Part shown: piece after piece, positions 1 to 64,000 of the stretch
Numbering within the stretch: the first letter of the stretch is position 1
Layout of the letters: every line of letters begins with the position of its first letter
DNA from: Variovorax sp. CAN15
Lineage (GTDB): Bacteria; Pseudomonadota; Gammaproteobacteria; Burkholderiales; Burkholderiaceae_C
Length of the DNA stretch: 64,000 nt
Reading direction: 5' to 3'
Assembly (NCBI RefSeq): GCF_030462475.1
Contig: NZ_JASMRZ010000009.1
Location: forward strand, 67,546 to 131,545
The notes under the pieces: model-generated
The model's input: the letters and a program-made list of their open reading frames with translations, nothing else
What the model was told of the DNA's origin: nothing
Database searches by the model: none
Made by a program: the position numbers and the translations under genes

Positions 1-374
1 CAGTACCAGTCGGCCGAGCCTTCGAGCACCGAGGGGCGGTAGTTGCGCGCGGCCACCTGCAGCGTGATGCAAACGGGGTAGTAGCGGCCCACGCGGTCGC
101 AGCTGGGAGCGATGCAGCCGAACTGCACCGCGTCGACGCCCTGCGTGGCGGGAATCGCGAAGTTCCACACGGGCGCTACCGCGTAGTGGCGCGTCATGGC
201 GTCGGGCCAGCGCTTGAAGCTGCCCAGGCCGTTCTGCATCCAGCGGTCCCACCAGGCCTGCAGCTCGCGCGGCATGCGGCGATAGAGGAAGTCGCCGGCG
301 GACGGCAGCTTGCCGTACCAGCCGATCTGCTCATCGACGGGCACCCAGGCCTGCGGTGGAATGCTGCTGTTCAT
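1..374 (-). CDS. tagF: Type VI secretion-associated protein TagF, N-terminal part (runs off window)
   Basis: Leftward reading frame from ATG at 374 that stays open to base 1 (124 codons, no stop), so only the N-terminal part is seen. The start of the protein reads GWYGKLPSAGDFLYRRMP, which matches the opening of the TagF/BMA_A0400 family, where a conserved G-K-x-P-x-x-G-D-F signature is usual. TagF proteins are post-translational repressors of T6SS firing in Pseudomonas (family knowledge). It is the last visible gene of the leftward tssJ-tssK-tssL-tssM-tagF block and is separated from tssM by a dispersed repeat. A partner Ser/Thr kinase gene might lie beyond the edge (inference). Confidence 0.9.
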   Translation of the reverse strand, partial: MNSSIPPQAWVPVDEQIGWYGKLPSAGDFLYRRMPRELQAWWDRWMQNGLGSFKRWPDAMTRHYAVAPVWNFAIPATQGVDAVQFGCIAPSCDRVGRYYPVCITLQVAARNYRPSVLEGSADWY

Positions 375-407
375 TGCATATGCCTCAAGACAACATCGCG
401 GCATATG

Positions 408-501
408 CCAGGAACACCGCGGAACCGGCTTTGCCGGGCCGCTGGTGTTGCCCCCTGCAAGGGCGCAGGAGAAGCGACACGAAGTGCGCGAAGCCTGGGG
501 G
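408..501 (+). repeat. Dispersed structured repeat, copy A
   Basis: One of five copies of a repeat of about 90 bases (others at 21603, 41439, 43450 and 60201). It starts with CCAGGAACACCGCGG, contains the inner hairpin CCGGCTTTGCCGG inside an outer AACACC/GGTGTT stem, then a degenerate CCCCCT..AGGG hairpin, then GCGACACGAAGTGCGC, and ends CCTGGGGG. It fills most of the tssM-tagF gap. Confidence 0.9.
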
Positions 502-504
502 TGT

Positions 505-3500
505 TCATGATTTCCCGGGGCAGGAGAAGCTGTTCATCTGCGGCAGGCGCAGCGGGTTGTAGACGCTGTTGGCCGTGACCGCGAGCACCACCTTCTTGCC
601 CTGCAGGTCGAAGCTGGCGTTGAAGGATTCGGGCGAGCTGCCCGCGGAGATGGAAGCCTTGTCGAAGAGCCTGTGCAACGCCCACGGCCCCTCGGTCACG
701 ATGCCGCCGGCCGGCGTGCCGTTGGCGGTGGTCACCTGCAGGCGCACCTGGTTGCTGTTGCGCGGGCCCGGCCACTTGATGGTGCTGGGCGCCTGCGGGC
801 CGTGCGCATAGCGCACCGTCTGGCCGTCGACGTCGAGCGTGAACTGCGTGAGCGCCGCGTCCATGTCCTCGGGCCGGATGTCGATGGTGAACGAGGGCGT
901 GCGCCCGCCCGCCATGCCCGAGAAGAACACATCGCGGATCGCCTGCGCCTTCTGGAAGGAATCGAGGTAGGCCGAGCGCCCCGCCGCGCTGCCGTCCACG
1001 CCGCGCTTGAAGGCCCACGGGTTGACCGAGGTGTCGACCTGGGTGATGAGGTTCTTCTGGAAGAAGTCGTCCATCATTCCGCCCGGTGCGAACAGCTGCG
1101 CGAAGTCCCCCGAGGCCACGTCGCGGCTCGATCCGCGCTTGAACGGGTAGCGCCCCGCGATCGCCTGGTTGCAGAAGGTGCCGATGCTGGCCGCCGCGCT
1201 CTGCCCGATGTTCTGCCGCGTCACCGCCGCCGCCTTCGACGAGGCGGTGGCCGAGAGGTCGTTCAGCATGCCCTGGAACGGCACCGGCAGGCGGCCCGCC
1301 TCGGCCTGCACTTTGGTGACCGCGTCGCTGGTCGGCGGAATGTTGCCGCTGCGCAGCGCGGTGTCGGTGGCGGTGAGGAAGTTGTAGAGCTCGTTGATGA
1401 GCGCGGCCGTCGCATCGATGGGCGCCTGCCCGCCCTGCTTGGGCGCGGTGACCATGCGGCGCAGCGGCTCGAAGTGGTTGTCCACCAGCGACTCGGGGCG
1501 GTCCAGGCGCGTGTTGCGGCGCTGGCTGCCGTCGGGCTGGCCGATGAGCTGCTCGATGCGCTCGCGCGTGCTCTGCACCCGGTTCTGCGCCTGGTCGAGC
1601 AGGCTGCGCGCGGCTTCGTCGTGGTTGCGCAGCAGGTCGGTCTCGCGCGCGGCGCCGCGGATGATGCGCGACATCGGCGACTCCGCCGTCGAGAGCACGC
1701 GCGTCATCTGGATGCTCTGCAGCAGCGAGCGGCTGTCGGCCAGGCGGATGTCGACGAGGTAGTCGTCCCACACCTTGATGTAGTCGGTGAGATAGAGCCG
1801 GCGCACCTCGCGCAGCAGCAGTTCGCGCGAGGTGATGTCGGCCATCCCGGGCGCGCGGATCTGCAGCACCCAGCGGTCTTCCTGCTCGAGCGACAGCGCC
1901 GTCTCGGCCATGCGCTTGTCGAAGATGTCCCAGTAGCCGCGGTAGGTGAAGAGCGTGGGAATGCCGTCGGTCAGCGGCTTGCCGCTCGCGCGCCGGATGA
2001 CCAGCGCGGACTCGGCGCCGCCCGCCTCGGCGATGCTGAAGGCGTTGGGCGGGCTGGTCTGCAACAGTATGCGGCGCAGCCGCGCGTACGAGCGCTGCGC
2101 CAGCGGCACGCCGGCCAGGCGCTCGCGCGTCTGCGTGATGAGCTTGTCGTCCTTGGCGAAAGGCGAAGTCACCACGCGGCCCGAGAACAGCGCCTTCAGG
2201 TGCGACTCGAGGTTGGCGCGCTGCTCGCGCGTGAGCGAGGCGCCGATCTTGCGGTCCACGTCGGTGAGCAGCCAGGCCTGCAGGAAGTCGGCGTCGTAGC
2301 GCTCGGCGTCGTACAGCATGAGGTAGGCCTTGAGCGCTTCGTAGCTGTATTCGGCGTCGTTCTTGGCAGCCTCGCGCAGCGACTGCTCCACGCGCTGCGC
2401 GGCCTGCGGCAGCAGCACGGTCTCGAGGGCGCGCTGGTAGACGCCGTCGGTCGCGGCCTGCAGCTTCTCGCCCTGGTAGAGGCCGAAGCGGTAGGAGGTT
2501 GGCGGATCGGTGATGTCGAAGTGGCTGGACTTCGGCAGGTCGCGCAGCCGGTCGAGGATGAGCAGGGAGCTCGCGATGTCGCCGCTGGTGTCGACCACCG
2601 TGGGCAGTTCGCCGCGCGCGGCGGCCTTGTTGAAGGCCTTGGCGTTGGTGTCGACCTCGGCCACGTAGTCCTTGTTGTTGCGCCAGCTGTTCACGCAAGC
2701 GCCCAGCAGCAGCACCAGCAGCACGCCGATCACGCTGTAGCCCGCGATGTCGATCGCCCGCTTGCGCCGGTACCAGCGCAGGTTGGTGCCGGCCACGCCC
2801 GCGTCGCGGAAGATCACCTGCTGCAGCAGGTCTTTCAGGAAGTAGCTCTTGCCCGGGCCCGGCGGCGGTGCCGGCGGCGCGTTGACCTGCAGGTAGCGCT
2901 TGATGGCGCCCATCACGCGGTCGAAGGCGGTGCCCTCCTGCGTGCCGCTGGTGAAGTACACGCCGCGCAGCATCGACGCGGCCTCGAACTTCGAGGGGTT
3001 GAACACGTCGGCCAGGAAGGTGCCGAGGATGTCCTCGAAGCTCGCGAACTGCTGCGGCAGCAGGTAGGCCTGCGCGCGCCGCATCGGGTCGGACTCGGCC
3101 GCCAGCAGCTCGGGCAGGCGCTCGTCCAGGCGCTGGTGAAGCAGCTTGTATTCCTGGTGGAAGCGCTCGCGCAGGTCGGCGCCCACGGGCGCCGCGCCCT
3201 TGTTGCCCTTGGCGGCCTTCGCCGGATTGCCCTGGATCGGGAAGGTGAAGCCCCACACCTGCTGCCGCTCGGTGCGGCCCAGCGAGCCGAAGTACTCGTT
3301 GAAGCCGGCCAGCAGGTCGGTCTTGGTGACCAGCACGTACACCGGGAAGTCGATGCCCAGGTCGTTGCGCAGCTCCAGCAGCCGCTTGCGCAGCGCCATC
3401 GCGTGGCGTGCGCGCTGGGCGTCGTCGGCCAGCGGCAGGTCGGCGATGCTGATGGTGAGGATCGCGCCGTTGATCGGCTGGCGCGGGCGGAACTTCTTCA

Positions 3501-4167
3501 GCAGCTCGATGAAGCCCTTCCACTCGCCCTCGTCGGTCTCGCGGTTGCTCTCGTGCGTGGTGTAGCGCCCGGCCGTGTCGATCAGCACCGCCTCGTTGGT
3601 GAACCACCAGTCGCAGTTGCGCGTGCCGCCGATGCCGCGCACCGCGGCCTTGCCGAGCTGGTCGGCCAGCGGGAAGTCGAGGTCGGAATTGACCAACGCG
3701 GTGGTCTTGCCCGAGCCCGGCGCGCCGATGAAGATGTACCAGGGCAGCTGGTAGAGGTACTGCCGGTCGAACAGCGAGAAGCGGCTCGCGGGCTTGCCGT
3801 CGGCATCCGCGCCGAAGCGCATGTTCTTCAGGATGTTGGTGGCGTCGGTGAAGCCGCTTTGCAGCTCCTTGATCTCGGGCGCGTCCTCGGGCTTGGCCTC
3901 CTTCTCGCTTTTGGAAGGCGTGCGCAGCTGGTTGAGCAGCTGCGCGTTGAGCCGGCGCTCGCGCCACTTGCGGTAGATGACGCGCACGAGCCAGATCGCG
4001 AACATCAGCACGATGACCACGATGCGCACGATCTCGTCTTCGAGCGGGCGATAGCGGCCCACCGCGATGGCCGGGCCGATGACCCAGATCAGGAAGGCGA
4101 GCGCGACCAGGCCCAGGAAGACCCACAGGTCGCGGCTGATGAGAAAACGGAAGATGGCGCGCAGCAT
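505..4167 (-). CDS. tssM: T6SS inner-membrane protein TssM (IcmF family)
   Basis: A 1220-residue protein, the usual size for TssM. Two membrane segments lie near residues 14-34 and 48-66. A cytoplasmic P-loop GAPGSGKT sits at 148-155 with a Walker-B-like VLIDTAG near 194-200. A third membrane segment lies near 472-492, followed by a long periplasmic domain that in the family contacts TssJ. It forms the envelope-spanning TssJ-TssL-TssM complex. The start ATG at 4167 overlaps the tssL stop by one base (TGATG), so translation is probably coupled. Very long opposite-strand frames over this gene are GC-driven shadows. Confidence 0.97.
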   Translation of the reverse strand: MLRAIFRFLISRDLWVFLGLVALAFLIWVIGPAIAVGRYRPLEDEIVRIVVIVLMFAIWLVRVIYRKWRERRLNAQLLNQLRTPSKSEKEAKPEDAPEIKELQSGFTDATNILKNMRFGADADGKPASRFSLFDRQYLYQLPWYIFIGAPGSGKTTALVNSDLDFPLADQLGKAAVRGIGGTRNCDWWFTNEAVLIDTAGRYTTHESNRETDEGEWKGFIELLKKFRPRQPINGAILTISIADLPLADDAQRARHAMALRKRLLELRNDLGIDFPVYVLVTKTDLLAGFNEYFGSLGRTERQQVWGFTFPIQGNPAKAAKGNKGAAPVGADLRERFHQEYKLLHQRLDERLPELLAAESDPMRRAQAYLLPQQFASFEDILGTFLADVFNPSKFEAASMLRGVYFTSGTQEGTAFDRVMGAIKRYLQVNAPPAPPPGPGKSYFLKDLLQQVIFRDAGVAGTNLRWYRRKRAIDIAGYSVIGVLLVLLLGACVNSWRNNKDYVAEVDTNAKAFNKAAARGELPTVVDTSGDIASSLLILDRLRDLPKSSHFDITDPPTSYRFGLYQGEKLQAATDGVYQRALETVLLPQAAQRVEQSLREAAKNDAEYSYEALKAYLMLYDAERYDADFLQAWLLTDVDRKIGASLTREQRANLESHLKALFSGRVVTSPFAKDDKLITQTRERLAGVPLAQRSYARLRRILLQTSPPNAFSIAEAGGAESALVIRRASGKPLTDGIPTLFTYRGYWDIFDKRMAETALSLEQEDRWVLQIRAPGMADITSRELLLREVRRLYLTDYIKVWDDYLVDIRLADSRSLLQSIQMTRVLSTAESPMSRIIRGAARETDLLRNHDEAARSLLDQAQNRVQSTRERIEQLIGQPDGSQRRNTRLDRPESLVDNHFEPLRRMVTAPKQGGQAPIDATAALINELYNFLTATDTALRSGNIPPTSDAVTKVQAEAGRLPVPFQGMLNDLSATASSKAAAVTRQNIGQSAAASIGTFCNQAIAGRYPFKRGSSRDVASGDFAQLFAPGGMMDDFFQKNLITQVDTSVNPWAFKRGVDGSAAGRSAYLDSFQKAQAIRDVFFSGMAGGRTPSFTIDIRPEDMDAALTQFTLDVDGQTVRYAHGPQAPSTIKWPGPRNSNQVRLQVTTANGTPAGGIVTEGPWALHRLFDKASISAGSSPESFNASFDLQGKKVVLAVTANSVYNPLRLPQMNSFSCPGKS

Positions 4168-5570
4168 CAGCGGGTGCCTCCGGGCCGCGGTGCGGGGGCG
4201 GGGGCCGGTACGGCCAGCGGCGCGGGAGCCACCGGCGCCACCAGCAGCGTCACCTCGACGCGGCGGTTGCGCGCGCGATTCGCTGGAGAGTCGTTGGGCA
4301 CGAGCGGGTCAGCGTCGCCGCGGCCTTCGGCGCGCAGGCGTTCGGGCCGCGCAAGGCGCGCTGCGATCATCTTCTTCACCGCGTCGGCGCGGGCCTGGGA
4401 AAGTTGCCAGTTGGAGGGGAAGCGCACGCTGCGGATCGGCTGGTCGTCGCTGAAGCCGCTGACCAGCACGTTGCCTTCCACGGAATTGAGCGCGTCGGCC
4501 ACGCGCGTGAGCACCGGCGCGTAGCGGTCTAGCACGCGGTCGGAGCCCGAGGCGAAGAGCCCGTCGCCGCGCAGTACCACGACACTGCGATCCGCCTCGT
4601 CGCGCACGGTCAGCAGGCCTTCGCGGATCTCGGGTTCGAGGAAGCGCTGAAGGCGCGGCACCGGCGCCGGCATGACGACGGCACGCTCGGCCTGCGGCAG
4701 GCGCACCGCGTTGACAGCCGCGAAGGCGCCGTCGGAGTGGCCCGCGAGATTGAAGGTGAGGAACGCGAACACGGCCACCAGCAGCACCGCCGCCACCGCG
4801 CCCACCGCCCACACGGGCAGCCAGTTGCGCGAGCGGCGCACCGGCGCGCTGCCGTCCTGCCAGTGCGGCGACAGCGGCATCGGGATCTCGCCGCGCGTCT
4901 GCCGGATGATCTGCAGCAGCCGCTGCTTGAGCGTCTCGAGCTGCGAGCGGCCGTTGTCGATGACGCGGAAGCGCCCTTCGAAGCCCATCGCCAGGCAGAA
5001 ATAGATGAGTTCGATCAGGTGCAGGTGCTGCTGCGGGTTCTGTACCAGGCGCGACAGAAGCTGGAAGAACTTCTCGCCGCCCCAGGTCTCGTTGTGGAAC
5101 ATCACCAGCAGGCTCTGCGACGACCAGATGCTGCCGCCCCACGGCGTGAGCGCGGCGGCCTCGTCGACCGCGGTGCACAGGCAGTAGCGCGCGCCGATGA
5201 TCACCTCGGGCGAGATGCCTGCCTGCTGCGCGCGCGTTTCGAAGCGGCGAACCTCGTCGACGAGATGCTCGCGCAGCTGCGAGGGCGCGGGATGGTGGCC
5301 GGTGGCGCGGATCTGCGGGATCAGGTCGAGCAGCGGATTGGCCGCGGCCACGAGCGGATTGTTGCCCGCGAGCGCCGTGTCGCCCGCATGCGGGCGCCGC
5401 GCGTCGTGCCAGGCGGTGAAGGAATCGGGCTGCGCGCCCAGGCCGCCTCCCATGCCGGCACCGCGCGAGGCCGGCGGCATGCCGCCCATGCCGCCATTGG
5501 CGTTGCCGCCGCCGGGATTCGGCGGCACGAAGCCACCCGGGCCGACGGCCATGTCGTTGACACCGTTCAT
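4167..5570 (-). CDS. tssL: T6SS protein TssL, long form with OmpA-like C-terminal domain
   Basis: About 467 residues. The N-terminus is Gly/Pro/Met-rich and is followed by the DotU/TssL cytoplasmic domain (GARYCLCTAVDEAA, then a WGGEKFF stretch). A single membrane helix lies around 250-275, and a periplasmic OmpA-type peptidoglycan-binding domain around 330-440 (VLVSGFSDDQP, ending in NRARNRRVEV). This is the evolved TssL type carrying its own cell-wall anchor. I chose ATG at 5570, preceded by GAGGGA. A GTG at 5582 overlapping the tssK stop (GTGA) would add four residues and cannot be excluded. Confidence 0.96.
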   Translation of the reverse strand: MNGVNDMAVGPGGFVPPNPGGGNANGGMGGMPPASRGAGMGGGLGAQPDSFTAWHDARRPHAGDTALAGNNPLVAAANPLLDLIPQIRATGHHPAPSQLREHLVDEVRRFETRAQQAGISPEVIIGARYCLCTAVDEAAALTPWGGSIWSSQSLLVMFHNETWGGEKFFQLLSRLVQNPQQHLHLIELIYFCLAMGFEGRFRVIDNGRSQLETLKQRLLQIIRQTRGEIPMPLSPHWQDGSAPVRRSRNWLPVWAVGAVAAVLLVAVFAFLTFNLAGHSDGAFAAVNAVRLPQAERAVVMPAPVPRLQRFLEPEIREGLLTVRDEADRSVVVLRGDGLFASGSDRVLDRYAPVLTRVADALNSVEGNVLVSGFSDDQPIRSVRFPSNWQLSQARADAVKKMIAARLARPERLRAEGRGDADPLVPNDSPANRARNRRVEVTLLVAPVAPAPLAVPAPAPAPRPGGTR

Positions 5571-5578
5571 AGAGTCCC

Positions 5579-6955
5579 TCACGGACGGATGGCCCAGAAC
5601 TCCATGGCCAACCCGGGAAAGTCACCGGCCAGGTGCATCGCCACGCCGCCCGATTTCTCGAGCTGGCGCCACATGTCGCCGCTCTTGTCGAGTTCGAAAT
5701 AGTGGTAGCCCGCGTTGTACGGGATCTGCCGCGGCGCAACCGGCAGCGGACGCACCACCACGCCCGGCAGCTGCAGTTGCACAAGGTCGCGAATGCGCTC
5801 GACCGAACCGATCTTCACCTGCGTGGGGAAGCGCTGCTGAATGGCATCGGCCGGCAGGTCGGCATGCACCGCCAGCACGAAACCCGCGTTGCGCACCAAC
5901 ACCGGGTCGGGCATGCGGCCCACGCGCACGCCGTGGCTGCGCTCTTCGAGTTCGATGGCGATCGCGCTCTGCTCGAGCACGGCGGAAAGCGAGCGCCGCA
6001 GCTCCTCGAGCAGCGGTCGGATGCATTCGTTGAGGTTGTCGTGGTCGTAGATCGGCCACAGCACCGGCCGCCGCGTGGGCGATGTGTGCGTGGCCAGGTG
6101 GCAGGCCAGCTTGAGCCAGTCGACGAAGAGCGCCTCGGGGTGCACCTGCACGGCCTGCTGCGCATGCCACGTGAGTGCGAGATAGCGGTTGACCAGTTCG
6201 AGCAGCAGGAAGTCGGAGACTTCGCTCACGCCGCCGCGCCCCGGTTGCGAAAGGCGCGAGGCCAGAGCTTCGGAGCGCTGCGTGAGCAGGCCGTGCAGCT
6301 CCGCAATCATGCTGCGCAGCATGGCATGCGCGGATGCGTCGAGCACGGGCGGAATGTAGTTGGCGTCGACCACCAGCTTGTGGTCGGTGCGACGCTCGAT
6401 CACGCGCACCGCGCCGATGGCCTGCCATTCGGCGGTGAGCGATGAAGCGCGCGCAAGCCGCAGACGCGGCGCGGCAAGCTGCAGCACGGCGGGGCCCAGC
6501 GCGATGGCATTGCCGTCGTTCACCTCCCGCTCGATCACGCCGAAGCGCGCGGCAGAGCCTTCGTCCTCGGAGAAGATGACTTCCTCGCTGCCGGGCCTGC
6601 GCAAAGGCAGCGCGAGAACTATGAGTTCGTCGGTGAGCTCGTTGGGCACTTCATAAGGAAGCGGTGCGTCTTCGGCGCCGAACGAGAAAGGCGTGCCGTC
6701 GGGCATCACGCCCGCGCCGCCCAGCAGCGACACGCGGCCGAGTGCATATGCGTCGCGATCGATGTCCAGGTGCAGCCAACCCCAGTAGGCGCCTTGCAGG
6801 CCCGCGGTGCGCCGCGTCACGTACTGCTCGACATAGCGTTCCATTTGCTGGAAGTGCTGCGGGCGAAGGTACATGCCCTCCGACCACACAACGCGATTCG
6901 CCAATGCCTGCGGATGAGCGCCATGCTTTGCGGCGCCCGGATTGCGAACTGTCAC
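5579..6955 (-). CDS. tssK: T6SS baseplate protein TssK
   Basis: A 458-residue TssK. The signature NRVVWSEGMYLRPQHFQQ lies near the N-terminus, and the C-terminal half carries the receptor-binding-like region that in the family docks the baseplate on TssM/TssL. The only credible start upstream of the signature is GTG at 6955, because a perfect AGGAGGT lies seven bases before it. The internal ATG at MYLRP would remove the conserved motif. It is followed directly by tssL with a 4-base or near overlap. The gap of 175 bases to tssJ upstream may hold its own promoter. Confidence 0.95.
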   Translation of the reverse strand: MTVRNPGAAKHGAHPQALANRVVWSEGMYLRPQHFQQMERYVEQYVTRRTAGLQGAYWGWLHLDIDRDAYALGRVSLLGGAGVMPDGTPFSFGAEDAPLPYEVPNELTDELIVLALPLRRPGSEEVIFSEDEGSAARFGVIEREVNDGNAIALGPAVLQLAAPRLRLARASSLTAEWQAIGAVRVIERRTDHKLVVDANYIPPVLDASAHAMLRSMIAELHGLLTQRSEALASRLSQPGRGGVSEVSDFLLLELVNRYLALTWHAQQAVQVHPEALFVDWLKLACHLATHTSPTRRPVLWPIYDHDNLNECIRPLLEELRRSLSAVLEQSAIAIELEERSHGVRVGRMPDPVLVRNAGFVLAVHADLPADAIQQRFPTQVKIGSVERIRDLVQLQLPGVVVRPLPVAPRQIPYNAGYHYFELDKSGDMWRQLEKSGGVAMHLAGDFPGLAMEFWAIRP

Positions 6956-6962
6956 CAAAAAG

Positions 6963-6969
6963 ACCTCCT
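6963..6969 (-). promoter_or_regulatory. Strong Shine-Dalgarno deciding the tssK GTG start
   Basis: On the minus strand AGGAGGT is followed by seven bases and then GTG at 6955. The full complementarity to the 16S rRNA tail fixes the start of tssK at a non-ATG codon. Confidence 0.8.
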
Positions 6970-7130
6970 GGGGAGTGCTCACGTCGAAGCGGGAGATGCG
7001 CTGATGAGCGGCCTCCCGGTCCACTTGTTTTGCTCTCGATGCTACACGGCGCGTCTTACGTTTAGCACCGCATTTCGCCAACGAATTTCTCGCACTTTCG
7101 TACTAGCGATTCAATACCTTGCGTTCAAAG

Positions 7131-7649
7131 TTAACGACTTGGTAGCAACTCTATTCCGGACTTCCGGACTGCGACGCTCACGGCCTGTTCGCTTGGCGAG
7201 AACTGCCATACCTTGTAGAGGTTGGTTTGCTTGGGTTCCTTCAATGGCAGCACGATGCGCCAGCGCGCTGCCTCCAGCTTGCGATAGCCCGCGATGATGC
7301 CGATGGCACGCGAGTCGAGGCCCGCCTCGCGCTTGAACACCCGTTCTTCACCGCTGCGCATGATGGCCTGGTCGGCGTTCACGAGTTCGGTGCCGAGTGC
7401 CTCGCGGTCACGGTCCTGTAGTGCGAAATAGTCTGCGGTCTCGAAGTTACCGGAAGATTTCAATTCGAAGACCTTCACGAGGATCGGAGCGGCCTGGCCT
7501 CGGCCGTCGGGATTGACGCCATCGTCGATCCTGATGGTGATGGCGTAGGGCGTGGGCATGGACTTCGCCGTGGATGCGCATCCGCTGATGAGACCCGCGA
7601 ACAACGGTGTGGTCGCAAGTGCGCCTTGTAGCAAGCTTCGTCGATGCAT
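7131..7649 (-). CDS. tssJ: T6SS outer-membrane lipoprotein TssJ
   Basis: 172 residues. The N-terminus MHRRSLLQG... leads into the lipobox LISGC with the lipidated Cys at residue 24. The mature part has the TssJ/SciN transthyretin-like pattern: TPYAITIRIDDGVNPD, a V-x-V-F-E-L-K-S strand and W-x-I-x-L-P near the end. It anchors the TssM periplasmic domain to the outer membrane. The gene is divergent from the lipoprotein/tagH block and precedes tssK. Confidence 0.93.
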   Translation of the reverse strand: MHRRSLLQGALATTPLFAGLISGCASTAKSMPTPYAITIRIDDGVNPDGRGQAAPILVKVFELKSSGNFETADYFALQDRDREALGTELVNADQAIMRSGEERVFKREAGLDSRAIGIIAGYRKLEAARWRIVLPLKEPKQTNLYKVWQFSPSEQAVSVAVRKSGIELLPSR

Positions 7650-7790
7650 TGAAATCTCCCGTGAGGTTCGCGGCTTATATTATCGAAGTCATGCGCCTTT
7701 ACGATGGTGCATGGCGTGCATGCCGCAACAGAGCTGCACACTATCTCAAGCATTGCATTTTCATTGCCTTCTGCAAGGTAGGAGAGAAGA
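7650..7790. promoter_or_regulatory. Divergent promoter region between tssJ and the tagH block
   Basis: A 141-base gap between divergently read genes, more AT-rich than its surroundings (for example TTATATTATCGAAG near 7675-7690). Promoters for both directions must lie here or inside the flanking genes. I see no confident sigma-54 or palindromic operator. Confidence 0.4.
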
Positions 7791-8198
7791 TTGAAGTCAT
7801 GTCTGCCTGCTCTGGCGTTAGCTCTTCTTGCGGTCGCCGGTTGCACGACCACGCCGCCGCCGGAGCCCGCGCCCCAACCCGAACGACTGAGCCAGCAAGT
7901 GGCGCGCGCCACGCTCGAGAAAGCGCAGCAGGCGTATGACGAAGGCGACTATGCCAAGGCACTCAGCACACTCAAGAGCGGCGGTGTGTCGGTGTTCGAA
8001 GGCGCGGAGCCGGACACGCGCCTCGATGCGATGAAGCTCGAGGCCTTCAGCTACTGCGTGCTCAACCAGATCCCGGAGTGCCGGCTGCAGTTCCGCAAGA
8101 TCCTCGATGCGTTCCCGACCTTCGAGCTCAACGTGGCGGAGCGCAAGCATCCGGTGTGGGGCCCCGCATTCGAGGCCGCCAAGCGAATGAAGCGTTGA
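7791..8198 (+). CDS. T6SS-associated TPR-like lipoprotein (possibly TssQ family)
   Basis: 135 residues starting at TTG (7791), supported by AGGAGAG just upstream. No in-frame ATG exists before the signal peptide. The signal MKSCLPALALALLAVAGC ends in a lipobox with Cys at 18. A short Pro-rich spacer follows, then a helical domain with a TPR-like unit (EKAQQAYDEGDYAKALSTL) and a C-terminal part (CRLQFRKILDAFPTFEL) typical of small lipoproteins encoded beside tagH in Burkholderiales T6SS loci. It may assist the membrane complex (inference). The exact family name is from memory, not tested. Confidence 0.8.
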   Translation: MKSCLPALALALLAVAGCTTTPPPEPAPQPERLSQQVARATLEKAQQAYDEGDYAKALSTLKSGGVSVFEGAEPDTRLDAMKLEAFSYCVLNQIPECRLQFRKILDAFPTFELNVAERKHPVWGPAFEAAKRMKR

Positions 8199-8256
8199 TG
8201 AAGAACATCGCGGCCGCACCGGCGCCGCGACGCGAGAAGACCAACACGGAGAAGCC

Positions 8257-10323
8257 ATGCGTTGGACAGTGATCGAACACGCGGGCAGGCCGGTGGCCAC
8301 GGGCCCCTCTGCATTGCTCGCCGCACCCGGAGGAACGATCGGACGCAGCCCCGACAACACCCTCGTGCTGCCCGACGAGCAGCGGCAGATCTCCCGCCTG
8401 CAGGCGACCGTGCGCTACGACGACGACGGCGTCGCCGTGCTGCGCAACATGAGCGCGGTGCTGCCCATCAGCGTGAACGGACGCCCGCTCGCGCACGACC
8501 AGGAATCGCGCGTGGCCGACGGCGACAGGGTCACGATCGGCAGCTACGTGCTGGAGGCCTCGAGCGCACAACATGCCGCGCGCCCGCTTTCTCCGGTGCC
8601 TGCGCCTCCATCTCCACCACCGCCGCAGCCTCATCCCGCACAGCCGGCACCGCCCCCCTACATGCCGCCGCCGGCGATGGCCGCGCCGCCGATGCAGACA
8701 GCAACGGGCCCCATCGACGCACTGCTGCCTTCTTCCGGCGCCTCCGACGTCTTCTCCGACCTGTTCGGCGAAGGCGCCCTGCCCATCGGCGACATGCAGC
8801 CCACGGTGGCGATGCCGCCCCCCCCGCGCCAGGCCGCGCCGGTGCCGCCACCAACGGCTTTCGCACCACCGCCACCGCCCAGCCCTGCCTTTGTTGCGCC
8901 CCTGCAGCAAACGTACCAGCAGCCGCCTGCACCGGCGCCCCAGCCTGACCCCTGGGCCGCGCTCGCGCCATCGGCACCGCCGAAGCCGAGCCCCGCCCCG
9001 ACCGCGGGCACCGGTTCGTCGCAGATGCCTTCCGCAGCCGACTGGGACGCCATCCTCGCCAATGCGCCGCGCCGCGTCGACGGCACGCCCGCGCCCATGC
9101 CCGACCCGATGGCGCACGAGCCCTTCGAGCTGCCGTCGCAGGCACGCCGCAATCCGGTCGATCCGCTCGCGGAGCTGAATCCCGATGCGGCCAGGGACAT
9201 GTCGGGTGTGGCGCTCAAGCGCGGCGTCGATCCGCTGTCCTTCTTCGCCTCCGACGAGAGCGCGCACTCGCCGCTCTCCGATCCGCGTCCCACCGCGCTG
9301 CCCCACACCGATCCGCTACTGCCGGGCGACACGCACCCGGCGCTCGACCTGCTGCAGAACAACAGGCCGGCGGTGCAGGGCTACAGCCATGCGAACCACA
9401 CGCGCGAAGTGGCGGCGCAATTCCGTCCGCCGAATCCGGTGGCGATGCCTGCACCGCCCCCCGTCGTCGAACCGCCGAGGGTGGAGCCGCCGCCGCCCGC
9501 GCCGGTTCCACCACCGCCTCCCCCACCCCCTCCCGCAACGCCGCCTCCGCCAGCCGTACAGGAGGTCAAGCCCGAGCCGCCTCCCGTCTTGGAGCAGCCT
9601 CCGGCAGCACTGCCCATCGCAGCACCGGTAGCGGCCACCCCGGCATCGCCGCAAGCCGCAGTACCCACGCCGACACCATCGCCTGCACCGGCCGAGACCG
9701 CAGCGGCTTCTTCGTCGTCGGCGGAAGCCCTCTTCAAGGCCTTCCTCGAAGGCGCAGGCGTGCCCGAAGTCGCCGGCCAGCAGCCGATGGACATCGAGGC
9801 CATGCAGCGGCTCGGCCGCATCATGCGTGCCTTCACCGACGGCACGATCGAGCTGCTCTCTTCACGCGCCATGCTCAAGCGCGAGGTGCGCGCCGAGATC
9901 ACCATGATCGTGGACGAGGAGAACAACCCGTTCAAGATCCTGCCCAATGGCCGCGCCGTGCTGATGCAGATGTTCGGCGCGCGCATGCCTGGCTTCCTGC
10001 CGCCCGAGGCCGCCGTGCACGACGCGCTCGGCGACCTGCAGTCGCACCAGCTCGGCATGGTCGCCGGCATGCGCGCCGCGCTGCTCACGTTGCTGAAGCG
10101 CTTCGACCCCGCCGCCCTCAGCCGCGAGACGCCGAATGACGGCAGCCTGGGCGAGAAGCTGCTGCCAGGCGGCCGCGAGGCCCGCCTGTGGCGCGAATTG
10201 CAGCAGTTGCACACCGAGACCACCGCGGCCGTCGAGGACGACTTCCAGGCCGTGTTCGGCCGCGCCTTCCAGCAGGCCTACGACAAGGAAATGGAACGGC
10301 TCAAGGAGATGCGCCGTGCTTGA
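8257..10323 (+). CDS. tagH: T6SS-associated FHA-domain protein TagH
   Basis: 688 residues. An N-terminal FHA domain (about 1-100) carries the expected GRSPDN, SRLQA and NG motifs that bind phosphothreonine. A very long Pro/Ala-rich linker fills roughly residues 105-480, with runs of PPPPPP. The C-terminal TagH domain (about 490-685) includes EALFKAFLEGAG and LGRIMRAFTDGTIELLSSR. In Pseudomonas the FHA partner Fha1 is phosphorylated by PpkA and dephosphorylated by PppA to switch firing. A PP2C gene overlaps the 3' end here, matching that circuit. The kinase is not in the window. Confidence 0.95.
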   Translation: MRWTVIEHAGRPVATGPSALLAAPGGTIGRSPDNTLVLPDEQRQISRLQATVRYDDDGVAVLRNMSAVLPISVNGRPLAHDQESRVADGDRVTIGSYVLEASSAQHAARPLSPVPAPPSPPPPQPHPAQPAPPPYMPPPAMAAPPMQTATGPIDALLPSSGASDVFSDLFGEGALPIGDMQPTVAMPPPPRQAAPVPPPTAFAPPPPPSPAFVAPLQQTYQQPPAPAPQPDPWAALAPSAPPKPSPAPTAGTGSSQMPSAADWDAILANAPRRVDGTPAPMPDPMAHEPFELPSQARRNPVDPLAELNPDAARDMSGVALKRGVDPLSFFASDESAHSPLSDPRPTALPHTDPLLPGDTHPALDLLQNNRPAVQGYSHANHTREVAAQFRPPNPVAMPAPPPVVEPPRVEPPPPAPVPPPPPPPPPATPPPPAVQEVKPEPPPVLEQPPAALPIAAPVAATPASPQAAVPTPTPSPAPAETAAASSSSAEALFKAFLEGAGVPEVAGQQPMDIEAMQRLGRIMRAFTDGTIELLSSRAMLKREVRAEITMIVDEENNPFKILPNGRAVLMQMFGARMPGFLPPEAAVHDALGDLQSHQLGMVAGMRAALLTLLKRFDPAALSRETPNDGSLGEKLLPGGREARLWRELQQLHTETTAAVEDDFQAVFGRAFQQAYDKEMERLKEMRRA

Positions 10324-11122
10324 GGCCACACGCTCCTCGTCGTCTTCCTCTTTCGCCGTGCCGATCTCGACCTCGCAGTTCTCCTGCGTGGGAGAACGCA
10401 GCGGCAACCAGGACGCCATCGGCTACCACCTCGACGAACGCAACGGCTGCTTCGTGGTGAGCGACGGCGTCGGCGGCAACGCGGGCGGCGAGTTGGCCTC
10501 GCGCATCGCGGTCGACACCGCCCTCAACACCTTCGTGGCCGGACCTTCGCTGGCCGCCGACAACATCCAGCGCTGCGTGAAGGCGGCGAACGACGCCATC
10601 CTCGCCAAACAACGGGAGCTGACCGAGCAGAGCCGCATGAGCGCGACCTTCGTGTCGCTCTTCGTCGACCGCATCACCAACCAGGCCTGCTGGGCCCACG
10701 TAGGCGACAGCCGCCTCTACTGGTTCCGCCGCGGCGCGCTCATGCAGCGCACCGAAGACCACAGCCTGTCGGAGCGCTCCGGCGATGCGGCCGCGAGCCA
10801 GCACCACGGCGGCGAGCGCCTCGTGAAGACCAACCTGCTGTACCGCGCACTCGGTGCGCGCGCAACGGCCGAGGCCACCATCACCGCGCCGCAGCGCCTG
10901 GCCGATGGCGATGCCTTCCTGCTCTGCACTGACGGTCTTTGGCAGCTTATTTCGCAGCAGGTGATGGAGCGGTCGTTGCAGCTGGCCGACAGCGCGGAGG
11001 AATGGCTGGCGCTGATCCGCCGGGCCGCCGAGGCGAAGGCCGACGATTCGCGGGACAACTACTCGGCGCTGGCGGTGTGGGTGGGGTTTCCGCAGCAGGT
11101 GACGCTGGCGGGAACCGTCTGA
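10316..11122 (+). CDS. PP2C-family Ser/Thr protein phosphatase of the T6SS (PppA-like)
   Basis: 268 residues from GTG at 10316, chosen because AAGGAG lies seven bases upstream. The frame overlaps the end of tagH by 8 bases. PP2C motifs are present: ERSGNQDA (metal Asp), FVVSDGVGG, SATFVSLFVD, WAHVGDSRLYWF, CTDGLWQ and DDSRDNYSALAV. In the family this enzyme reverses PpkA phosphorylation of the FHA protein. Its tight coupling to tagH supports that role. Confidence 0.92.
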   Translation: MLEATRSSSSSSFAVPISTSQFSCVGERSGNQDAIGYHLDERNGCFVVSDGVGGNAGGELASRIAVDTALNTFVAGPSLAADNIQRCVKAANDAILAKQRELTEQSRMSATFVSLFVDRITNQACWAHVGDSRLYWFRRGALMQRTEDHSLSERSGDAAASQHHGGERLVKTNLLYRALGARATAEATITAPQRLADGDAFLLCTDGLWQLISQQVMERSLQLADSAEEWLALIRRAAEAKADDSRDNYSALAVWVGFPQQVTLAGTV

Positions 11123-11137
11123 ATCGACGCGCCCTCG

Positions 11138-11518
11138 TCAGGGCGCCAGCATCAGCACCTTGAACTGGCTCGGCACGATGCGCATGCCGACGATGTTGCA
11201 ACGGTTCTGCATCGTGATGCTGGTGACCCGCGTCGCCGGCGTCCCCTTGAGAAGCACGGTGAAAGCGCCCGTCACGTGCCGCGATTGCTGCATGAACGTC
11301 TGCGACACGACGCCGCCCAGCGCCCCGGGCTGATCCCCCAGGGTGATTGGCGTGGTCGTCGCCATGTTGTGTGCCGGCATCGCCATGAAGAGGATGTTCC
11401 AGGCATTCGGAACGGCCATCGGCCCCATGGCCATGTTCGGGTATGGAATGGGCACCGGCGACTTGCAGACGTCGGGGAATGCCAGGTCCATTCCCATGAG
11501 CTGACAATTGGCAAACAT
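11138..11518 (-). CDS. DUF4150 PAAR-like protein, T6SS spike tip
   Basis: 126 residues with many Met and Pro; it starts MFANCQLMGMDLAFPDVCK and holds P-x-P-Y-P-N-M, matching the DUF4150/Tox-PAAR-like family. These proteins sharpen the VgrG trimer and carry or recruit effectors. No C-terminal toxin domain is present, so this is a stand-alone tip. AGGAGG precedes the ATG. It is the last gene of the leftward vgrG island and converges with the phosphatase gene 15 bases away. Confidence 0.88.
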   Translation of the reverse strand: MFANCQLMGMDLAFPDVCKSPVPIPYPNMAMGPMAVPNAWNILFMAMPAHNMATTTPITLGDQPGALGGVVSQTFMQQSRHVTGAFTVLLKGTPATRVTSITMQNRCNIVGMRIVPSQFKVLMLAP

Positions 11519-11533
11519 CTGGTACCTCCTGGC

Positions 11534-12178
11534 CTAACCCATGTGGATCTGGGCCGCGTCCACCTTCACCAACTCCTGGCCGGTGACCACCGTGTGATGG
11601 CCGTGGATGCGCACCGTCTCGCTGGCCTTGTAGTCCAAGTGGCCCGCTCGCACCTGGTCGACTTCATCCGTGAGGCGCAGCGTCTGGCGCGCCATCTGCA
11701 CGATGCGATCGGCCACGGTCTCGAATACCTTGCCCACCAGCCGCACGCTTCCGGCTGCCGCCTGCACGGAGCGTGTCACCAGCCGCAGTTCACCGACGTC
11801 GCACTCGCTCTCTTCCGTCTTGAGCACGAAGCGCTTGTCTGCGCGAAGCCTGAGCTCCGAGGCACTCGCGATGGTCACATGGCCGTTGCCGGCAGACGCG
11901 AAGGTGACGTCTCCCGCCGCCTCGATGCAGCTTGACGACGCATCCACCTGCTCGATCACGGCGATCAGGTAGGCCCGCGCACTGTCGGGACCGGAAATCA
12001 GCACGGTGTCGCCGATCGCCGGTTTGAGCAGGCAGCTCGCCGCGCGCCGGCAAACCCAGACGGTACCCTGTTCGTCGTCGACGCTGATACGTCCATCCGG
12101 CAGCAATGCGGCGACCACCCCTTGGAAGTGAACCGGAGCCGTCAGCAACGAGGCTTTGCGCAGTGAAACGACTGACAT
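11534..12178 (-). CDS. DUF3540 protein of the VgrG island
   Basis: 214 residues from ATG at 12178 (AAGGAG upstream; an upstream GTG/ATG extension lacks a site). The N-terminus has an OB-like beta pattern (FQGVVAALLPDGRISVDDEQG). The rest is a repetitive beta-rich region (LVGKVFETVADRIVQMARQTLRLTDEVDQ) like the C-terminal stalk of VgrG. DUF3540 genes typically sit with DUF4150, DUF2169 and pentapeptide genes in T6SS islands, as here. A role as a spike extension or adaptor is an inference. Confidence 0.85.
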   Translation of the reverse strand: MSVVSLRKASLLTAPVHFQGVVAALLPDGRISVDDEQGTVWVCRRAASCLLKPAIGDTVLISGPDSARAYLIAVIEQVDASSSCIEAAGDVTFASAGNGHVTIASASELRLRADKRFVLKTEESECDVGELRLVTRSVQAAAGSVRLVGKVFETVADRIVQMARQTLRLTDEVDQVRAGHLDYKASETVRIHGHHTVVTGQELVKVDAAQIHMG

Positions 12179-12231
12179 GGAGATCTCCTTGTTTCGATGG
12201 GTAGACAGTGGAACGGGCAGGCCTGGCGGCA

Positions 12232-13281
12232 TCAGCTCGGCGGACGGATCTCTTGGGCCTTGAACAGCTCCGAATCGTTTTCGATGATGCCACCGCTTCC
12301 CGAGAAACGCGCACCTTCGCGCGCGGCCCGATGAAAGCGGGTACGCAAAAAGCGTGCATTGCGCAAATCGGCGTCATGAAGATCGGCATAGGAGAGATCG
12401 GCATCGTGCAGATCCGCGTCGCGAAAGCTGGCACCCCTCGCCCGCGCGCGATGGAACACGCTCAGCGGCAGGCGTGAGCGGCTGAAATCGGTACCTTCGA
12501 GTTTGGCGTCGGACCAGATCGACTGATCGAAGACGGCATCGCTGCAATTCGCTCCACGCAGATCGGCCTGCGGGAACATGGCTTGGGCGGCATCCGCTCC
12601 ACTGAAGTTCGCATGGGTCAGCGTGGCGCCCTTGAAATTGCTCTGGGTCAGCACGGCGCCGCTGAAATCGACGCCTGCCATCGCGCTGTCGGTGAACTGG
12701 CAGCGCAGGAAGGTGGTGTGCGGCAGGCGCTGACCTTCGAGATTGCACTCCATCAAGATCGAACCTTCACATCGGGCCTGAGCGAACTCCACCGTGCGCA
12801 GATCCATGCGAAACAACATCAGGTGCAACAGCTGTGCCCCGCGGCAATCGAGCTGATCGACCCTTGATTCGGTGACGACGATCTGATCGCAAATGCTCGG
12901 CTTCAGCACGGCATTCCCGAGTTCGCATCTGGCAAAGGCCACGCGTTCCATTTGGGCTTTCCCGAAATCCGCATGAGCCAGCGAAGATTCGAAGAAGTTG
13001 GTGTCCTGCATGAACGCGCGGCCGAGTTGCGCAGCCTCCAACCGACACCGAAACACGCGCACGCCTCTCAAGCTGGCCGCCGACAGGTCTGCCCGGTCGA
13101 AGTTGCATTGCGTCAGCGAACTGTCGTCGAGGCTGGCGCCACGCAGATTCGCCCGGCTCAGGTCGACGTGCTCCATCTGCGCCCCCGACAAGTCGACGCC
13201 GCTGAGGTCCTGACCCGCGAGACTCGCGTTGACCACCGGTTCGCCATGCCGAATCTTGTCCAGAAGTTCTTCGACTGTCAT
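12232..13281 (-). CDS. Pentapeptide-repeat protein of the VgrG island
   Basis: 349 residues, almost entirely A(D/N)LxX-type pentapeptide repeats (for example VDLSGAQMEHVDLSRANLRG) that should fold into a right-handed quadrilateral beta helix. The short N-terminal helix is MTVEELLDKIRHGEP. The start overlaps the end of the preceding DUF2169/pentapeptide gene by 4 bases, so the two are coupled. Function is unknown: it could be an adaptor, an effector or a protective protein. No catalytic motif is visible. Confidence 0.9.
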   Translation of the reverse strand: MTVEELLDKIRHGEPVVNASLAGQDLSGVDLSGAQMEHVDLSRANLRGASLDDSSLTQCNFDRADLSAASLRGVRVFRCRLEAAQLGRAFMQDTNFFESSLAHADFGKAQMERVAFARCELGNAVLKPSICDQIVVTESRVDQLDCRGAQLLHLMLFRMDLRTVEFAQARCEGSILMECNLEGQRLPHTTFLRCQFTDSAMAGVDFSGAVLTQSNFKGATLTHANFSGADAAQAMFPQADLRGANCSDAVFDQSIWSDAKLEGTDFSRSRLPLSVFHRARARGASFRDADLHDADLSYADLHDADLRNARFLRTRFHRAAREGARFSGSGGIIENDSELFKAQEIRPPS

Positions 13282-15989
13282 CGAACCGGCTCAGTCCTTC
13301 GTGCGGGCAAGGTCTTGGCTCCTTGGGTGTAGGCGCCGATGAAAGTGGTCGAGCCGTCGATGGCGGCCTGCGACACGTCGGCGCGAAACAGATTGGCATC
13401 CTGCAGGCTGGCAAAGCGCAGGTCGGCCTTGGAAAGATTGGCGTCGATGAGATTGGCGCCGCGCAACGAGGCTTCGCGAAAGTCCGCGCGAATGAACAGG
13501 CTCTCGCCGGCATGCAGTCCCTCGAGCCGCGCGCGCCGCAGGTCGCACTCGGAGAAATCACAGCCTTCGAGGCGCGCCCTCGCGAGATCGGCGCCGACCA
13601 ATATGGCTCCGCGCAGGCCGCACTGCCTGAGCGAAGCGGCGCAGAACACCGCCTGCACCAGGCTGCAGCCATGGACGAAGGAACAGGTGACGAGGCTGGC
13701 CTCGGTGAAGTCGACCCCCTCCCGCGCATCGACGGCGACGAAAGCACAGGCGTTCAGCGAGGCGCGTACGAAGGATGTTCCCTTGAAGCTGCACTCGACC
13801 CAGCTCACCTGCTTGAACGCGGCGTCGTCGAAAGCGATGTCTTCCAGTGCCAGCTTGACCATCGCCATCTGCTCCCAGTGCGAGCCGCGCGCATCGCAGC
13901 GCGCCCATTCGCTTTCGAACAGATCGGCTTGATTGAACGCGGCCTTCGCCAGCACGCAGGAACGAAAAATGGTCTTGCTGCAACGCGTCTGCACGAAGCT
14001 GGCCGCCGTGAAGTTCGCCCCTTCGCATTGCGCGCCGCCCAGATTGGCCTCGTCCAGGCGCGCATCGGTGAGCGAAGCCCGGACCAGCCGCGCCCGCGCA
14101 AGCACCGCGCGCGTGAAGTTGCAGCCATCGAGCCGCGCGTCGCTGAAGTCGACATCTTCGAGGTTCGCTTCCGTGAAGTCGGCACCGCGCAGATCCAGAC
14201 CCGAGAGGTTGGCGCCGACGAAGTTCATGCCTGCGAAACGACGCTCGCCGCTGGCTGCGGCCTCGAGGCGCCGGCGCAGCCGCCTGGAGCGCAGGCTGCT
14301 GGCCGGCGGCGCCGGCTCGAGCAGGTGTGCGCCGTAGAGGTGCCCCATGCGCGCGCTGCGCCCGGCCTGCTCGCGCAGCCGCGCGTTTTCGGCGGCCTCG
14401 TCGGATGTGAGGGGAGTCCGGCGCTCTCGCGCCGCTTCTTCCTCGAGGCGCGCGAGGTCACGCAGCAGGCTGTCCGGGTCGAATCGGCGCTGCACAGGCT
14501 TGCCGGTCCGCGCCTCCACCTCGGTCATGGCCTTGTCGATGCTCGCCTTGATCTCGTCGGACAGCTGGCGCGGTTCCATCTGCGACAGCGGCGGGATATC
14601 GATATCGGGTTGAATGGCAGCGGGCATCCCGCGTGCGACGGCCTGAGCGCGCCCCTCGGCGCCGCGGGCAAGGGCCGACTCGCGCATCTGCTCGAGGGCT
14701 CGATCGGCCTTCTCGGCAAAGTCTGGCAGATCGTCCATGGAGGCAGGCGGATGCAAATCCGGTTCGGACAGGGGCGGCAGATACTGCTCGGGATCCAGGC
14801 CCTGCTCCAGCAGGCGGGCGCGCAGGCGTTCGTGCTCGCGCTGCCGGCCTGCGCGCAGGTTGCGCGCCAGCGGAAGCGAAGCGATATCGGGCATCTGGTC
14901 GCCTGCCCATGGCCCCATGATCGCCTTGGGGACCAGGTCGCTGTCGCGCAGGACCAGCACCGCCTTGGCCGGATCGATGCGCTGCTGCAGCACCTGCTGG
15001 TAGTGGGCGAGCGGCCGCGGCTGCCCGCGCAACTCGAGCGCGGGCATGATGTGCTTGACGTCGGCCGCGTCATCCTCTGCGATGGGCGATACACCGTGCC
15101 AGACCAGGATGACGCGCTCGGCGTGCGGAAAGAACCAGGCCGTGCTCATGCGCAGCGAAATTTCCGACAGCGCGCCACCGTCTTTCTGGAAGCTGGCGAA
15201 GCAGCGCGCCTGCCAATCGGGCAGCTGGCCGCGCATCACCGGCTGCCGGGGGTGCATGTTCCACAGTTCGTAGGCGGCGCCCGGAGGCAATTCGCTCTGG
15301 CCAGGTAGGCGCTGGTCGGCAGGTGCGGCATTGAAGTAGCGCCAGTCCATGTCCTCGGCGAAACCCGGGTACTCGTGCTGCAGCCACTGCTGGTCGTAGG
15401 CGCGCCCCATCAGCGCGAGCCGCTGCGGCCGGTCGGGGGGTATGGCGCCGAAACCCGCAGGCACGATGCGCCGCCCGGGTACGTCCTGACGCGCGCCGGG
15501 CACCTCGACGTTGGGAAGCCGGCGCGTCTGTACGCCGTTGATCGTTTCATCGAAGCTGCCGATGCCTTCCGGGTTTTCGGGCTCGCCCGGGCCGCCATAG
15601 GCATGCGCCCAATCCAGCCTCAGGCGCTCGAAAGGCTGCGCGGGCGTGGCGCGGCCGTCGAGCCAGTAGCGATCACCGCTCACCAGCAACGACTTGGCCT
15701 GGCCATGGAAGACGGCCTGGGCCGCGCACAGTGTCTTGTCCTCCTGATGCGCCGTGTACGCATAGCCGCTGACCAGCCACTCCGGCTCGATCTTGGGCAC
15801 GCCCATGTCCAGCACGTTGCCGGGCCCGATCTCGTCGGCCGCCAGCTTCCAGAGATCCTGGTCGGGCATCAGCAGGGGCTCGGGCGCCAGGCTGGCCATC
15901 GCGAAGACCGAGACGCCCAGGAAGTCTCGCCGCTGCCGTCGGAAGGGCCGGGTGATGATGCTCAGGCGAAAGGGCTTGATGGTCTTCAT
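13278..15989 (-). CDS. DUF2169 T6SS adaptor fused to a pentapeptide-repeat domain
   Basis: 903 residues. The N-terminal DUF2169 domain spans about residues 1-320 (LRLDWAHAYGGPGEPENPEG, then GFGAIPPDRPQR). A charged helical middle region (about 370-560, rich in Glu/Arg/Ala) follows. Pentapeptide repeats run from about residue 590 to the end. DUF2169 proteins act as adaptors that load effectors onto VgrG with DUF4150 tips in Agrobacterium (family knowledge). Here adaptor and beta-helix are one polypeptide between vgrG and a second pentapeptide gene. Whether the helix is cargo or scaffold is unknown. Confidence 0.9.
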   Translation of the reverse strand: MKTIKPFRLSIITRPFRRQRRDFLGVSVFAMASLAPEPLLMPDQDLWKLAADEIGPGNVLDMGVPKIEPEWLVSGYAYTAHQEDKTLCAAQAVFHGQAKSLLVSGDRYWLDGRATPAQPFERLRLDWAHAYGGPGEPENPEGIGSFDETINGVQTRRLPNVEVPGARQDVPGRRIVPAGFGAIPPDRPQRLALMGRAYDQQWLQHEYPGFAEDMDWRYFNAAPADQRLPGQSELPPGAAYELWNMHPRQPVMRGQLPDWQARCFASFQKDGGALSEISLRMSTAWFFPHAERVILVWHGVSPIAEDDAADVKHIMPALELRGQPRPLAHYQQVLQQRIDPAKAVLVLRDSDLVPKAIMGPWAGDQMPDIASLPLARNLRAGRQREHERLRARLLEQGLDPEQYLPPLSEPDLHPPASMDDLPDFAEKADRALEQMRESALARGAEGRAQAVARGMPAAIQPDIDIPPLSQMEPRQLSDEIKASIDKAMTEVEARTGKPVQRRFDPDSLLRDLARLEEEAARERRTPLTSDEAAENARLREQAGRSARMGHLYGAHLLEPAPPASSLRSRRLRRRLEAAASGERRFAGMNFVGANLSGLDLRGADFTEANLEDVDFSDARLDGCNFTRAVLARARLVRASLTDARLDEANLGGAQCEGANFTAASFVQTRCSKTIFRSCVLAKAAFNQADLFESEWARCDARGSHWEQMAMVKLALEDIAFDDAAFKQVSWVECSFKGTSFVRASLNACAFVAVDAREGVDFTEASLVTCSFVHGCSLVQAVFCAASLRQCGLRGAILVGADLARARLEGCDFSECDLRRARLEGLHAGESLFIRADFREASLRGANLIDANLSKADLRFASLQDANLFRADVSQAAIDGSTTFIGAYTQGAKTLPARRTEPVR

Positions 15990-16008
15990 CGGGGGCAGCG
16001 CACCTGCT

Positions 16009-16440
16009 TCAGCGCACCGGCTGATCGATGGCGATCTCGCGCGAGGCCGGGTCGAAGCGCAGCTTCACGGAGCGCCCTGGTGCGAAGTCGGCGAGCTTCA
16101 CCGGGCTGATCGGGGCGACCAGTTCGGCCTCGTAGGCGGGCGATCCGCCTTCAGGCCGTACCTGGAACTTGAGCCGCACGAGGATGTAGATGCGCTCGAC
16201 CCGCGTGCCCGTGTCGTAGCTCTCGAGCACCAATCCTGTGGCCGGCTGGCCCGTACGAAGCACTCGCTCGGCGCGATCCGTCCCCATCACCTGGCGGTTG
16301 ACCACACTCTGCTGATCTATCACGCGGAATACATAGCGCTTGGCCAGCGTAGTCAGCACGGACGGCAGCAGCAGGACGACAGCGATGATGACAACCAGAT
16401 ACCAATACTTGGTGAACCACACGACGAAAAGGTCCAACAC
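16009..16440 (-). CDS. Small membrane-anchored protein of the VgrG island, unknown function
   Basis: 143 residues from GTG at 16440 (TGGAGC upstream). One membrane helix lies near residues 12-32 (YLVVIIAVVLLLPSVL). The soluble domain after it alternates beta strands (ATGLVLESYDTGTRVERIYI, then VKLRFDPASREIAI). I do not recognise a family. The pattern resembles small secreted or immunity-like domains found beside vgrG genes. It sits 11 bases downstream of vgrG and upstream of the DUF2169 gene, so an immunity or chaperone role is possible but unproven. Confidence 0.8.
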   Translation of the reverse strand: MLDLFVVWFTKYWYLVVIIAVVLLLPSVLTTLAKRYVFRVIDQQSVVNRQVMGTDRAERVLRTGQPATGLVLESYDTGTRVERIYILVRLKFQVRPEGGSPAYEAELVAPISPVKLADFAPGRSVKLRFDPASREIAIDQPVR

Positions 16441-16451
16441 GCGCTCCAGGC

Positions 16452-18821
16452 TCAGAGATAGACGGTGATGCCTCTGGGGTTCACCTTGACCTGGGACAGG
16501 TCGATCTTTGTCGCCTTGTTGTCCGCCGTGAAAACCGTCTGGGTGGTGGTGAAGAGGCCGATCGCACCGCTGGCGGAATACATGTCGAACTTGTTGATGG
16601 CGCCCGTGATCGAGTAGGCGTTGAAGCCCAGGTTCTGAGCGGCAACGCTGATCACCCGCCCGTTGGCGAAGACGGCTAGCCCGTTGATGCTCACGTTGAT
16701 CCCGTTGATCCCCATGTTGAAGCCCTTGAAGGCAATGCCCCAGTCCGTGAAGGTCACCTTCTTGGCCGACTTGTCCTCCACGTGAGGTGCGTCCAGGATG
16801 ATCTTGGTCGGCGACTTGACCGTGATGTCCGCCGCGGTGCTCTCCAGGTTCATGGGCCCGTCCGTCGTCGCACTCAACGACGTGTTCGCGTGCACCTTTT
16901 GTGCCCCCTCGACGAGATAGTCCTCGTCGCCGTGGACCGTCACCTTCTTCCCCTTGGTTTCCTCGGTGTACAGGCCGACCACCTTAGTGGTCTGCGGACC
17001 CGCGATGTCCTCCTTGAGCGACTTGCCGATGATTCGCTCTTCACCGCTGTCTACCGTGTCCGTGCGCTTGCCGGTGACATGGATGGTCTGGTTCCCGATG
17101 ACATCGACCTGCTGGTTGCCGCCATCCACCTTGATGAACTGGTCTCCGCCGTTGACGGTGATCTTCTGCGGCCCGCCCTTGTTGACCGTCAGCGTGTGCG
17201 GCCCGTTGACCGTCTCGTCGAGCGAGGTATTGGTCTTGTAGGTGTCCGCGCCTTCGATCACCGTGTCGCGCGTGCCGTCCACGGTGTGCGTCTCATTGTT
17301 CTCGACGCTGACGCCGAAATCCTTCTGCGCGTGCATCTTGATCGACTCTTTGCCGGGATCGTCGTCGATCACGAAATGGTTGGCCAGTTCGCCGTCGCCC
17401 TTGATGGTGCGGCTGATGAAGCCGCTGACCGTTGCCTTGGCCGGCAGCTCGAGCGGCGGCATCTGGTCGGCGTTGTAGACGCGGCCGATGATGATCGGCC
17501 GGTCGGGGCAGCCGGCGATGAAATCGACGATCACTTCCTGCCCCACGCGCGGGTGATTCACCGCTCCGAAGTTCGAACCTGCCCATGCGCTGGACACACG
17601 CACCCAGCAGGAGCTGTCCTCGTTGCGCTGGCCGTAGCGGTCCCAGCGAAACTGCACCTTCACGCGGCCGTATTTGTCGATCCAGATGTCCTCCCCTGGC
17701 GGGCCCACGACCGTGGCGGTCTGCGGGCCGTGCGTGGTCGGCATCCGCGTGACGCGCGGCGCGCGGAACGGAAACGACGTGGGCTGCACGTCGAAGTCGA
17801 AGCTGTAGAGGCCGTCGGGGCTGCCCGTGGCATAGCCGCCCTCGCGCAGGTTGTATGTCACCGAGACGATCAGGTATTCCTTGTTGTCCTCGTCGCGTGG
17901 CGCGTTCTGCATGCTGAAGCGGTAGCCCGGTGCCATGCCGCGCACGTTGGAGTGGCCTGTGTCCAGCTCGGCCCGGGCCTGGGCTTCCTCTAGCCGAATG
18001 CGCGCGTAGTGCTCACCATCACCGGCATCGCTGTAGCCGCCGAGCCATTCGTACATCTCGTAGCGGCCGTGGTCGTTTTCGCGCGGCTGGCTGCGCGCGT
18101 TGAGCAGGTCGGCCTTGGGCTTCTTGAAGTCGAAATCGTCGACCACGAAGGTGCCGGGACGAATCTCCTCCGTCACCTCCCACTGGTCGATCACCTCGCG
18201 GCCCGTCTCGCCTGCGCGATCGGTGGCGAGATAGCCGATGCGTGGGTAGCCCGGCAGCGTATCGTGCGCACCCATGTCGTCGGCCAGCACCAGCGTGTGC
18301 TGGTTCTTCTCGTGCTTGAAGTAGTAGTAGATGCCCTCGTGCTCCATCAGGCGGCTCACGAATGCGAAGTCGGTCTCCTGGTACTGCACCGAATAGTCGC
18401 GCTGGCGGTAGGTGGCGCCGAGCTTCTTCTCGAACGCGAACCCGTACTCGCCGAGCACTTCGTCCAGGATGTCGACCACCGACTTGTTCTGGAAGATCTT
18501 GCAATCGCTGGTGCGCGTGAGATACCAGAGCCAGGGCCGCACAAGGGCACGGTACACCACATAGCGTGACGAGCTCTCCTCGCGGCCGATCATCGTGAAG
18601 CGCGTGATCTGCCCGTTGAGGTAGCGCGGCGTCCCGTCGATGGTCACGATCTCGAGAGTGAGCGGCTTGCCGAGCACCGCCTTCATGTCGACGGAAGTGT
18701 TGGGACTCAGCAGGTCCACTTCGAACTCGAAGAGCTCCGACAGCCCTTCCTTGCCGTGCATCGAACGGAACAGCAGCTGGTCCGGTGCAAGCGGCGTGTG
18801 TGCAGTGACGACTCTGGCCAT
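16452..18821 (-). CDS. vgrG: T6SS spike protein VgrG (TssI) with extended C-terminus
   Basis: 789 residues. The gp27-like region covers about 1-330 (QLLFRSMHGKEGLSELFEFEVDL; LMEHEGIYYYFKHEK). The gp5-like OB fold follows (GEDIWIDKYGRVKVQFRWDR, WAGSNFGAVNHPRVGQEV). A long gp5 beta-stalk repeats T-V-x-G and T-V-N patterns. The last ~100 residues form a Gly/Asn/Ile-rich tail (FNMGINGINVSINGLAVFANG), which is not a toxin domain I know. I chose ATG at 18821 because AAGGGAG lies six bases upstream; an upstream in-frame start adds eight residues. It heads the leftward cargo island after clpV. Confidence 0.95.
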   Translation of the reverse strand: MARVVTAHTPLAPDQLLFRSMHGKEGLSELFEFEVDLLSPNTSVDMKAVLGKPLTLEIVTIDGTPRYLNGQITRFTMIGREESSSRYVVYRALVRPWLWYLTRTSDCKIFQNKSVVDILDEVLGEYGFAFEKKLGATYRQRDYSVQYQETDFAFVSRLMEHEGIYYYFKHEKNQHTLVLADDMGAHDTLPGYPRIGYLATDRAGETGREVIDQWEVTEEIRPGTFVVDDFDFKKPKADLLNARSQPRENDHGRYEMYEWLGGYSDAGDGEHYARIRLEEAQARAELDTGHSNVRGMAPGYRFSMQNAPRDEDNKEYLIVSVTYNLREGGYATGSPDGLYSFDFDVQPTSFPFRAPRVTRMPTTHGPQTATVVGPPGEDIWIDKYGRVKVQFRWDRYGQRNEDSSCWVRVSSAWAGSNFGAVNHPRVGQEVIVDFIAGCPDRPIIIGRVYNADQMPPLELPAKATVSGFISRTIKGDGELANHFVIDDDPGKESIKMHAQKDFGVSVENNETHTVDGTRDTVIEGADTYKTNTSLDETVNGPHTLTVNKGGPQKITVNGGDQFIKVDGGNQQVDVIGNQTIHVTGKRTDTVDSGEERIIGKSLKEDIAGPQTTKVVGLYTEETKGKKVTVHGDEDYLVEGAQKVHANTSLSATTDGPMNLESTAADITVKSPTKIILDAPHVEDKSAKKVTFTDWGIAFKGFNMGINGINVSINGLAVFANGRVISVAAQNLGFNAYSITGAINKFDMYSASGAIGLFTTTQTVFTADNKATKIDLSQVKVNPRGITVYL

Positions 18822-18841
18822 GTGGTGCTCCCTTTCTGCGC

Positions 18842-21589
<2,748 letters not shown>

Positions 21590-21602
21590 GGATTAAAGCT
21601 AA

Positions 21603-21695
21603 CCCCCAGTCTTCGCGCACTTCGTGTCGCTACGCCGACCCCCTTGCGGGGGGCAACTCCGGTGGCCCGGCGAAGCCGGTTCCACGGTGTTCTCC
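21603..21695 (-). repeat. Dispersed structured repeat, copy B
   Basis: Reverse orientation relative to copy A. The third stem pair reads GTGG/CCAC where the other copies have GCGG/CCGC, a compensatory change. The loop reads CCGGCTTCGCCGG. It lies between tssG and clpV and ends 13 bases before the clpV start codon. Confidence 0.9.
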
Positions 21696-21713
21696 GAAAA
21701 AACTGCGATGCAG

Positions 21714-22961
21714 TCATGTCGTCGGCGTCTCGCGCGAGGTCGCGGAAGACCGGGTAAAAAATGCATCGGAAGAAGCCGCCGATGCGGAACGGGAAAACAG
21801 TGCCTCGGGCTGGAACAGCATGTCGCCGGCGTCGGTGTCGGAAAGGCGCGTGCCCAGCCAGCTGCCCCAGCCGAGCCGCTGGTTGCTGTTGAGCCGCATG
21901 CCGTGCGCGTCCTGCTTCTTGAGCACGAGCCGCAGCTCCCACGCGAACTCGATGCCGACGTACTGGCGCACCCAGTCGACCACCTGCTGCAGGCGCTTGC
22001 TGCCCGGCAGGAACTCGCGGTACTCCTCCTGCGAGAGCGGCCCGAGTTCGAGGCGGAACTTGCTCTGCGCGTCGCGCACCGCGAGGCCGATGGTGGCGCC
22101 GCCGCCAAGCCGGTGATTGCGGCCGAGCACGCCGATGCGGCTGACCTGGCGCTCGTCGATCATCACCCAGTCGCTCACGAACTCCTCGACGCGCACGGGC
22201 ACGTCGAAGTAGAGCTTGAGGATCTGGATCAGCCCCTCGGGGTTGCGCGTCTGGCGCACCAGGTGGCCCGCCATGAAGGTGCGCGCATGGTCGGCGATGC
22301 GGTCGCGCCCCTTGAGGCCGGGCTGCCCCATGTTCATGAGGCTGGCGACGTAGTCGACGAAGCGGTGGCCGTCGGTGCGGTCCAGGCTGTTGACCGATTG
22401 CGCGTCGGCCCAGGCCCGGTAGAACAGCAGGATGAGCCTGTGATGGAACAGGTCGGCGAACGCGCTGATGGTGTTGTCGGCGTGGTGCCGCTTGCGCTCG
22501 CGCGCGTACTCCGTCAGGTGCAGCGGCAGCGGGCCGTTGGGGCCGAACAGGCCGAAGCCGTAGATCGAGATGCGCGGCGGGCCGTCGCCGTCGGCCTCCA
22601 CGCCCGAGACGTTCGAGGGCGCGAAGGCCATCGAAGGCTCCTGCCCGAGGCGCAGCGGCTCGTCGATCGGGCGGGGCGCACGGCCCAGCAGCGGATGGTC
22701 GTCCTGCGCATCGAGGCGGCGCAACAGCATGAAAAGATCGTGCTCGAAGGGCTGCTCGAGCAGCCTGGCCCAGAGTTCCGGGTCGGCCTGCGGAATGCCC
22801 CGTGCCGGTGACGGGCTACCTTGCGCCGCCGGCTGCACAACTTCGCGATCGACAGGGATCTCCGCCGCGTGCAGCACCACGTCCTCCGCATGCGCGGCCG
22901 GTGCGGCTTCATGCTGCTCCTGGTGCTGCTGCACCGCGTCGGTGAAGCCGGTTTCGCTCAT
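21714..22961 (-). CDS. tssG: T6SS baseplate protein TssG
   Basis: 415 residues. After a variable, acidic N-terminal extension of about 65 residues (EQHEAAPAAHAEDVV...) the TssG core begins with FEHDLFMLLRRLDAQ. It continues through ISIYGFGLFGPNGPLPLHLTE and FADLFHHRLILLFYRAW, all typical of the family. TssG forms the TssF2-TssG baseplate wedge with TssK. The start ATG overlaps the tssF stop by 4 bases. The N-terminal extension is longer than in most homologues I recall. Confidence 0.96.
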   Translation of the reverse strand: MSETGFTDAVQQHQEQHEAAPAAHAEDVVLHAAEIPVDREVVQPAAQGSPSPARGIPQADPELWARLLEQPFEHDLFMLLRRLDAQDDHPLLGRAPRPIDEPLRLGQEPSMAFAPSNVSGVEADGDGPPRISIYGFGLFGPNGPLPLHLTEYARERKRHHADNTISAFADLFHHRLILLFYRAWADAQSVNSLDRTDGHRFVDYVASLMNMGQPGLKGRDRIADHARTFMAGHLVRQTRNPEGLIQILKLYFDVPVRVEEFVSDWVMIDERQVSRIGVLGRNHRLGGGATIGLAVRDAQSKFRLELGPLSQEEYREFLPGSKRLQQVVDWVRQYVGIEFAWELRLVLKKQDAHGMRLNSNQRLGWGSWLGTRLSDTDAGDMLFQPEALFSRSASAASSDAFFTRSSATSRETPTT

Positions 22962-24829
22962 ACGGCGGGTCGGCGTCCCACGCGCGGGCTCCAGCGCGCG
23001 ATTTCGCCGCGCTGCAGGCTGGCCAGCGCGAATTCGGTGAACGCGTTGAGCGACACGTGGCGGCTGAAGAACTGCTCCAGCACCGCGCCGAAGAGATACG
23101 GGCTCGCGCCCGAGAACGCGACCTCGTCGATCTTGAGCGCGATCTCCACGCCGCGCCCGAACACGATGGGACCGGGCTCGGGCAGGCGGCGGAACACCGG
23201 TGCCAGCGCCATCGAGCGCACGCCCTGGATCTGGCGGCGCACCGAGGGGTCGGCGAGGTTGCCGTACAGGTCGAGCATCTCGCGCAGCGCGGCAGCGCCC
23301 TGCGTGGGGTCGACGTCGGTGAGGCTCAGGTAGTTGAGGCCCAGGTGGCTGATGAGGCGCCAGGTGAGCGCGCCCTCGGCCAACGCCGGGTAGGGCCGCG
23401 AGGGGCCGCGCAGGATGCGGATGGAGCGCACGGGCGCGGACACGCGCAGCGTGAAGTCCGATTCGAGCCCGGTCGGCAGCAGCAGCGGCAGGTCGCGGTT
23501 GGTGCACAGCGCGTCGAGCGTGATGTGGCGCAGGCTGTGCGGAAACGGCGCGTCGTGCTGGTCGACGAGCGACACGTAGACCTCGCTGCCGGTGTAGCTG
23601 GTGCGCGTGCCCTGGGCGCGCGCGCGGTCCGACACGAGGCGTGGCTCGCGGCGCAGCGAGAAGTAGGCGCCGAAGTCGCCGTCGTCGGCCGCGAAGGAGC
23701 CGAGGAAGGGCCGGAACTCGCGCTCTTCCGAGCCGTTGGCCATGTGGCCGGTGACGCGCTCCACCGTGAAGATCTCGAAGTCGCGCGGGCGCGTGCGGTC
23801 GATCACCGCATGGTGCTCATGCTGGCCCGGCCCCACCGGAATGCGGTCGCTGCGGCGCGGCACGAGGTTGATGATGGGCGTGCAGAACAGCGAGAAGTGC
23901 TTGGCGTCGACCAGCCGTTCGAGGTCGGCGTCGGCGCGGTCGAGCAGGATCACGATTTCCATCGTGGTGCCGCCCATCGCTGCGGCCGCCGCGCGCAGCT
24001 TGTTCACGCTGAAGAACAGATAGCGGTCGGGGAACGCGAAGTACTCGTGCAGCAGGCGATAGCCCTGGAACGAGCGCGCGTCGTAGGGCAGCAGCGCCTG
24101 GTCGGGCTCGAAGCCCTCGTGCCGGATGGCCTCGTCGCCCAGCGGCACGATGCGCGCCGTGGTGCCCGGCCCGCTGCGGCACACCACGCCGACGCTATGG
24201 TGCGTCGCGAGTTCGAGCATGCGCAGGGCGTGCAGCTCCGCGCCCGAGAGGAAGAATTCGAGCCGGTCCAGCGGCATGTCGGCAAAGCGCGCGCCGCCCA
24301 CCGCTTCGAGCTTGATGGTGATGGCGCTCTTCGCCTGCCGCGCGACCATGGGCATCGCATGCGCGATCTCGGCCGGCACCGGTCCGATGCCGGCGTCCGC
24401 GATGCGGATGGGCCACAGCGTGACGGCATGGCCGGTACGAAACTCGCAGGCCGTCTGCTCGCCCTTGATCATCCGCCCGCGCAGGATGGTGTGGCGCGGC
24501 AGTTCGTAGCCCGCCTTCAGCGAACCTTCGTTGAGGTTGCCGTCGATCTGCACCACCGCCATGGCGGGCAGCGGCGCGAGGAAGTTGGGGTACACCACCT
24601 CGAGCAGCCGCTGCGAGAAGCGCGGAAACTCGGCGTCCATCTTGAGCTGGATGCGCGCGGTGAGAAAGCTGAAGCCCTCGAGCAGGCGCTCCACGTACGG
24701 GTCGCTGACCTCGATGCCGCGCATGCCGAGGCGGCCGGCGATCTTCGGGTAGCGCTGCGCGAACTCGGCCCCGAGCTCGTGCATGTAGGTGAGCTCGCGG
24801 TTGTAGTACTCGAGCAGCCTGGCATCCAT
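22958..24829 (-). CDS. tssF: T6SS baseplate protein TssF
   Basis: 623 residues, the normal length. It opens with the hallmark YYNRELTYMHELGAEFAQRYPKIAGRLGM and ends in a conserved C-terminal region with W-x-L-I-S-H-L-x-L-N-Y-L. It forms the wedge with TssG. The start follows the tssE stop immediately (stop 24830-24832, start 24829) and the 3' end overlaps tssG by 4 bases. Confidence 0.97.
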   Translation of the reverse strand: MDARLLEYYNRELTYMHELGAEFAQRYPKIAGRLGMRGIEVSDPYVERLLEGFSFLTARIQLKMDAEFPRFSQRLLEVVYPNFLAPLPAMAVVQIDGNLNEGSLKAGYELPRHTILRGRMIKGEQTACEFRTGHAVTLWPIRIADAGIGPVPAEIAHAMPMVARQAKSAITIKLEAVGGARFADMPLDRLEFFLSGAELHALRMLELATHHSVGVVCRSGPGTTARIVPLGDEAIRHEGFEPDQALLPYDARSFQGYRLLHEYFAFPDRYLFFSVNKLRAAAAAMGGTTMEIVILLDRADADLERLVDAKHFSLFCTPIINLVPRRSDRIPVGPGQHEHHAVIDRTRPRDFEIFTVERVTGHMANGSEEREFRPFLGSFAADDGDFGAYFSLRREPRLVSDRARAQGTRTSYTGSEVYVSLVDQHDAPFPHSLRHITLDALCTNRDLPLLLPTGLESDFTLRVSAPVRSIRILRGPSRPYPALAEGALTWRLISHLGLNYLSLTDVDPTQGAAALREMLDLYGNLADPSVRRQIQGVRSMALAPVFRRLPEPGPIVFGRGVEIALKIDEVAFSGASPYLFGAVLEQFFSRHVSLNAFTEFALASLQRGEIARWSPRVGRRPAV

Positions 24830-25369
24830 TCAGAGACCTCCGGTGGGCCGCAGCACCATGTGCCCGCTTTCGAGGTCGAGCTCCGAGCGCAGGATGAATT
24901 CGATGGGGTACGGCACCGACCACAGGGTGCCGCGGATCTCCAGCGCGAGCAGGTTGTGGTGCTCGAGGTCGGTGGCATCGGTCACGCAGCGCACGTCGAT
25001 GCTGTCTTTCATGATGCGCGGCTCGAAGTCGATGATGGCCGAGCGGATGGCTGCCTCGACGTCCGCGAAGTCGACCTCCGACATGCGCCCGCCGGCCCAG
25101 CCTCGAACGCCGAAGTTCAGCACCGAACGGCGCGCGCGCGGCATGGTGTTGATGTTGTGGTCGGCGCCGAAGTTGGTGGTGTTGAGCAGCCATTGCAGGT
25201 CGCGCAATACCGAGTCGCGCAGCAGCCTGCCGCTCATGAGGAAGGCACCCGCGCGTTCCTGCCGGGTCTGCGGCGCCTTGTCGGTGAGGCGGTCGAGCAG
25301 TACCGGCTGCAGGCGGTCGCGCGCGACGCTTTCCTGCTGGTCGCCGTCGGTGTCCATCATTCCGCTCAT
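24830..25369 (-). CDS. tssE: T6SS baseplate protein TssE (gp25-like)
   Basis: 179 residues with the gp25 lysozyme-like fold signature. The conserved VLRDLQWLLNTTN and RRSVLNFGVRGWAG stretches are followed by EAAIRSAIIDFEPRI. TssE nucleates the sheath at the baseplate. Its start overlaps the tagJ stop by 4 bases. Confidence 0.96.
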   Translation of the reverse strand: MSGMMDTDGDQQESVARDRLQPVLLDRLTDKAPQTRQERAGAFLMSGRLLRDSVLRDLQWLLNTTNFGADHNINTMPRARRSVLNFGVRGWAGGRMSEVDFADVEAAIRSAIIDFEPRIMKDSIDVRCVTDATDLEHHNLLALEIRGTLWSVPYPIEFILRSELDLESGHMVLRPTGGL

Positions 25370-26229
25370 CCAGCACTGCCCTCGCGCGAGAACTCGATGA
25401 GACGCAGGTCGAGCAGCGAATGGTCGCCGGCCTCGCTGATCAGCGTGCGCTGGCCCAGGCCGGCGTACTGCTCTTCGCCCGCCAGCGGCAGCCAGTCCGT
25501 GCGGCGGCCCAGAGCGGCCTCGTCGTCGAGAGCTTCGAGCTGGCCCGGATAGCGCACCGGCACCAGGCCGTTGAGCGCACGCCCGTCATGCAGCTCGAAT
25601 TCGGTGGGCGCCCACAGCAGGTCCACCAGATGCTGCGGCCGCGAGAACTTGACGCGGCGCACCTCGGTCAGCGGCAGCCATGCGTAGCCCGAGGGCGTGA
25701 GCAATTCGAACACGGTACCGATGCGCACGTCGCCGTCGCAGAGCCATTCGAAATCTCCGCGCTGCACGGGCTCGCCGTCGAGCGCCTGCACGGCGCGCGA
25801 ATCGGAGCGGTCCACGCTGGTGAGCCTGCCGTGCGATGCGGGCGCGGCCTGCCGCGCGTTCTCGCGCAGGGCCGCGGCTTCTTCAGCGCGGTCGGCCGGC
25901 AGGGCCGCGGCAGCGATCAGCTGCTCGACCCATTCGGCGTTGCCGCCGACGATGGCCGGCGCACGCCCGCCCGACCAGAATTCGCTGCGGTGGCGTTCGC
26001 CCGACAGCGCCATCGAACAGGTGACGCTGGCGGGTGTGAAAGTGGGGTCCAGCTTGGTAGCGAGCTTGAGCTGGTCTTCAGCCCGCTGCCACTCGCCGCG
26101 CAACGCGAGGAAGTGGCACAAGGCAAGACGCAGGCCTGCATTCTGGGGATTGGAGCGGATCTGCCGCTGTACCCATTCGGTGTGCTCGGCCACCGAGCGC
26201 TCGCCCAGCACTGCAAACCCATCGCCCAT
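25366..26229 (-). CDS. tagJ: T6SS accessory protein TagJ (ImpE/SciE family)
   Basis: 287 residues. An N-terminal TPR-like part (NPQNAGLRLALCHFLALRGEWQRAEDQL) is followed by the ImpE domain (GDFEWLCDGDVRIGTVFELL and WLPLTEVRRVKFSRP). ATG at 26229 was chosen because GAGGAAG lies upstream; the frame opens nine codons earlier. TagJ binds TssB and modulates ClpV recruitment in Pseudomonas (family knowledge). A strong terminator lies between it and hcp, so it may be read at a lower level than hcp. Confidence 0.92.
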   Translation of the reverse strand: MGDGFAVLGERSVAEHTEWVQRQIRSNPQNAGLRLALCHFLALRGEWQRAEDQLKLATKLDPTFTPASVTCSMALSGERHRSEFWSGGRAPAIVGGNAEWVEQLIAAAALPADRAEEAAALRENARQAAPASHGRLTSVDRSDSRAVQALDGEPVQRGDFEWLCDGDVRIGTVFELLTPSGYAWLPLTEVRRVKFSRPQHLVDLLWAPTEFELHDGRALNGLVPVRYPGQLEALDDEAALGRRTDWLPLAGEEQYAGLGQRTLISEAGDHSLLDLRLIEFSREGSAG

Positions 26230-26313
26230 GAAGCTTCCTCGCTGACTGGCTGGCACGCGGCGCGAACTCTGTCGAGAAGGCCGCTGTGCGAAGGACGGCC
26301 GTGGAGGCCGTCG

Positions 26314-26349
26314 GGAAAAACGTCGCGGCCGGCCCGAAAGGCCGGCCGC
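26314..26349 (-). terminator. Rho-independent terminator after hcp
   Basis: On the minus strand a perfect 10-bp stem GCGGCCGGCC / GGCCGGCCGC with a 5-base loop is followed shortly by a TTTTT run. It lies 18 bases past the hcp stop, inside the T6SS operon, and is likely to lower transcription into tagJ and beyond. Confidence 0.8.
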
Positions 26350-26366
26350 GCATCGGGAAAAGGAGA

Positions 26367-26849
26367 TCAGGACTCCTTGTTTTCCTTGATGTTCCAGGCC
26401 AGGACCGTCTCGGCGCCCTTGCCGCCCTTGTCGGTCTGTTCCCAGTACTGTTGCTTGACCTTCGCGGCCTGGAAGGCGTACTGCACGAACACGGCGTCAG
26501 AACCCTGCTCGGCCGTGTACTGCACCGAGGTGACCAGCACCTCTTCGAGCGTGACGCGCGTGTACTCGATCTGCGAGCCGCCGGCCTTGCACACCGACAC
26601 TTCCACCTTGCTCAGGTGCTTGCCGCTCGCGCAGTTCTTCATGACGGACGGGGCCGCCTTGTCGATGCGCGCCAGAACCTGCAGGTCGTTGAAGCTGGCC
26701 TTGCCAACACCGCCGCCACCACCGCTGACCATGTTGCCAGGCTGCGTTGCGCCCCACGAAAACGACTTGATGTCCGTCCACTCCTTGTGGTTCGAGTCTT
26801 TCGATTCGCCGTTTGCGCCTTCAACGCGCATGAACATGTCTACTGCCAT
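26367..26849 (-). CDS. hcp: T6SS tube protein Hcp (TssD)
   Basis: 160 residues, typical Hcp: MAVDMFMRVEGANGESKDSNHKEWTDI, then SFSWGATQPGN and SVQYTAEQGSDAVFVQYAFQAAKVKQQYW. Hexamer rings stack into the inner tube. A GGGGG loop region (residues about 43-47) lies where family loops vary. It follows tssC by 50 bases and is followed by a terminator, which fits its need for high expression. Confidence 0.97.
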   Translation of the reverse strand: MAVDMFMRVEGANGESKDSNHKEWTDIKSFSWGATQPGNMVSGGGGGVGKASFNDLQVLARIDKAAPSVMKNCASGKHLSKVEVSVCKAGGSQIEYTRVTLEEVLVTSVQYTAEQGSDAVFVQYAFQAAKVKQQYWEQTDKGGKGAETVLAWNIKENKES

Positions 26850-26899
26850 GATTTGAAACCCCCAGAGTTATTTGCGCCCGATTCCGGAACGCTGTTGAA

Positions 26900-28408
26900 T
26901 TAGCTGCTGTCCTTCTTGTTGGATGGCAGCTTCGAAACCAGCCGCAACGACACCGTCAGCCCTTCGAGCTGATAGTGCGGCCGGAGAAAAAACTTGGCGG
27001 CGTAGTAGCCAGGGTTGTCCTCGATGGCTTCCACCTGGACTTCCGCCGCCGCCAGTGGCTTCATTGCCTTCGTGTCCTGCGACGAGGTGCCGGGGCTGCC
27101 GTCGACGTAGTTCATGATCCAGTCGTTGAGCCAGCGCTCCATGTCCTCACGCTCGCGGAACGAACCGATCTTGTCCCGCACGATGCACTTCAGGTAGTGC
27201 GCGAAGCGGCAGCATGCGAAGAGATACGGCAGGCGTGCCGCGAGGTTCGCGTTGGCCGTGGCGTCGGCGTCGTAGTACTCGGCCGGCAGCTGCAGCGACT
27301 GCGCGCCGATGAAGGCCGCGAAGTCGGAGTTCTTGCGGTGCACCAGCGGCATGAAGCCGTTCTTGGCGAGCTCGGCCTCGCGCCGGTCGCTGATGGCGAT
27401 CTCGGTCGGGCACTTCATGTCCACGCCGCCGTCGTCTGTCGGGAAGGTGTGCGTGGGCAGGTTTTCCACCGCGCCGCCCGATTCAACCCCGCGGATCGAC
27501 GTGCACCAGCCGTACTGCTTGAACGAGCGGTTGATGTTCACGCCCATCGCATAGGCCGAGTTGGCCCAGGTGTAGCGGTTGTGCGCGGCCGAATCGGTTT
27601 CTTCCTCGAACTCGAATTCGTCGACCGGGTTGGTGCGCGCGCCGTACGGCAGTCGAGCCAGGAAGCGCGGCATGGCCAGGCCGATGTAGCGCGCGTCTTC
27701 CGAGTCGCGCAGCGAGCGCCACGCGGTGTGCTCGGTGTTCTGGAAGATCTTGGTCAGGTCGCGCGGATTCGACAGTTCCTGCCACGAATCCATCTGCATC
27801 ACCGTGGGCGACGCGCCCGCGATGAAGGGGCAGTGCGCGGCCGCGGCGATCTTGGCCATTTCGCCGAGCATCTCGACGTCGGGCGGGCTGTGGTCGAAGT
27901 GGAAGTCGCCGATCAGCGCGCCGAAGGGCTCGCCGCCGAACTGGCCGTATTCGGCTTCGTAGATCTTCTTGAACAGCGGGCTCTGGTCCCAGCCGATGCC
28001 CTTGTGGCGCTTGAGCGAACGCGCGACCTCGCGCTTCGATGCGCACATCACGCGGATCTTGAGCTGCTCGTCGGTCTCGGTGTTGTTCACGAGGTAGTGC
28101 AGCCCGCGCCACGCGCCTTCGAGCTGCTGGAACTCCTCGTGGTGCAGGATCTGGTTGATCTGCTCGGAGAGCTTGCGGTCGATCTCGGTGATGATGGCCT
28201 GCACCGTGCGGTAGGCATCGTTGGAGACGGTGACGGTGCTTTCCAGCGCCTGCACGGCCAGCGTCTTGACGGCGTTTTCCACCGCCTCGCGGGCCTGGTC
28301 GGTCTTGGGCTTGAACTCGCGCTGCAGCAGGTTCGAGAACTCGTTCGGCTCCAGCGTCTCGATGGAGGCCGGTGCGCGCGCGGTGGTCTGTTTGGGGGCG
28401 GTGCTCAT
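26900..28408 (-). CDS. tssC: T6SS sheath protein TssC (VipB)
   Basis: 502 residues, full length. Conserved segments include EEFQQLEGAWRGLHYLV, FGALIGDFHFDHSP, ARYIGLAMPRFLARLPYG and a C-terminal YYAAKFFLRPHYQLEGLTVSLRLVSKLP. It pairs with TssB to build the contractile sheath. The gene lies 30 bases downstream of tssB. Confidence 0.98.
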   Translation of the reverse strand: MSTAPKQTTARAPASIETLEPNEFSNLLQREFKPKTDQAREAVENAVKTLAVQALESTVTVSNDAYRTVQAIITEIDRKLSEQINQILHHEEFQQLEGAWRGLHYLVNNTETDEQLKIRVMCASKREVARSLKRHKGIGWDQSPLFKKIYEAEYGQFGGEPFGALIGDFHFDHSPPDVEMLGEMAKIAAAAHCPFIAGASPTVMQMDSWQELSNPRDLTKIFQNTEHTAWRSLRDSEDARYIGLAMPRFLARLPYGARTNPVDEFEFEEETDSAAHNRYTWANSAYAMGVNINRSFKQYGWCTSIRGVESGGAVENLPTHTFPTDDGGVDMKCPTEIAISDRREAELAKNGFMPLVHRKNSDFAAFIGAQSLQLPAEYYDADATANANLAARLPYLFACCRFAHYLKCIVRDKIGSFREREDMERWLNDWIMNYVDGSPGTSSQDTKAMKPLAAAEVQVEAIEDNPGYYAAKFFLRPHYQLEGLTVSLRLVSKLPSNKKDSS

Positions 28409-28438
28409 GATGATGGCGGTCCTTGCTGCTGCTCGCGC

Positions 28439-29008
28439 TTACTCGGAAGACGTGCCGGGCGTACCGGCCTTTTCGTTCGCGGCTTCCACCGCCTTGGCGA
28501 CGGCCGGGTTCGGTGCCGACGCCAGCGACTTCAGCAGTGCCGGGTTCTGCAGTGCCTGCGCGATCAGCTGCTCGGCGCCGTTCTTGCCGTCCATGTACGA
28601 AAGCAGGTTCGACAGCTCGGTGCGTGCTTCGAGCAGCTGCTGCAGCGCGCCGACCTGGCGGGCGATGCGCGCGGGCGAGAAATCATCCATGCTGTCGAAG
28701 GTGATGTCGACGTTCATCTGGCCGTCGCCGGTGAGCGTGTTGGGCACCTGGAAGGCGACGCGCGGCTTGATGGCCTTCATGCGCTCGTCGAAGTTGTCGA
28801 TGTCCACCGCCATGAACTCGCGCTCGGCAAGGTCGGGCATCGGGTCGATCTGCTTGCCCGCGAGATCGGCGATGACGCCCATCACGAAGGGCAGCTGGAT
28901 CTTGCGTTCGCTGCCGTAGATCTCGACGTCGTACTCGATCTGCACACGCGGCGCGCGGTTGCGCGCAATGAACTTCTGACCACTGTTTCTGACACGGTTG
29001 TCTGCCAT
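28439..29008 (-). CDS. tssB: T6SS sheath protein TssB (VipA)
   Basis: 189 residues. The VipA pattern is present: RAPRVQIEYDVEIYGSERKIQLPFVMGVIADL, DIDNFDERMKAIKPRV and SMDDFSPARIARQV. The C-terminal tail (Ala/Pro/Lys-rich) is slightly longer than the shortest homologues. It forms heterodimers with TssC and its tail is the usual ClpV access point. Confidence 0.98.
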   Translation of the reverse strand: MADNRVRNSGQKFIARNRAPRVQIEYDVEIYGSERKIQLPFVMGVIADLAGKQIDPMPDLAEREFMAVDIDNFDERMKAIKPRVAFQVPNTLTGDGQMNVDITFDSMDDFSPARIARQVGALQQLLEARTELSNLLSYMDGKNGAEQLIAQALQNPALLKSLASAPNPAVAKAVEAANEKAGTPGTSSE

Positions 29009-29092
29009 AAGCTTCCTCTTGAATCTGTAATGCGTGTGGGTGCGACCCCGGCCGGCCTCTCGGCTCGCGGGGCCCGCGACGGCCTTCGCCTG

Positions 29093-30190
29093 CTACTCCG
29101 CGCTGCCCCCGTTCAACGGACGTCCCGCAAGGCTCTCTATCTTCTGCAATCCCTCTGGCACGAGCTCTTCGATGATCTGGAAGAAGTTGAGGTCCAGCAG
29201 CCGCTGCGCTCTGCGTATGAGCATGGGCGCCGGATGGCTGGGCTCCGTGCGCTCCATGAACTGGCAAGCCTTTTCGAGCAACACCTGGACATCTTCACGG
29301 CTCGATATTTCAATATCCTTAACAAGCACCTGACGTAGGCCGGTACCGCCATTTGCTGCAGTACCACCAACAGCGCCATTCGCCACGGCCCCGCCGACGC
29401 TCCCCCCTTGCGGATCGGCTCCGGACTGGGCCTCACCTGCTGCCGCCTCTTCAGCCTGCACCTGCTCCGGCAACAGTTGGGCAACAGTGCGCAGCGAGCG
29501 TTCGAGCCGCGAGAAGTCGGGCGCCCAGCTCTGGCCGAGTGCGCGCTCGCTCGTCTCGCGAATGCGCTGCAGCAACTCCAGCGCCGTGCGCAATGCCACC
29601 ACCGGAGGCGCCGCCTTTTCCTGCGCGCGCCGCACCGCGTCCTTCAGCCGGCCGATACCGCCCGGGTAATCGATCTGATGATCTGTCTTGCTCGAATCGA
29701 GCAAGGCCTCGACCTGGCGCAGGCTCATCGATGCGCCGCCTTCGTCGAGCAGCCGCGCATCGCGCACGCTGCGTCCGAGTCCTTCGGCTTCGGCCAGTGC
29801 GGCCAGCGCATTCATGCGCGGCAACGGGTCTTCGAAGCCGTCGTCGACAACGCGCGGATGCACGTCGTCCCAGAATTTCCGAAGCACAACGTCGACGAGT
29901 TGCAGGCCTTCGACATAGCCGGGCAAGCCGCGGCTCTCGGTCCAGGCCAGCGTGAGTGGCACCAGCACGCGCAGATCGCGCGTGCGAGCGCAAAGCTGCT
30001 TCGCGATGCGCTCCACGCGGGCCCAGTCGGGCGGCTCCGCGGGGATGATCGTCGAGCCGAACTGCTGTTCGCGCTTACCCGCCGTTGCCTGATGCAACGC
30101 CATGAAATCGGGGTCGTACTCCAGGTCTTCACCGCAAGGTAACGGGCCTTCAACGGGCTCCTGCAATAGATCGATCTCGGTCTGCGCCAA
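29093..30190 (-). CDS. tssA: T6SS cap/priming protein TssA
   Basis: 365 residues. The N-terminal ImpA-N domain reads GPLPCGEDLEYDPDF with PPDWARVERIAKQLCARTRDLRVLVPLTLAWTE. A low-complexity Gly/Ala/Asn linker (about 250-290) leads to a short C-terminal domain (RRAQRLLDLNFFQIIEELVPEGLQKI) like class A TssA proteins. It coordinates tube and sheath growth. It is the first gene of the leftward T6SS operon. The promoter is presumably in 30191-30342 or upstream. Confidence 0.95.
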   Translation of the reverse strand: MAQTEIDLLQEPVEGPLPCGEDLEYDPDFMALHQATAGKREQQFGSTIIPAEPPDWARVERIAKQLCARTRDLRVLVPLTLAWTESRGLPGYVEGLQLVDVVLRKFWDDVHPRVVDDGFEDPLPRMNALAALAEAEGLGRSVRDARLLDEGGASMSLRQVEALLDSSKTDHQIDYPGGIGRLKDAVRRAQEKAAPPVVALRTALELLQRIRETSERALGQSWAPDFSRLERSLRTVAQLLPEQVQAEEAAAGEAQSGADPQGGSVGGAVANGAVGGTAANGGTGLRQVLVKDIEISSREDVQVLLEKACQFMERTEPSHPAPMLIRRAQRLLDLNFFQIIEELVPEGLQKIESLAGRPLNGGSAE

Positions 30191-30342
30191 CCTCTACTCC
30201 CCTCGTTCAAACGTTTCCTAACAACAGCAATCTTGAGGGGAACAAGTGATGCGGTCAACAGCAACAGAGTGCAACACGAAGCGTATGAATTACTAAGAAG
30301 TACAACCTCTTTTGAAATTCAAACGGAACGACTACACATCGT
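30191..30342. promoter_or_regulatory. AT-richer gap upstream of tssA
   Basis: A 152-base gap distinctly richer in A/T than the flanks, between the stop of the FAH-family gene and the tssA start, both leftward. It is the likely site of the main T6SS promoter. I found no clear -24/-12 sigma-54 element and no convincing terminator for the upstream gene. Confidence 0.4.
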
Positions 30343-31524
30343 TCACAGCAAATCGCGAGCAGCCAGATTGCGCATGAACGCACTGATACCAAAAGTCCAC
30401 ATCGGCGCCTTGTCGGCATGTACTACGCGATTGAGCAGCGCACCGAGTTCCGGTGCAGCAATGCGCACGCGGTCTCCCACCACATGGGTGAATCCTTGTC
30501 CCGGTCCATGACGATCTTGTGTCGGCGCGAACATCGTTCCAAGAAACAACATGAATCCGTCGGGGTAACCGTGATTTTTTCCTACTGTTTGAGCGACGAG
30601 GTCGAGCGGATCGCGGCTGATCTTCGACAGCGAACTCGATCCCTCCAGCTTGAAGCCCTCAGGCCCCGTCACTTCCAGCACGACGGTGATGCGCCGCACG
30701 TCCGCAATGGCGAAGTGTTCATCGAACAACCGGATGAACGGACCAATCGCGCACGAGGCGTTGTTGTCTTTCGCCTTGCCCAGCAGCAGTGCGCTGCGGC
30801 CTTCGAAGTCACGAAGGTTGACATCGTTGCCCAGTGCCGCGCCCAGCGTTTCGCCACGGCTGTTGACGGCGAGCACGACTTCCGGCTCGGGGTTGTTCCA
30901 CACCGAGCCCGAATGGATGCCGACATCCGCGCCGGTACCGACGGCCGAAAGCACCGGCGCCTTTGTGAATATTTCCGCGTCGGGGCCGATGCCGACCTCG
31001 AGGTACTGCGACCACGCGCCCTGCGCGATCAACACTTCCTTGACCTTCATCGCCTCGGGCGATCCCGGCACGATGTCCGCGAGGTTGTCGCCGAGCACGC
31101 TGCCGATGGCCGCGCGCGTGGCTTCGGCCTTCGATGCATCGCCGCGCGCCTGTTCCTCGATCACGCGTTCGAGCAGGCTCGCAACAAATGTGACGCCGCT
31201 GGCCTTGATGGCCTGCAGATCACATGGCGCGAGCAGCCATGGCTTGCCCGTGTCGCGCGTGGTCTCGTCGCTGTTGGCAAGGGCTTCGTCGAGCGCGGCG
31301 ATGCGCGGTGCGTTCTTCAATGCACTGCGAACCGCTTCCGCAGGCGGCTTGTTGCCTTCGAGCAGATCGCTCATGGTGGGAGCGAGCTTCGACAGGTCGT
31401 GCAGGCCACCTTCGTGAACTGCGACCAGTACGGGGCCCACGCCGGGTTGCCAGAGACGGCCGACGAGGGTGGCGCGTCCGGCATCGCGGGGCAGGCTGGA
31501 AGAGATGGAAAGATCGAGCGGCAT
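30343..31524 (-). CDS. Fumarylacetoacetate hydrolase-family protein
   Basis: 393 residues, larger than simple FAH-domain hydrolases. An N-terminal domain of about 150 residues precedes the catalytic FAH domain. Metal-site features seen are NPEPEVVLAVNSRG and GNDVNLRDFEGR, then GPFIRL. The family includes acylpyruvases, decarboxylases and sugar-acid dehydratases such as 2-keto-3-deoxy-arabinonate-type enzymes. The substrate cannot be told from sequence. It lies 90 bases downstream of the NicB-like gene on the same strand, so it could be the last gene of the nicotinate cluster or independent. No known nicotinate step needs it. Confidence 0.85.
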   Translation of the reverse strand: MPLDLSISSSLPRDAGRATLVGRLWQPGVGPVLVAVHEGGLHDLSKLAPTMSDLLEGNKPPAEAVRSALKNAPRIAALDEALANSDETTRDTGKPWLLAPCDLQAIKASGVTFVASLLERVIEEQARGDASKAEATRAAIGSVLGDNLADIVPGSPEAMKVKEVLIAQGAWSQYLEVGIGPDAEIFTKAPVLSAVGTGADVGIHSGSVWNNPEPEVVLAVNSRGETLGAALGNDVNLRDFEGRSALLLGKAKDNNASCAIGPFIRLFDEHFAIADVRRITVVLEVTGPEGFKLEGSSSLSKISRDPLDLVAQTVGKNHGYPDGFMLFLGTMFAPTQDRHGPGQGFTHVVGDRVRIAAPELGALLNRVVHADKAPMWTFGISAFMRNLAARDLL

Positions 31525-31552
31525 GGCGTGTGTCTCCGTGGTGAATGTGTGC

Positions 31553-31570
31553 GCTACGTTGCATCGTAGC
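31553..31570. promoter_or_regulatory. Inverted repeat upstream of the FAH-family gene
   Basis: GCTACG-TTGCAT-CGTAGC is a perfect 6+6 inverted repeat, extendable outward by GTGCG/GCGCAC with a bulge. It sits 28 bases before the FAH start and 44 bases past the nicB stop. It could be an operator or an intercistronic hairpin; there is no T run. Confidence 0.4.
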
Positions 31571-31614
31571 GGCGCACGGGGAAGACGACGCGGCCGGTTC
31601 TTCTCTTGTGGCCT

Positions 31615-34600
31615 TCAGTGACCCGGCGCCGCGCGCACGCGCGCCACTTCGGCCGGCAGGTTGGTCCACGCGGGCTCCCGCGGCGCGAAGCGTGCGCGCA
31701 TATAGCCGGCAAGCTCGGCGATCTGCCGGTCGTCGAGCACTTCGCGGAAGCCGGGCATGAAGCCGATGTCGCGGCTCGCTGGTTCGCGCACGCCATCGAG
31801 GATGGTGCGCAGCAGGTTGTCTGGCCGCGCGCTGGTGAGATTGCTGTTCAGCGCGAGCGGCGTGTTGACACCGAGCAGCGTGGGGCCGTTGCCATCGTGA
31901 TGGCAGGACGCGCAGGCGCTGTCGAACATGCGCTGCGCGGGGCCGAGCAGTTGCCCTTGCGTGCGCGCCGCGTTGCTTACAACCTGCAGCGCAACGACGG
32001 AGGGCTCCGCAGCCGGCACAGGATTGAACGAGCCCAGATATGTGGCCATCGCGCGGATGTCTTCATCCGGCACCTGCGCGAGTTCGCGCACCACCTCGGC
32101 CATCGGCCCGCCCGCGATGCCGTGGCGCTGCGTGTGGCCGTTGCGCAGGTAGCGGTACAGCTCGTCGGCATCCCACGGCACCGCCGACTTCGACGCCAGC
32201 TGCGTGAGCGCGGGCGCCTCCCAGCCATCGACCATCGCGCCCGACAGGAAGGCGCTGCCGCCTTGCTCCGCGCCCAGCGCATTGCGCGGCGTGTGGCAAG
32301 CGCCGCAATGCCCCAGGCCGTTGACCAGGTAGGCACCGCGATTCCATTGCGCGCTCTGCGTGGCCACGGGCTGCATCGGCGTCGGGTCATGAAAGAGCGC
32401 GTTCCAGCCAGCCATCAGCGGACGAATGCTGAACGGGAACTTGAGCTCGGACTTCGGCGTTTCCGCTCGCACCGCGGGCAGCGACATGAAGTACGCATAC
32501 AGCGCCTGCAGATCGTCGTCGCTGGTCTTCGCGAAGGCGGTGTACGGGAACGCGGGATACAGATAGTGGCCGTCGCGCGAGACGCCCTCGCGCATCGCGC
32601 GCTGGAAGGCGCTGAAGGACCAGCGGCCGAGGCCCGTCTCTGCATCCGGCGTGAGATTGGTGGTGTAGAGCGTGCCGAAGGGTGTGTCCATGGCGCGGCC
32701 GCCAGCGTTGGCCGTGCCGCCGGGAGCGGTATGGCACACCGCGCAGTCGCCGACTGCGGCGAGCACGCGGCCGCGCTCGATGGTGGCCTGGCTGTAGACC
32801 GGCGCGGTGAGAGACACCGGCGCGATGGCCGAGCGCCAGCCAAGCAGGCCAGCGATGACGCCGACGCCGCCGACGACCAGCGCCGCACCGGTGGCCCACA
32901 GCCCCTTTCGCCGAGGCCAGACCGCATTGCTCCTTCCCCCACTGGGGGAAGGCTGGGATGGGGGCACGACGGCATCACCATTCCCACGCAGCTCGCCTCC
33001 CCCACCATCTCCCGGAGGCGCCGGAGGAAGCGAACCCCTGTTCAACTCCGCCAGCACCGTCTCCGGCGTGAATGGCGGCGCCCTGAACCGCACCCCGGTC
33101 GCATCGAAGATCGCATTCGCGATCGCCGCCGTGCCCGGCACCGACGACGACTCGCCCGCCCCCAGCGATGGCTCGCCCGGCCGCGGCATGTGCATCACCT
33201 CGATCACCGGCACTTCGCGGAAGTTGATGATCGGGTAGCCGCCCCACTCGCGGCTCGCGACCACGCCGGAAGGCAGTACGCCCGGCAGCTGCGCACCCGT
33301 CGTCGCACCCTGCTGCTGCTGTTGCTGTTGCTGCTGCGGCGCGAACTGCACGCGCTCCTTCAGCGCACGGCTCGTGGTCTGGATCACGTTGCCGTGCACC
33401 TGGTGCTCGACGCCCGCCGGATTGACCAGCAGCCCCGCGTCGTGCCCCACCACCACGCGGCGCACATGCACCTCGCCGGTCTTGCGGTTGACCTCCACGT
33501 CGGCCACCCACGCGGCCCACGCCGCGCCGAAGCCCGGCCACTTGCTGTGGATGTAGCGCGCGTACGCGAAGCCCTGGCCGAAGAGGATGTCGCCGCCCTC
33601 GCCCAGCCCGCCGTCGGCGTTCTCCTGCGGCCCGGTGCGCATGCGCCAGCCGGCCTTCTGCGCGGTGGCCTGCACGAGCTCGACGGCGCGCGGATCTTCC
33701 AGGTGCCGCAGCCTGAACTGCACCGGGTCGACACCCGCCGCCGTCGCCAGTTCGTCGATGTACGACTCGTGCGCGAACGAGCTGGGCAACGCCGACACGC
33801 CGCGCAGCCACGAGGCGCGCACGATCGGCGCCATGTCGTTGACCATCACGCGCAGGTTGTCGTAGCTGTAGGGCGGGCGCGCCGTGCGGTCGCCCATCTC
33901 GAAGGCCTGCGCCACCGGCTCGATGGTGCGCGTGAGCAGCAGCGCCAGCGTGGGTGCGCCGTTCGACGGGTACGAGGTTTCGAAGTCGTAGGCGGCGACG
34001 CTGCCGTCAGCCATGAGGCCGCCGTCGATCTCCATGAGCTGCGCGGCGCCCTTGGGCTCCCACGCATGCTCCTGCTCGCGCGTGAGCTGCACGCGCACCG
34101 GCGCGCCGACCGCACGCGCGAGCAGCGCGGCATCGGCGGCCACGTCGTCGGCGCCGTTGCGGCCGTAGCAGCCCGCGGCCTCCATGCGGACCACGTCGAC
34201 CTGCACGTCGGCCACGCCCATGAGCTTGGCGAGATCGGCACGCAGCACGTGCGGGTTCTGCGAGCCGGTCCAGCAGCGCAGCTGCATGCCGCTGCCGTCG
34301 GCGGGCTGCCAATCGGCCAGCGCGCACGACGGGCCGATGGACGCATGCATCTGGTAGGGCCACACATAGGTGCGGTGCATGGGCTGCGCAGCCGACGCGA
34401 TGGCGCCGTCAACGTCGCCCTCGTCGACCAGCAGCCGCTGCGTCGAGGGGTTGTCGCGCAGGGCCTGGGCGAGGTCGCCGAGGTCGGGCATGCCGGGCCA
34501 TGGCTTCCACTGCACGCGCAGTTCGCGCAGCGCCTGCTCGGCGTGCTCCTCGCGCTCGGCCACGATGCCGACGAAGTCGCGGATGACGACCACCGCGCGG

Positions 34601-35379
34601 ATGCCGGGTATGTGCGCAATCGACGATTCGTCGACCGACTCCAGCGTGTTGCCGATGAACTCGCCGTGGTCCGCCCCCGCATACGGCGGGCGCACGACGC
34701 GGCCATGCAGCATGCCGGGCACGCGCATGTCGTGCACGAACACGAGCTCGCCCGCGAGCTTGGCCGGGATGTCGACGCGCGCCTGCCGCGTGCCGACGAC
34801 GCGGTAGTCGGCCGGGTCTTTCGGCTTCACCTGCGGATCGAGCCGCAGCACGGTGCGCTGGCCGGCCACGAGCTCGGCATAGCTGAGGTGCCGGTCCGGC
34901 GCCTCGGCGACGCGCACCACGCCATTGCGCATCTGCAGCGCATCTGTGGTCACGCCCAGCCGCTCGGCCGCACGCGCCAGCAGCCATGCGCGCGCCTGCG
35001 CCGCGGCCAGCCGCAGCGGCTGCGCGTGGATCTGGATCGACGCGCTGGCGATGGTCGCACCCTGGTTGGGCGCGCGGGCGGTGTCGCCGAGCATCACGCG
35101 CACGCAGGGCATGCCGAGGTCGAGCTCCTCGGCCACGATCTGGCCGAGCGCGGTCTGTATGCCGGTGCCCAGGTCGACGTGGCCGTTGAGCGCCGAGGCG
35201 CTGCCGTCGTCCCACACCGCGAGCAGCACCTCGTCGCCTTCGGCGGGGTTGCTGGCGATGAAGGCAGGCTGGCCCTTGGCCGGCGGCGGTGGTGGCGGCG
35301 TCTCGCGCAGCACCAGCAGCACGCCGGTGGCGGCAAGGAACTCGGCGCGCGTCTGAGGCAGATCTGCGCGGCGCGTCAT
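31615..35379 (-). CDS. Molybdopterin dehydrogenase large subunit fused to tri-haem cytochrome c (NicB-like)
   Basis: 1254 residues. The first ~790 are a xanthine-oxidase-family molybdopterin subunit with a repeated IorB/NicB arrangement; the catalytic Glu lies in GAGESSSVPGTAA near residue 743. A membrane helix (~825-848) is followed by three haem c sites: CAVCH near 878, CGACH near 1028 and CASCH near 1157. The architecture and length match nicotinate dehydrogenase subunit B of Pseudomonas putida. Clustering with a 2Fe-2S partner, nicotinamidase, 6-hydroxynicotinate reductase and enamidase genes supports nicotinate as substrate (inference). ATG at 35379 is preferred; the frame runs 43 codons further up through a palindromic repeat. 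A nine-Gln run lies near 681-690. Confidence 0.85.
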   Translation of the reverse strand: MTRRADLPQTRAEFLAATGVLLVLRETPPPPPPAKGQPAFIASNPAEGDEVLLAVWDDGSASALNGHVDLGTGIQTALGQIVAEELDLGMPCVRVMLGDTARAPNQGATIASASIQIHAQPLRLAAAQARAWLLARAAERLGVTTDALQMRNGVVRVAEAPDRHLSYAELVAGQRTVLRLDPQVKPKDPADYRVVGTRQARVDIPAKLAGELVFVHDMRVPGMLHGRVVRPPYAGADHGEFIGNTLESVDESSIAHIPGIRAVVVIRDFVGIVAEREEHAEQALRELRVQWKPWPGMPDLGDLAQALRDNPSTQRLLVDEGDVDGAIASAAQPMHRTYVWPYQMHASIGPSCALADWQPADGSGMQLRCWTGSQNPHVLRADLAKLMGVADVQVDVVRMEAAGCYGRNGADDVAADAALLARAVGAPVRVQLTREQEHAWEPKGAAQLMEIDGGLMADGSVAAYDFETSYPSNGAPTLALLLTRTIEPVAQAFEMGDRTARPPYSYDNLRVMVNDMAPIVRASWLRGVSALPSSFAHESYIDELATAAGVDPVQFRLRHLEDPRAVELVQATAQKAGWRMRTGPQENADGGLGEGGDILFGQGFAYARYIHSKWPGFGAAWAAWVADVEVNRKTGEVHVRRVVVGHDAGLLVNPAGVEHQVHGNVIQTTSRALKERVQFAPQQQQQQQQQGATTGAQLPGVLPSGVVASREWGGYPIINFREVPVIEVMHMPRPGEPSLGAGESSSVPGTAAIANAIFDATGVRFRAPPFTPETVLAELNRGSLPPAPPGDGGGGELRGNGDAVVPPSQPSPSGGRSNAVWPRRKGLWATGAALVVGGVGVIAGLLGWRSAIAPVSLTAPVYSQATIERGRVLAAVGDCAVCHTAPGGTANAGGRAMDTPFGTLYTTNLTPDAETGLGRWSFSAFQRAMREGVSRDGHYLYPAFPYTAFAKTSDDDLQALYAYFMSLPAVRAETPKSELKFPFSIRPLMAGWNALFHDPTPMQPVATQSAQWNRGAYLVNGLGHCGACHTPRNALGAEQGGSAFLSGAMVDGWEAPALTQLASKSAVPWDADELYRYLRNGHTQRHGIAGGPMAEVVRELAQVPDEDIRAMATYLGSFNPVPAAEPSVVALQVVSNAARTQGQLLGPAQRMFDSACASCHHDGNGPTLLGVNTPLALNSNLTSARPDNLLRTILDGVREPASRDIGFMPGFREVLDDRQIAELAGYMRARFAPREPAWTNLPAEVARVRAAPGH
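32932..32952. repeat. Palindromic repeat unit inside the NicB-like coding region
   Basis: CCTTCCCCC-act-GGGGGAAGG, a 9-bp perfect inverted repeat, lies in frame between the molybdopterin domain and the cytochrome membrane anchor. It codes for the Ser/Pro/Gly linker PPSQPSPSGGRS. It resembles the intergenic palindromes 35390-35413 and 35480-35503. Confidence 0.7.
33310..33336. repeat. CTG/TTG trinucleotide tract coding nine glutamines
   Basis: Nine consecutive CAG/CAA codons on the minus strand (residues about 681-690 of the NicB-like protein). Such tracts can vary in length by slippage. Confidence 0.85.
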
Positions 35380-35389
35380 GGCATTTGCT

Positions 35390-35503
35390 CCCTCTCCCGC
35401 CTGCGGGAGAGGGTTGGGGCGAGGGCCGGCAGCGACGGTTGGAGCTGTGCTCTTGCGAAGGCCGATGCCCTCACCCTGGCCCTCTCCCGCGAGCGGGAGA
35501 GGG
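35390..35503. repeat. Pair of REP-like palindromes between nicA-like and nicB-like genes
   Basis: Two 24-base palindromes at 35390-35413 and 35480-35503, each CCCTCTCCCGC-nn-GCGGGAGAGGG, bracket about 66 bases. They fill the gap between the two dehydrogenase subunit genes and resemble REP-type elements common in proteobacteria. Confidence 0.85.
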
Positions 35504-35518
35504 GACAAGACCAGCGGC

Positions 35519-36019
35519 TCATGGGTTCGGCTCCTCGCGCATGCGCACCGCCGCGCGCTGCACCGCGTCGAGGATCTCGATGTGCGTGCCGCAGCGGCAC
35601 AGGTTGCCCGACAGCTCGCTGCGGATGCGCGCCTCGCTGGCTTGCGGGTCGCGCGCGAGCAGCGCGGCGGCCTGCATCACCATGCCGTTGAGGCAGTAGC
35701 CGCACTGCGCAGCCTGCGCTTCCTCGAATGCGGCCTGCACCGGGTGCCACTCGCCGCGCGAGCCCAGCCCTTCGAGCGTGGTGATGGCGCGCCCCGCCAC
35801 GCCGTGCGCGGGAATCACGCACGAGCGCGCGGCCACGCCGTCGACGTGCACGGTGCATGCGCCGCACTGCCCCAGCCCGCAGCCGTACTTGGGGCCGTTC
35901 AGCCCCAGGTCGTTGCGCAGCAGGTGCAGCAACGTCGCCTCGCGCGGCACGCCTGCTATCGATTGCGCCCGGCCGTTGACCAGCAGGCGCAGCGGCTCAG
36001 CGCCGCAGCTGGCCGTCAC
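35519..36019 (-). CDS. 2Fe-2S subunit of molybdenum dehydrogenase (NicA-like)
   Basis: 166 residues. The plant-type 2Fe-2S cluster motif is C-G-L-G-Q-C-G-A-C near residue 47-55, with a fourth Cys (SCVIP) downstream. The second cluster uses QCGYCLNGM and LCRCGTH. This is the small-subunit pattern of the xanthine oxidase family. It begins at GTG 36019, overlapping the end of the upstream binding-protein gene by 23 bases. No signal peptide is visible, although its NicB partner carries haem c and a membrane anchor. It would pass electrons from the molybdenum site to the haems. Confidence 0.88.
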   Translation of the reverse strand: MTASCGAEPLRLLVNGRAQSIAGVPREATLLHLLRNDLGLNGPKYGCGLGQCGACTVHVDGVAARSCVIPAHGVAGRAITTLEGLGSRGEWHPVQAAFEEAQAAQCGYCLNGMVMQAAALLARDPQASEARIRSELSGNLCRCGTHIEILDAVQRAAVRMREEPNP

Positions 36020-37157
36020 GGGTGTACATCTCCAGATCGACGAAGGTCGAGCCGTTGTGGTTCTTCGCGCTGTACTCGATGGGGAAGTCGCCGAAACGCG
36101 TGCTGCCGATGCTCTCCAGCCCGGCGATGAAGCCGTCGCGCGTGAGCGTCTTGCCCGCGCGGCGCAGGCCCTCGACCATCACGCGCGCGACGATGTAGCC
36201 CTCCAGCGCGGTGTAGCTGTCGATCTTCTCGCCGAACTCGGCGCGGTCGCGCTGGTAGTCGGCCACGATGGGCACGCGCAGCGCCTGCGGCGGCGGCACG
36301 ATGCTGGCCGTGACCAGTCCCGCGAGCTTGCCTTCGAGCCGCTTGGCGGACCCTGCCGCGTCGGTGATGCCGACGGAGAGCGTGTACAGCGGCGCGCCCA
36401 CGGCGTTCGCGCGGTAGTCGCGCATGAACACTTCCACCATGCGCCCGGCCATGATCATCACGACCGCGCCCGGCTTCGCGTCGGCCAGGCCGGTGGCGAC
36501 CTGCTTCGCGTCCTCGGCCGCGATGGCCAGCGGGAAGGTCTTGAGCACCTTCACCTTGTAGTCGGCGGCGAGCTCCTCGCAGGTGGCGAGGTTCGATTTG
36601 CCGAAGGCGCTGTCCTGGTAGACCACCGCGATCGACTGGATGCCGATGGTCGAGAGGTGGCTGATGATCTTGCGCAGCTCCAGGTCGTAGCCCGCGCGCA
36701 CGTGGAACAGGTAGCGGTTGACCTTGGTGCGGAACGAGGTGGTGCCCACCAGCGGCGCGAACATCGGCACGCCGGCTTTTTCCGCGAGCGGCATCGCCGC
36801 CGCGAGGTTGCCGGTGGCCACGTAGCCGGTGAGCGCGAAGACCTTGTCTTCATCGATCAGCCTGGCGGTGTTGACGGCCGTCTTCGCGGGATCGTAGGCA
36901 TCGTCGTAGGTGACCAGCTCGATCTTGCGGCCATTCACGCCGCCCGACTTGTTGACCCGGTCGAAGTAGAGCTTGATGCCCGCGCGGTAGTCGATGCCGA
37001 AGTCCTTGGCCGGTCCGCTGAACACGGCCGACTGGCCAATGCGGATGATGGTGTCGGTCACACCGTTGTCCGCGCGCGCCGTGCGCAGCAGGCCGGGGCC
37101 GAGTGCAAGGGCAGCGGCGCTCGCCACCATGGCACGCCTTGAGATCGAGGGCTTCAT
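35997..37157 (-). CDS. Periplasmic substrate-binding protein, Leu/Ile/Val type (second of cluster)
   Basis: 386 residues. A twin-arginine-like leader (SRRAMVASAAALALGPGLLRTARA) precedes a type I periplasmic-binding fold: IRIGQSAVFSGPAKDFGIDYRAGIKLYFDRVNKSGGVNGRKIEL, then FALTGYVATGN. It lies between the nicotinamidase-like gene and nicA, inside the operon with the Liv-type importer. The ligand is unknown; nicotinamide, nicotinate or a related pyridine is an inference from context. Confidence 0.88.
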   Translation of the reverse strand: MKPSISRRAMVASAAALALGPGLLRTARADNGVTDTIIRIGQSAVFSGPAKDFGIDYRAGIKLYFDRVNKSGGVNGRKIELVTYDDAYDPAKTAVNTARLIDEDKVFALTGYVATGNLAAAMPLAEKAGVPMFAPLVGTTSFRTKVNRYLFHVRAGYDLELRKIISHLSTIGIQSIAVVYQDSAFGKSNLATCEELAADYKVKVLKTFPLAIAAEDAKQVATGLADAKPGAVVMIMAGRMVEVFMRDYRANAVGAPLYTLSVGITDAAGSAKRLEGKLAGLVTASIVPPPQALRVPIVADYQRDRAEFGEKIDSYTALEGYIVARVMVEGLRRAGKTLTRDGFIAGLESIGSTRFGDFPIEYSAKNHNGSTFVDLEMYTRDGQLRR

Positions 37158-37210
37158 GCGTCGTGGGTTCCGTATTCTTGTTGCTCTTTCCGACTTGCGC
37201 GGATGCGCGC

Positions 37211-37936
37211 TCAGGCGGTCTGGATGTCCGCCGACTGGATGCGCTTGACGCCTTTGGCCGTCATCTGCTTCCAGGCCGCGGCCAGCGAGCCGTTGAGGTC
37301 GATGCCGCGCGTGGCATCTTCGATCACGTAGGCCTCGAAGCCGGCCTTGCGCGCATCCATGGCGGTCCACGCCACGCAGAAGTCGGTGGCAAGGCCGGTG
37401 ACGAACACGGTCTTGATGCCGCGCGCCTTCAGGTAGCCGGCGAGGCCCGTGGCCGTCTTGTGGTCGGCTTCCTCGAAGGCCGAGTAGCTGTCCATGTCCT
37501 TGTGGAAGCCCTTGCGGATGATGAGCTGCGCGGTGGGCACCTTCAGCTCCTTGCCGAGCGCCGCGTCGTCGGTGCCCTGCACGCAGTGGTCGGGCCACAG
37601 CACCTGCGTGCCGTAGCTGAGCTTGGTGGTCTCGAAGGGCTTCTTGCCGCTGTAGGTGCTGGCGAACGATGCATGGCCCGCCGTGTGCCAGTCCTGCGTG
37701 ACGACGATGTTCTGGAACGCGGGAGCCAGCGCGTTGATGACCGGAATGACTTCGTTGCCGCCCTTCACCGCCAGCGTGCCGCCGTCGAGAAAGCAGTTCT
37801 GCACGTCGACCACGATCAGCGCGGCCCTGTCGCCGGGCTTGATCTTGCCCGCCGCGAAGGCGTTGAAACCGACACTGCCGAGGCCGCCGGCCAGCCCGAG
37901 GGCTGCGGCGGATTTCACGAGGGTTCTGCGATGCAT
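37211..37936 (-). CDS. Nicotinamidase (PncA-like) with export leader
   Basis: 241 residues. The mature part (from about residue 31) is an isochorismatase-fold amidase. The catalytic Asp is in IVVDVQNCF (44), the catalytic Lys is in IIRKGFHKD, and the nucleophile Cys is in VTGLATDFCVAWTA. Metal ligands lie in VVTQDWHTAGHASFAS, and the PncA hallmark WPDHCVQGT is present. It converts nicotinamide to nicotinate. The leader MHRRTLVKSAAALGLAGGLG followed by AFAAG looks Tat-like, unlike cytosolic PncA. I chose the ATG at 37936 because the upstream extension encodes no sensible sequence. Confidence 0.9.
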   Translation of the reverse strand: MHRRTLVKSAAALGLAGGLGSVGFNAFAAGKIKPGDRAALIVVDVQNCFLDGGTLAVKGGNEVIPVINALAPAFQNIVVTQDWHTAGHASFASTYSGKKPFETTKLSYGTQVLWPDHCVQGTDDAALGKELKVPTAQLIIRKGFHKDMDSYSAFEEADHKTATGLAGYLKARGIKTVFVTGLATDFCVAWTAMDARKAGFEAYVIEDATRGIDLNGSLAAAWKQMTAKGVKRIQSADIQTA

Positions 37937-37964
37937 GGCGTGGACTCCAGGGGTTGAAGAAAAA

Positions 37965-38699
37965 TCAGACGCTGAGGTAAGCGCGGCGCACTTCGTCGTT
38001 GGCCGCAAGCTCGGCCATCGTGGCGTGATAGCGGATCTGCCCCTTCTCGAGCACATAGGCGCGGTCGGACACCAGCTCGGCGAAATGCATGTTCTGCTCC
38101 GACAGCAGGATGCTCACGCCCTGCGCCTTGAGCTCCAGGATCATGTTGGCCATCTGCTCGACGATCACCGGCGCCACGCCTTCGGAAGGCTCGTCGAGCA
38201 GCACGAGATAGGGGTTGCCCATCAGCGTGCGCGCCACGGTCAGCATCTGCTGCTCGCCGCCGCTCATGCGCCCGCCCGGGCGATTGGGCATCTCGCCGAG
38301 ATTGGGGAACAGCTTGAACAGGCGCTCGGGCGTCCACAGCGGCGCGTCGGTGCCGTCGGCCCAGCGGCGCGCTGCCTGCTTGCCGACTTCGAGGTTCTCC
38401 ATCACCGTGAGGTCGGTGAACACGCGCCTGTCTTCGGGCACGAAGCCCAGGCCCAGGCGCGCCGCGTGATGCGGCTCGCTCTTGGAGATGTCGTGGCCCA
38501 GGAAGCGCACCGCGCCGCGGCGCTTGGCGAGCATGCCGATCAGCGCCTTCAGCGTGGTCGACTTGCCCGCGCCGTTGCGGCCCATGAGCGCGACCACTTC
38601 GCCGCGACGCACGTCGAGGTCGACGTCATAAAGAATCTGCGCGGCGCCGTACCAGGCGCACAGGGCCTTGGCCTGCAGCAGGGGTTCCCGGGTGCTCAT
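37965..38699 (-). CDS. livF: Branched-chain-type ABC transporter ATP-binding protein LivF
   Basis: 244 residues. Walker A GRNGAGKST, signature LSGGE-type MSGGEQQML and Walker B YLVLLDEPSEG are all present, with the LivF-type ending (AELAANDEVRRAYLSV). It overlaps livG by 4 bases. It is one of two ATPases energising the importer of this cluster. Ligand assignment to pyridines is from context only. Confidence 0.93.
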   Translation of the reverse strand: MSTREPLLQAKALCAWYGAAQILYDVDLDVRRGEVVALMGRNGAGKSTTLKALIGMLAKRRGAVRFLGHDISKSEPHHAARLGLGFVPEDRRVFTDLTVMENLEVGKQAARRWADGTDAPLWTPERLFKLFPNLGEMPNRPGGRMSGGEQQMLTVARTLMGNPYLVLLDEPSEGVAPVIVEQMANMILELKAQGVSILLSEQNMHFAELVSDRAYVLEKGQIRYHATMAELAANDEVRRAYLSV

Positions 38700-39484
38700 G
38701 CGGCTTCTCCAACGGCTGCTGCCTTCTTCTCGAATGTCTTGCCCGTGCCGAAGTACACCTCCTGCACCTTGGGATGGTCGCGGATCTCCAGCGGCTTGCC
38801 CTGCGCGATGAGCCGGCCGCGCGCCAGCACGATCATGCGGTCGGCATATGCGAACACCACGTCCATGCTGTGCTCGGTGAACAGCACGGCCATGCCGCGC
38901 TGGATGACGAGGTCCTTGGTCAGCGCCATGAGCGAGTTGCGCTCCTTGGGCGCCATGCCGGCGGTGGGCTCGTCCATCAGCAGCAGCTTGGGCGAGTTGG
39001 CCATCGCGATGGCGAGCTCGACGCGCTTCACGTCGCCGTAGGCCAGCACGCTGCAGGGCCGGTCGGCCTGCGACTTCATGCCGACCTGGTCGAGCAGCGC
39101 CAGCGCTTCCTCCCGCTTGTGGTCGGCGGCGCGGCGCCAGGTGGAAAAGAGCTTGCGGTCGTGCGACAGCAGCGCCATCTGCACGTTCTCGACCACGGTG
39201 AGCGAGGCGAAGGTCTCGGCGATCTGGAAGGTGCGGCCCACGCCCATGCGCCAGATCTCGCGCGGCTTGCGGCCCACGAGTTCCTGGCCGTCGAGTGTGA
39301 TGGAGCCCTGGTCGGCCTTCAGCTGGCCGTTGACCATGTTGAAGGTGGTGGACTTGCCGGCGCCGTTGGGTCCGATGAGCGCGAGCAGCTCGCCGGGCGG
39401 CAGCTCGAAGCTGATGCCGTCCACCGCCTTCACGCCGCCGAAGGACTTGCCGAGGTTCTCGACCTTGAGGAGCGTCGTGCTCAT
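38696..39484 (-). CDS. livG: Branched-chain-type ABC transporter ATP-binding protein LivG
   Basis: 262 residues from ATG at 39484, which overlaps the fused permease stop by 4 bases. Walker A GPNGAGKST and Walker B LLLMDEPTAGM are seen. The usual LSGGQ signature is degenerate here (SVLAYGDVKRVELAIAMA), as is common in LivG proteins with L-x-Y-G-x-x-R. C-terminal Ala/Lys-rich tail. Confidence 0.93.
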   Translation of the reverse strand: MSTTLLKVENLGKSFGGVKAVDGISFELPPGELLALIGPNGAGKSTTFNMVNGQLKADQGSITLDGQELVGRKPREIWRMGVGRTFQIAETFASLTVVENVQMALLSHDRKLFSTWRRAADHKREEALALLDQVGMKSQADRPCSVLAYGDVKRVELAIAMANSPKLLLMDEPTAGMAPKERNSLMALTKDLVIQRGMAVLFTEHSMDVVFAYADRMIVLARGRLIAQGKPLEIRDHPKVQEVYFGTGKTFEKKAAAVGEAA

Positions 39485-41421
39485 GCCTTCACCTCCTCGA
39501 GCTTGGCCTTGGCTTCGGCCTTTGCCTCGTCTTCGGCCCTGGGCCCTCGCCAGCGATCGGCAAGCTGCTTGATCGAGCCCGCGATGCCCTGCGGGAACAG
39601 CAGCACCAGGATCAGGATGATGGCGCCGAGCATCGCGCGCCAGTAGTCGGTGTTGCGCGCCACGGTGTCGTGCAGCCAGGTGAAGGTGACGGCGCCGACC
39701 ACCGGGCCCGCGAGCGTCTGGATGCCGCCGAGCAGCACCATCACGAGGCCGTCGACCGACTTGCCGACCGATAGCGTCTCCGGCGAGATGCTGCCCTTCG
39801 AGAATGCGAAGAGCGCACCCGCCAGGCCCGCTACGGTGCCGGCGATGATGAACGCCACCCACTGCATGCGCTTGACGTCGATGCCGATGGCGTCGGCGCG
39901 CAGCACCGAGTCACGGCCCGCGCGCATCGCGTAGCCGAAGGGCGAGAACAGCACGCGCCGCAGCCACCACACGCCCGCGCCCACCAGCACCAGCGTGAGC
40001 CAGTAGTAGGCCTGCTTGTCGGAAAGCCACTCGGAGGGCCAAACGCCCGTCAGGCCGTTGCTGCCGCCGGTGAAGCTGTCCCACTGGTAAGTGATGGCCC
40101 AGGTGATCTGCGCGAAGGCCAGCGTGAGCATGGCAAGGTACACGCCCGACAGCCGCACCGCGAACCAGCCGTAGACGAAGGCGCCGAGCGCGGCCACCAG
40201 CGGCGCGACGATCAGCGCAAGCTCCATCGGCAGGTGCAGCGCACGCACCAGCAGCGCGGCGCCGTAGGCGCCGAGTCCGAAGTAGGCGGCATGGCCGAAG
40301 GAGTGCATGCCGGCCGGGCCCATGATGAAGTGCAGGCTGGCGGCGAACAGGGCCGCGATCATCAGGTCGATCATCAGCACCGTGGTGTAGGGCGAGTTCA
40401 CCGTCAGGAACGGCAGCACCGCCAGCACCAGCGCGAACACGGCGGCGGCCACCACATAGGCCTTGCCCGGGCGGCGCAGCGGCTCTTCCTGCATGCCCAC
40501 GTAGCGGCTGGGCGCCTGCGGCCGGCCGAACAGGCCCCACGGGCGCCACACCAGCACGATGGCCATCACGAGGAAGTCGACCATCAGCGTGAGCTTGGAG
40601 AACGACACGTCGATGCCGAAGATCTGCACCACGCCGAGCCAGATGCACACGGCCTTGATCTCGGCGATGAGCAGCGCGGCCATGTAGGCACCAGGCAGCG
40701 AGCCCATGCCGCCCACCACCACGACCACGAAAGCGGCGCCGATGGTGTTCAGGTCCATCTCGAGCGTGGCGGGTTCGCGTGGCAGCTGCAGCGCGCCGCC
40801 GAGGCCCGCGAGCAGCGCACCCAGCGCGAACACGGCCGTGAAGAGCCAGGCCTGGTTGACGCCCAGCGCGCTGACCATCTCGCGGTCCTGGGTGGCGGCG
40901 CGCACCAGGGTGCCGAAGCGCGTGCGGGTGAGCAGCAGCCACACGAGGCCGAGCACCACCGGGCCGACGACGATCAGGAACAGGTCATAGGAAGGAAACT
41001 GCCGCCCGAGGATTTCGACCGAGCCCCTGAGGCCTGGCGCGCGCGGTCCGAGCAGTTCGTCGGGGCCCCAAAGCCACAGCACCGCGTCCTTGATGACGAG
41101 CACCAGCGCGAAGGTGGCCAGCAGCTGGAACAGCTCTGGCGCCTTGTAGATGCGGCGCAGCAGCACCACCTCGATGATGGCGCCGAGCACGCCCACCGCC
41201 AGCGCGGCGATCAGCAGCGCGGGCCAGAAGCCCAGGCTCGAGCCCAGCTTGTCGACGAGCGTGTACGCGAGATAGATGCCCACCATGAAGAACGAACCAT
41301 GGGCGAAGTTGACGATGCGCGTCACGCCGAAGATCAACGAGAGCCCGGCCGCCACGAAGAAGAGCGAGGACGCGCCGGCCAACCCGTTGAGCAACTGAAC
41401 AACAAAACCTGAAAAACTCAT
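39481..41421 (-). CDS. Fused LivH-LivM ABC transporter permease
   Basis: 646 residues, about the sum of LivH (~290) and LivM (~330). The first half is LivH (AAGLSLIFGVTRIVNFAHGSFFMVG; GGMGSLPGAYMAALLIAE). The second half is LivM (GPAGMHSFGHAAYFGLGAYGAALL; GTVAGLAGALFAFSKGSISPETL) and ends in a charged KAEAKAKLEE tail. The two halves are joined by a short cytoplasmic linker (FGRPQAPSRYVGMQEEPLRRPGK). ATG at 41421 follows AAGGATC. Both half-channels are thus made in a fixed 1:1 ratio. Confidence 0.94.
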   Translation of the reverse strand: MSFSGFVVQLLNGLAGASSLFFVAAGLSLIFGVTRIVNFAHGSFFMVGIYLAYTLVDKLGSSLGFWPALLIAALAVGVLGAIIEVVLLRRIYKAPELFQLLATFALVLVIKDAVLWLWGPDELLGPRAPGLRGSVEILGRQFPSYDLFLIVVGPVVLGLVWLLLTRTRFGTLVRAATQDREMVSALGVNQAWLFTAVFALGALLAGLGGALQLPREPATLEMDLNTIGAAFVVVVVGGMGSLPGAYMAALLIAEIKAVCIWLGVVQIFGIDVSFSKLTLMVDFLVMAIVLVWRPWGLFGRPQAPSRYVGMQEEPLRRPGKAYVVAAAVFALVLAVLPFLTVNSPYTTVLMIDLMIAALFAASLHFIMGPAGMHSFGHAAYFGLGAYGAALLVRALHLPMELALIVAPLVAALGAFVYGWFAVRLSGVYLAMLTLAFAQITWAITYQWDSFTGGSNGLTGVWPSEWLSDKQAYYWLTLVLVGAGVWWLRRVLFSPFGYAMRAGRDSVLRADAIGIDVKRMQWVAFIIAGTVAGLAGALFAFSKGSISPETLSVGKSVDGLVMVLLGGIQTLAGPVVGAVTFTWLHDTVARNTDYWRAMLGAIILILVLLFPQGIAGSIKQLADRWRGPRAEDEAKAEAKAKLEEVKA

Positions 41422-41438
41422 CAAAGATCCTTTGCTCG

Positions 41439-41528
41439 CCCCCAGGCTTGCCCACTTCGTGTGGCCGCCCACCCCCTACCGGGGGCAATACCTGCGGCCC
41501 GGCAAAGCCGGTTCCGCGGTATTCCTGG
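41439..41528 (-). repeat. Dispersed structured repeat, copy C
   Basis: Reverse orientation relative to copy A. The outer stem reads AATACC/GGTATT where the other copies have AACACC/GGTGTT, so both sides changed together. It lies between the substrate-binding protein gene and the fused permease gene. Confidence 0.9.
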
Positions 41529-41569
41529 AATGGTCCGCTTTGGTATAGGTGTCAGGGGTTGGCTTGCGC

Positions 41570-42775
41570 TCAGTCTGCTGGGCGCATCTTTTTCACTTCG
41601 TCGTCGGACGGCTGGAACTTCGCGCCGTCGAGGTAGACGTAGTCGACCATCACACCCTTGCCGCCGTCGTTCTTGGTCTTGCCGACGTAGGCGCCCATGG
41701 TGGACTGGTTGTCCTGCGCGCGGTAGCTGATCTTGCCGAAGGGCGTGTCGACCTGCAGGCCCTTGAAGGCGGCCACGAGTTTTTCGGTGTCTGTGCTGCC
41801 GGCCTTCTTGATGCCGGCCGCTATCGAGTGGATGGCGCTGTAGCCGACCACCGAGCCCAGGCGCGGATAGTCCTTGAACTTGGCCTGGTAGGCATCGAGG
41901 AAGGCCTTGTGCTCGGGCGTCTTCACCCCATACCACGGGTAGCCGGTGACGACCCAGCCGTTGGGCGCCTCGTCCTTCAGCGGGTCGAGGTACTCGGGCT
42001 CGCCTGTCAGCACGCTCACCACCTCGCGGTCCTTGAAGAGGCCACGCGTGTTGCCTTCGCGCACGAACTTGGAGAGGTCGGCGCCGAAGAGCACGTTGAA
42101 GATGGCGTCGGGCTTGGCGTCGGCCAGGGCCTGCACCACGCTGCCCGAATCGACCTTGCCCAGCGGCGGAGCCTGCTCGGCGACGAACTCCACGTCGGGC
42201 TGCGCGGCCTTCAGCAGCGTCTTGAAGGTAGCGACCGACGACTGGCCGTATTCGTAGTTGGGGTACACGAGCGCCCAGCGCTTCTTCTTGAGCTTGGCGG
42301 CCTCGGGCACCAGCATCGCGACCTGCATGTAGGTCGAGGGACGCAGGCGGTAGGTGTACTTGTTGCCGTTGCTCCAGACGATCTTGTCGGTGAGCGGCTC
42401 GGCGGCGAGATAGAAGAACTTCTTCTGCTTGGCGAAGTCGGTCAGCGCCAGGCCCGTGTTCGACAGGAAGGCACCGGCCAGCACGTCGACCTTTTCGCGC
42501 GAGATGAGTTCTTCGGCCACGCGCACCGCGTCGCCGGGGTTGGCGTTGTCGTCGCGGCTGATGAGCTCGATCTTCTTTCCGTTGATACCGCCCTTGGCGT
42601 TGATCTCGTCGACCGCGAGCTCCATGCCCTTCTTGTAGGGCTCGAGGAAGGCGGGCTGCGCCTTGTAGCTGTTGATTTCGCCGATCTTGATCACGCCCTG
42701 CGCATGCGCGGGAACAAGGGCGGTGGCCAGCGTGACGACGGAAGCGGCGCAGAAAACATGGCGCAATGGATTCAT
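41570..42775 (-). CDS. Periplasmic substrate-binding protein, Leu/Ile/Val type (first of cluster)
   Basis: 401 residues with a Sec signal peptide (cleavage near AHAQG, residues 22-26). The fold is the type I binding protein: VIKIGEINSYKAQPAFLEPYKKGMELAVDEINAKGGINGKKIEL, then DVLAGAFLSNTGLAL. It is immediately upstream of the fused permease, so it is the main candidate binding protein of this importer. It is clearly different from the second binding protein at 35997. Confidence 0.92.
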   Translation of the reverse strand: MNPLRHVFCAASVVTLATALVPAHAQGVIKIGEINSYKAQPAFLEPYKKGMELAVDEINAKGGINGKKIELISRDDNANPGDAVRVAEELISREKVDVLAGAFLSNTGLALTDFAKQKKFFYLAAEPLTDKIVWSNGNKYTYRLRPSTYMQVAMLVPEAAKLKKKRWALVYPNYEYGQSSVATFKTLLKAAQPDVEFVAEQAPPLGKVDSGSVVQALADAKPDAIFNVLFGADLSKFVREGNTRGLFKDREVVSVLTGEPEYLDPLKDEAPNGWVVTGYPWYGVKTPEHKAFLDAYQAKFKDYPRLGSVVGYSAIHSIAAGIKKAGSTDTEKLVAAFKGLQVDTPFGKISYRAQDNQSTMGAYVGKTKNDGGKGVMVDYVYLDGAKFQPSDDEVKKMRPAD

Positions 42776-42854
42776 CGAGAAGCTCCTAGGGGTTAAGGCA
42801 GAAAGAATTCGAGTTGTATGGGCGCGAGGCTCTGGCTGGACGATGCGGCGCTAC

Positions 42855-43442
42855 TCAGCGCAGTCCATCTTCGCCCTTGATCTCGGAGACCTGCAGGCCA
42901 CCGATGCGCGGCAGCGGACGGCCGCTGTCGGTGACGGCCACCGCCACGACGATCTCGTTGGCGCGCGGCGCGTCGCTCACGCGGGCTTCCACCGCGTCGA
43001 AATGGCTGCGCACGAAGGCGGCGTCCTTGTGGCCCAGCGGCACGTCGATGGCGGTGCCCAATGTGCCCTGCTTCTTGGCCGAGGGCACGAGCGCCGCGCC
43101 CTTCTCGACCGCCACGCGCAACGGTGCGCCCAGCTTGGGATGCAGGATGGCGGCGGCATGTTCGAGCTCGCCGCGCTCGCCCACGATGGCGGCCTTGCCG
43201 TAGCTCTGCGCCTGGCCGGGCTCGATGCCCAGCGCCTTCACGGCCTTCTGGCCCAGCAGCGCGCCGAGTTCCTCGCCGATGGCGATGAGCTCGTCGAGGT
43301 TCTCGCTGTAGCGGCCGGCATAGGGGTTCTCGATGACGGCGATGGCGACGGCGCGGCGCGTGGGCGGCGTGATGTCCTGGCCCATTTCCTTGCGGGTTTC
43401 ATCGACCTGAATGACGAGCTTGCGGATGTTGGCGGTAGTCAT
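42855..43442 (-). CDS. DUF1185 'amino acid synthesis' family protein, paralogue 1
   Basis: 195 residues from ATG at 43442. The family core is present: RRAVAIAVIENPYAGRY, then YGKAAIVGERGELEHAAAILHP and TAIDVPLGHKDAAFVRSHFDAVEARV, ending GEDGLR. The domain (PF06684) has no established reaction. It shares NP(Y/F)AGRY, YGK(A/G)AIVG, GELEH, DVPL and the DGLR end with the neighbour at 43600. Its place between a 6-hydroxynicotinate reductase operon head and the importer suggests a step or accessory function in nicotinate breakdown (inference). Confidence 0.88.
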   Translation of the reverse strand: MTTANIRKLVIQVDETRKEMGQDITPPTRRAVAIAVIENPYAGRYSENLDELIAIGEELGALLGQKAVKALGIEPGQAQSYGKAAIVGERGELEHAAAILHPKLGAPLRVAVEKGAALVPSAKKQGTLGTAIDVPLGHKDAAFVRSHFDAVEARVSDAPRANEIVVAVAVTDSGRPLPRIGGLQVSEIKGEDGLR

Positions 43443-43449
43443 TGGCACA

Positions 43450-43541
43450 CCCCCAGGCTGCGCGCACTGCGTGTCGCTACGCCAACCCCCTTGCAGGGGG
43501 CAACACCTGCGGCCCGGTAAAGCCGGTTCCGCGGTGTTCTT
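43450..43541 (-). repeat. Dispersed structured repeat, copy D
   Basis: Reverse orientation relative to copy A. It separates the two DUF1185 genes and ends seven bases before the start codon of paralogue 1, so its terminal GGGGG could lie in the ribosome-binding region. Confidence 0.9.
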
Positions 43542-43599
43542 GAATCGATGAGGCCCAGGTTGGTTTGCGAGGAGTTGGTCATGGTCATAGTCCTTTTTT

Positions 43600-44241
43600 T
43601 CAGCGCAGGCCGTCCCACTTGCTGATGTCTTTCGCGAGCAGGCCGCCCACGCGGGCATGGATGCGATAGCCCGTGCTCATCGCGAGGATGAAGACGATCT
43701 CGTCGGCCGCCGGCGCGCCGGGTACGCGCACCTCGATGGCATCGAACTGGCCGCGCACGTAGCTGGCGTTGATGTTGGTCAGCGGCACGTCGAGCGCGGC
43801 GCCGGGCGGGCCGACCTTCTTGGTCGAGGGCACGATCGACAGCGCGTTGCCGGGCTGGCCGGTTTTCTCTTCAGCCTTGCCAGCGGTGTACGCGGCACGG
43901 CTGCCTTTCCAGCCGAGCAGTTCGCGCATCGCGTAGCCGCCGGGCACGTGCCACAGCGCGCCATGCTCCAGCTCGCCGTCGGCGCCGACGATGGCGCCCT
44001 TGCCGTAGGTAGCGATCTGCTCCAGCGGCACGTCCATGGCGGCGTGCAGCCGGTGCGCCATGTCGACGCCCACAGGGTCGAGCAGCGCCATCATCGGCAG
44101 GATGTCGGGCTCGTAGCGGCCGGCGAACGGATTGGTCAGCACCGCGCCGATGGCACCACGCACCAGCGGGGTGTCGGCGCGCGGTCCGAACTCGTGGTGG
44201 ATGTGCTCGACCTGGGTGAAGACGCGGCGGATTTCGATCAT
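43600..44241 (-). CDS. DUF1185 'amino acid synthesis' family protein, paralogue 2
   Basis: 213 residues: MIEIRRVFTQVEHIHHEFGPRADTPLVRGAIGAVLTNPFAGRYEPD, then YGKGAIVGADGELEHGALWHVPGGYAMRELLG and AALDVPLTNINASYVRGQFDAIEVRV, ending KWDGLR. It is longer in the middle than paralogue 1. The two probably form a heteromer or carry out related steps (inference). It lies 21 bases downstream of the UPF0280 gene in the same operon. Confidence 0.88.
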   Translation of the reverse strand: MIEIRRVFTQVEHIHHEFGPRADTPLVRGAIGAVLTNPFAGRYEPDILPMMALLDPVGVDMAHRLHAAMDVPLEQIATYGKGAIVGADGELEHGALWHVPGGYAMRELLGWKGSRAAYTAGKAEEKTGQPGNALSIVPSTKKVGPPGAALDVPLTNINASYVRGQFDAIEVRVPGAPAADEIVFILAMSTGYRIHARVGGLLAKDISKWDGLR

Positions 44242-44262
44242 GAAAAAGAACCTTGCTTTTCG

Positions 44263-45180
44263 TTAAGCAAATACTGAACCAACGGATTTCGGCGACTCTG
44301 CATCGAGCGCCTTCGAGCATAAGGGCTCGACAAGTCTCCACTGCCCCTGGCAAACGAGTAGAGCGGCCCACACGAGCCCTCCTTTTTGCAGGACCTTGGC
44401 GCATATCGCGCCCGTATCGAGTGCGCTGCGCACCTGCGCGGGGGCCAGCGTGGGCACGTCGACGGTGACGAGGGTGTCGCCCAGGTCGCTGTCGTCCTTG
44501 CACTCGTTCGCGGGGCGGCGCGCGATGGCCTCGTCGTCCACGTCGACGGCGTTGGCGATCACTGTCGCGGCGGCATCGGCCTGCGCTGCGGTGGCGGCCA
44601 GCACCGTCACGCTGTCGGCGATACCCAGCGAGAAACTGCGCCCGCGCCAGCCGCTGGTGGCGACGCCGCGCACGGGCTGGTCTGCGCGCAGCTCGAACTG
44701 GCCGTCGGTGGTGAGGATGCCGCCCTCGCCGGCCAGATGGCTGCGCAGGTCGAAGCGCGCGATGTCGGCGAACACACCCACGCGCGCGGACTGGCCGGGC
44801 GCGAGATGCAGCGCGATGTCGCCGCCATTGTTGATCCACGCACGCTCGATGCCGGGGCGTTCGTAGAACGCGATCAGCTCCTGCGCGACCGAGCCGGCCA
44901 CCGCCGCCATCGGCGTGATGAAGGTCGGCGAGAACGCCGCGCATGCGTCCCACATGCGGCGCGCCACCACGTTGCGCGGGCGCATCCTGTCGGTGACGGG
45001 CAGGCGCAGCAACGGCAGCTCGCGCACCAGTTCATCGAGCACGTGGACGAAGCGCGCCCATGCCGCGTCGTGCGCCGCACCCACGGCATACGGATCGCCG
45101 TGCGCCTCGGCCACGATGTCGATCGGGCCGTGGCTGAAGTGCCAGCGGCTCTTGTCGAGCGCACTGCGTTGGGCGGACAT
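44263..45180 (-). CDS. UPF0280 protein, ApbE superfamily
   Basis: 305 residues. ApbE-like features are visible: a nucleotide-binding WINNGGDIALHLAPG, a VATSGWRGRSFSLG segment, and DSVTVLAATAAQADAAATVIANAV, which corresponds to the ADALAT-type helix of ApbE flavin transferases. ApbE enzymes bind FAD and can attach FMN covalently to partner proteins. It begins 2 bases after the 6-hydroxynicotinate reductase stop, so the two are almost certainly co-translated. A role in assembling or supplying flavin to that reductase is an inference. Confidence 0.85.
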   Translation of the reverse strand: MSAQRSALDKSRWHFSHGPIDIVAEAHGDPYAVGAAHDAAWARFVHVLDELVRELPLLRLPVTDRMRPRNVVARRMWDACAAFSPTFITPMAAVAGSVAQELIAFYERPGIERAWINNGGDIALHLAPGQSARVGVFADIARFDLRSHLAGEGGILTTDGQFELRADQPVRGVATSGWRGRSFSLGIADSVTVLAATAAQADAAATVIANAVDVDDEAIARRPANECKDDSDLGDTLVTVDVPTLAPAQVRSALDTGAICAKVLQKGGLVWAALLVCQGQWRLVEPLCSKALDAESPKSVGSVFA

Positions 45181-45182
45181 GA

Positions 45183-46796
45183 TCAGCCCAGCATCGGGGC
45201 GTGGCCCAGGGGCCACGGGTTGGAGTCGTCCACCGCGAGCCATTGGCGCGCGAGCGGCGCGCCGTCTTCCTGCCATGCACCGCGCGCGAGCGCCTGCTCG
45301 AGCGGGAAGATGTGTTCCATGTGGCCACCGAGCGCCTCGTAGTCGTCGCGCCGCATGCTGAACTCGATGGGCGCGACGATGGCCGGCGTGGGCACGGTGC
45401 CGAAGCTGTTGTCGGGCATGCGCATGACGTCGGCCATCACGGTGATGCCGCCGCCGGGCCACACATAGGCCGGCGCGCCGCCGCAGGTGACATTGACCAG
45501 CGCGCGCTTGATGGCGCGCGTGAGCAGCACCGGGTTCTCGGTGACGCCCGCGCGCAGGCTGCCGCCCGCACCACCGAGGAACAGCACGGTGCACAGCGAC
45601 GGTTCGCAGTTCTCGCCGATGCGGTCGACGATGCGTTTCACTTCCGGCGGCATGGGCTGTTCGACGGGCTTCAGTGCATCGTCGAGCACGTACCACTGCG
45701 CGTGCTCGCCGGTGGTCGACGTCATGAGCAGGCGCAGGCCGGGGCGGGCGACGCCCTCTTCCCAGCCTTCGATGATCGCGAGCGGATCGGCGATGTCGGT
45801 GCCGCCCCAGCCGTTGCCCGGATTCGCCACCTGGAAGTAGCGCCCCGGCGTGGACTTGCGGCCCAGCATCTGGATGCCCGAAGGCGCCATGTCGAGGCAG
45901 CGGCCGGCCTGGTGCTCGGTGAGCACGCCGGTGATGTGGTCGTCGACCACCACCACTTCGTCGGCCACGCCGGCGAACTGGCGCGCGAAGATGCCGACCG
46001 CGGCCGAGCCGCAGCCCACGCGCATGCGCTGCTCTTCCACGCCGTTGACGATGGGCGCCCTGCCAGCCTGGATGACGAGGGTGGAGCCACCGTCGATGGT
46101 GCACTCCACCGCCTTCTTGTTGCCCAGCAGCTGCATCAGCTCGGCCGTCATGCGGCCTTCCTTCTTGCTGCCGCCGGTGAGGTGGTGCACGCCGCCGAGC
46201 GAGAGCATCTGCGAGCCGTATTCGGCCGTGGTCACATGGCCCACGACCTCGCCGCGGTAGCGCACGTTCGCCTGCTCGGGGCCGAGAAAGCGGTCGGTAT
46301 CGATCTTCACCTTGAAGCTGCAGTAGCTGAAGATGCCTTCGGTGACGACGGTGACCATGTCGACGCCCTGGGCCTTGGAAGCCACGATGAAGGGCGCGGG
46401 CTTGTAGTCGGGATAGGTGGTGGAAGAGCCCACGCCGGTGACGAAGACTTCGTCGGCGTGCAGCAGGTCGCCGTTCCAGTCGGGGCTGGCGGGGGCTTCC
46501 TCGGCGCCGGGGCGGTTGAAGGGAACCAGCGCGGGCTTCTCGCTTTCGACCGTACGGCGCAGCAGCACGACGGGATCGACGCGCACCAGCACGCCTTCCT
46601 TGTTGGCATAGCGGTCGCAGGCGCCGGTGCGGCCGTCGGAGATCTGGCACAGCACCGGGCAGGCGTTGCACTCGACCTTCGCCGTGCTCATGCGCTCGTT
46701 GCGCAGCGGCGCCTTGCCGAAGGCACTGCTGCCGGCTTCGGCCACCACGGGCATGTCCATGCCGGGGAGGCCATCTGTCTTGGTGTGTTCTGTCAT
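45183..46796 (-). CDS. 6-hydroxynicotinate reductase homologue
   Basis: About 537 residues. A Cys cluster VECNACPVLC...GACDRY places Cys at 43, 46, 50 and 60 (C-x2-C-x3-C-x9-C), likely an Fe-S site. Gly-rich stretches follow (GVGSSTTYPDYKPAPFIV, GNGWGGTDIADPLAIIEGW, LFLGGAGGSLRAGV, GGAPAYVWPGGGITVMADV). I recognise the family annotated as 6-hydroxynicotinate reductase after the Eubacterium barkeri enzyme, which uses ferredoxin to form 6-oxo-1,4,5,6-tetrahydronicotinate. ATG at 46796 is the likely start. The frame extends 38 codons further, but that part overlaps the operator region. An enamidase gene 2 kb away supports the call. Confidence 0.83.
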   Translation of the reverse strand: MTEHTKTDGLPGMDMPVVAEAGSSAFGKAPLRNERMSTAKVECNACPVLCQISDGRTGACDRYANKEGVLVRVDPVVLLRRTVESEKPALVPFNRPGAEEAPASPDWNGDLLHADEVFVTGVGSSTTYPDYKPAPFIVASKAQGVDMVTVVTEGIFSYCSFKVKIDTDRFLGPEQANVRYRGEVVGHVTTAEYGSQMLSLGGVHHLTGGSKKEGRMTAELMQLLGNKKAVECTIDGGSTLVIQAGRAPIVNGVEEQRMRVGCGSAAVGIFARQFAGVADEVVVVDDHITGVLTEHQAGRCLDMAPSGIQMLGRKSTPGRYFQVANPGNGWGGTDIADPLAIIEGWEEGVARPGLRLLMTSTTGEHAQWYVLDDALKPVEQPMPPEVKRIVDRIGENCEPSLCTVLFLGGAGGSLRAGVTENPVLLTRAIKRALVNVTCGGAPAYVWPGGGITVMADVMRMPDNSFGTVPTPAIVAPIEFSMRRDDYEALGGHMEHIFPLEQALARGAWQEDGAPLARQWLAVDDSNPWPLGHAPMLG

Positions 46797-47120
46797 CGGG
46801 GCGATCTCGTGGGCGTTCGGTGGTGTGCAAGGGGGCAGATCCAGGCTGCCGGGGTTTGCAACAAACGTGCCGCCCGCCTGCTTGTGCATCGACTGCCGTT
46901 TGTGTAGCATTCCCTACACTTTCATGTTGCATTCACTACATCAAAGGTCAATGTAGCAAACGGGCCCGATGCTTGCAATGGTGTTTTCTCGCGGTGTGCA
47001 TCGGGGTTTCTCCGACCAACGACAATGGAGGGTTCGGAGCCGGCCGGCGGCTTGCGCCCCAAAGGCGTGCACCCAGGCTCAGCCAACCTCCCCTGTTACC
47101 AACCAACTCTTGAGTTCCGT
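46797..47120. promoter_or_regulatory. 324-base divergent regulatory gap with tandem TGTAG palindromes
   Basis: Gap between the divergent 6-hydroxynicotinate reductase operon and fpr. Two 16-base near-palindromes occur: TGTAGCATTCCCTACA at 46903-46918 and TGTTGCATTCACTACA at 46925-46940. They start 22 bases apart, about two helical turns. A further half-site ATGTAG at 46951-46956 forms CTACAT-9-ATGTAG with the second site. The remaining gap (46960-47120) shows nothing I can name. The binding protein is unknown; the TetR gene at 48013 is the nearest candidate. Confidence 0.65.
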
Positions 47121-47894
47121 ATGAGTGCATTCAGCGAAGAACGCGTCCTGAGCGTCCACCACTGGACCGATCGCCTGTTCACCTTCACCACCACGCGCGA
47201 CCCGGCGCTGCGCTTCTCGAACGGTCATTTCACGATGATCGGCCTGAAGGTCAACAACAAGCCGCTGCTGCGCGCCTACAGCATCGTCAGCCCGAACTAC
47301 GAGGAGCATCTCGAGTTCCTGAGCATCAAGGTGGAAGACGGCCCGCTGACCTCGAAGCTGCAGCACATCCAGGTGGGCGACACCATCATCGTGGGCCGCA
47401 AGCCCACCGGCACGCTGCTGATCGACTACACGCTTCCGGGCAAGCGCCTGTACCTGTTCGGCACGGGCACCGGCCTCGCACCGTTCATGAGCATCATCCG
47501 CGACCCGGACACCTACGAGAAGTTCGAGCAGGTCATCCTGGTGCACGGCGTGCGCCAGGTCGACGAGCTGGCCTATCACGACCTCGTGACCGACCACCTG
47601 CCCAAGCACGAGTTCCTGGGCGAGATGATCGCCAAGCAGCTGCTGTACTACCCCACGGTCACGCGCGAGGAGTTCCGCAACCAGGGCCGCATCACCGACC
47701 TGATCGAGAGCAACAAGCTCACCGACGACCTCGGCCTGCCGCCGCTGAATGTCGAGGAAGACCGCGTCATGCTGTGCGGCAGCCCGGGCCTGCTGGTGGA
47801 CCTGAAGCACATTCTCGAGAAGCGCGGCTTCAAGGAAGGCAACACAAGCACGCCGGGCGACTTCGTCGTCGAGCGCGCCTTCGCCGAAAAGTAA
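47121..47894 (+). CDS. fpr: Ferredoxin/flavodoxin-NADP reductase
   Basis: 257 residues. The FAD motif RAYSIVSP is at 51-58, NADP-binding LFGTGTGLAPFMSIIRD near 116-132, and the C-terminal end FVVERAFAEK is typical of bacterial FPR subclass enzymes. It shuttles electrons between NADPH and ferredoxin or flavodoxin. Divergent placement from a ferredoxin-dependent reductase suggests it could feed that enzyme, but fpr is also a housekeeping gene in this group. ATG at 47121 begins the FPR core; the longer frame upstream is not conserved-looking. Confidence 0.93.
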   Translation: MSAFSEERVLSVHHWTDRLFTFTTTRDPALRFSNGHFTMIGLKVNNKPLLRAYSIVSPNYEEHLEFLSIKVEDGPLTSKLQHIQVGDTIIVGRKPTGTLLIDYTLPGKRLYLFGTGTGLAPFMSIIRDPDTYEKFEQVILVHGVRQVDELAYHDLVTDHLPKHEFLGEMIAKQLLYYPTVTREEFRNQGRITDLIESNKLTDDLGLPPLNVEEDRVMLCGSPGLLVDLKHILEKRGFKEGNTSTPGDFVVERAFAEK

Positions 47895-48012
47895 TGAAGG
47901 CCCCCCGGCTTTTCACTCGCTGTGCTCGTGTAACTCCACCCCCCGTGGGTGAGGCGCGGTCCGCCTTGGGGCGGCCCGGCGGCGACCGCCCCCCTCTTCG
48001 TCCCGCCCTCCG

Positions 48013-48759
48013 ATGGAACGCAAGGTAGTCACCAAGCCGCAGCGCCGCATGGGCGTGCGCGAGGCAGCTGCCCAGGCCACGCGCGACAGCATCCTGAAGG
48101 CGGCGACCAAGGTGTTCGCCAAGTACGGCTACGACGGCGGCAGCGTGGAGAAGATCTCCAAGGCCGCGAAGTCGTACGACCGGATGATCTACTACTACTT
48201 CGGCAGCAAGGAAGGACTCTTCATTGCCGTGCTCGAAGGCATCTACCAGCGCATGGACGACGCCGAGGCCGCCATTGCCCTCGACGCCTCGCGGCCGGTG
48301 GAGGCGCTCACCGAAGTCATCCGCTTCGTGCTGGGCTACTACCGCAAGAACCCCGAGTTCGTCACGCTGCTGAACACCGAGAACCTGCACAAGGGCCGGC
48401 ACATCTCGAAGTCGCTGCGCGCGCGCGAGTACTCGTCGCGCGCGGTGGCCATCATCGCGGAAATCCTGGCCAGCGGCGCCGCGCAAGGCCTGTTCCGCAA
48501 GGACCTTGTGGCGCGCGACATCTACCTGCTGATCGCGTCCACCGGCTATTTCTACACCTCCAACAGGCACACGCTCACCGCCTTCCTCGGCGAGCCGCTG
48601 GAGTCGCCGGAGGCGATCACGCACTGGGAAGACTTCGTGATCGAGACCGTGCTGCGCACCGTGCGCGCGGACGACGTACAAGACAACACCCCACCCCACG
48701 AGGAAAACACGAAATGGCAGAAATCGCAGCCGGCGGCAAGTCGGGCAAGGTCGTCATAA
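48013..48759 (+). CDS. TetR-family regulator next to enamidase gene
   Basis: Up to 248 residues. The helix-turn-helix region runs TRDSILKAATKVFAKYGYDGGSVEKISKAAKSYDRMIYYYFGSKEGLF (about 23-70), followed by a TetR C-terminal ligand domain. The start is uncertain: ATG 48013 has no clear ribosome site and ATG 48049 is possible. The 3' end overlaps the enamidase gene by 46 bases. Position suggests control of the nicotinate genes, probably with the pathway substrate or intermediate as ligand (inference). Confidence 0.88.
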   Translation: MERKVVTKPQRRMGVREAAAQATRDSILKAATKVFAKYGYDGGSVEKISKAAKSYDRMIYYYFGSKEGLFIAVLEGIYQRMDDAEAAIALDASRPVEALTEVIRFVLGYYRKNPEFVTLLNTENLHKGRHISKSLRAREYSSRAVAIIAEILASGAAQGLFRKDLVARDIYLLIASTGYFYTSNRHTLTAFLGEPLESPEAITHWEDFVIETVLRTVRADDVQDNTPPHEENTKWQKSQPAASRARSS

Positions 48760-49913
48760 AGAACATCGGGCTGCTGCTCTCGGGCGACATCGACAAGCCC
48801 ATCCTCGACGCCGACACCATCGTGGTGAACGACGGCCTGATCGTCGCGGTCGGCAAGGAAAAGGACTGCGACCTCGAAGGCGCGGTCACCGTCATCGACG
48901 CGAAGAAGACCTGCGTGGCACCCGGCCTGATTGACAGCCACGTGCACCCGGTGTTCGGCGACTGGACGCCGCGCCAGGGCCAGCTCGGCTGGATCGACTC
49001 GACCATGCACGGCGGCGTGACGACCATGATTTCCGCCGGCGAGGTGCACCTGCCCGGCCGCCCCAAGGACATCGTGGGCCTGAAGGCACTGGCCATCACG
49101 GCGCAGCGCGCGTTCGACAACTTCCGCCCCGGCGGCGTGAAGGTGCTGGCGGGCGCGCCCGTCATCGAGAAGGGCATGGTCGAGAGCGACTTCAAGGAAC
49201 TCGCCGAGGCCGGCGTGGGCCTGCTCGGCGAGGTGGGCCTGGGCTCGGTGAAGGCAGGCTACGAGGCCAAGGAGATGGTGGCCTGGGCGCGCAAGTACGG
49301 CATCCAGAGCACGATCCACACCGGCGGCCCGTCGATCCCCGGCTCGGGCCTGATCGACAAGGACGTGGTGCTCGAGGCCGACGCCGACGTCATCGGCCAC
49401 ATCAACGGCGGCCACACCTCGCTGCCCGAGGCGCATGTGTGCGAACTGTGCGAGAAGAGCTCGCGAGCCATCGAGATCGTGCACAACGGCAACGAGAAGG
49501 TCGCCATCGCCGCCGCGAAGGCCGCGCTGGAGCTCAAGTGCCCGCACCGCGTGATCCTCGGCACCGACGGCCCCGCGGGCTCGGGTGTGCAACCGCTGGG
49601 CATCCTGCGCATGGTGGCAATGCTGTCGTCCATCGCGAACATCCCGGCCGAGCTGGTGTTCTGCTTCGCGACCGGCAACACCGCGAAGATCCGCAAGCTC
49701 AACTGCGGCCTGGTCGAGGTGGGCCGCGCCGCCGACTTCGTCTTCATGGACCGCGCTCAGCATTCGCCCGCGCCGGGGCTGCTCGAGAGCGTTCAGCTCG
49801 GCGACATCCCGGGCGTGGGCATGGTGATGATCGACGGCATCGTGCGCTGCGGCCGCAGCCGCAACACGCCTCCGGCGACGGAGATTCCGGTCGTCGTCTC
49901 GGGCGCGCACTGA
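48714..49913 (+). CDS. Enamidase (6-oxo-1,4,5,6-tetrahydronicotinate amidohydrolase) homologue
   Basis: 399 residues, amidohydrolase superfamily. Metal-site motifs in order: HVHP at 76-79, GEVGLGS, TIHTGG, GHINGG and GTDGPAGSG. These and the flanks (VIKNIGLLLSGDIDKPIL, STMHGGVTTMISAGEVHLPGRPKD, DIPGVGMVMIDG, SRNTPP) closely follow the E. barkeri enamidase as I recall it. That enzyme opens the reduced pyridine ring to 2-formylglutarate plus ammonia. GAGGAAA lies seven bases before ATG 48714, inside the end of the tetR gene. Confidence 0.88.
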   Translation: MAEIAAGGKSGKVVIKNIGLLLSGDIDKPILDADTIVVNDGLIVAVGKEKDCDLEGAVTVIDAKKTCVAPGLIDSHVHPVFGDWTPRQGQLGWIDSTMHGGVTTMISAGEVHLPGRPKDIVGLKALAITAQRAFDNFRPGGVKVLAGAPVIEKGMVESDFKELAEAGVGLLGEVGLGSVKAGYEAKEMVAWARKYGIQSTIHTGGPSIPGSGLIDKDVVLEADADVIGHINGGHTSLPEAHVCELCEKSSRAIEIVHNGNEKVAIAAAKAALELKCPHRVILGTDGPAGSGVQPLGILRMVAMLSSIANIPAELVFCFATGNTAKIRKLNCGLVEVGRAADFVFMDRAQHSPAPGLLESVQLGDIPGVGMVMIDGIVRCGRSRNTPPATEIPVVVSGAH

Positions 49914-49937
49914 GCGCGCCACGCCGCACCGCCGGCC

Positions 49938-50339
49938 TCAGCCGCCGCGGTGCGAGCGGAAGACGAGGTAGCGCGCCGACAGGAAGTTGGCGCTCATGCC
50001 CGCGAGGCTGCCGAGCGCCACGCCGAGCGCCGCGGCCCATCGGCCCTCAACCCAGTGCAGCGTGAGCACGTAGGCGCCGTAGTTGAGCACCGCGCCGGCA
50101 GTCATGGTCGCGAGGTAGCCGAAGTATTCGCGCCAGATGGAACCGCCCGCAGCCGCGCTCGCCGCGAAGGTGTAGCGGCGGTTGAAGGCCCAGGTGGTCG
50201 TCGCCGCCGCAAGGAACGACACGACGCGCGCCGCGTACCAGCCCAGCAGCGGCGCCAGCAGGTAGAGCACCACCACATCGACCACGAGCCCGATCACGCC
50301 GACCACGGCGAAGGTGAGGAACTCGCGGCCGATCTTCAT
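49938..50339 (-). CDS. GtrA-family membrane protein
   Basis: 133 residues with four predicted membrane helices (FAVVGVIGLVVDVVVLYLLAPLLG; VSFLAAATTTWAFNRRYTF; LNYGAYVLTL; LGVALGSLAGMSANFLSARYLVF). The WAFNRRYTF motif is the GtrA family mark. GtrA proteins flip lipid-linked sugars across the inner membrane. The start overlaps the stop of the glycosyltransferase gene by 4 bases. It converges with the enamidase gene. Confidence 0.9.
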   Translation of the reverse strand: MKIGREFLTFAVVGVIGLVVDVVVLYLLAPLLGWYAARVVSFLAAATTTWAFNRRYTFAASAAAGGSIWREYFGYLATMTAGAVLNYGAYVLTLHWVEGRWAAALGVALGSLAGMSANFLSARYLVFRSHRGG

Positions 50340-51355
50340 CGCAGGGCATCCACCACGCGGGCCGCGCGTTCGCGCACGCTGGGAATCGCGAGGTAGCTCA
50401 GCCGCTTGGCCTCGCGGCGCCCCAGGGTGATGGCCTGCATGATGACGCCGCACACGAACGACAGCATCGCCGCCAGCATCGCGCCGGTGGCCAGCACCGC
50501 CGTGGGGAGCCGGGGCACGAGGCCGGTGTGCAGGTAGGTCATGACGACCGGCACGGCCAGCACGATCGACATCAGCGCCAGCAGCGCGCCGATGATCGAG
50601 AAGAACTGCAGCGGCCGTTCGCTCACGAACAGCTTGCAGATGGTCTTGAGGATGCGCCAGCCGTCGCGGTAGGTCGAGAGCTTGCTCACGGAGCCTTCGG
50701 GACGCGTGCTGTAGGCCGTGGCCTCCTCCGCATAGGGCATGCGCAATTCGAGGGCGTGCACGGTGAGCTCCGTCTCCGTCTCGAAACCCCGCGACAGCGC
50801 CGGGAACGACTTGGCATAGCGCCGCGAGAACACGCGGTAGCCCGACAGCATGTCGGTGAGCCCGCCGCCGAAGAGCTGCGCCACCGCGCCCGTGAGCATG
50901 CGGTTGCCGAAGCGGTGGCCGGCGCGATAGGTGTGCGCGTCCTGGCCGTCGTCCACGCGGCTGCCGACCACCATGTCGAGGTTGTCGCGCACCAGGCGGT
51001 CGATGAGCCGCGGCGCGGCGCCCGCGTCGTAGGTGGCGTCGCCGTCGACCATTACGTACACGTCGGCATCGACGTCGGCGAACATGCGCCGCACCACGTT
51101 GCCCTTGCCGCGCAGGGCCACGTGGGTGACGGTGGCGCCGGCCGCGCGCGCCACGCCTGCCGTGTCGTCGCTGGAGTTGTTGTCGAAGACGTGGATGTCG
51201 GCTTCGGGCAGCGCGGCGCGAAAGCCCCGCACCACCTGCTCGACGGCCAGCGCCTCGTTGTAGCAGGGGATCACCACGGCGATGCGCAGGCCGCCTCCGG
51301 CATTGCCGCGGGGCTCTTGCCGGATGCTGGTGGAGATGTCTGCGGCGTCGTTCAT
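50336..51355 (-). CDS. GT2 glycosyltransferase with C-terminal membrane helices (GtrB-like)
   Basis: 339 residues. The GT2 domain starts IAVVIPCYNEALAVEQVV, with the DNNSSDDT and MVDGDATYDAGAAP (DxD-like) motifs. Two C-terminal membrane helices follow (FFSIIGALLALMSIVLAVPVV; AVLATGAMLAAMLSFVCGVIMQAI). This is the polyprenyl-phosphate glycosyltransferase arrangement (GtrB/DPM type). It would charge a lipid carrier with sugar for GtrA to flip. It overlaps both neighbours by 4 bases. Confidence 0.92.
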   Translation of the reverse strand: MNDAADISTSIRQEPRGNAGGGLRIAVVIPCYNEALAVEQVVRGFRAALPEADIHVFDNNSSDDTAGVARAAGATVTHVALRGKGNVVRRMFADVDADVYVMVDGDATYDAGAAPRLIDRLVRDNLDMVVGSRVDDGQDAHTYRAGHRFGNRMLTGAVAQLFGGGLTDMLSGYRVFSRRYAKSFPALSRGFETETELTVHALELRMPYAEEATAYSTRPEGSVSKLSTYRDGWRILKTICKLFVSERPLQFFSIIGALLALMSIVLAVPVVMTYLHTGLVPRLPTAVLATGAMLAAMLSFVCGVIMQAITLGRREAKRLSYLAIPSVRERAARVVDALR

Positions 51356-53166
51356 GGTGCGGCGGGAAGGATACGGTAGACCCGGCTGCCGTCCTTCTCG
51401 TATTCCACTGCGAAGTACTTGTCGAAGTCGATGCGCGCGGTGAACACCGGCACCACCGTGTCGGGCAGCACCACCGCGACGAAGCCCATGCCCGAGAGCT
51501 TGCGCGCGAGATCGCCGCCCGACAGGCGTCCGAAGTCGGTGTAGCGCCAGGGCCCGAGGCTGTCGCCCCAGATGGGGTTGGGGCCGTAGTAGATCGCCTC
51601 GTTCAGCGCGATCTGGTAGACGCGGCCCTTGGCGTTGCGCCGCAGGTAGTCCATGACCGCGTAGCCCGGCACGTGCTTGCGCAGCACGGCTTCGCGGGCC
51701 TCGGGCGTGGTGGCGATCAGCGCGACCTTGGTGGCCGTCTGGCGCACGGAAACGGCGGCCAGCACCGCCAACAACAGCACGATCGCCCAGTCGCCCAGGC
51801 GGGCCGGGGTGCGTGCGGTGACGGCGGCGGGAGGCACGCCGGCAGCCGCAGCCCTGGCACCGACCACGCGGCGAAAGCCCGCGACGATCCAGCCGAACAC
51901 CACCTGCCAGCCGATGGCCGCGATGGCCGCCAGAAGCGGGAACGAGGCCGTCAGGTAGCGCGGATAGCGCGAGGTCGCGACCCAGACGATCACCGAGTAC
52001 AGGCAGAACCAGCCGGCCGCGCGCACCGCCGCCGAGCGCTTCCACAGCGGGCTGAAGGGCGCGAAGAACACCGACCACAGCAGCGCGTTGGGCAGCTCGG
52101 CATGCACGCGCACGTCGGCCACCTGCTGCACGTAGTCGGCCGGCGTCCATTCGGTGAAGCCGAACACGCGCGCGCCGATGGGGTTGAACGGGTCGCCCGT
52201 CATGACGGCGTTGCGCGCGTACCAGTACACGCACGGCAGCAGGAAGCAGGCGAACACCACCGCCCAGGCCTTGAGGCTGCGCTCGTGGCGGAAGACGAAG
52301 GGCGCCACCAGCGGCAGGAAGATCAGCGCCTGGTACTTCGAGCCCGCCGCCACGCCCAGGCAGAAGGCCGCGACGCCGAGCCAGCGGATGCCCCCGTGCG
52401 CCGGCTTGCCGATCTCGGACTCGCGCCACCACCACAGCGCCACGCAGGCCGACAGCACGAAAAGCGCCACGCCCATGTCGATGAGCGCGTTGGAGTAGTC
52501 GCCGAGCCCCAGCCAGATGGCTGCGCCGATGCATGCGGTGAGCCGGTCGGCATGCAGCGTGCCCAGGCGGTAGACCATGACCACCGACAGCGCCCCGGCC
52601 AGCCCGTTGAGGAAGTGCGGCAGCACGTCGTCGCCCAGTTGCAGCGCACCGGCGTACAGCAGGTTGTAGTTGTACGGGAACCAGGGGTAGCGCAGCCAGT
52701 CGTGGATGCCCAGCGAGCCGTGCTCTGCGACCTGCCGCGCATAGGGCAGGTGGTACATCAGCTCGTCGAAGGCGATGGGCGGCGCGAGCGGGGCGGCCAG
52801 CGCGGGCAGCACGACCAGCGCCAGCGCGATCGCCGCGACGCGCTCGACGTAGCTCCAGGGCGCCGCGGGCGGCTTGGCGAGCAGCAGCGCGCGCCGCTCG
52901 CGCAGCCACGAGGGCAGCTGGAGCGCCGCGGCCACCACGCCCACGGCGACGATCGCCGCGGTCGCGCCGGTCCTGAAGGCGCCGAAGATGGCCAGCGCCT
53001 GGAAGGCGCAGATGAAGATTCCTACACCCAGGGCCACGGCCATGGCGGCCTCGAGCCCCGCGTCGCGGCGCGGAGGCGGCGCGAGGCGGCCCAGCAGCGC
53101 GCGTCCATAGCCCCAGCAGCCCGTCACGAAAACCGCCAGGGCCGCGTAGTGCGCGGCTGCAAACAT
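51352..53166 (-). CDS. Polytopic membrane glycosyltransferase (GT-C type)
   Basis: 604 residues with about ten or more membrane helices. The first periplasmic loop holds a GT-C-like acidic motif (PPIAFDELMYHLPYARQVAEHG), and WLRYPWFPYNYNLLYAGAL resembles mannosyl/arabinosyl transferase loops. The soluble C-terminal end (KRNAKGRVYQIALNEAIYYGPNPI-type segment) is characteristic of this subgroup. It would transfer the flipped sugar to an unknown acceptor such as LPS or protein (inference). First gene of the trio. Confidence 0.85.
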   Translation of the reverse strand: MFAAAHYAALAVFVTGCWGYGRALLGRLAPPPRRDAGLEAAMAVALGVGIFICAFQALAIFGAFRTGATAAIVAVGVVAAALQLPSWLRERRALLLAKPPAAPWSYVERVAAIALALVVLPALAAPLAPPIAFDELMYHLPYARQVAEHGSLGIHDWLRYPWFPYNYNLLYAGALQLGDDVLPHFLNGLAGALSVVMVYRLGTLHADRLTACIGAAIWLGLGDYSNALIDMGVALFVLSACVALWWWRESEIGKPAHGGIRWLGVAAFCLGVAAGSKYQALIFLPLVAPFVFRHERSLKAWAVVFACFLLPCVYWYARNAVMTGDPFNPIGARVFGFTEWTPADYVQQVADVRVHAELPNALLWSVFFAPFSPLWKRSAAVRAAGWFCLYSVIVWVATSRYPRYLTASFPLLAAIAAIGWQVVFGWIVAGFRRVVGARAAAAGVPPAAVTARTPARLGDWAIVLLLAVLAAVSVRQTATKVALIATTPEAREAVLRKHVPGYAVMDYLRRNAKGRVYQIALNEAIYYGPNPIWGDSLGPWRYTDFGRLSGGDLARKLSGMGFVAVVLPDTVVPVFTARIDFDKYFAVEYEKDGSRVYRILPAAP

Positions 53167-53218
53167 CAGCTTCTGAATAACGACTCCCGGTGCCGAACGG
53201 CCGCGCCGGCCGGCAGGT

Positions 53219-55990
<2,772 letters not shown>

Positions 55991-56017
55991 GGCCTCACCT
56001 GCGGAAGAGTCGAACAG

Positions 56018-56088
56018 GCGAGCGTCGTTGTCGCCCCAAGCCTGACGGCCGGCCGCTGTGGCCCGCCGCTGCAACGCTCCTTGGGAAG
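56018..56088 (-). promoter_or_regulatory. S-adenosylhomocysteine (SAH) riboswitch upstream of metH
   Basis: Read on the minus strand, CCCAAGGAGCGTTGC is followed about 30 bases later by CAGGCTTGGGG, then ACAACGACGCTCGCC. CCCAAG pairs with CTTGGG (P1) and GAGCG pairs with CGCTC (pseudoknot helix). These are the conserved blocks of the SAH riboswitch, which activates ahcY and metH genes in beta- and gamma-proteobacteria when SAH rises. It lies 28 bases before the metH start. A TAAAAT just upstream (56094-56099) could be the -10 box. Confidence 0.85.
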
Positions 56089-56156
56089 CCGCGCATTTTA
56101 GGGGATTCGACCCTCCACGCGGTTATTCCGGGTTTGCGCGGCTGGCCGCCGGCCCT

Positions 56157-56594
56157 TCAGGCGGGTTGCGCCTCGCCCATCGCCGAGGCTGGCAGGCCGA
56201 ACACCCGGTCGAAGGCCCAGTTGAAGACGAAGGTGTAGACCAGGAAGAACACCACCAGCCCCAGGTCCATCACCAGCGCCTGCCAGAGCGTGACGCCCAG
56301 GCCCCAGGCGAACATCGGCACCAGGAAGGCGATCAGGCCGCCCTCGAAGCCGATGGCGTGCGCGATGCGGCGGCGCAGGCTGCGTCCGCGCACGGCCTGG
56401 CGCGACTCCCAGCGCTCGAAGAGCGAGTTGAAGACCAGGTTCCAGATCACCGCGATGACCGAGGCGGCCACCGCCAGCACGCCCGAATGGCCCAGGCCGG
56501 CGTCCGTCATCAGGGCCAGGCCCGCGCTGGCGGCCACGATGGCGATACCTTCGTAGAGGCTGATGTAGACGATGCGGCGCTGAATCCCTTGCAT
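56157..56594 (-). CDS. PACE-family multidrug efflux protein
   Basis: 145 residues with four membrane helices in two repeated halves (bacterial transmembrane pair domains). Typical motifs are RRIVYISLYEGIAIVAAS, WNLVFNSLFERWE, RRIAHAIGFEGGLI and YTFVFNWAFDRVFGLP. PACE proteins such as AceI export chlorhexidine and similar biocides. It is divergent from a LysR gene, the usual regulator layout for this family. Confidence 0.94.
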   Translation of the reverse strand: MQGIQRRIVYISLYEGIAIVAASAGLALMTDAGLGHSGVLAVAASVIAVIWNLVFNSLFERWESRQAVRGRSLRRRIAHAIGFEGGLIAFLVPMFAWGLGVTLWQALVMDLGLVVFFLVYTFVFNWAFDRVFGLPASAMGEAQPA

Positions 56595-56694
56595 GGCTTT
56601 CTCTCTGTGTTCGTTGATGCGATGACTGGACTTTATTTGTCATCTGCTGATATAAAAAGTTAACTTGTTTCAGTTTTATTGAAAGATCGGCGCC
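56595..56694. promoter_or_regulatory. Divergent PACE/lysR control region
   Basis: A 100-base AT-rich gap with TATAAAAAGTTAAC near 56652 and TTTCAGTTTTATTGAAA near 56670, an imperfect inverted repeat. LysR proteins usually bind such T-N11-A dyads between divergent genes. The exact site is not defined. Confidence 0.5.
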
Positions 56695-57636
56695 ATGGCC
56701 TTTTCCAGCGACAACGTCGAAGTCTTCCTGGCCGTGATCGACCACGGCTCCTTCTCGGCCGCCGCGCGGGCGCTGCGCCGGGTGCCGTCGGCGGTGAGCA
56801 TGGCCATCGCGAACCTGGAAGCCGAGCTCGACCTGCAGCTCTTCGACCGCAGCGGCCGCGAGCCCCAGCCCACGGCCGCCGCGCGCTCGCTGGAACCGCA
56901 GGCGCGGCTGCTGGCGGCCCAGCTGAAGCAGCTGCAGGTGCAGGCGCTGGCGCTTACCCAGGGGCTGGAAGACCGGCTCACGCTGGCCATCGCGCCCGAG
57001 CTGCTGGCCGCGCCGTGGACCGGACCGCTGTCGGAGCTGGCGCGGGAGCATCCGCTGCTGCAGGTGGAAGTGCTGGCCGCGCCGCAGGCCGACGCGCTGG
57101 CGCTGCTGCACAGCGGGCGCGCGCAGCTGGCGCTGGTCTTCGAGCGGCCCAGCCTCGACGGGCGCGAGGGCTTCCAGGAAGTGGGCAGCGAGCTCATGGT
57201 GGCGGTGATGGCGCCCGACCACCCCGTGCTTGCCGCCAACGACGGCCGGCTGCGCGAGGACCACCTGACCAACACCCGCCAGATCGTGGTGGCCGGCCGC
57301 GACCTTGCCACCAGCGACCCGCGCTTCGTGTTCGCGCGCCACGTCTGGCGCTCCGACAACGCGCTGGCCGCGCTGAGCCTGATCACCGCCGGGCTGGGCT
57401 GGGGCTGGCTGCCGCGCAACTTCGCGCGGCCGCATGTGGCGGCGGGCGCGCTGGTCGAGATTCCGTTCGAGAACCTCAGCAACGGGCTGGACCTGTGGGT
57501 GGACGTGGTGTGGTCACGTGAGCGCCCACTCGGCCTGGGAGCTCAGCATTTCGTGAATCTGATCGCGAAGGGCCGGGCTGCGGCGGGCGAATGCAGCCCG
57601 AAGGTGAGCGGCGATCCGGCCGATCAGGCGAACTAG
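56695..57636 (+). CDS. LysR-family regulator divergent from PACE efflux gene
   Basis: 313 residues. The N-terminal winged helix is NVEVFLAVIDHGSFSAAARALRRVPSAVSMAIANLEAELDLQLFDR. A substrate-binding domain fills the rest (LTLAIAPELL; AGLGWGWLPRNF). Likely activates the PACE gene in response to its substrate. The stop codon overlaps the first palindromic operator of the next TetR gene. Confidence 0.93.
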   Translation: MAFSSDNVEVFLAVIDHGSFSAAARALRRVPSAVSMAIANLEAELDLQLFDRSGREPQPTAAARSLEPQARLLAAQLKQLQVQALALTQGLEDRLTLAIAPELLAAPWTGPLSELAREHPLLQVEVLAAPQADALALLHSGRAQLALVFERPSLDGREGFQEVGSELMVAVMAPDHPVLAANDGRLREDHLTNTRQIVVAGRDLATSDPRFVFARHVWRSDNALAALSLITAGLGWGWLPRNFARPHVAAGALVEIPFENLSNGLDLWVDVVWSRERPLGLGAQHFVNLIAKGRAAAGECSPKVSGDPADQAN

Positions 57637-57648
57637 ACGACTGGTCTA
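57634..57648. promoter_or_regulatory. TetR-type operator, copy 1
   Basis: TAGACGACTGGTCTA, a near-perfect palindrome 22 bases before the tetR ATG. An identical 15-mer lies at 58336. It resembles NemR/AcuR-type operators with TAGAC...GTCTA arms. Confidence 0.8.
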
Positions 57649-57669
57649 ATTGCCGCTAGAGTGCGGTCC

Positions 57670-58284
57670 ATGAATGCCGCCGCACCCACCACCGACGTCC
57701 GCCAGCACATCCTCGACGTGGCCCATCCGCTGCTGCTGCGCAAGGGCTTCACCGGCGTCGGGCTGGCCGAGGTGCTGGCGGCGGCGAAGGTGCCGAAGGG
57801 GTCGTTCTATCACTACTTCGGCTCCAAGGAAGTCTTCGGCGAGGCCGTGCTGGAGGCCTACTTCAGCGAGTACCTGGGGCGCACCGACACCCTTCTGGCC
57901 GAAGGCGCCGGCACCGCCGCCCAGCGCCTGCTCGCCTACTTCGACGACTGGCTCGACTCCCAGACCGGCGACGAGGCGCAAAGCCGTTGCCTCGTCGTCA
58001 AGCTCGGCGCCGAGGTCTGCGACCTGTCCGAGAGCATGCGCGCAGCGCTGGCGCGCGGCACCCGAGGCATCACCGACCGGCTCGCAGGCTGCATCGAGGC
58101 CGGCCGGGCCGACGGCTCGCTGAAGGCGATGCCACAGGAACAGGACGCGCAGGGCGTCGCCGTCGCGCTCTACCAGCGCTGGCTCGGTGCCAGCCTGCTG
58201 GCCAAGATCACGCGCGACCGCGCATCGCTGGACGCGGCCATGCGCGACACCCGGCAGCTGCTGGGCCTGTCTACGGACCACTGA
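57670..58284 (+). CDS. TetR-family regulator (NemR/AcuR-like)
   Basis: 204 residues from ATG 57670 (a GTG three codons earlier is possible). The helix-turn-helix is RQHILDVAHPLLLRKGFTGVGLAEVLAAAKVPKGSFYHYFGSKEVFGEAVL. A Cys in SRCLVVKLGAEVCDLSE lies where NemR-like sensors react with electrophiles. Identical operators lie upstream of this gene and of the next oxidoreductase, so it probably represses both. Confidence 0.9.
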   Translation: MNAAAPTTDVRQHILDVAHPLLLRKGFTGVGLAEVLAAAKVPKGSFYHYFGSKEVFGEAVLEAYFSEYLGRTDTLLAEGAGTAAQRLLAYFDDWLDSQTGDEAQSRCLVVKLGAEVCDLSESMRAALARGTRGITDRLAGCIEAGRADGSLKAMPQEQDAQGVAVALYQRWLGASLLAKITRDRASLDAAMRDTRQLLGLSTDH

Positions 58285-58293
58285 CACCCACGA

Positions 58294-58324
58294 AGCGGGA
58301 GGCGAGCGCGCTCCCGCTTTTTTT
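58294..58324 (+). terminator. Rho-independent terminator after tetR
   Basis: Perfect 8-bp stem AGCGGGAG / CTCCCGCT with a 9-base loop, followed by seven T. It separates tetR from the oxidoreductase gene, which then needs its own promoter at the second operator. Confidence 0.88.
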
Positions 58325-58335
58325 CGCCCATTCAC

Positions 58336-58350
58336 TAGACGACTGGTCTA
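58336..58350. promoter_or_regulatory. TetR-type operator, copy 2
   Basis: TAGACGACTGGTCTA, identical to the site at 57634, 23 bases before the oxidoreductase start codon. Confidence 0.82.
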
Positions 58351-58372
58351 TTCACCGAAGGAGCCACGCCCC

Positions 58373-59410
58373 ATGCATCAAAGCGAAACCACCAACCGCC
58401 GCATCGTCCTCGCCGCCCGGCCGCGCGGCCTGCCGACGCCCGCCGACTTCCGCATCGAGGAAGGCGCCGTCCCCGCGCCCGGCGAGGGCCAGGTGCTGCT
58501 GCGCACGCTGCACCTGTCGCTCGATCCGTACATGCGCCAGCTGATGGACGAGGTTCCGCCGCTCTATGCGCCTGCCTCGGTGCAAGTGGGCGAGGCGATG
58601 CCGGGCGGCACGGTCAGCCGCGTCGTCGCCTCGCGCAATGCGCAGTTCAGCCCCGGCGATCTCGTGCTGGGCAACGCCGGCTGGCAGGACTACGCCCTGT
58701 CCGACGGCCAGGACCTGATGCCGCTGGGCCAGATGGCGCAGCCATCGCTGGCGCTCGGCGGGCTCGGCATGCCGGCCTTCACCGCGCACGTGGGCCTGCT
58801 CGACATCGGCCAGCCCAAGCCAGGCGAGACCGTGGTGGTGGCGGCCGCGACCGGCGCGGTCGGCTCGGTGGTCGGGCAGATCGCCAGGCTCAAGGGCGCG
58901 CGCGTGGTGGGCATCGCAGGCGGCGCGGACAAGTGCCGCCACGCGGTCGAGGTGCTGGGCTTCGACGCCTGCATCGACCGCCACGATCCGGAATTCGCAT
59001 CGCGCCTTGCGGCCGCGTGCCCCAAGGGCATCGACGTCTATTTCGAGAACGTCGGCGGCGCGGTGTTCGACGCGGTGCTGCCGCTGCTCAACATCGGCGC
59101 GCGCGTGCCGGTGTGCGGGCACATCGCCGACTACAACAGCGAGTCGCTGCCCTCGGGCCCGAACCGGCTGCCGCTGCTGACGGCTGCGCTGCTGCAGAAG
59201 CGCATCCGCATGCAGGGCTTCGTCATCCTCGACCACTACGGCGAGCGCTTCGATGCGTTCCGGCGCGAGATGGACGAGTGGGTCGACGCCGGCAAGATCA
59301 CGCTGCGCGAAGACCGCATCGACGGACTGGAGAACGCGCCGGACGCGTTCATCGGCCTGCTTCAGGGCCGCAACTTCGGCAAGCGCGTGGTACGCGTCGC
59401 GCAAGACTGA
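58373..59410 (+). CDS. NADP-dependent MDR-family oxidoreductase (CurA/YncB-like)
   Basis: 345 residues, zinc-independent medium-chain reductase. The N-terminal GroES-like part has LSLDPYMRQLM, then GNAGWQDYAL. The Rossmann part has VVVAAATGAVGSVVGQIARLKGARVVGIAG, and DVYFENVGGAVFDAVLPLLN, IRMQGFVILDHY follow. Homologues reduce alpha,beta-unsaturated carbonyls. Paired with an electrophile-type TetR regulator and shared operators, it likely detoxifies reactive carbonyls. Confidence 0.92.
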   Translation: MHQSETTNRRIVLAARPRGLPTPADFRIEEGAVPAPGEGQVLLRTLHLSLDPYMRQLMDEVPPLYAPASVQVGEAMPGGTVSRVVASRNAQFSPGDLVLGNAGWQDYALSDGQDLMPLGQMAQPSLALGGLGMPAFTAHVGLLDIGQPKPGETVVVAAATGAVGSVVGQIARLKGARVVGIAGGADKCRHAVEVLGFDACIDRHDPEFASRLAAACPKGIDVYFENVGGAVFDAVLPLLNIGARVPVCGHIADYNSESLPSGPNRLPLLTAALLQKRIRMQGFVILDHYGERFDAFRREMDEWVDAGKITLREDRIDGLENAPDAFIGLLQGRNFGKRVVRVAQD

Positions 59411-59428
59411 GGGCTGCGGCGCCGGCCT

Positions 59429-60133
59429 TCAGTGCCGGTGCCCGCCGCCGTGACCTCCACCATGGTCACCGCCACGGCCTCCCCCGCGATGCCCGCCCCC
59501 GCCGGGATGCGGATGCGGCTTGCCCGGCGGCGGACCGGGACGGAAGCCCGGCTGCGGCCGTGGTGGCCTGATTCCCGGGTCCACCGGCGGACGGATGCCC
59601 GGCGCGGGCGGTGGCCTGAAGCCCGGTCCGGGTGGCCTGAACCCCGGACCCGGCCGCCAGGGATGCGGCTGCCATCCGGGCCGCACCGGCGGCGGTGGAC
59701 GCCAGCCCGCCACGGGTGGCGGGGGCGGCCGGTTGCCCCACCAGCGCCGGTCGCCGTACCAGGGCCTGTCGCGATAGTAGTCGGCCCAGTAGCTGCCGAT
59801 GGCGAAGCCGATGATCGGCACGCCGATCAGCGCGCCGTAGGTGACCAGCGGCACGCGCTGCTCCTGGTAGGCGTAGTCGAGGTTGCGCGCCCAGATCCAG
59901 CCGCGCCCGCCATCGGGCAGCACCACGTCGCACCAGCCATAGCCGCTGGTGCAGCCGACCACCTCGAGCGGCTGGCCGGGCCCGAGCCGCGCCACCAGCG
60001 GATAGTCGCCCGAAGGCCCGGCGCGCAGGTTGACCGCGCCGCGCGTGAAGGCCTGCTGCGCCTGCGCGGCGAGCGGCAGCGCAAGGGCAAGCGCACTGAT
60101 GGCGGCCCAGCGCCAGGTGAGTGGTGAGTTCAT
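59429..60133 (-). CDS. Exported SH3-domain protein with Pro/Gly/His-rich tail
   Basis: 234 residues. The signal peptide ends near AQAQQ (residue 26). An SH3b domain spans about 28-90 (RGAVNLRAGPSGDYPLVARLGPGQPLEVVGC, GWIWARNLDY). A hydrophobic Gly-rich segment (LVTYGALIGVPIIGFAIGSYW) follows, then about 110 residues of GFRPP-type repeats ending in a Gly/His tail. SH3b domains often bind cell wall. The tail may bind metal. Function unknown. Confidence 0.88.
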   Translation of the reverse strand: MNSPLTWRWAAISALALALPLAAQAQQAFTRGAVNLRAGPSGDYPLVARLGPGQPLEVVGCTSGYGWCDVVLPDGGRGWIWARNLDYAYQEQRVPLVTYGALIGVPIIGFAIGSYWADYYRDRPWYGDRRWWGNRPPPPPVAGWRPPPPVRPGWQPHPWRPGPGFRPPGPGFRPPPAPGIRPPVDPGIRPPRPQPGFRPGPPPGKPHPHPGGGGHRGGGRGGDHGGGHGGGHRH

Positions 60134-60200
60134 GGCAAGGCTCCTTGCGCCCCAGCCTAGGCCGGGGGTGCCAGCCCGTCAATCAGCGCAGGTCCGATTT

Positions 60201-60293
60201 CCAGGAACACCGCGGAACCGGTTTTGCCGGGCCGCAGGTGTTGCCCCCGGAAGGGGGTTGGCGAAGCGACACGAAGTGCGCGCAGCCTGGGGG
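60201..60293 (+). repeat. Dispersed structured repeat, copy E
   Basis: Same orientation as copy A, from CCAGGAACACC to CCTGGGGG. It sits eight bases beyond the stop of the homocysteine-domain metH gene, between it and the SH3-protein gene. Confidence 0.9.
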
Positions 60294-60301
60294 AGAGCCC
60301 G

Positions 60302-61354
60302 TTAGGCAGCCTCTTTGTAGAAGCCTGCGTTGTTGGTGCCCAGCACCCGCCCGGCCATTGGCGCGACCGCCTTGCCGATCGCCGCGATGTGGTCCGGCGT
60401 GGTGCCGCAGCAGCCGCCCACGATGTTCACCAGCCCTTCCGACGCAAACTCGTGCAGCAGCCGCGAGGTGACGTCGGGCGTTTCGTCGAAGCCGGTGTCG
60501 CTCATCGGGTTGGGCAGGCCGGCGTTCGGGTAGCAGCTGATGAAGGTGTCGCCGGCCACGCGCGCCAGCTCCTGGATGTAGGGGCGCATCAGCGCCGCGC
60601 CCAGCGCGCAGTTCAGGCCGATGGCCAGCGGCTGCGAATGCCGCACGCTGTGCCAGAAGGCGGTGACGGTCTGGCCGCTGAGGATTCGGCCCGAGGCATC
60701 GGTCACCGTGCCGCTGATGATGAGCGGCAGGCGCTTGCCGCTGTTGTCGAAGTACTCGTCGACCGCGAACAGCGCGGCCTTGGCGTTGAGCGTGTCGAAG
60801 ATGGTCTCGACCAGGATCACGTCGGCGCCGCCCTCGACCAGCGCCCCTGTCTGCTCGTAGTAGGCCGCGCGCAGCTCCTCGAAGTTCACGTTGCGCGCGC
60901 CCGGGTCGTTCACGTCGGGGCTGATGCTCGCCGTCCTGGGCGTCGGGCCGAGGGCGCCGGCCACGAAGCGCGGCTTGTCGGGCGTGCTGAACTTGTCGCA
61001 GGCCGCGCGCGCCAGCTTCGCGGATTCGAGGTTCATCTCGCGCGCGAGGTGCGCCATCTTGTAGTCCTCCTGCGCGATGGTGGTCGCGCCGAAGGTGTTG
61101 GTCTCGATCAGGTCGGCGCCCGCCGCGAGGTAGCCCTCGTGGATGTCGCGGATCACGTCGGGCCGGGTGAGCGACAGCAGCTCGTTGTTGCCCTTCACGT
61201 CGCGCTCGAAGTCCTTGAAGCGCTCGCCCCGGTACTGCTCCTCGGTGAGCTTGAAGCGCTGGATCATCGTGCCCATGGCGCCGTCGAGGATCGCGATGCG
61301 CTTTGCGAGGATGCCGGGCAGGGCCTGGCCGTGGGTGTAGGTGACGGGCTTCAT
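60302..61354 (-). CDS. Methionine synthase, homocysteine-binding part
   Basis: 350 residues, a single homocysteine S-methyltransferase domain: [46 protein letters not shown], then zinc Cys in GLNCALGA and [10 protein letters not shown]. The best match is the N-terminal module of MetH, which binds zinc and homocysteine. The rest of the enzyme is at 53219-55990, so metH is split. Together the two would make cobalamin-dependent methionine synthase. There is no riboswitch or strong promoter in the 41-base gap upstream, so it may be read from the hut genes. Confidence 0.95.
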
Positions 61355-61395
61355 AGGGCTCCGATTGTAGGAAGAGCCCCTGCCCCTGCCCGCCG

Positions 61396-62220
61396 TCAGC
61401 CCTTTGCGCGGCCTTCCACGAAGGCCAGCACCGCCTCGATCATCCGCCGCACGTGCGGCTGCACGCCCGCAGCCACCTCGGGCAGGTAGTCGAAGGGCAG
61501 CTTCTCCTGCATGTAGCTCGACTGCGTCATCTCCAGCTGCACCGCGTGCACGTTCTGCGCGGGGTTGCCGTAGTTGCGCGTGATGTAGCCGCCGGTGAAG
61601 CGGCCGTTGAGCACGCCCGTGTAGCCGGTGGCGCTTTCGGCGATGCCCAGCAGCGTCTGCGCCAGCGCCGGGTCACAGCTGATGCCCTTGCCGGTGCCCA
61701 GGTTCAGGTCGGGCAGCTTGCCCTCGAAGAAGCGCGGCAGCACCGAGCGGATCGAGTGCGCGTCCCACAGTGCGGCCACGCCGTGCTGCGCGCGGATGCG
61801 CGCGAGCTCCTCCGCCAGCTTGGCGTGATAGGGCTGCCAGATGGCGTCGCGGCGCTGCGCGGTCTCCTCGTCGCCCGGCACGTCGGCGGCGTCGGCGTAC
61901 AGCGGCGTGTCGTCGAAGGTGTCGACCGGGCACAGGCCCGTCACGCTCTGGCCGGGGTAAAGGCTGGCGCCGTCCGGCGGGCGGTTCAGGTCGATCACGT
62001 AGCGCGAATGCGTCGCCACCAGCACCGAGGCGCCCAGTTCGTCGGCGAAGTCATAGAGCCGTTCGAGGTGCCAGTCGGTGTCGGGCACATGGCGCGCCTC
62101 TTCGGTGAGGCGCGCGGCCAGCGCGGGCGGCACGTGCGTGCCGACGTGCGGCATCGAGATCAGCAGCGGGCGGGTGCCCTGGCGGAAGCGGAAAGGCGGT
62201 TCGGCGGTGGTGAAGGCCAT
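61396..62220 (-). CDS. hutG: N-formylglutamate deformylase HutG
   Basis: 274 residues of the FGase family: [22 protein letters not shown], then [34 protein letters not shown] and [14 protein letters not shown]. It hydrolyses formylglutamate to glutamate and formate, the last step of the histidine route used with HutF. The start ATG 62220 follows the hutF stop by 23 bases. Confidence 0.95.
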
Positions 62221-62243
62221 GGTGGGGTCCGGGTGAGGTTCGA

Positions 62244-63626
62244 TCAATCCTGTAGCAGTTGGGTGCGCGCGGCCACGAAGGCGGCGGCGGCTTCGTCGTG
62301 CAGCGCGTGCCGGCCTGCCGAGACGCGCGGCCGGCCCGCGACCCAGACGGCGTCGACGGCCGAAGTGCGGTGGCTCGCGAAGACGTGGGCGGAAAGCATA
62401 TCGGGCGCGCCCAGCCCCTGCAGCGCGACGTGCGAGGCGTCGAGCACGACGAAATCGGCCTGCTGCCCCGCCGCGAGCCCGCCCGTGGCGCGGCCCGAGG
62501 CCCGCGCCCCGCCCTGCACCGCCTCCAGCGTCAGCGCGCTGGCCACATGCGGCTGCGCCGCGCTGGCGCCGACGTTGCGCTGGCGCCTGGCCAGGCGCTG
62601 GCTGTATTCGAGCATCAGCAGCTCTTCCGCCGCGTTCACGCTGGCGTGGCTGTCGGAGCCCACGCCCCATGCGCCGCCATGGCTGCGCCACTTGGCGAAG
62701 TCGAAGATGCCGTCGCCCAGATTGGCCTCGGTGGTCGGGCACAGGCCCGCCACCGCGCCGCTGCGGGCCGCGTATTCGTACTCGGCGTCGTTCATGTGCG
62801 TGGCATGCACCAGGCACCAGCGCTCGTCCACCGGCGCGTGGTCGAGCAGCCATTCGACCGGGCGCAGGCCGCTCCAGGCCACGCAGTCATCCACTTCCCT
62901 GGTCTGCTCGGCGATGTGGATGTGGATGGGCGCGGTGCGGTCGATGACTTCGAGCCCCGCGATGGCGTCGCGCAGCCCCTCGGGCGGCACGGCGCGCAGC
63001 GAGTGCGGCGCGAGGCCCAGCCGCGCGCCCTGCGCATCGCACTGGGGCTTGAGCGCTTCGAGCAGGCGCAGCATCGAGTCGGTGGAGCGGACGAAGCGGC
63101 GCTGCCCTTCGGTGGGCGGCTGCTCGCCGAAGCCGCCGGTCTGATAGAGCACCGGCAGCAGCGTGAAGCCGATGCCCACCTTCTTCGCCGCGCGCAGCAG
63201 CGCGAGGCTCAGCGTGGCGTCGTCGGCATACGGGCGGCCGTCCACGTCGTGGTGCACGTACTGGAACTCGCACACGCCGGTGTAGCCGGCTTCGAGCATC
63301 TCGGCATAGAGCCAGGTCGCGATGGCTTCCATGTGCTGCGGACCGAGGCGCGCGGCGAAGCGGTACATCAGCGTGCGCCAGCTCCAGAAGCTGTCGTGCT
63401 GCTCGGCGCGGTGCTCGGTGAGGCCCGCGAAGGCGCGCTGGAAGGCGTGCGAATGCAGGTTGGGCATGCCGGGGATCACGGGGCCGCGCGCGGCCTGCGC
63501 GTCCGCGGGCCGCTGCGCGCCAGCCTGCACCTGCGTGAGCCGGCCTTCGTCGTCCCAGGCCAGCAGGACGTTCCTGGCCCAGCCCTCGGGCAGCAGCGCA
63601 TCGGCCGCGAAAAGAGTGTTTGTCAT
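62244..63626 (-). CDS. hutF: Formimidoylglutamate deiminase HutF
   Basis: 460 residues, amidohydrolase. Metal-site motifs are PGMPNLHSHAFQRAFAGLTE, PIHIHIAEQ, LVHATHMND and GVGSDSHASVNAAEEL. It deaminates formimidoylglutamate to formylglutamate, feeding HutG. ATG 63626 begins MTNTLFAADALLPEGW; the longer frame overlaps hutI. It lies 17 bases downstream of the hutI stop. Confidence 0.95.
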   Translation of the reverse strand: MTNTLFAADALLPEGWARNVLLAWDDEGRLTQVQAGAQRPADAQAARGPVIPGMPNLHSHAFQRAFAGLTEHRAEQHDSFWSWRTLMYRFAARLGPQHMEAIATWLYAEMLEAGYTGVCEFQYVHHDVDGRPYADDATLSLALLRAAKKVGIGFTLLPVLYQTGGFGEQPPTEGQRRFVRSTDSMLRLLEALKPQCDAQGARLGLAPHSLRAVPPEGLRDAIAGLEVIDRTAPIHIHIAEQTREVDDCVAWSGLRPVEWLLDHAPVDERWCLVHATHMNDAEYEYAARSGAVAGLCPTTEANLGDGIFDFAKWRSHGGAWGVGSDSHASVNAAEELLMLEYSQRLARRQRNVGASAAQPHVASALTLEAVQGGARASGRATGGLAAGQQADFVVLDASHVALQGLGAPDMLSAHVFASHRTSAVDAVWVAGRPRVSAGRHALHDEAAAAFVAARTQLLQD

Positions 63627-63643
63627 GCGTTGGCTCCGGTGGC

Positions 63644-64000
63644 TCAAATGGCGATGCGCCCCTGCCGCACCACGGCGCGCACCGGCTGCTGTCCGAACCA
63701 GTAGGCGAGCTCGGCAGCTTCGCGCACGTTCCACAGCACGAAGTTGGCGGGCATGCCGGGCGCGATGGCGCCGTGTGTGTCCTGCAGGCCCAGCGCGCGC
63801 GCGGCATGCACCGTGACGCCGTCGAGCGCCTCGGGCACCGTGAGACAGAACAGCGTGCAGGCCATGTTCACCATCAGCAGCAGGCTCAGCGCGGGCGAGG
63901 TGCCGGGGTTGTGGTCGGTCGACACCGCCATCGGCACGCCCGCGGCGCGCAGCGCGGCGATGGGCGGCAGGTGCGTGTCGCGCAGCGTGTAGTAGGCACC
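63644..64000 (-). CDS. hutI: Imidazolonepropionase HutI, C-terminal part (runs off window)
   Basis: Reading frame open to base 64000, about 118 C-terminal residues. [36 protein letters not shown] carries the conserved metal Asp region of HutI. The end ([31 protein letters not shown]) is typical. The 5' part lies outside the window. Confidence 0.93.

Follow-up and report, generated by a model that had tools for sequence, protein, structure and literature searches.

A probable reductive nicotinate degradation cluster in Variovorax sp. CAN15 and the co-occurrence of UPF0280 with its 6-hydroxynicotinate reductase homologue

Introduction

The gene cluster for nicotinate fermentation in E. barkeri was reportedly described by Alhapel in 2006. 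For aerobes, a 2012 paper (PMC3511419) cites a reductive route in Azorhizobium caulinodans (1989). It also describes a proteobacterial cluster that matches, whose presence in Bradyrhizobiaceae SG-6C accompanies growth on nicotinate and a transient appearance of 6-hydroxynicotinate. A third type, the nic cluster of plasmid pBYT5-1, includes a gene for 2,5-dihydroxypyridine dioxygenase.

The DNA analyzed here (the window) is a 64,000-nucleotide stretch of Variovorax sp. CAN15, contig NZ_JASMRZ010000009.1. It contains the same kinds of genes as the SG-6C and A. caulinodans clusters, and its run adds an exported-type nicotinamidase, two PF06684 genes, and a TetR gene, which may also occur there. 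The novelty implied by an earlier note on this DNA, which presented an anaerobe-type route in a probable aerobe, is not supported; the route had already been reported for the aerobe A. caulinodans, and the cluster is conserved in other proteobacteria (PMC3511419). The E. barkeri cluster has the enamidase (aligned through 2vun) and probably the reductase in common with the window, whereas the window dehydrogenase is of the NicAB-cytochrome type and no later fermentation gene is among those named beside it. The pBYT5-1 cluster shares the NicA/NicB hydroxylase, but in the window the ring would be reduced and hydrolyzed rather than oxidized, and no NicC, NicX, or NicD is among the named genes of the run. 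For the most part, the cluster widens the known range of a vitamin B3 route to include Variovorax and its relatives. The useful novelty is that the uncharacterized family UPF0280 pairs almost one to one with the 6-hydroxynicotinate reductase homologue (Hnr), whose model matched no solved fold in the search made here. This pairing opens a direct test of how Hnr acquires flavin, and UPF0280 and PF06684, families without an assigned reaction, gain a concrete metabolic setting.

Results and discussion

Gene content and proposed route

Genes for a NicA/NicB-like dehydrogenase, a nicotinamidase, an importer, Hnr (45183..46796, minus strand), and an enamidase homologue (EnaA; 48714..49913, plus strand) were all present as open frames in one locus, as the earlier note had described, and the coordinates that it gave for Hnr and EnaA matched exactly. 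The NicB gene falls just outside the interval covered there (35519..49913). Genes beyond those listed at that time encode UPF0280, the two PF06684 proteins, a ferredoxin-NADP reductase (FNR), and the TetR-family regulator. No enzyme acting after 2-formylglutarate was found among the genes at approximately 30 to 50 kb that were run against profile libraries, as had also been noted. The grouping of these genes is not chance, because the gene set recurs across 80 loci fetched with Hnr, including loci of Variovorax, Xenophilus, Pseudacidovorax, and Acidovorax. Thirteen genes of the set stood together in 67 of the 80; EnaA was found in 78, NicA in 71, and the nicotinamidase in 68, with several loci ending at contig ends.

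From this gene content and conservation, we infer the following reactions and electron path for the organism. An exported nicotinamidase would convert nicotinamide to nicotinate outside the cytoplasm, and a Liv-type importer would take up the nicotinate. NicAB would hydroxylate nicotinate to 6-hydroxynicotinate, passing electrons to its heme c domains and then to respiration. Hnr would reduce 6-hydroxynicotinate to 1,4,5,6-tetrahydro-6-oxonicotinate with electrons flowing from NADPH through the FNR product, and EnaA would open the lactam and release ammonia to give 2-formylglutarate, which in aerobes would proceed to glutarate. UPF0280 would equip Hnr with flavin, and AAS2 (perhaps also AAS1), the PF06684 proteins, would function together with the ring opener or immediately following it. 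Uptake and degradation of nicotinamide and nicotinate by this reductive route, the use first proposed in the earlier note, is very probably the function of the locus: dehydrogenase, reductase, and enamidase genes accompany the nicotinamidase and importer, and in SG-6C a cluster of the same gene kinds goes with growth on nicotinate (PMC3511419).

Nicotinamidase, importer, and nicotinate dehydrogenase

The nicotinamidase ORF (37211..37936, minus strand) scored 182.8 bits against NF008623, above the curated cutoff of 174, and carries a twin-arginine-type leader; a loose pattern of two arginines plus a hydrophobic stretch was present in 69 of 78 relatives. Importer genes on the same strand were assigned as reading frames with counterparts annotated in the aligned record CP099606.1. 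They comprise a LivF-type ATPase (37965..38699; ABC transporter ATP-binding protein in that record), a LivG-type ATPase (38696..39484), a fused LivH-LivM permease (39481..41421; "ABC transporter permease"), and the substrate-binding protein SBP1 (41570..42775). A second substrate-binding protein of the branched-chain type, SBP2 (35997..37157, minus strand), was assigned from its reading frame, sequence, and position beside the Liv genes, and the end of its gene overlaps the start of nicA. A LivF-type ATPase gene was present in 73 of the 80 Hnr-fetched loci.

The putative dehydrogenase consists of a NicA-like 2Fe-2S subunit (35519..36019, minus strand; Pfam Fer2 and Fer2_2) and a NicB-like large subunit (31615..35379, minus strand, with its ATG at 35379; Pfam MoCoBD_1, MoCoBD_2, and cytochrome c). 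NicB contains three CxxCH heme c motifs and one hydrophobic, presumably membrane-spanning, segment. It is 55 to 59% identical to genes adjoining 2,5-dihydroxypyridine dioxygenase genes on three plasmids, and because of these neighbors it fits a nicotinate dehydrogenase. The domain content of NicA and NicB and this relation to nic clusters would account for the nicotinate dehydrogenase that the reductive route requires.

Alternatively, the organism could break nicotinate down oxidatively via 2,5-dihydroxypyridine, with Hnr and EnaA serving something else. A NicX homologue (50% identical) does occur at positions 20198-21226 of contig C156, but its neighbors (Amidohydro_2, Rieske oxygenase, ferredoxin reductase, isochorismatase-type, and molybdopterin genes) resemble what we take to be a picolinate-type cluster, and it was rejected as proof of an oxidative nicotinate route since these neighbors point elsewhere. 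The 6-hydroxynicotinate 3-monooxygenase NicC had four matches in the genome, the best at 38% and none in the locus, and NicAB adjoins Hnr and EnaA. Oxidative degradation is very unlikely to be the route here. The contrast with the 2,5-dihydroxypyridine route drawn in the earlier note stands with a qualification: no clear NicC was found, but the genome does hold a NicX homologue, in a different cluster.

Hnr and its distribution

The predicted Hnr protein (537 amino acids) is up to 98% identical to Hnr of named Variovorax genomes, which points to Variovorax as the most likely host. It is 58 to 87% identical to proteins in 26 plasmid records, 17 of them carrying the annotation 6-hydroxynicotinate reductase. 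Its identity rests on those annotations, and its link to the E. barkeri enzyme runs only through the SG-6C Hnr, given as 42% identical to that enzyme (PMC3511419). Seven cysteines were invariant across 40 Hnr sequences. No match to Hnr was found in Pfam, NCBIfam, or the PDB; a profile search of the PDB returned a single match (E of 0.39) that was judged to be chance, and a fold search with the Hnr model (pLDDT of 78.1, pTM of 0.75) returned nothing at an E value of ≤0.001.

The search for Hnr was positive in 24 of 300 order genomes and 32 of 398 phylum genomes; three of the Hnr-positive genomes belong to both samples and enter the total of 53 only once. Neighboring genes were read for 47 Hnr-positive genomes or plasmids, namely, 21 of the 24 from the order (all but the window's own genome, G126, and G271), 21 of 29 further phylum genomes, and 5 of the 26 plasmid records. 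A tree of 45 Hnr sequences, comprising the window and 44 of these 47 (all but G315, with Hnr in two frames, G418, and G487), implied at least five changes of hydroxylase type and at least four changes of ring opener.

With such modularity, substrates may differ between Hnr clusters, and the cluster could act on a related pyridine carboxylate or lactam, such as a nicotinate bearing chlorine or another substituent, and use nicotinate itself just as a side substrate. SG-6C also feeds 6-chloronicotinate into the route (PMC3511419), and a nicotinamidase match occurred within the stretches read in only 11 of the 47 Hnr genomes and plasmids. In the window, however, the nicotinamidase gene is part of the same run, an arrangement shared by 68 of 80 close relatives, and NicAB belongs to the nic-cluster type. 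These two features point to nicotinamide and nicotinate as the substrates, and we regard a different principal substrate as very unlikely.

EnaA and PF06684 proteins

EnaA matched Pfam Amidohydro_1 and, as anticipated in the earlier note, aligned with 2vun, the enamidase of E. barkeri, from residue 11 to residue 390 (368.6 bits, E of 4.4e-109). Residues H76, H78, E173, H202, H229, and D285 align to 2vun and are conserved in at least 95% of 22 alignment rows, including the window copy; we take them to be the metal-binding H-x-H, E, H, H, and D positions of the amidohydrolase superfamily. By this homology, EnaA would provide the enamidase that the reductive route requires. In related clusters, HyuA/HyuB stands in the enamidase's place; no mention of "6-hydroxynicotin-" together with hydantoinase was found in the literature searched. 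No ring opener above threshold was present in the stretches read for 13 of 29 enamidase-negative Hnr genomes; one of these 13, G075, shows a weaker match to HyuA where its stretch ends. In G052, a distant relative of the enamidase lies on another contig.

The two PF06684 proteins are encoded on the minus strand by AAS2 (42855..43442, 237.5 bits) and AAS1 (43600..44241, 212 bits); AAS1 has the solved relatives 3byq and 2qtp. The AAS2 type tracks the enamidase. Counted over independent pairs in the tree, the association was not significant (three pairs, with a mean of 2.3 in the expected direction and 0 against). PF06684 is not confined to Hnr-positive genomes: a PF06684 gene is present in 38 of the 300 order genomes, and 20 of the 24 with Hnr are among these 38. 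A required part for AAS in every Hnr route was rejected, given that the Hnr-positive genomes G010, G103, G126 (78% complete), and G271 had no PF06684 match. An earlier paper linked PF06684 to amino acid metabolism, in part on the grounds that transporter genes of the branched-chain type are found close by (PMC2954203); in the Hnr clusters, such transporters accompany nicotinate genes.

UPF0280

The gene next after hnr encodes a UPF0280 protein (44263..45180, minus strand). UPF0280 was present in all 80 Hnr-fetched loci and in 52 of 53 Hnr-positive genomes, compared with 1 of 327 Hnr-negative genomes tested (Fisher's exact test, P = 3.7e-32 for the order sample alone, with kinship not corrected). 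Hnr negative here means no match among the few candidates scored per genome, and 51 of the negatives are phylum-sample genomes not among the listed Hnr positives. No mention of UPF0280 was found in the literature searched. The flavin of Hnr was reportedly found to be covalent by Alhapel in 2006.

In a Foldseek search, the UPF0280 model gave 18 matches at an E value of ≤0.001, comprising two chains of its solved relative 2o34 and 16 chains of ApbE, Ftp, or FmnB; 2o34 ranked on top, and ranks 3 to 41 were all ApbE, Ftp, or FmnB flavin transferases. The model therefore predicts an ApbE-like fold. N-x-G-G-D and T-S-G, which we take to resemble ApbE motifs, are invariant in UPF0280. This fold and the near-exclusive co-occurrence with Hnr suggest that UPF0280 is a dedicated maturation factor for the Hnr flavin.

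Several features separate UPF0280 from ApbE flavin transferases. The catalytic histidine of Vibrio ApbE is His257 (PMC12052999), whereas no histidine was invariant in 32 UPF0280 sequences (best kept were H4 in 27, H7 in 26, and H115 in 25), and no signal peptide was seen at the start of UPF0280. The ApbE target motif D-x-x-[ST]-G-A-[ST] was found in none of 40 Hnr sequences, even when S was accepted in place of G. The Hnr stretch DGRTGAC was rejected as a candidate ApbE site: a loosened motif is matched by 13 of the 40 sequences, and in the window the final residue of the match is an invariant cysteine. Any flavin attachment would then be noncanonical, and the classical ApbE reaction is unsupported.

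One tentative reading, somewhat less likely than not, is that UPF0280 is a dedicated cytosolic Hnr flavin transferase that works without the ApbE histidine and attaches the flavin elsewhere than at an ApbE motif, which would be a second type of protein flavinylation. In this reading, AAS2-type PF06684 proteins would also work alongside enamidase-type ring openers, acting on the formyl-acid product or on the ring-opening complex. It is a serious possibility, if somewhat short of an even one, that UPF0280 is instead a flavin carrier or an Hnr assembly chaperone, or that it handles another nucleotide, and is no flavin transferase. The missing histidine and target motif are consistent with this, as are the modest TM-scores to the 16 ApbE, Ftp, and FmnB chains (0.33 to 0.48) and the score of 18 bits against PF02424, below the cutoff of 25.6; PF02424 hit 23 of 32 UPF0280 members at an E value of ≤1 (best, 1.2e-5). 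The run of flavin transferases in the fold search and the invariant N-x-G-G-D and T-S-G argue for a transferase.

Electron supply and regulation

The FNR gene (47121..47894, plus strand; Pfam FAD_binding_6 and NAD_binding_1) was present in all 80 Hnr-fetched close loci. Outside the window, it was near Hnr in just 13 of the 47 loci read, and the genome has no other strong copy, so FNR may be a general enzyme.

The TetR-family regulator (48013..48759, plus strand) matched 18 NCBIfam TetR-type families, all below cutoff. TGTWG-N6-CWACA occurs only twice in the window, at 46903 and 46925, and the pair (46903..46940) lies in the gap between the divergent hnr and fnr genes. It is a candidate operator of the TetR regulator, and at least one match to the pattern was found somewhere in 71 of 80 related loci.

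Locus organization and predicted pathway

The region was scanned for open frames, and gene starts were set by sequence. On the minus strand, downward from 46796, the frames were predicted to encode a 6-hydroxynicotinate reductase homologue (Hnr), UPF0280, two PF06684 proteins (AAS1 and AAS2), a binding protein, a fused permease, two ATPases, a nicotinamidase (37211 to 37936), a second binding protein, and the nicotinate dehydrogenase-like subunits NicA and NicB. The plus strand, from 47121, carried ferredoxin-NADP reductase (FNR), a TetR regulator, and an enamidase homologue (EnaA). UPF0280 started at 45180, two bases past the hnr stop codon, and several adjacent genes of the run overlapped or nearly touched, with spacing resembling that of an operon.

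The earlier note's reading of a reductive nicotinate/nicotinamide pathway was supported, with the dehydrogenase, nicotinamidase, importer, reductase, and enamidase genes that it named all present as open frames in one locus. EnaA aligned with the solved E. barkeri enamidase 2vun (368.6 bits, residues 11 to 390 of 399), and the metal-site positions (H-x-H, E, H, H, and D) were identical. The nicotinamidase scored above the curated cutoff (182.8 versus 174) and began with a twin-arginine-type, i.e., export-type, leader, as the earlier note had described; a loose RR-plus-hydrophobic pattern occurred in 69 of 78 relatives and was absent from three relatives outside the class (G607, G464, and G487). 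Searches of Pfam, NCBIfam, and PDB gave no hit for Hnr; its relatives occurred in 26 plasmid records, 17 of them annotated as 6-hydroxynicotinate reductase. NicB combined molybdopterin domains with a single membrane segment and carried three CxxCH motifs. In the plasmid neighborhoods opened (3 of 940 matching records; Pseudomonas, Pantoea, and Azospirillum), NicB relatives adjoined 2,5-dihydroxypyridine dioxygenase genes, which points to a hydroxylase common to both nicotinate routes.

Directly after NicB lay a fumarylacetoacetate hydrolase-like gene (30343 to 31524; PF01557, 24.6 bits versus 23.9). Very long plus-strand ORFs antisense to NicB, including 31606 to 35691, were not counted as genes, being expected of GC-rich coding DNA.

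Conservation and relation to known routes

Hnr was up to 98% identical to homologues in named Variovorax genomes, which makes Variovorax the most likely source of the window. Searches detected Hnr in 24 of 300 order-sample genomes and in 32 of 398 phylum-sample genomes, with three genomes common to both sets. Among 80 loci fetched by Hnr, UPF0280, AAS1, and FNR were present in all, TetR in 79, and EnaA in 78; the 13-gene set occurred together in 67, several loci ending at contig edges. The first three genes were reportedly already noted in several Proteobacteria by Alhapel in 2006.

The earlier note's surprise at an anaerobe-type route in an aerobe was not supported, and such a locus in a proteobacterial aerobe is not new. 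Excerpts of PMC3511419 describe 6-hydroxynicotinate reduction as discovered in E. barkeri and later reported for the aerobe Azorhizobium caulinodans; in their account, proteobacteria conserve a cluster that combines the first three genes with genes for a putative importer and two functionally uncharacterized proteins. The same excerpts report nicotinate use with transient 6-hydroxynicotinate in strain SG-6C, and an excerpt of PMC9304392 also places the reductive route in E. barkeri and A. caulinodans.

Elsewhere in the 6.9-Mb source genome, a NicX homologue (50%) on contig C156 neighbored a decarboxylase-type amidohydrolase (Amidohydro_2), a Rieske oxygenase, a ferredoxin reductase, and isochorismatase-type and molybdopterin genes. 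This second N-heterocycle-type cluster (L183; G000:C156:11000-30900) resembles a picolinate cluster. The genome search returned no close NicC (best match, 38%).

PF06684 proteins and UPF0280

The locus raises two testable questions, the role of the PF06684 proteins and the maturation of Hnr. Two PF06684 types were distinguished by motif. Every enamidase-positive genome or plasmid read (19 of 19) had the AAS2 type, 12 of them together with AAS1. Of the 29 without enamidase, one carried AAS2 by the same motif, and another, Neorhizobium, was assigned by best match instead. G418 and G487 each carried an AAS1-AAS2-enamidase block on a contig other than that of Hnr. Across the order sample, PF06684 was commoner than enamidase (38 versus 17 of 300 genomes) and a tree test of AAS2 with enamidase was not significant, which argues against a strict tie. 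A distant enamidase relative (41 to 43%) occurred in seven order-sample genomes, six without Hnr, with a PF06684 match at most 140 bases away in each (L204 to L208, L211, and L212); these loci possibly represent another lactam or enamide pathway. Excerpts of PMC7913881 link the PF06684 protein HcdD to coumarin breakdown, with an effect that could not be demonstrated, and cite TgnF, another member, as stimulating succinate semialdehyde oxidation. A third PF06684 gene of the source genome (L184:8984-9583; G000:C106) lay near two frames that looked aldehyde-dehydrogenase-like by eye, as well as near genes for an FAD monooxygenase and a NIPSNAP-domain protein.

Hnr and UPF0280 each occurred in 24 order-sample genomes, 23 of them shared (Fisher, P = 3.7e-32, kinship not corrected). 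The exceptions were G126, a 78% complete genome with Hnr at the edge of a contig and no UPF0280, and G084, in which UPF0280, AAS2, and an enamidase at 83% were present but Hnr was not found. In a second set, UPF0280 was present in 29 of 29 Hnr-positive and 0 of 51 Hnr-negative genomes, and in four genomes of one genus (G029, G118, G157, and G284) it was distant from Hnr but present. The UPF0280 model (pLDDT 91) best matched structure 2o34, followed by the flavin transferases ApbE, Ftp, and FmnB, with modest TM-scores. The ApbE profile touched 23 of 32 UPF0280 members, the window protein falling under the profile cutoff. Neither the ApbE catalytic histidine in UPF0280 nor the ApbE target motif in Hnr was found, both as defined in excerpts of the review PMC12052999; these also mention cytosolic ApbEs, which would allow a target in the cytosol. 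With moderate confidence, a role for UPF0280 in Hnr maturation is proposed, covalent flavin attachment being the bolder form of this proposal.

Modularity and candidate electron supply and regulation

Enamidase (≥60% identity) was present in 18 of 47 Hnr genomes or plasmids read. HyuA or HyuB lay nearby in 16 of the remaining 29, as in clusters L133, L135, L136, L163, and L175; in 13, neither opener exceeded the threshold in the stretches read. Enamidase and HyuA/HyuB occurred together in none of the 47. At least four ring-opener changes and at least five hydroxylase changes were placed on the Hnr tree. Relatives of HyuA/HyuB include ATP-using 5-oxoprolinases, which makes lactam opening by HyuA/HyuB, possibly ATP-driven, plausible.

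FNR adjoined Hnr in 13 of the 47 loci read, and the source genome held one strong FNR copy; FNR may therefore serve both Hnr and general needs. The hnr-fnr gap contained two copies of TGTWG-N6-CWACA, the sole matches in the window. The pair may serve as the operator of the TetR regulator, and 71 of 80 related loci contained one or more copies of the motif.
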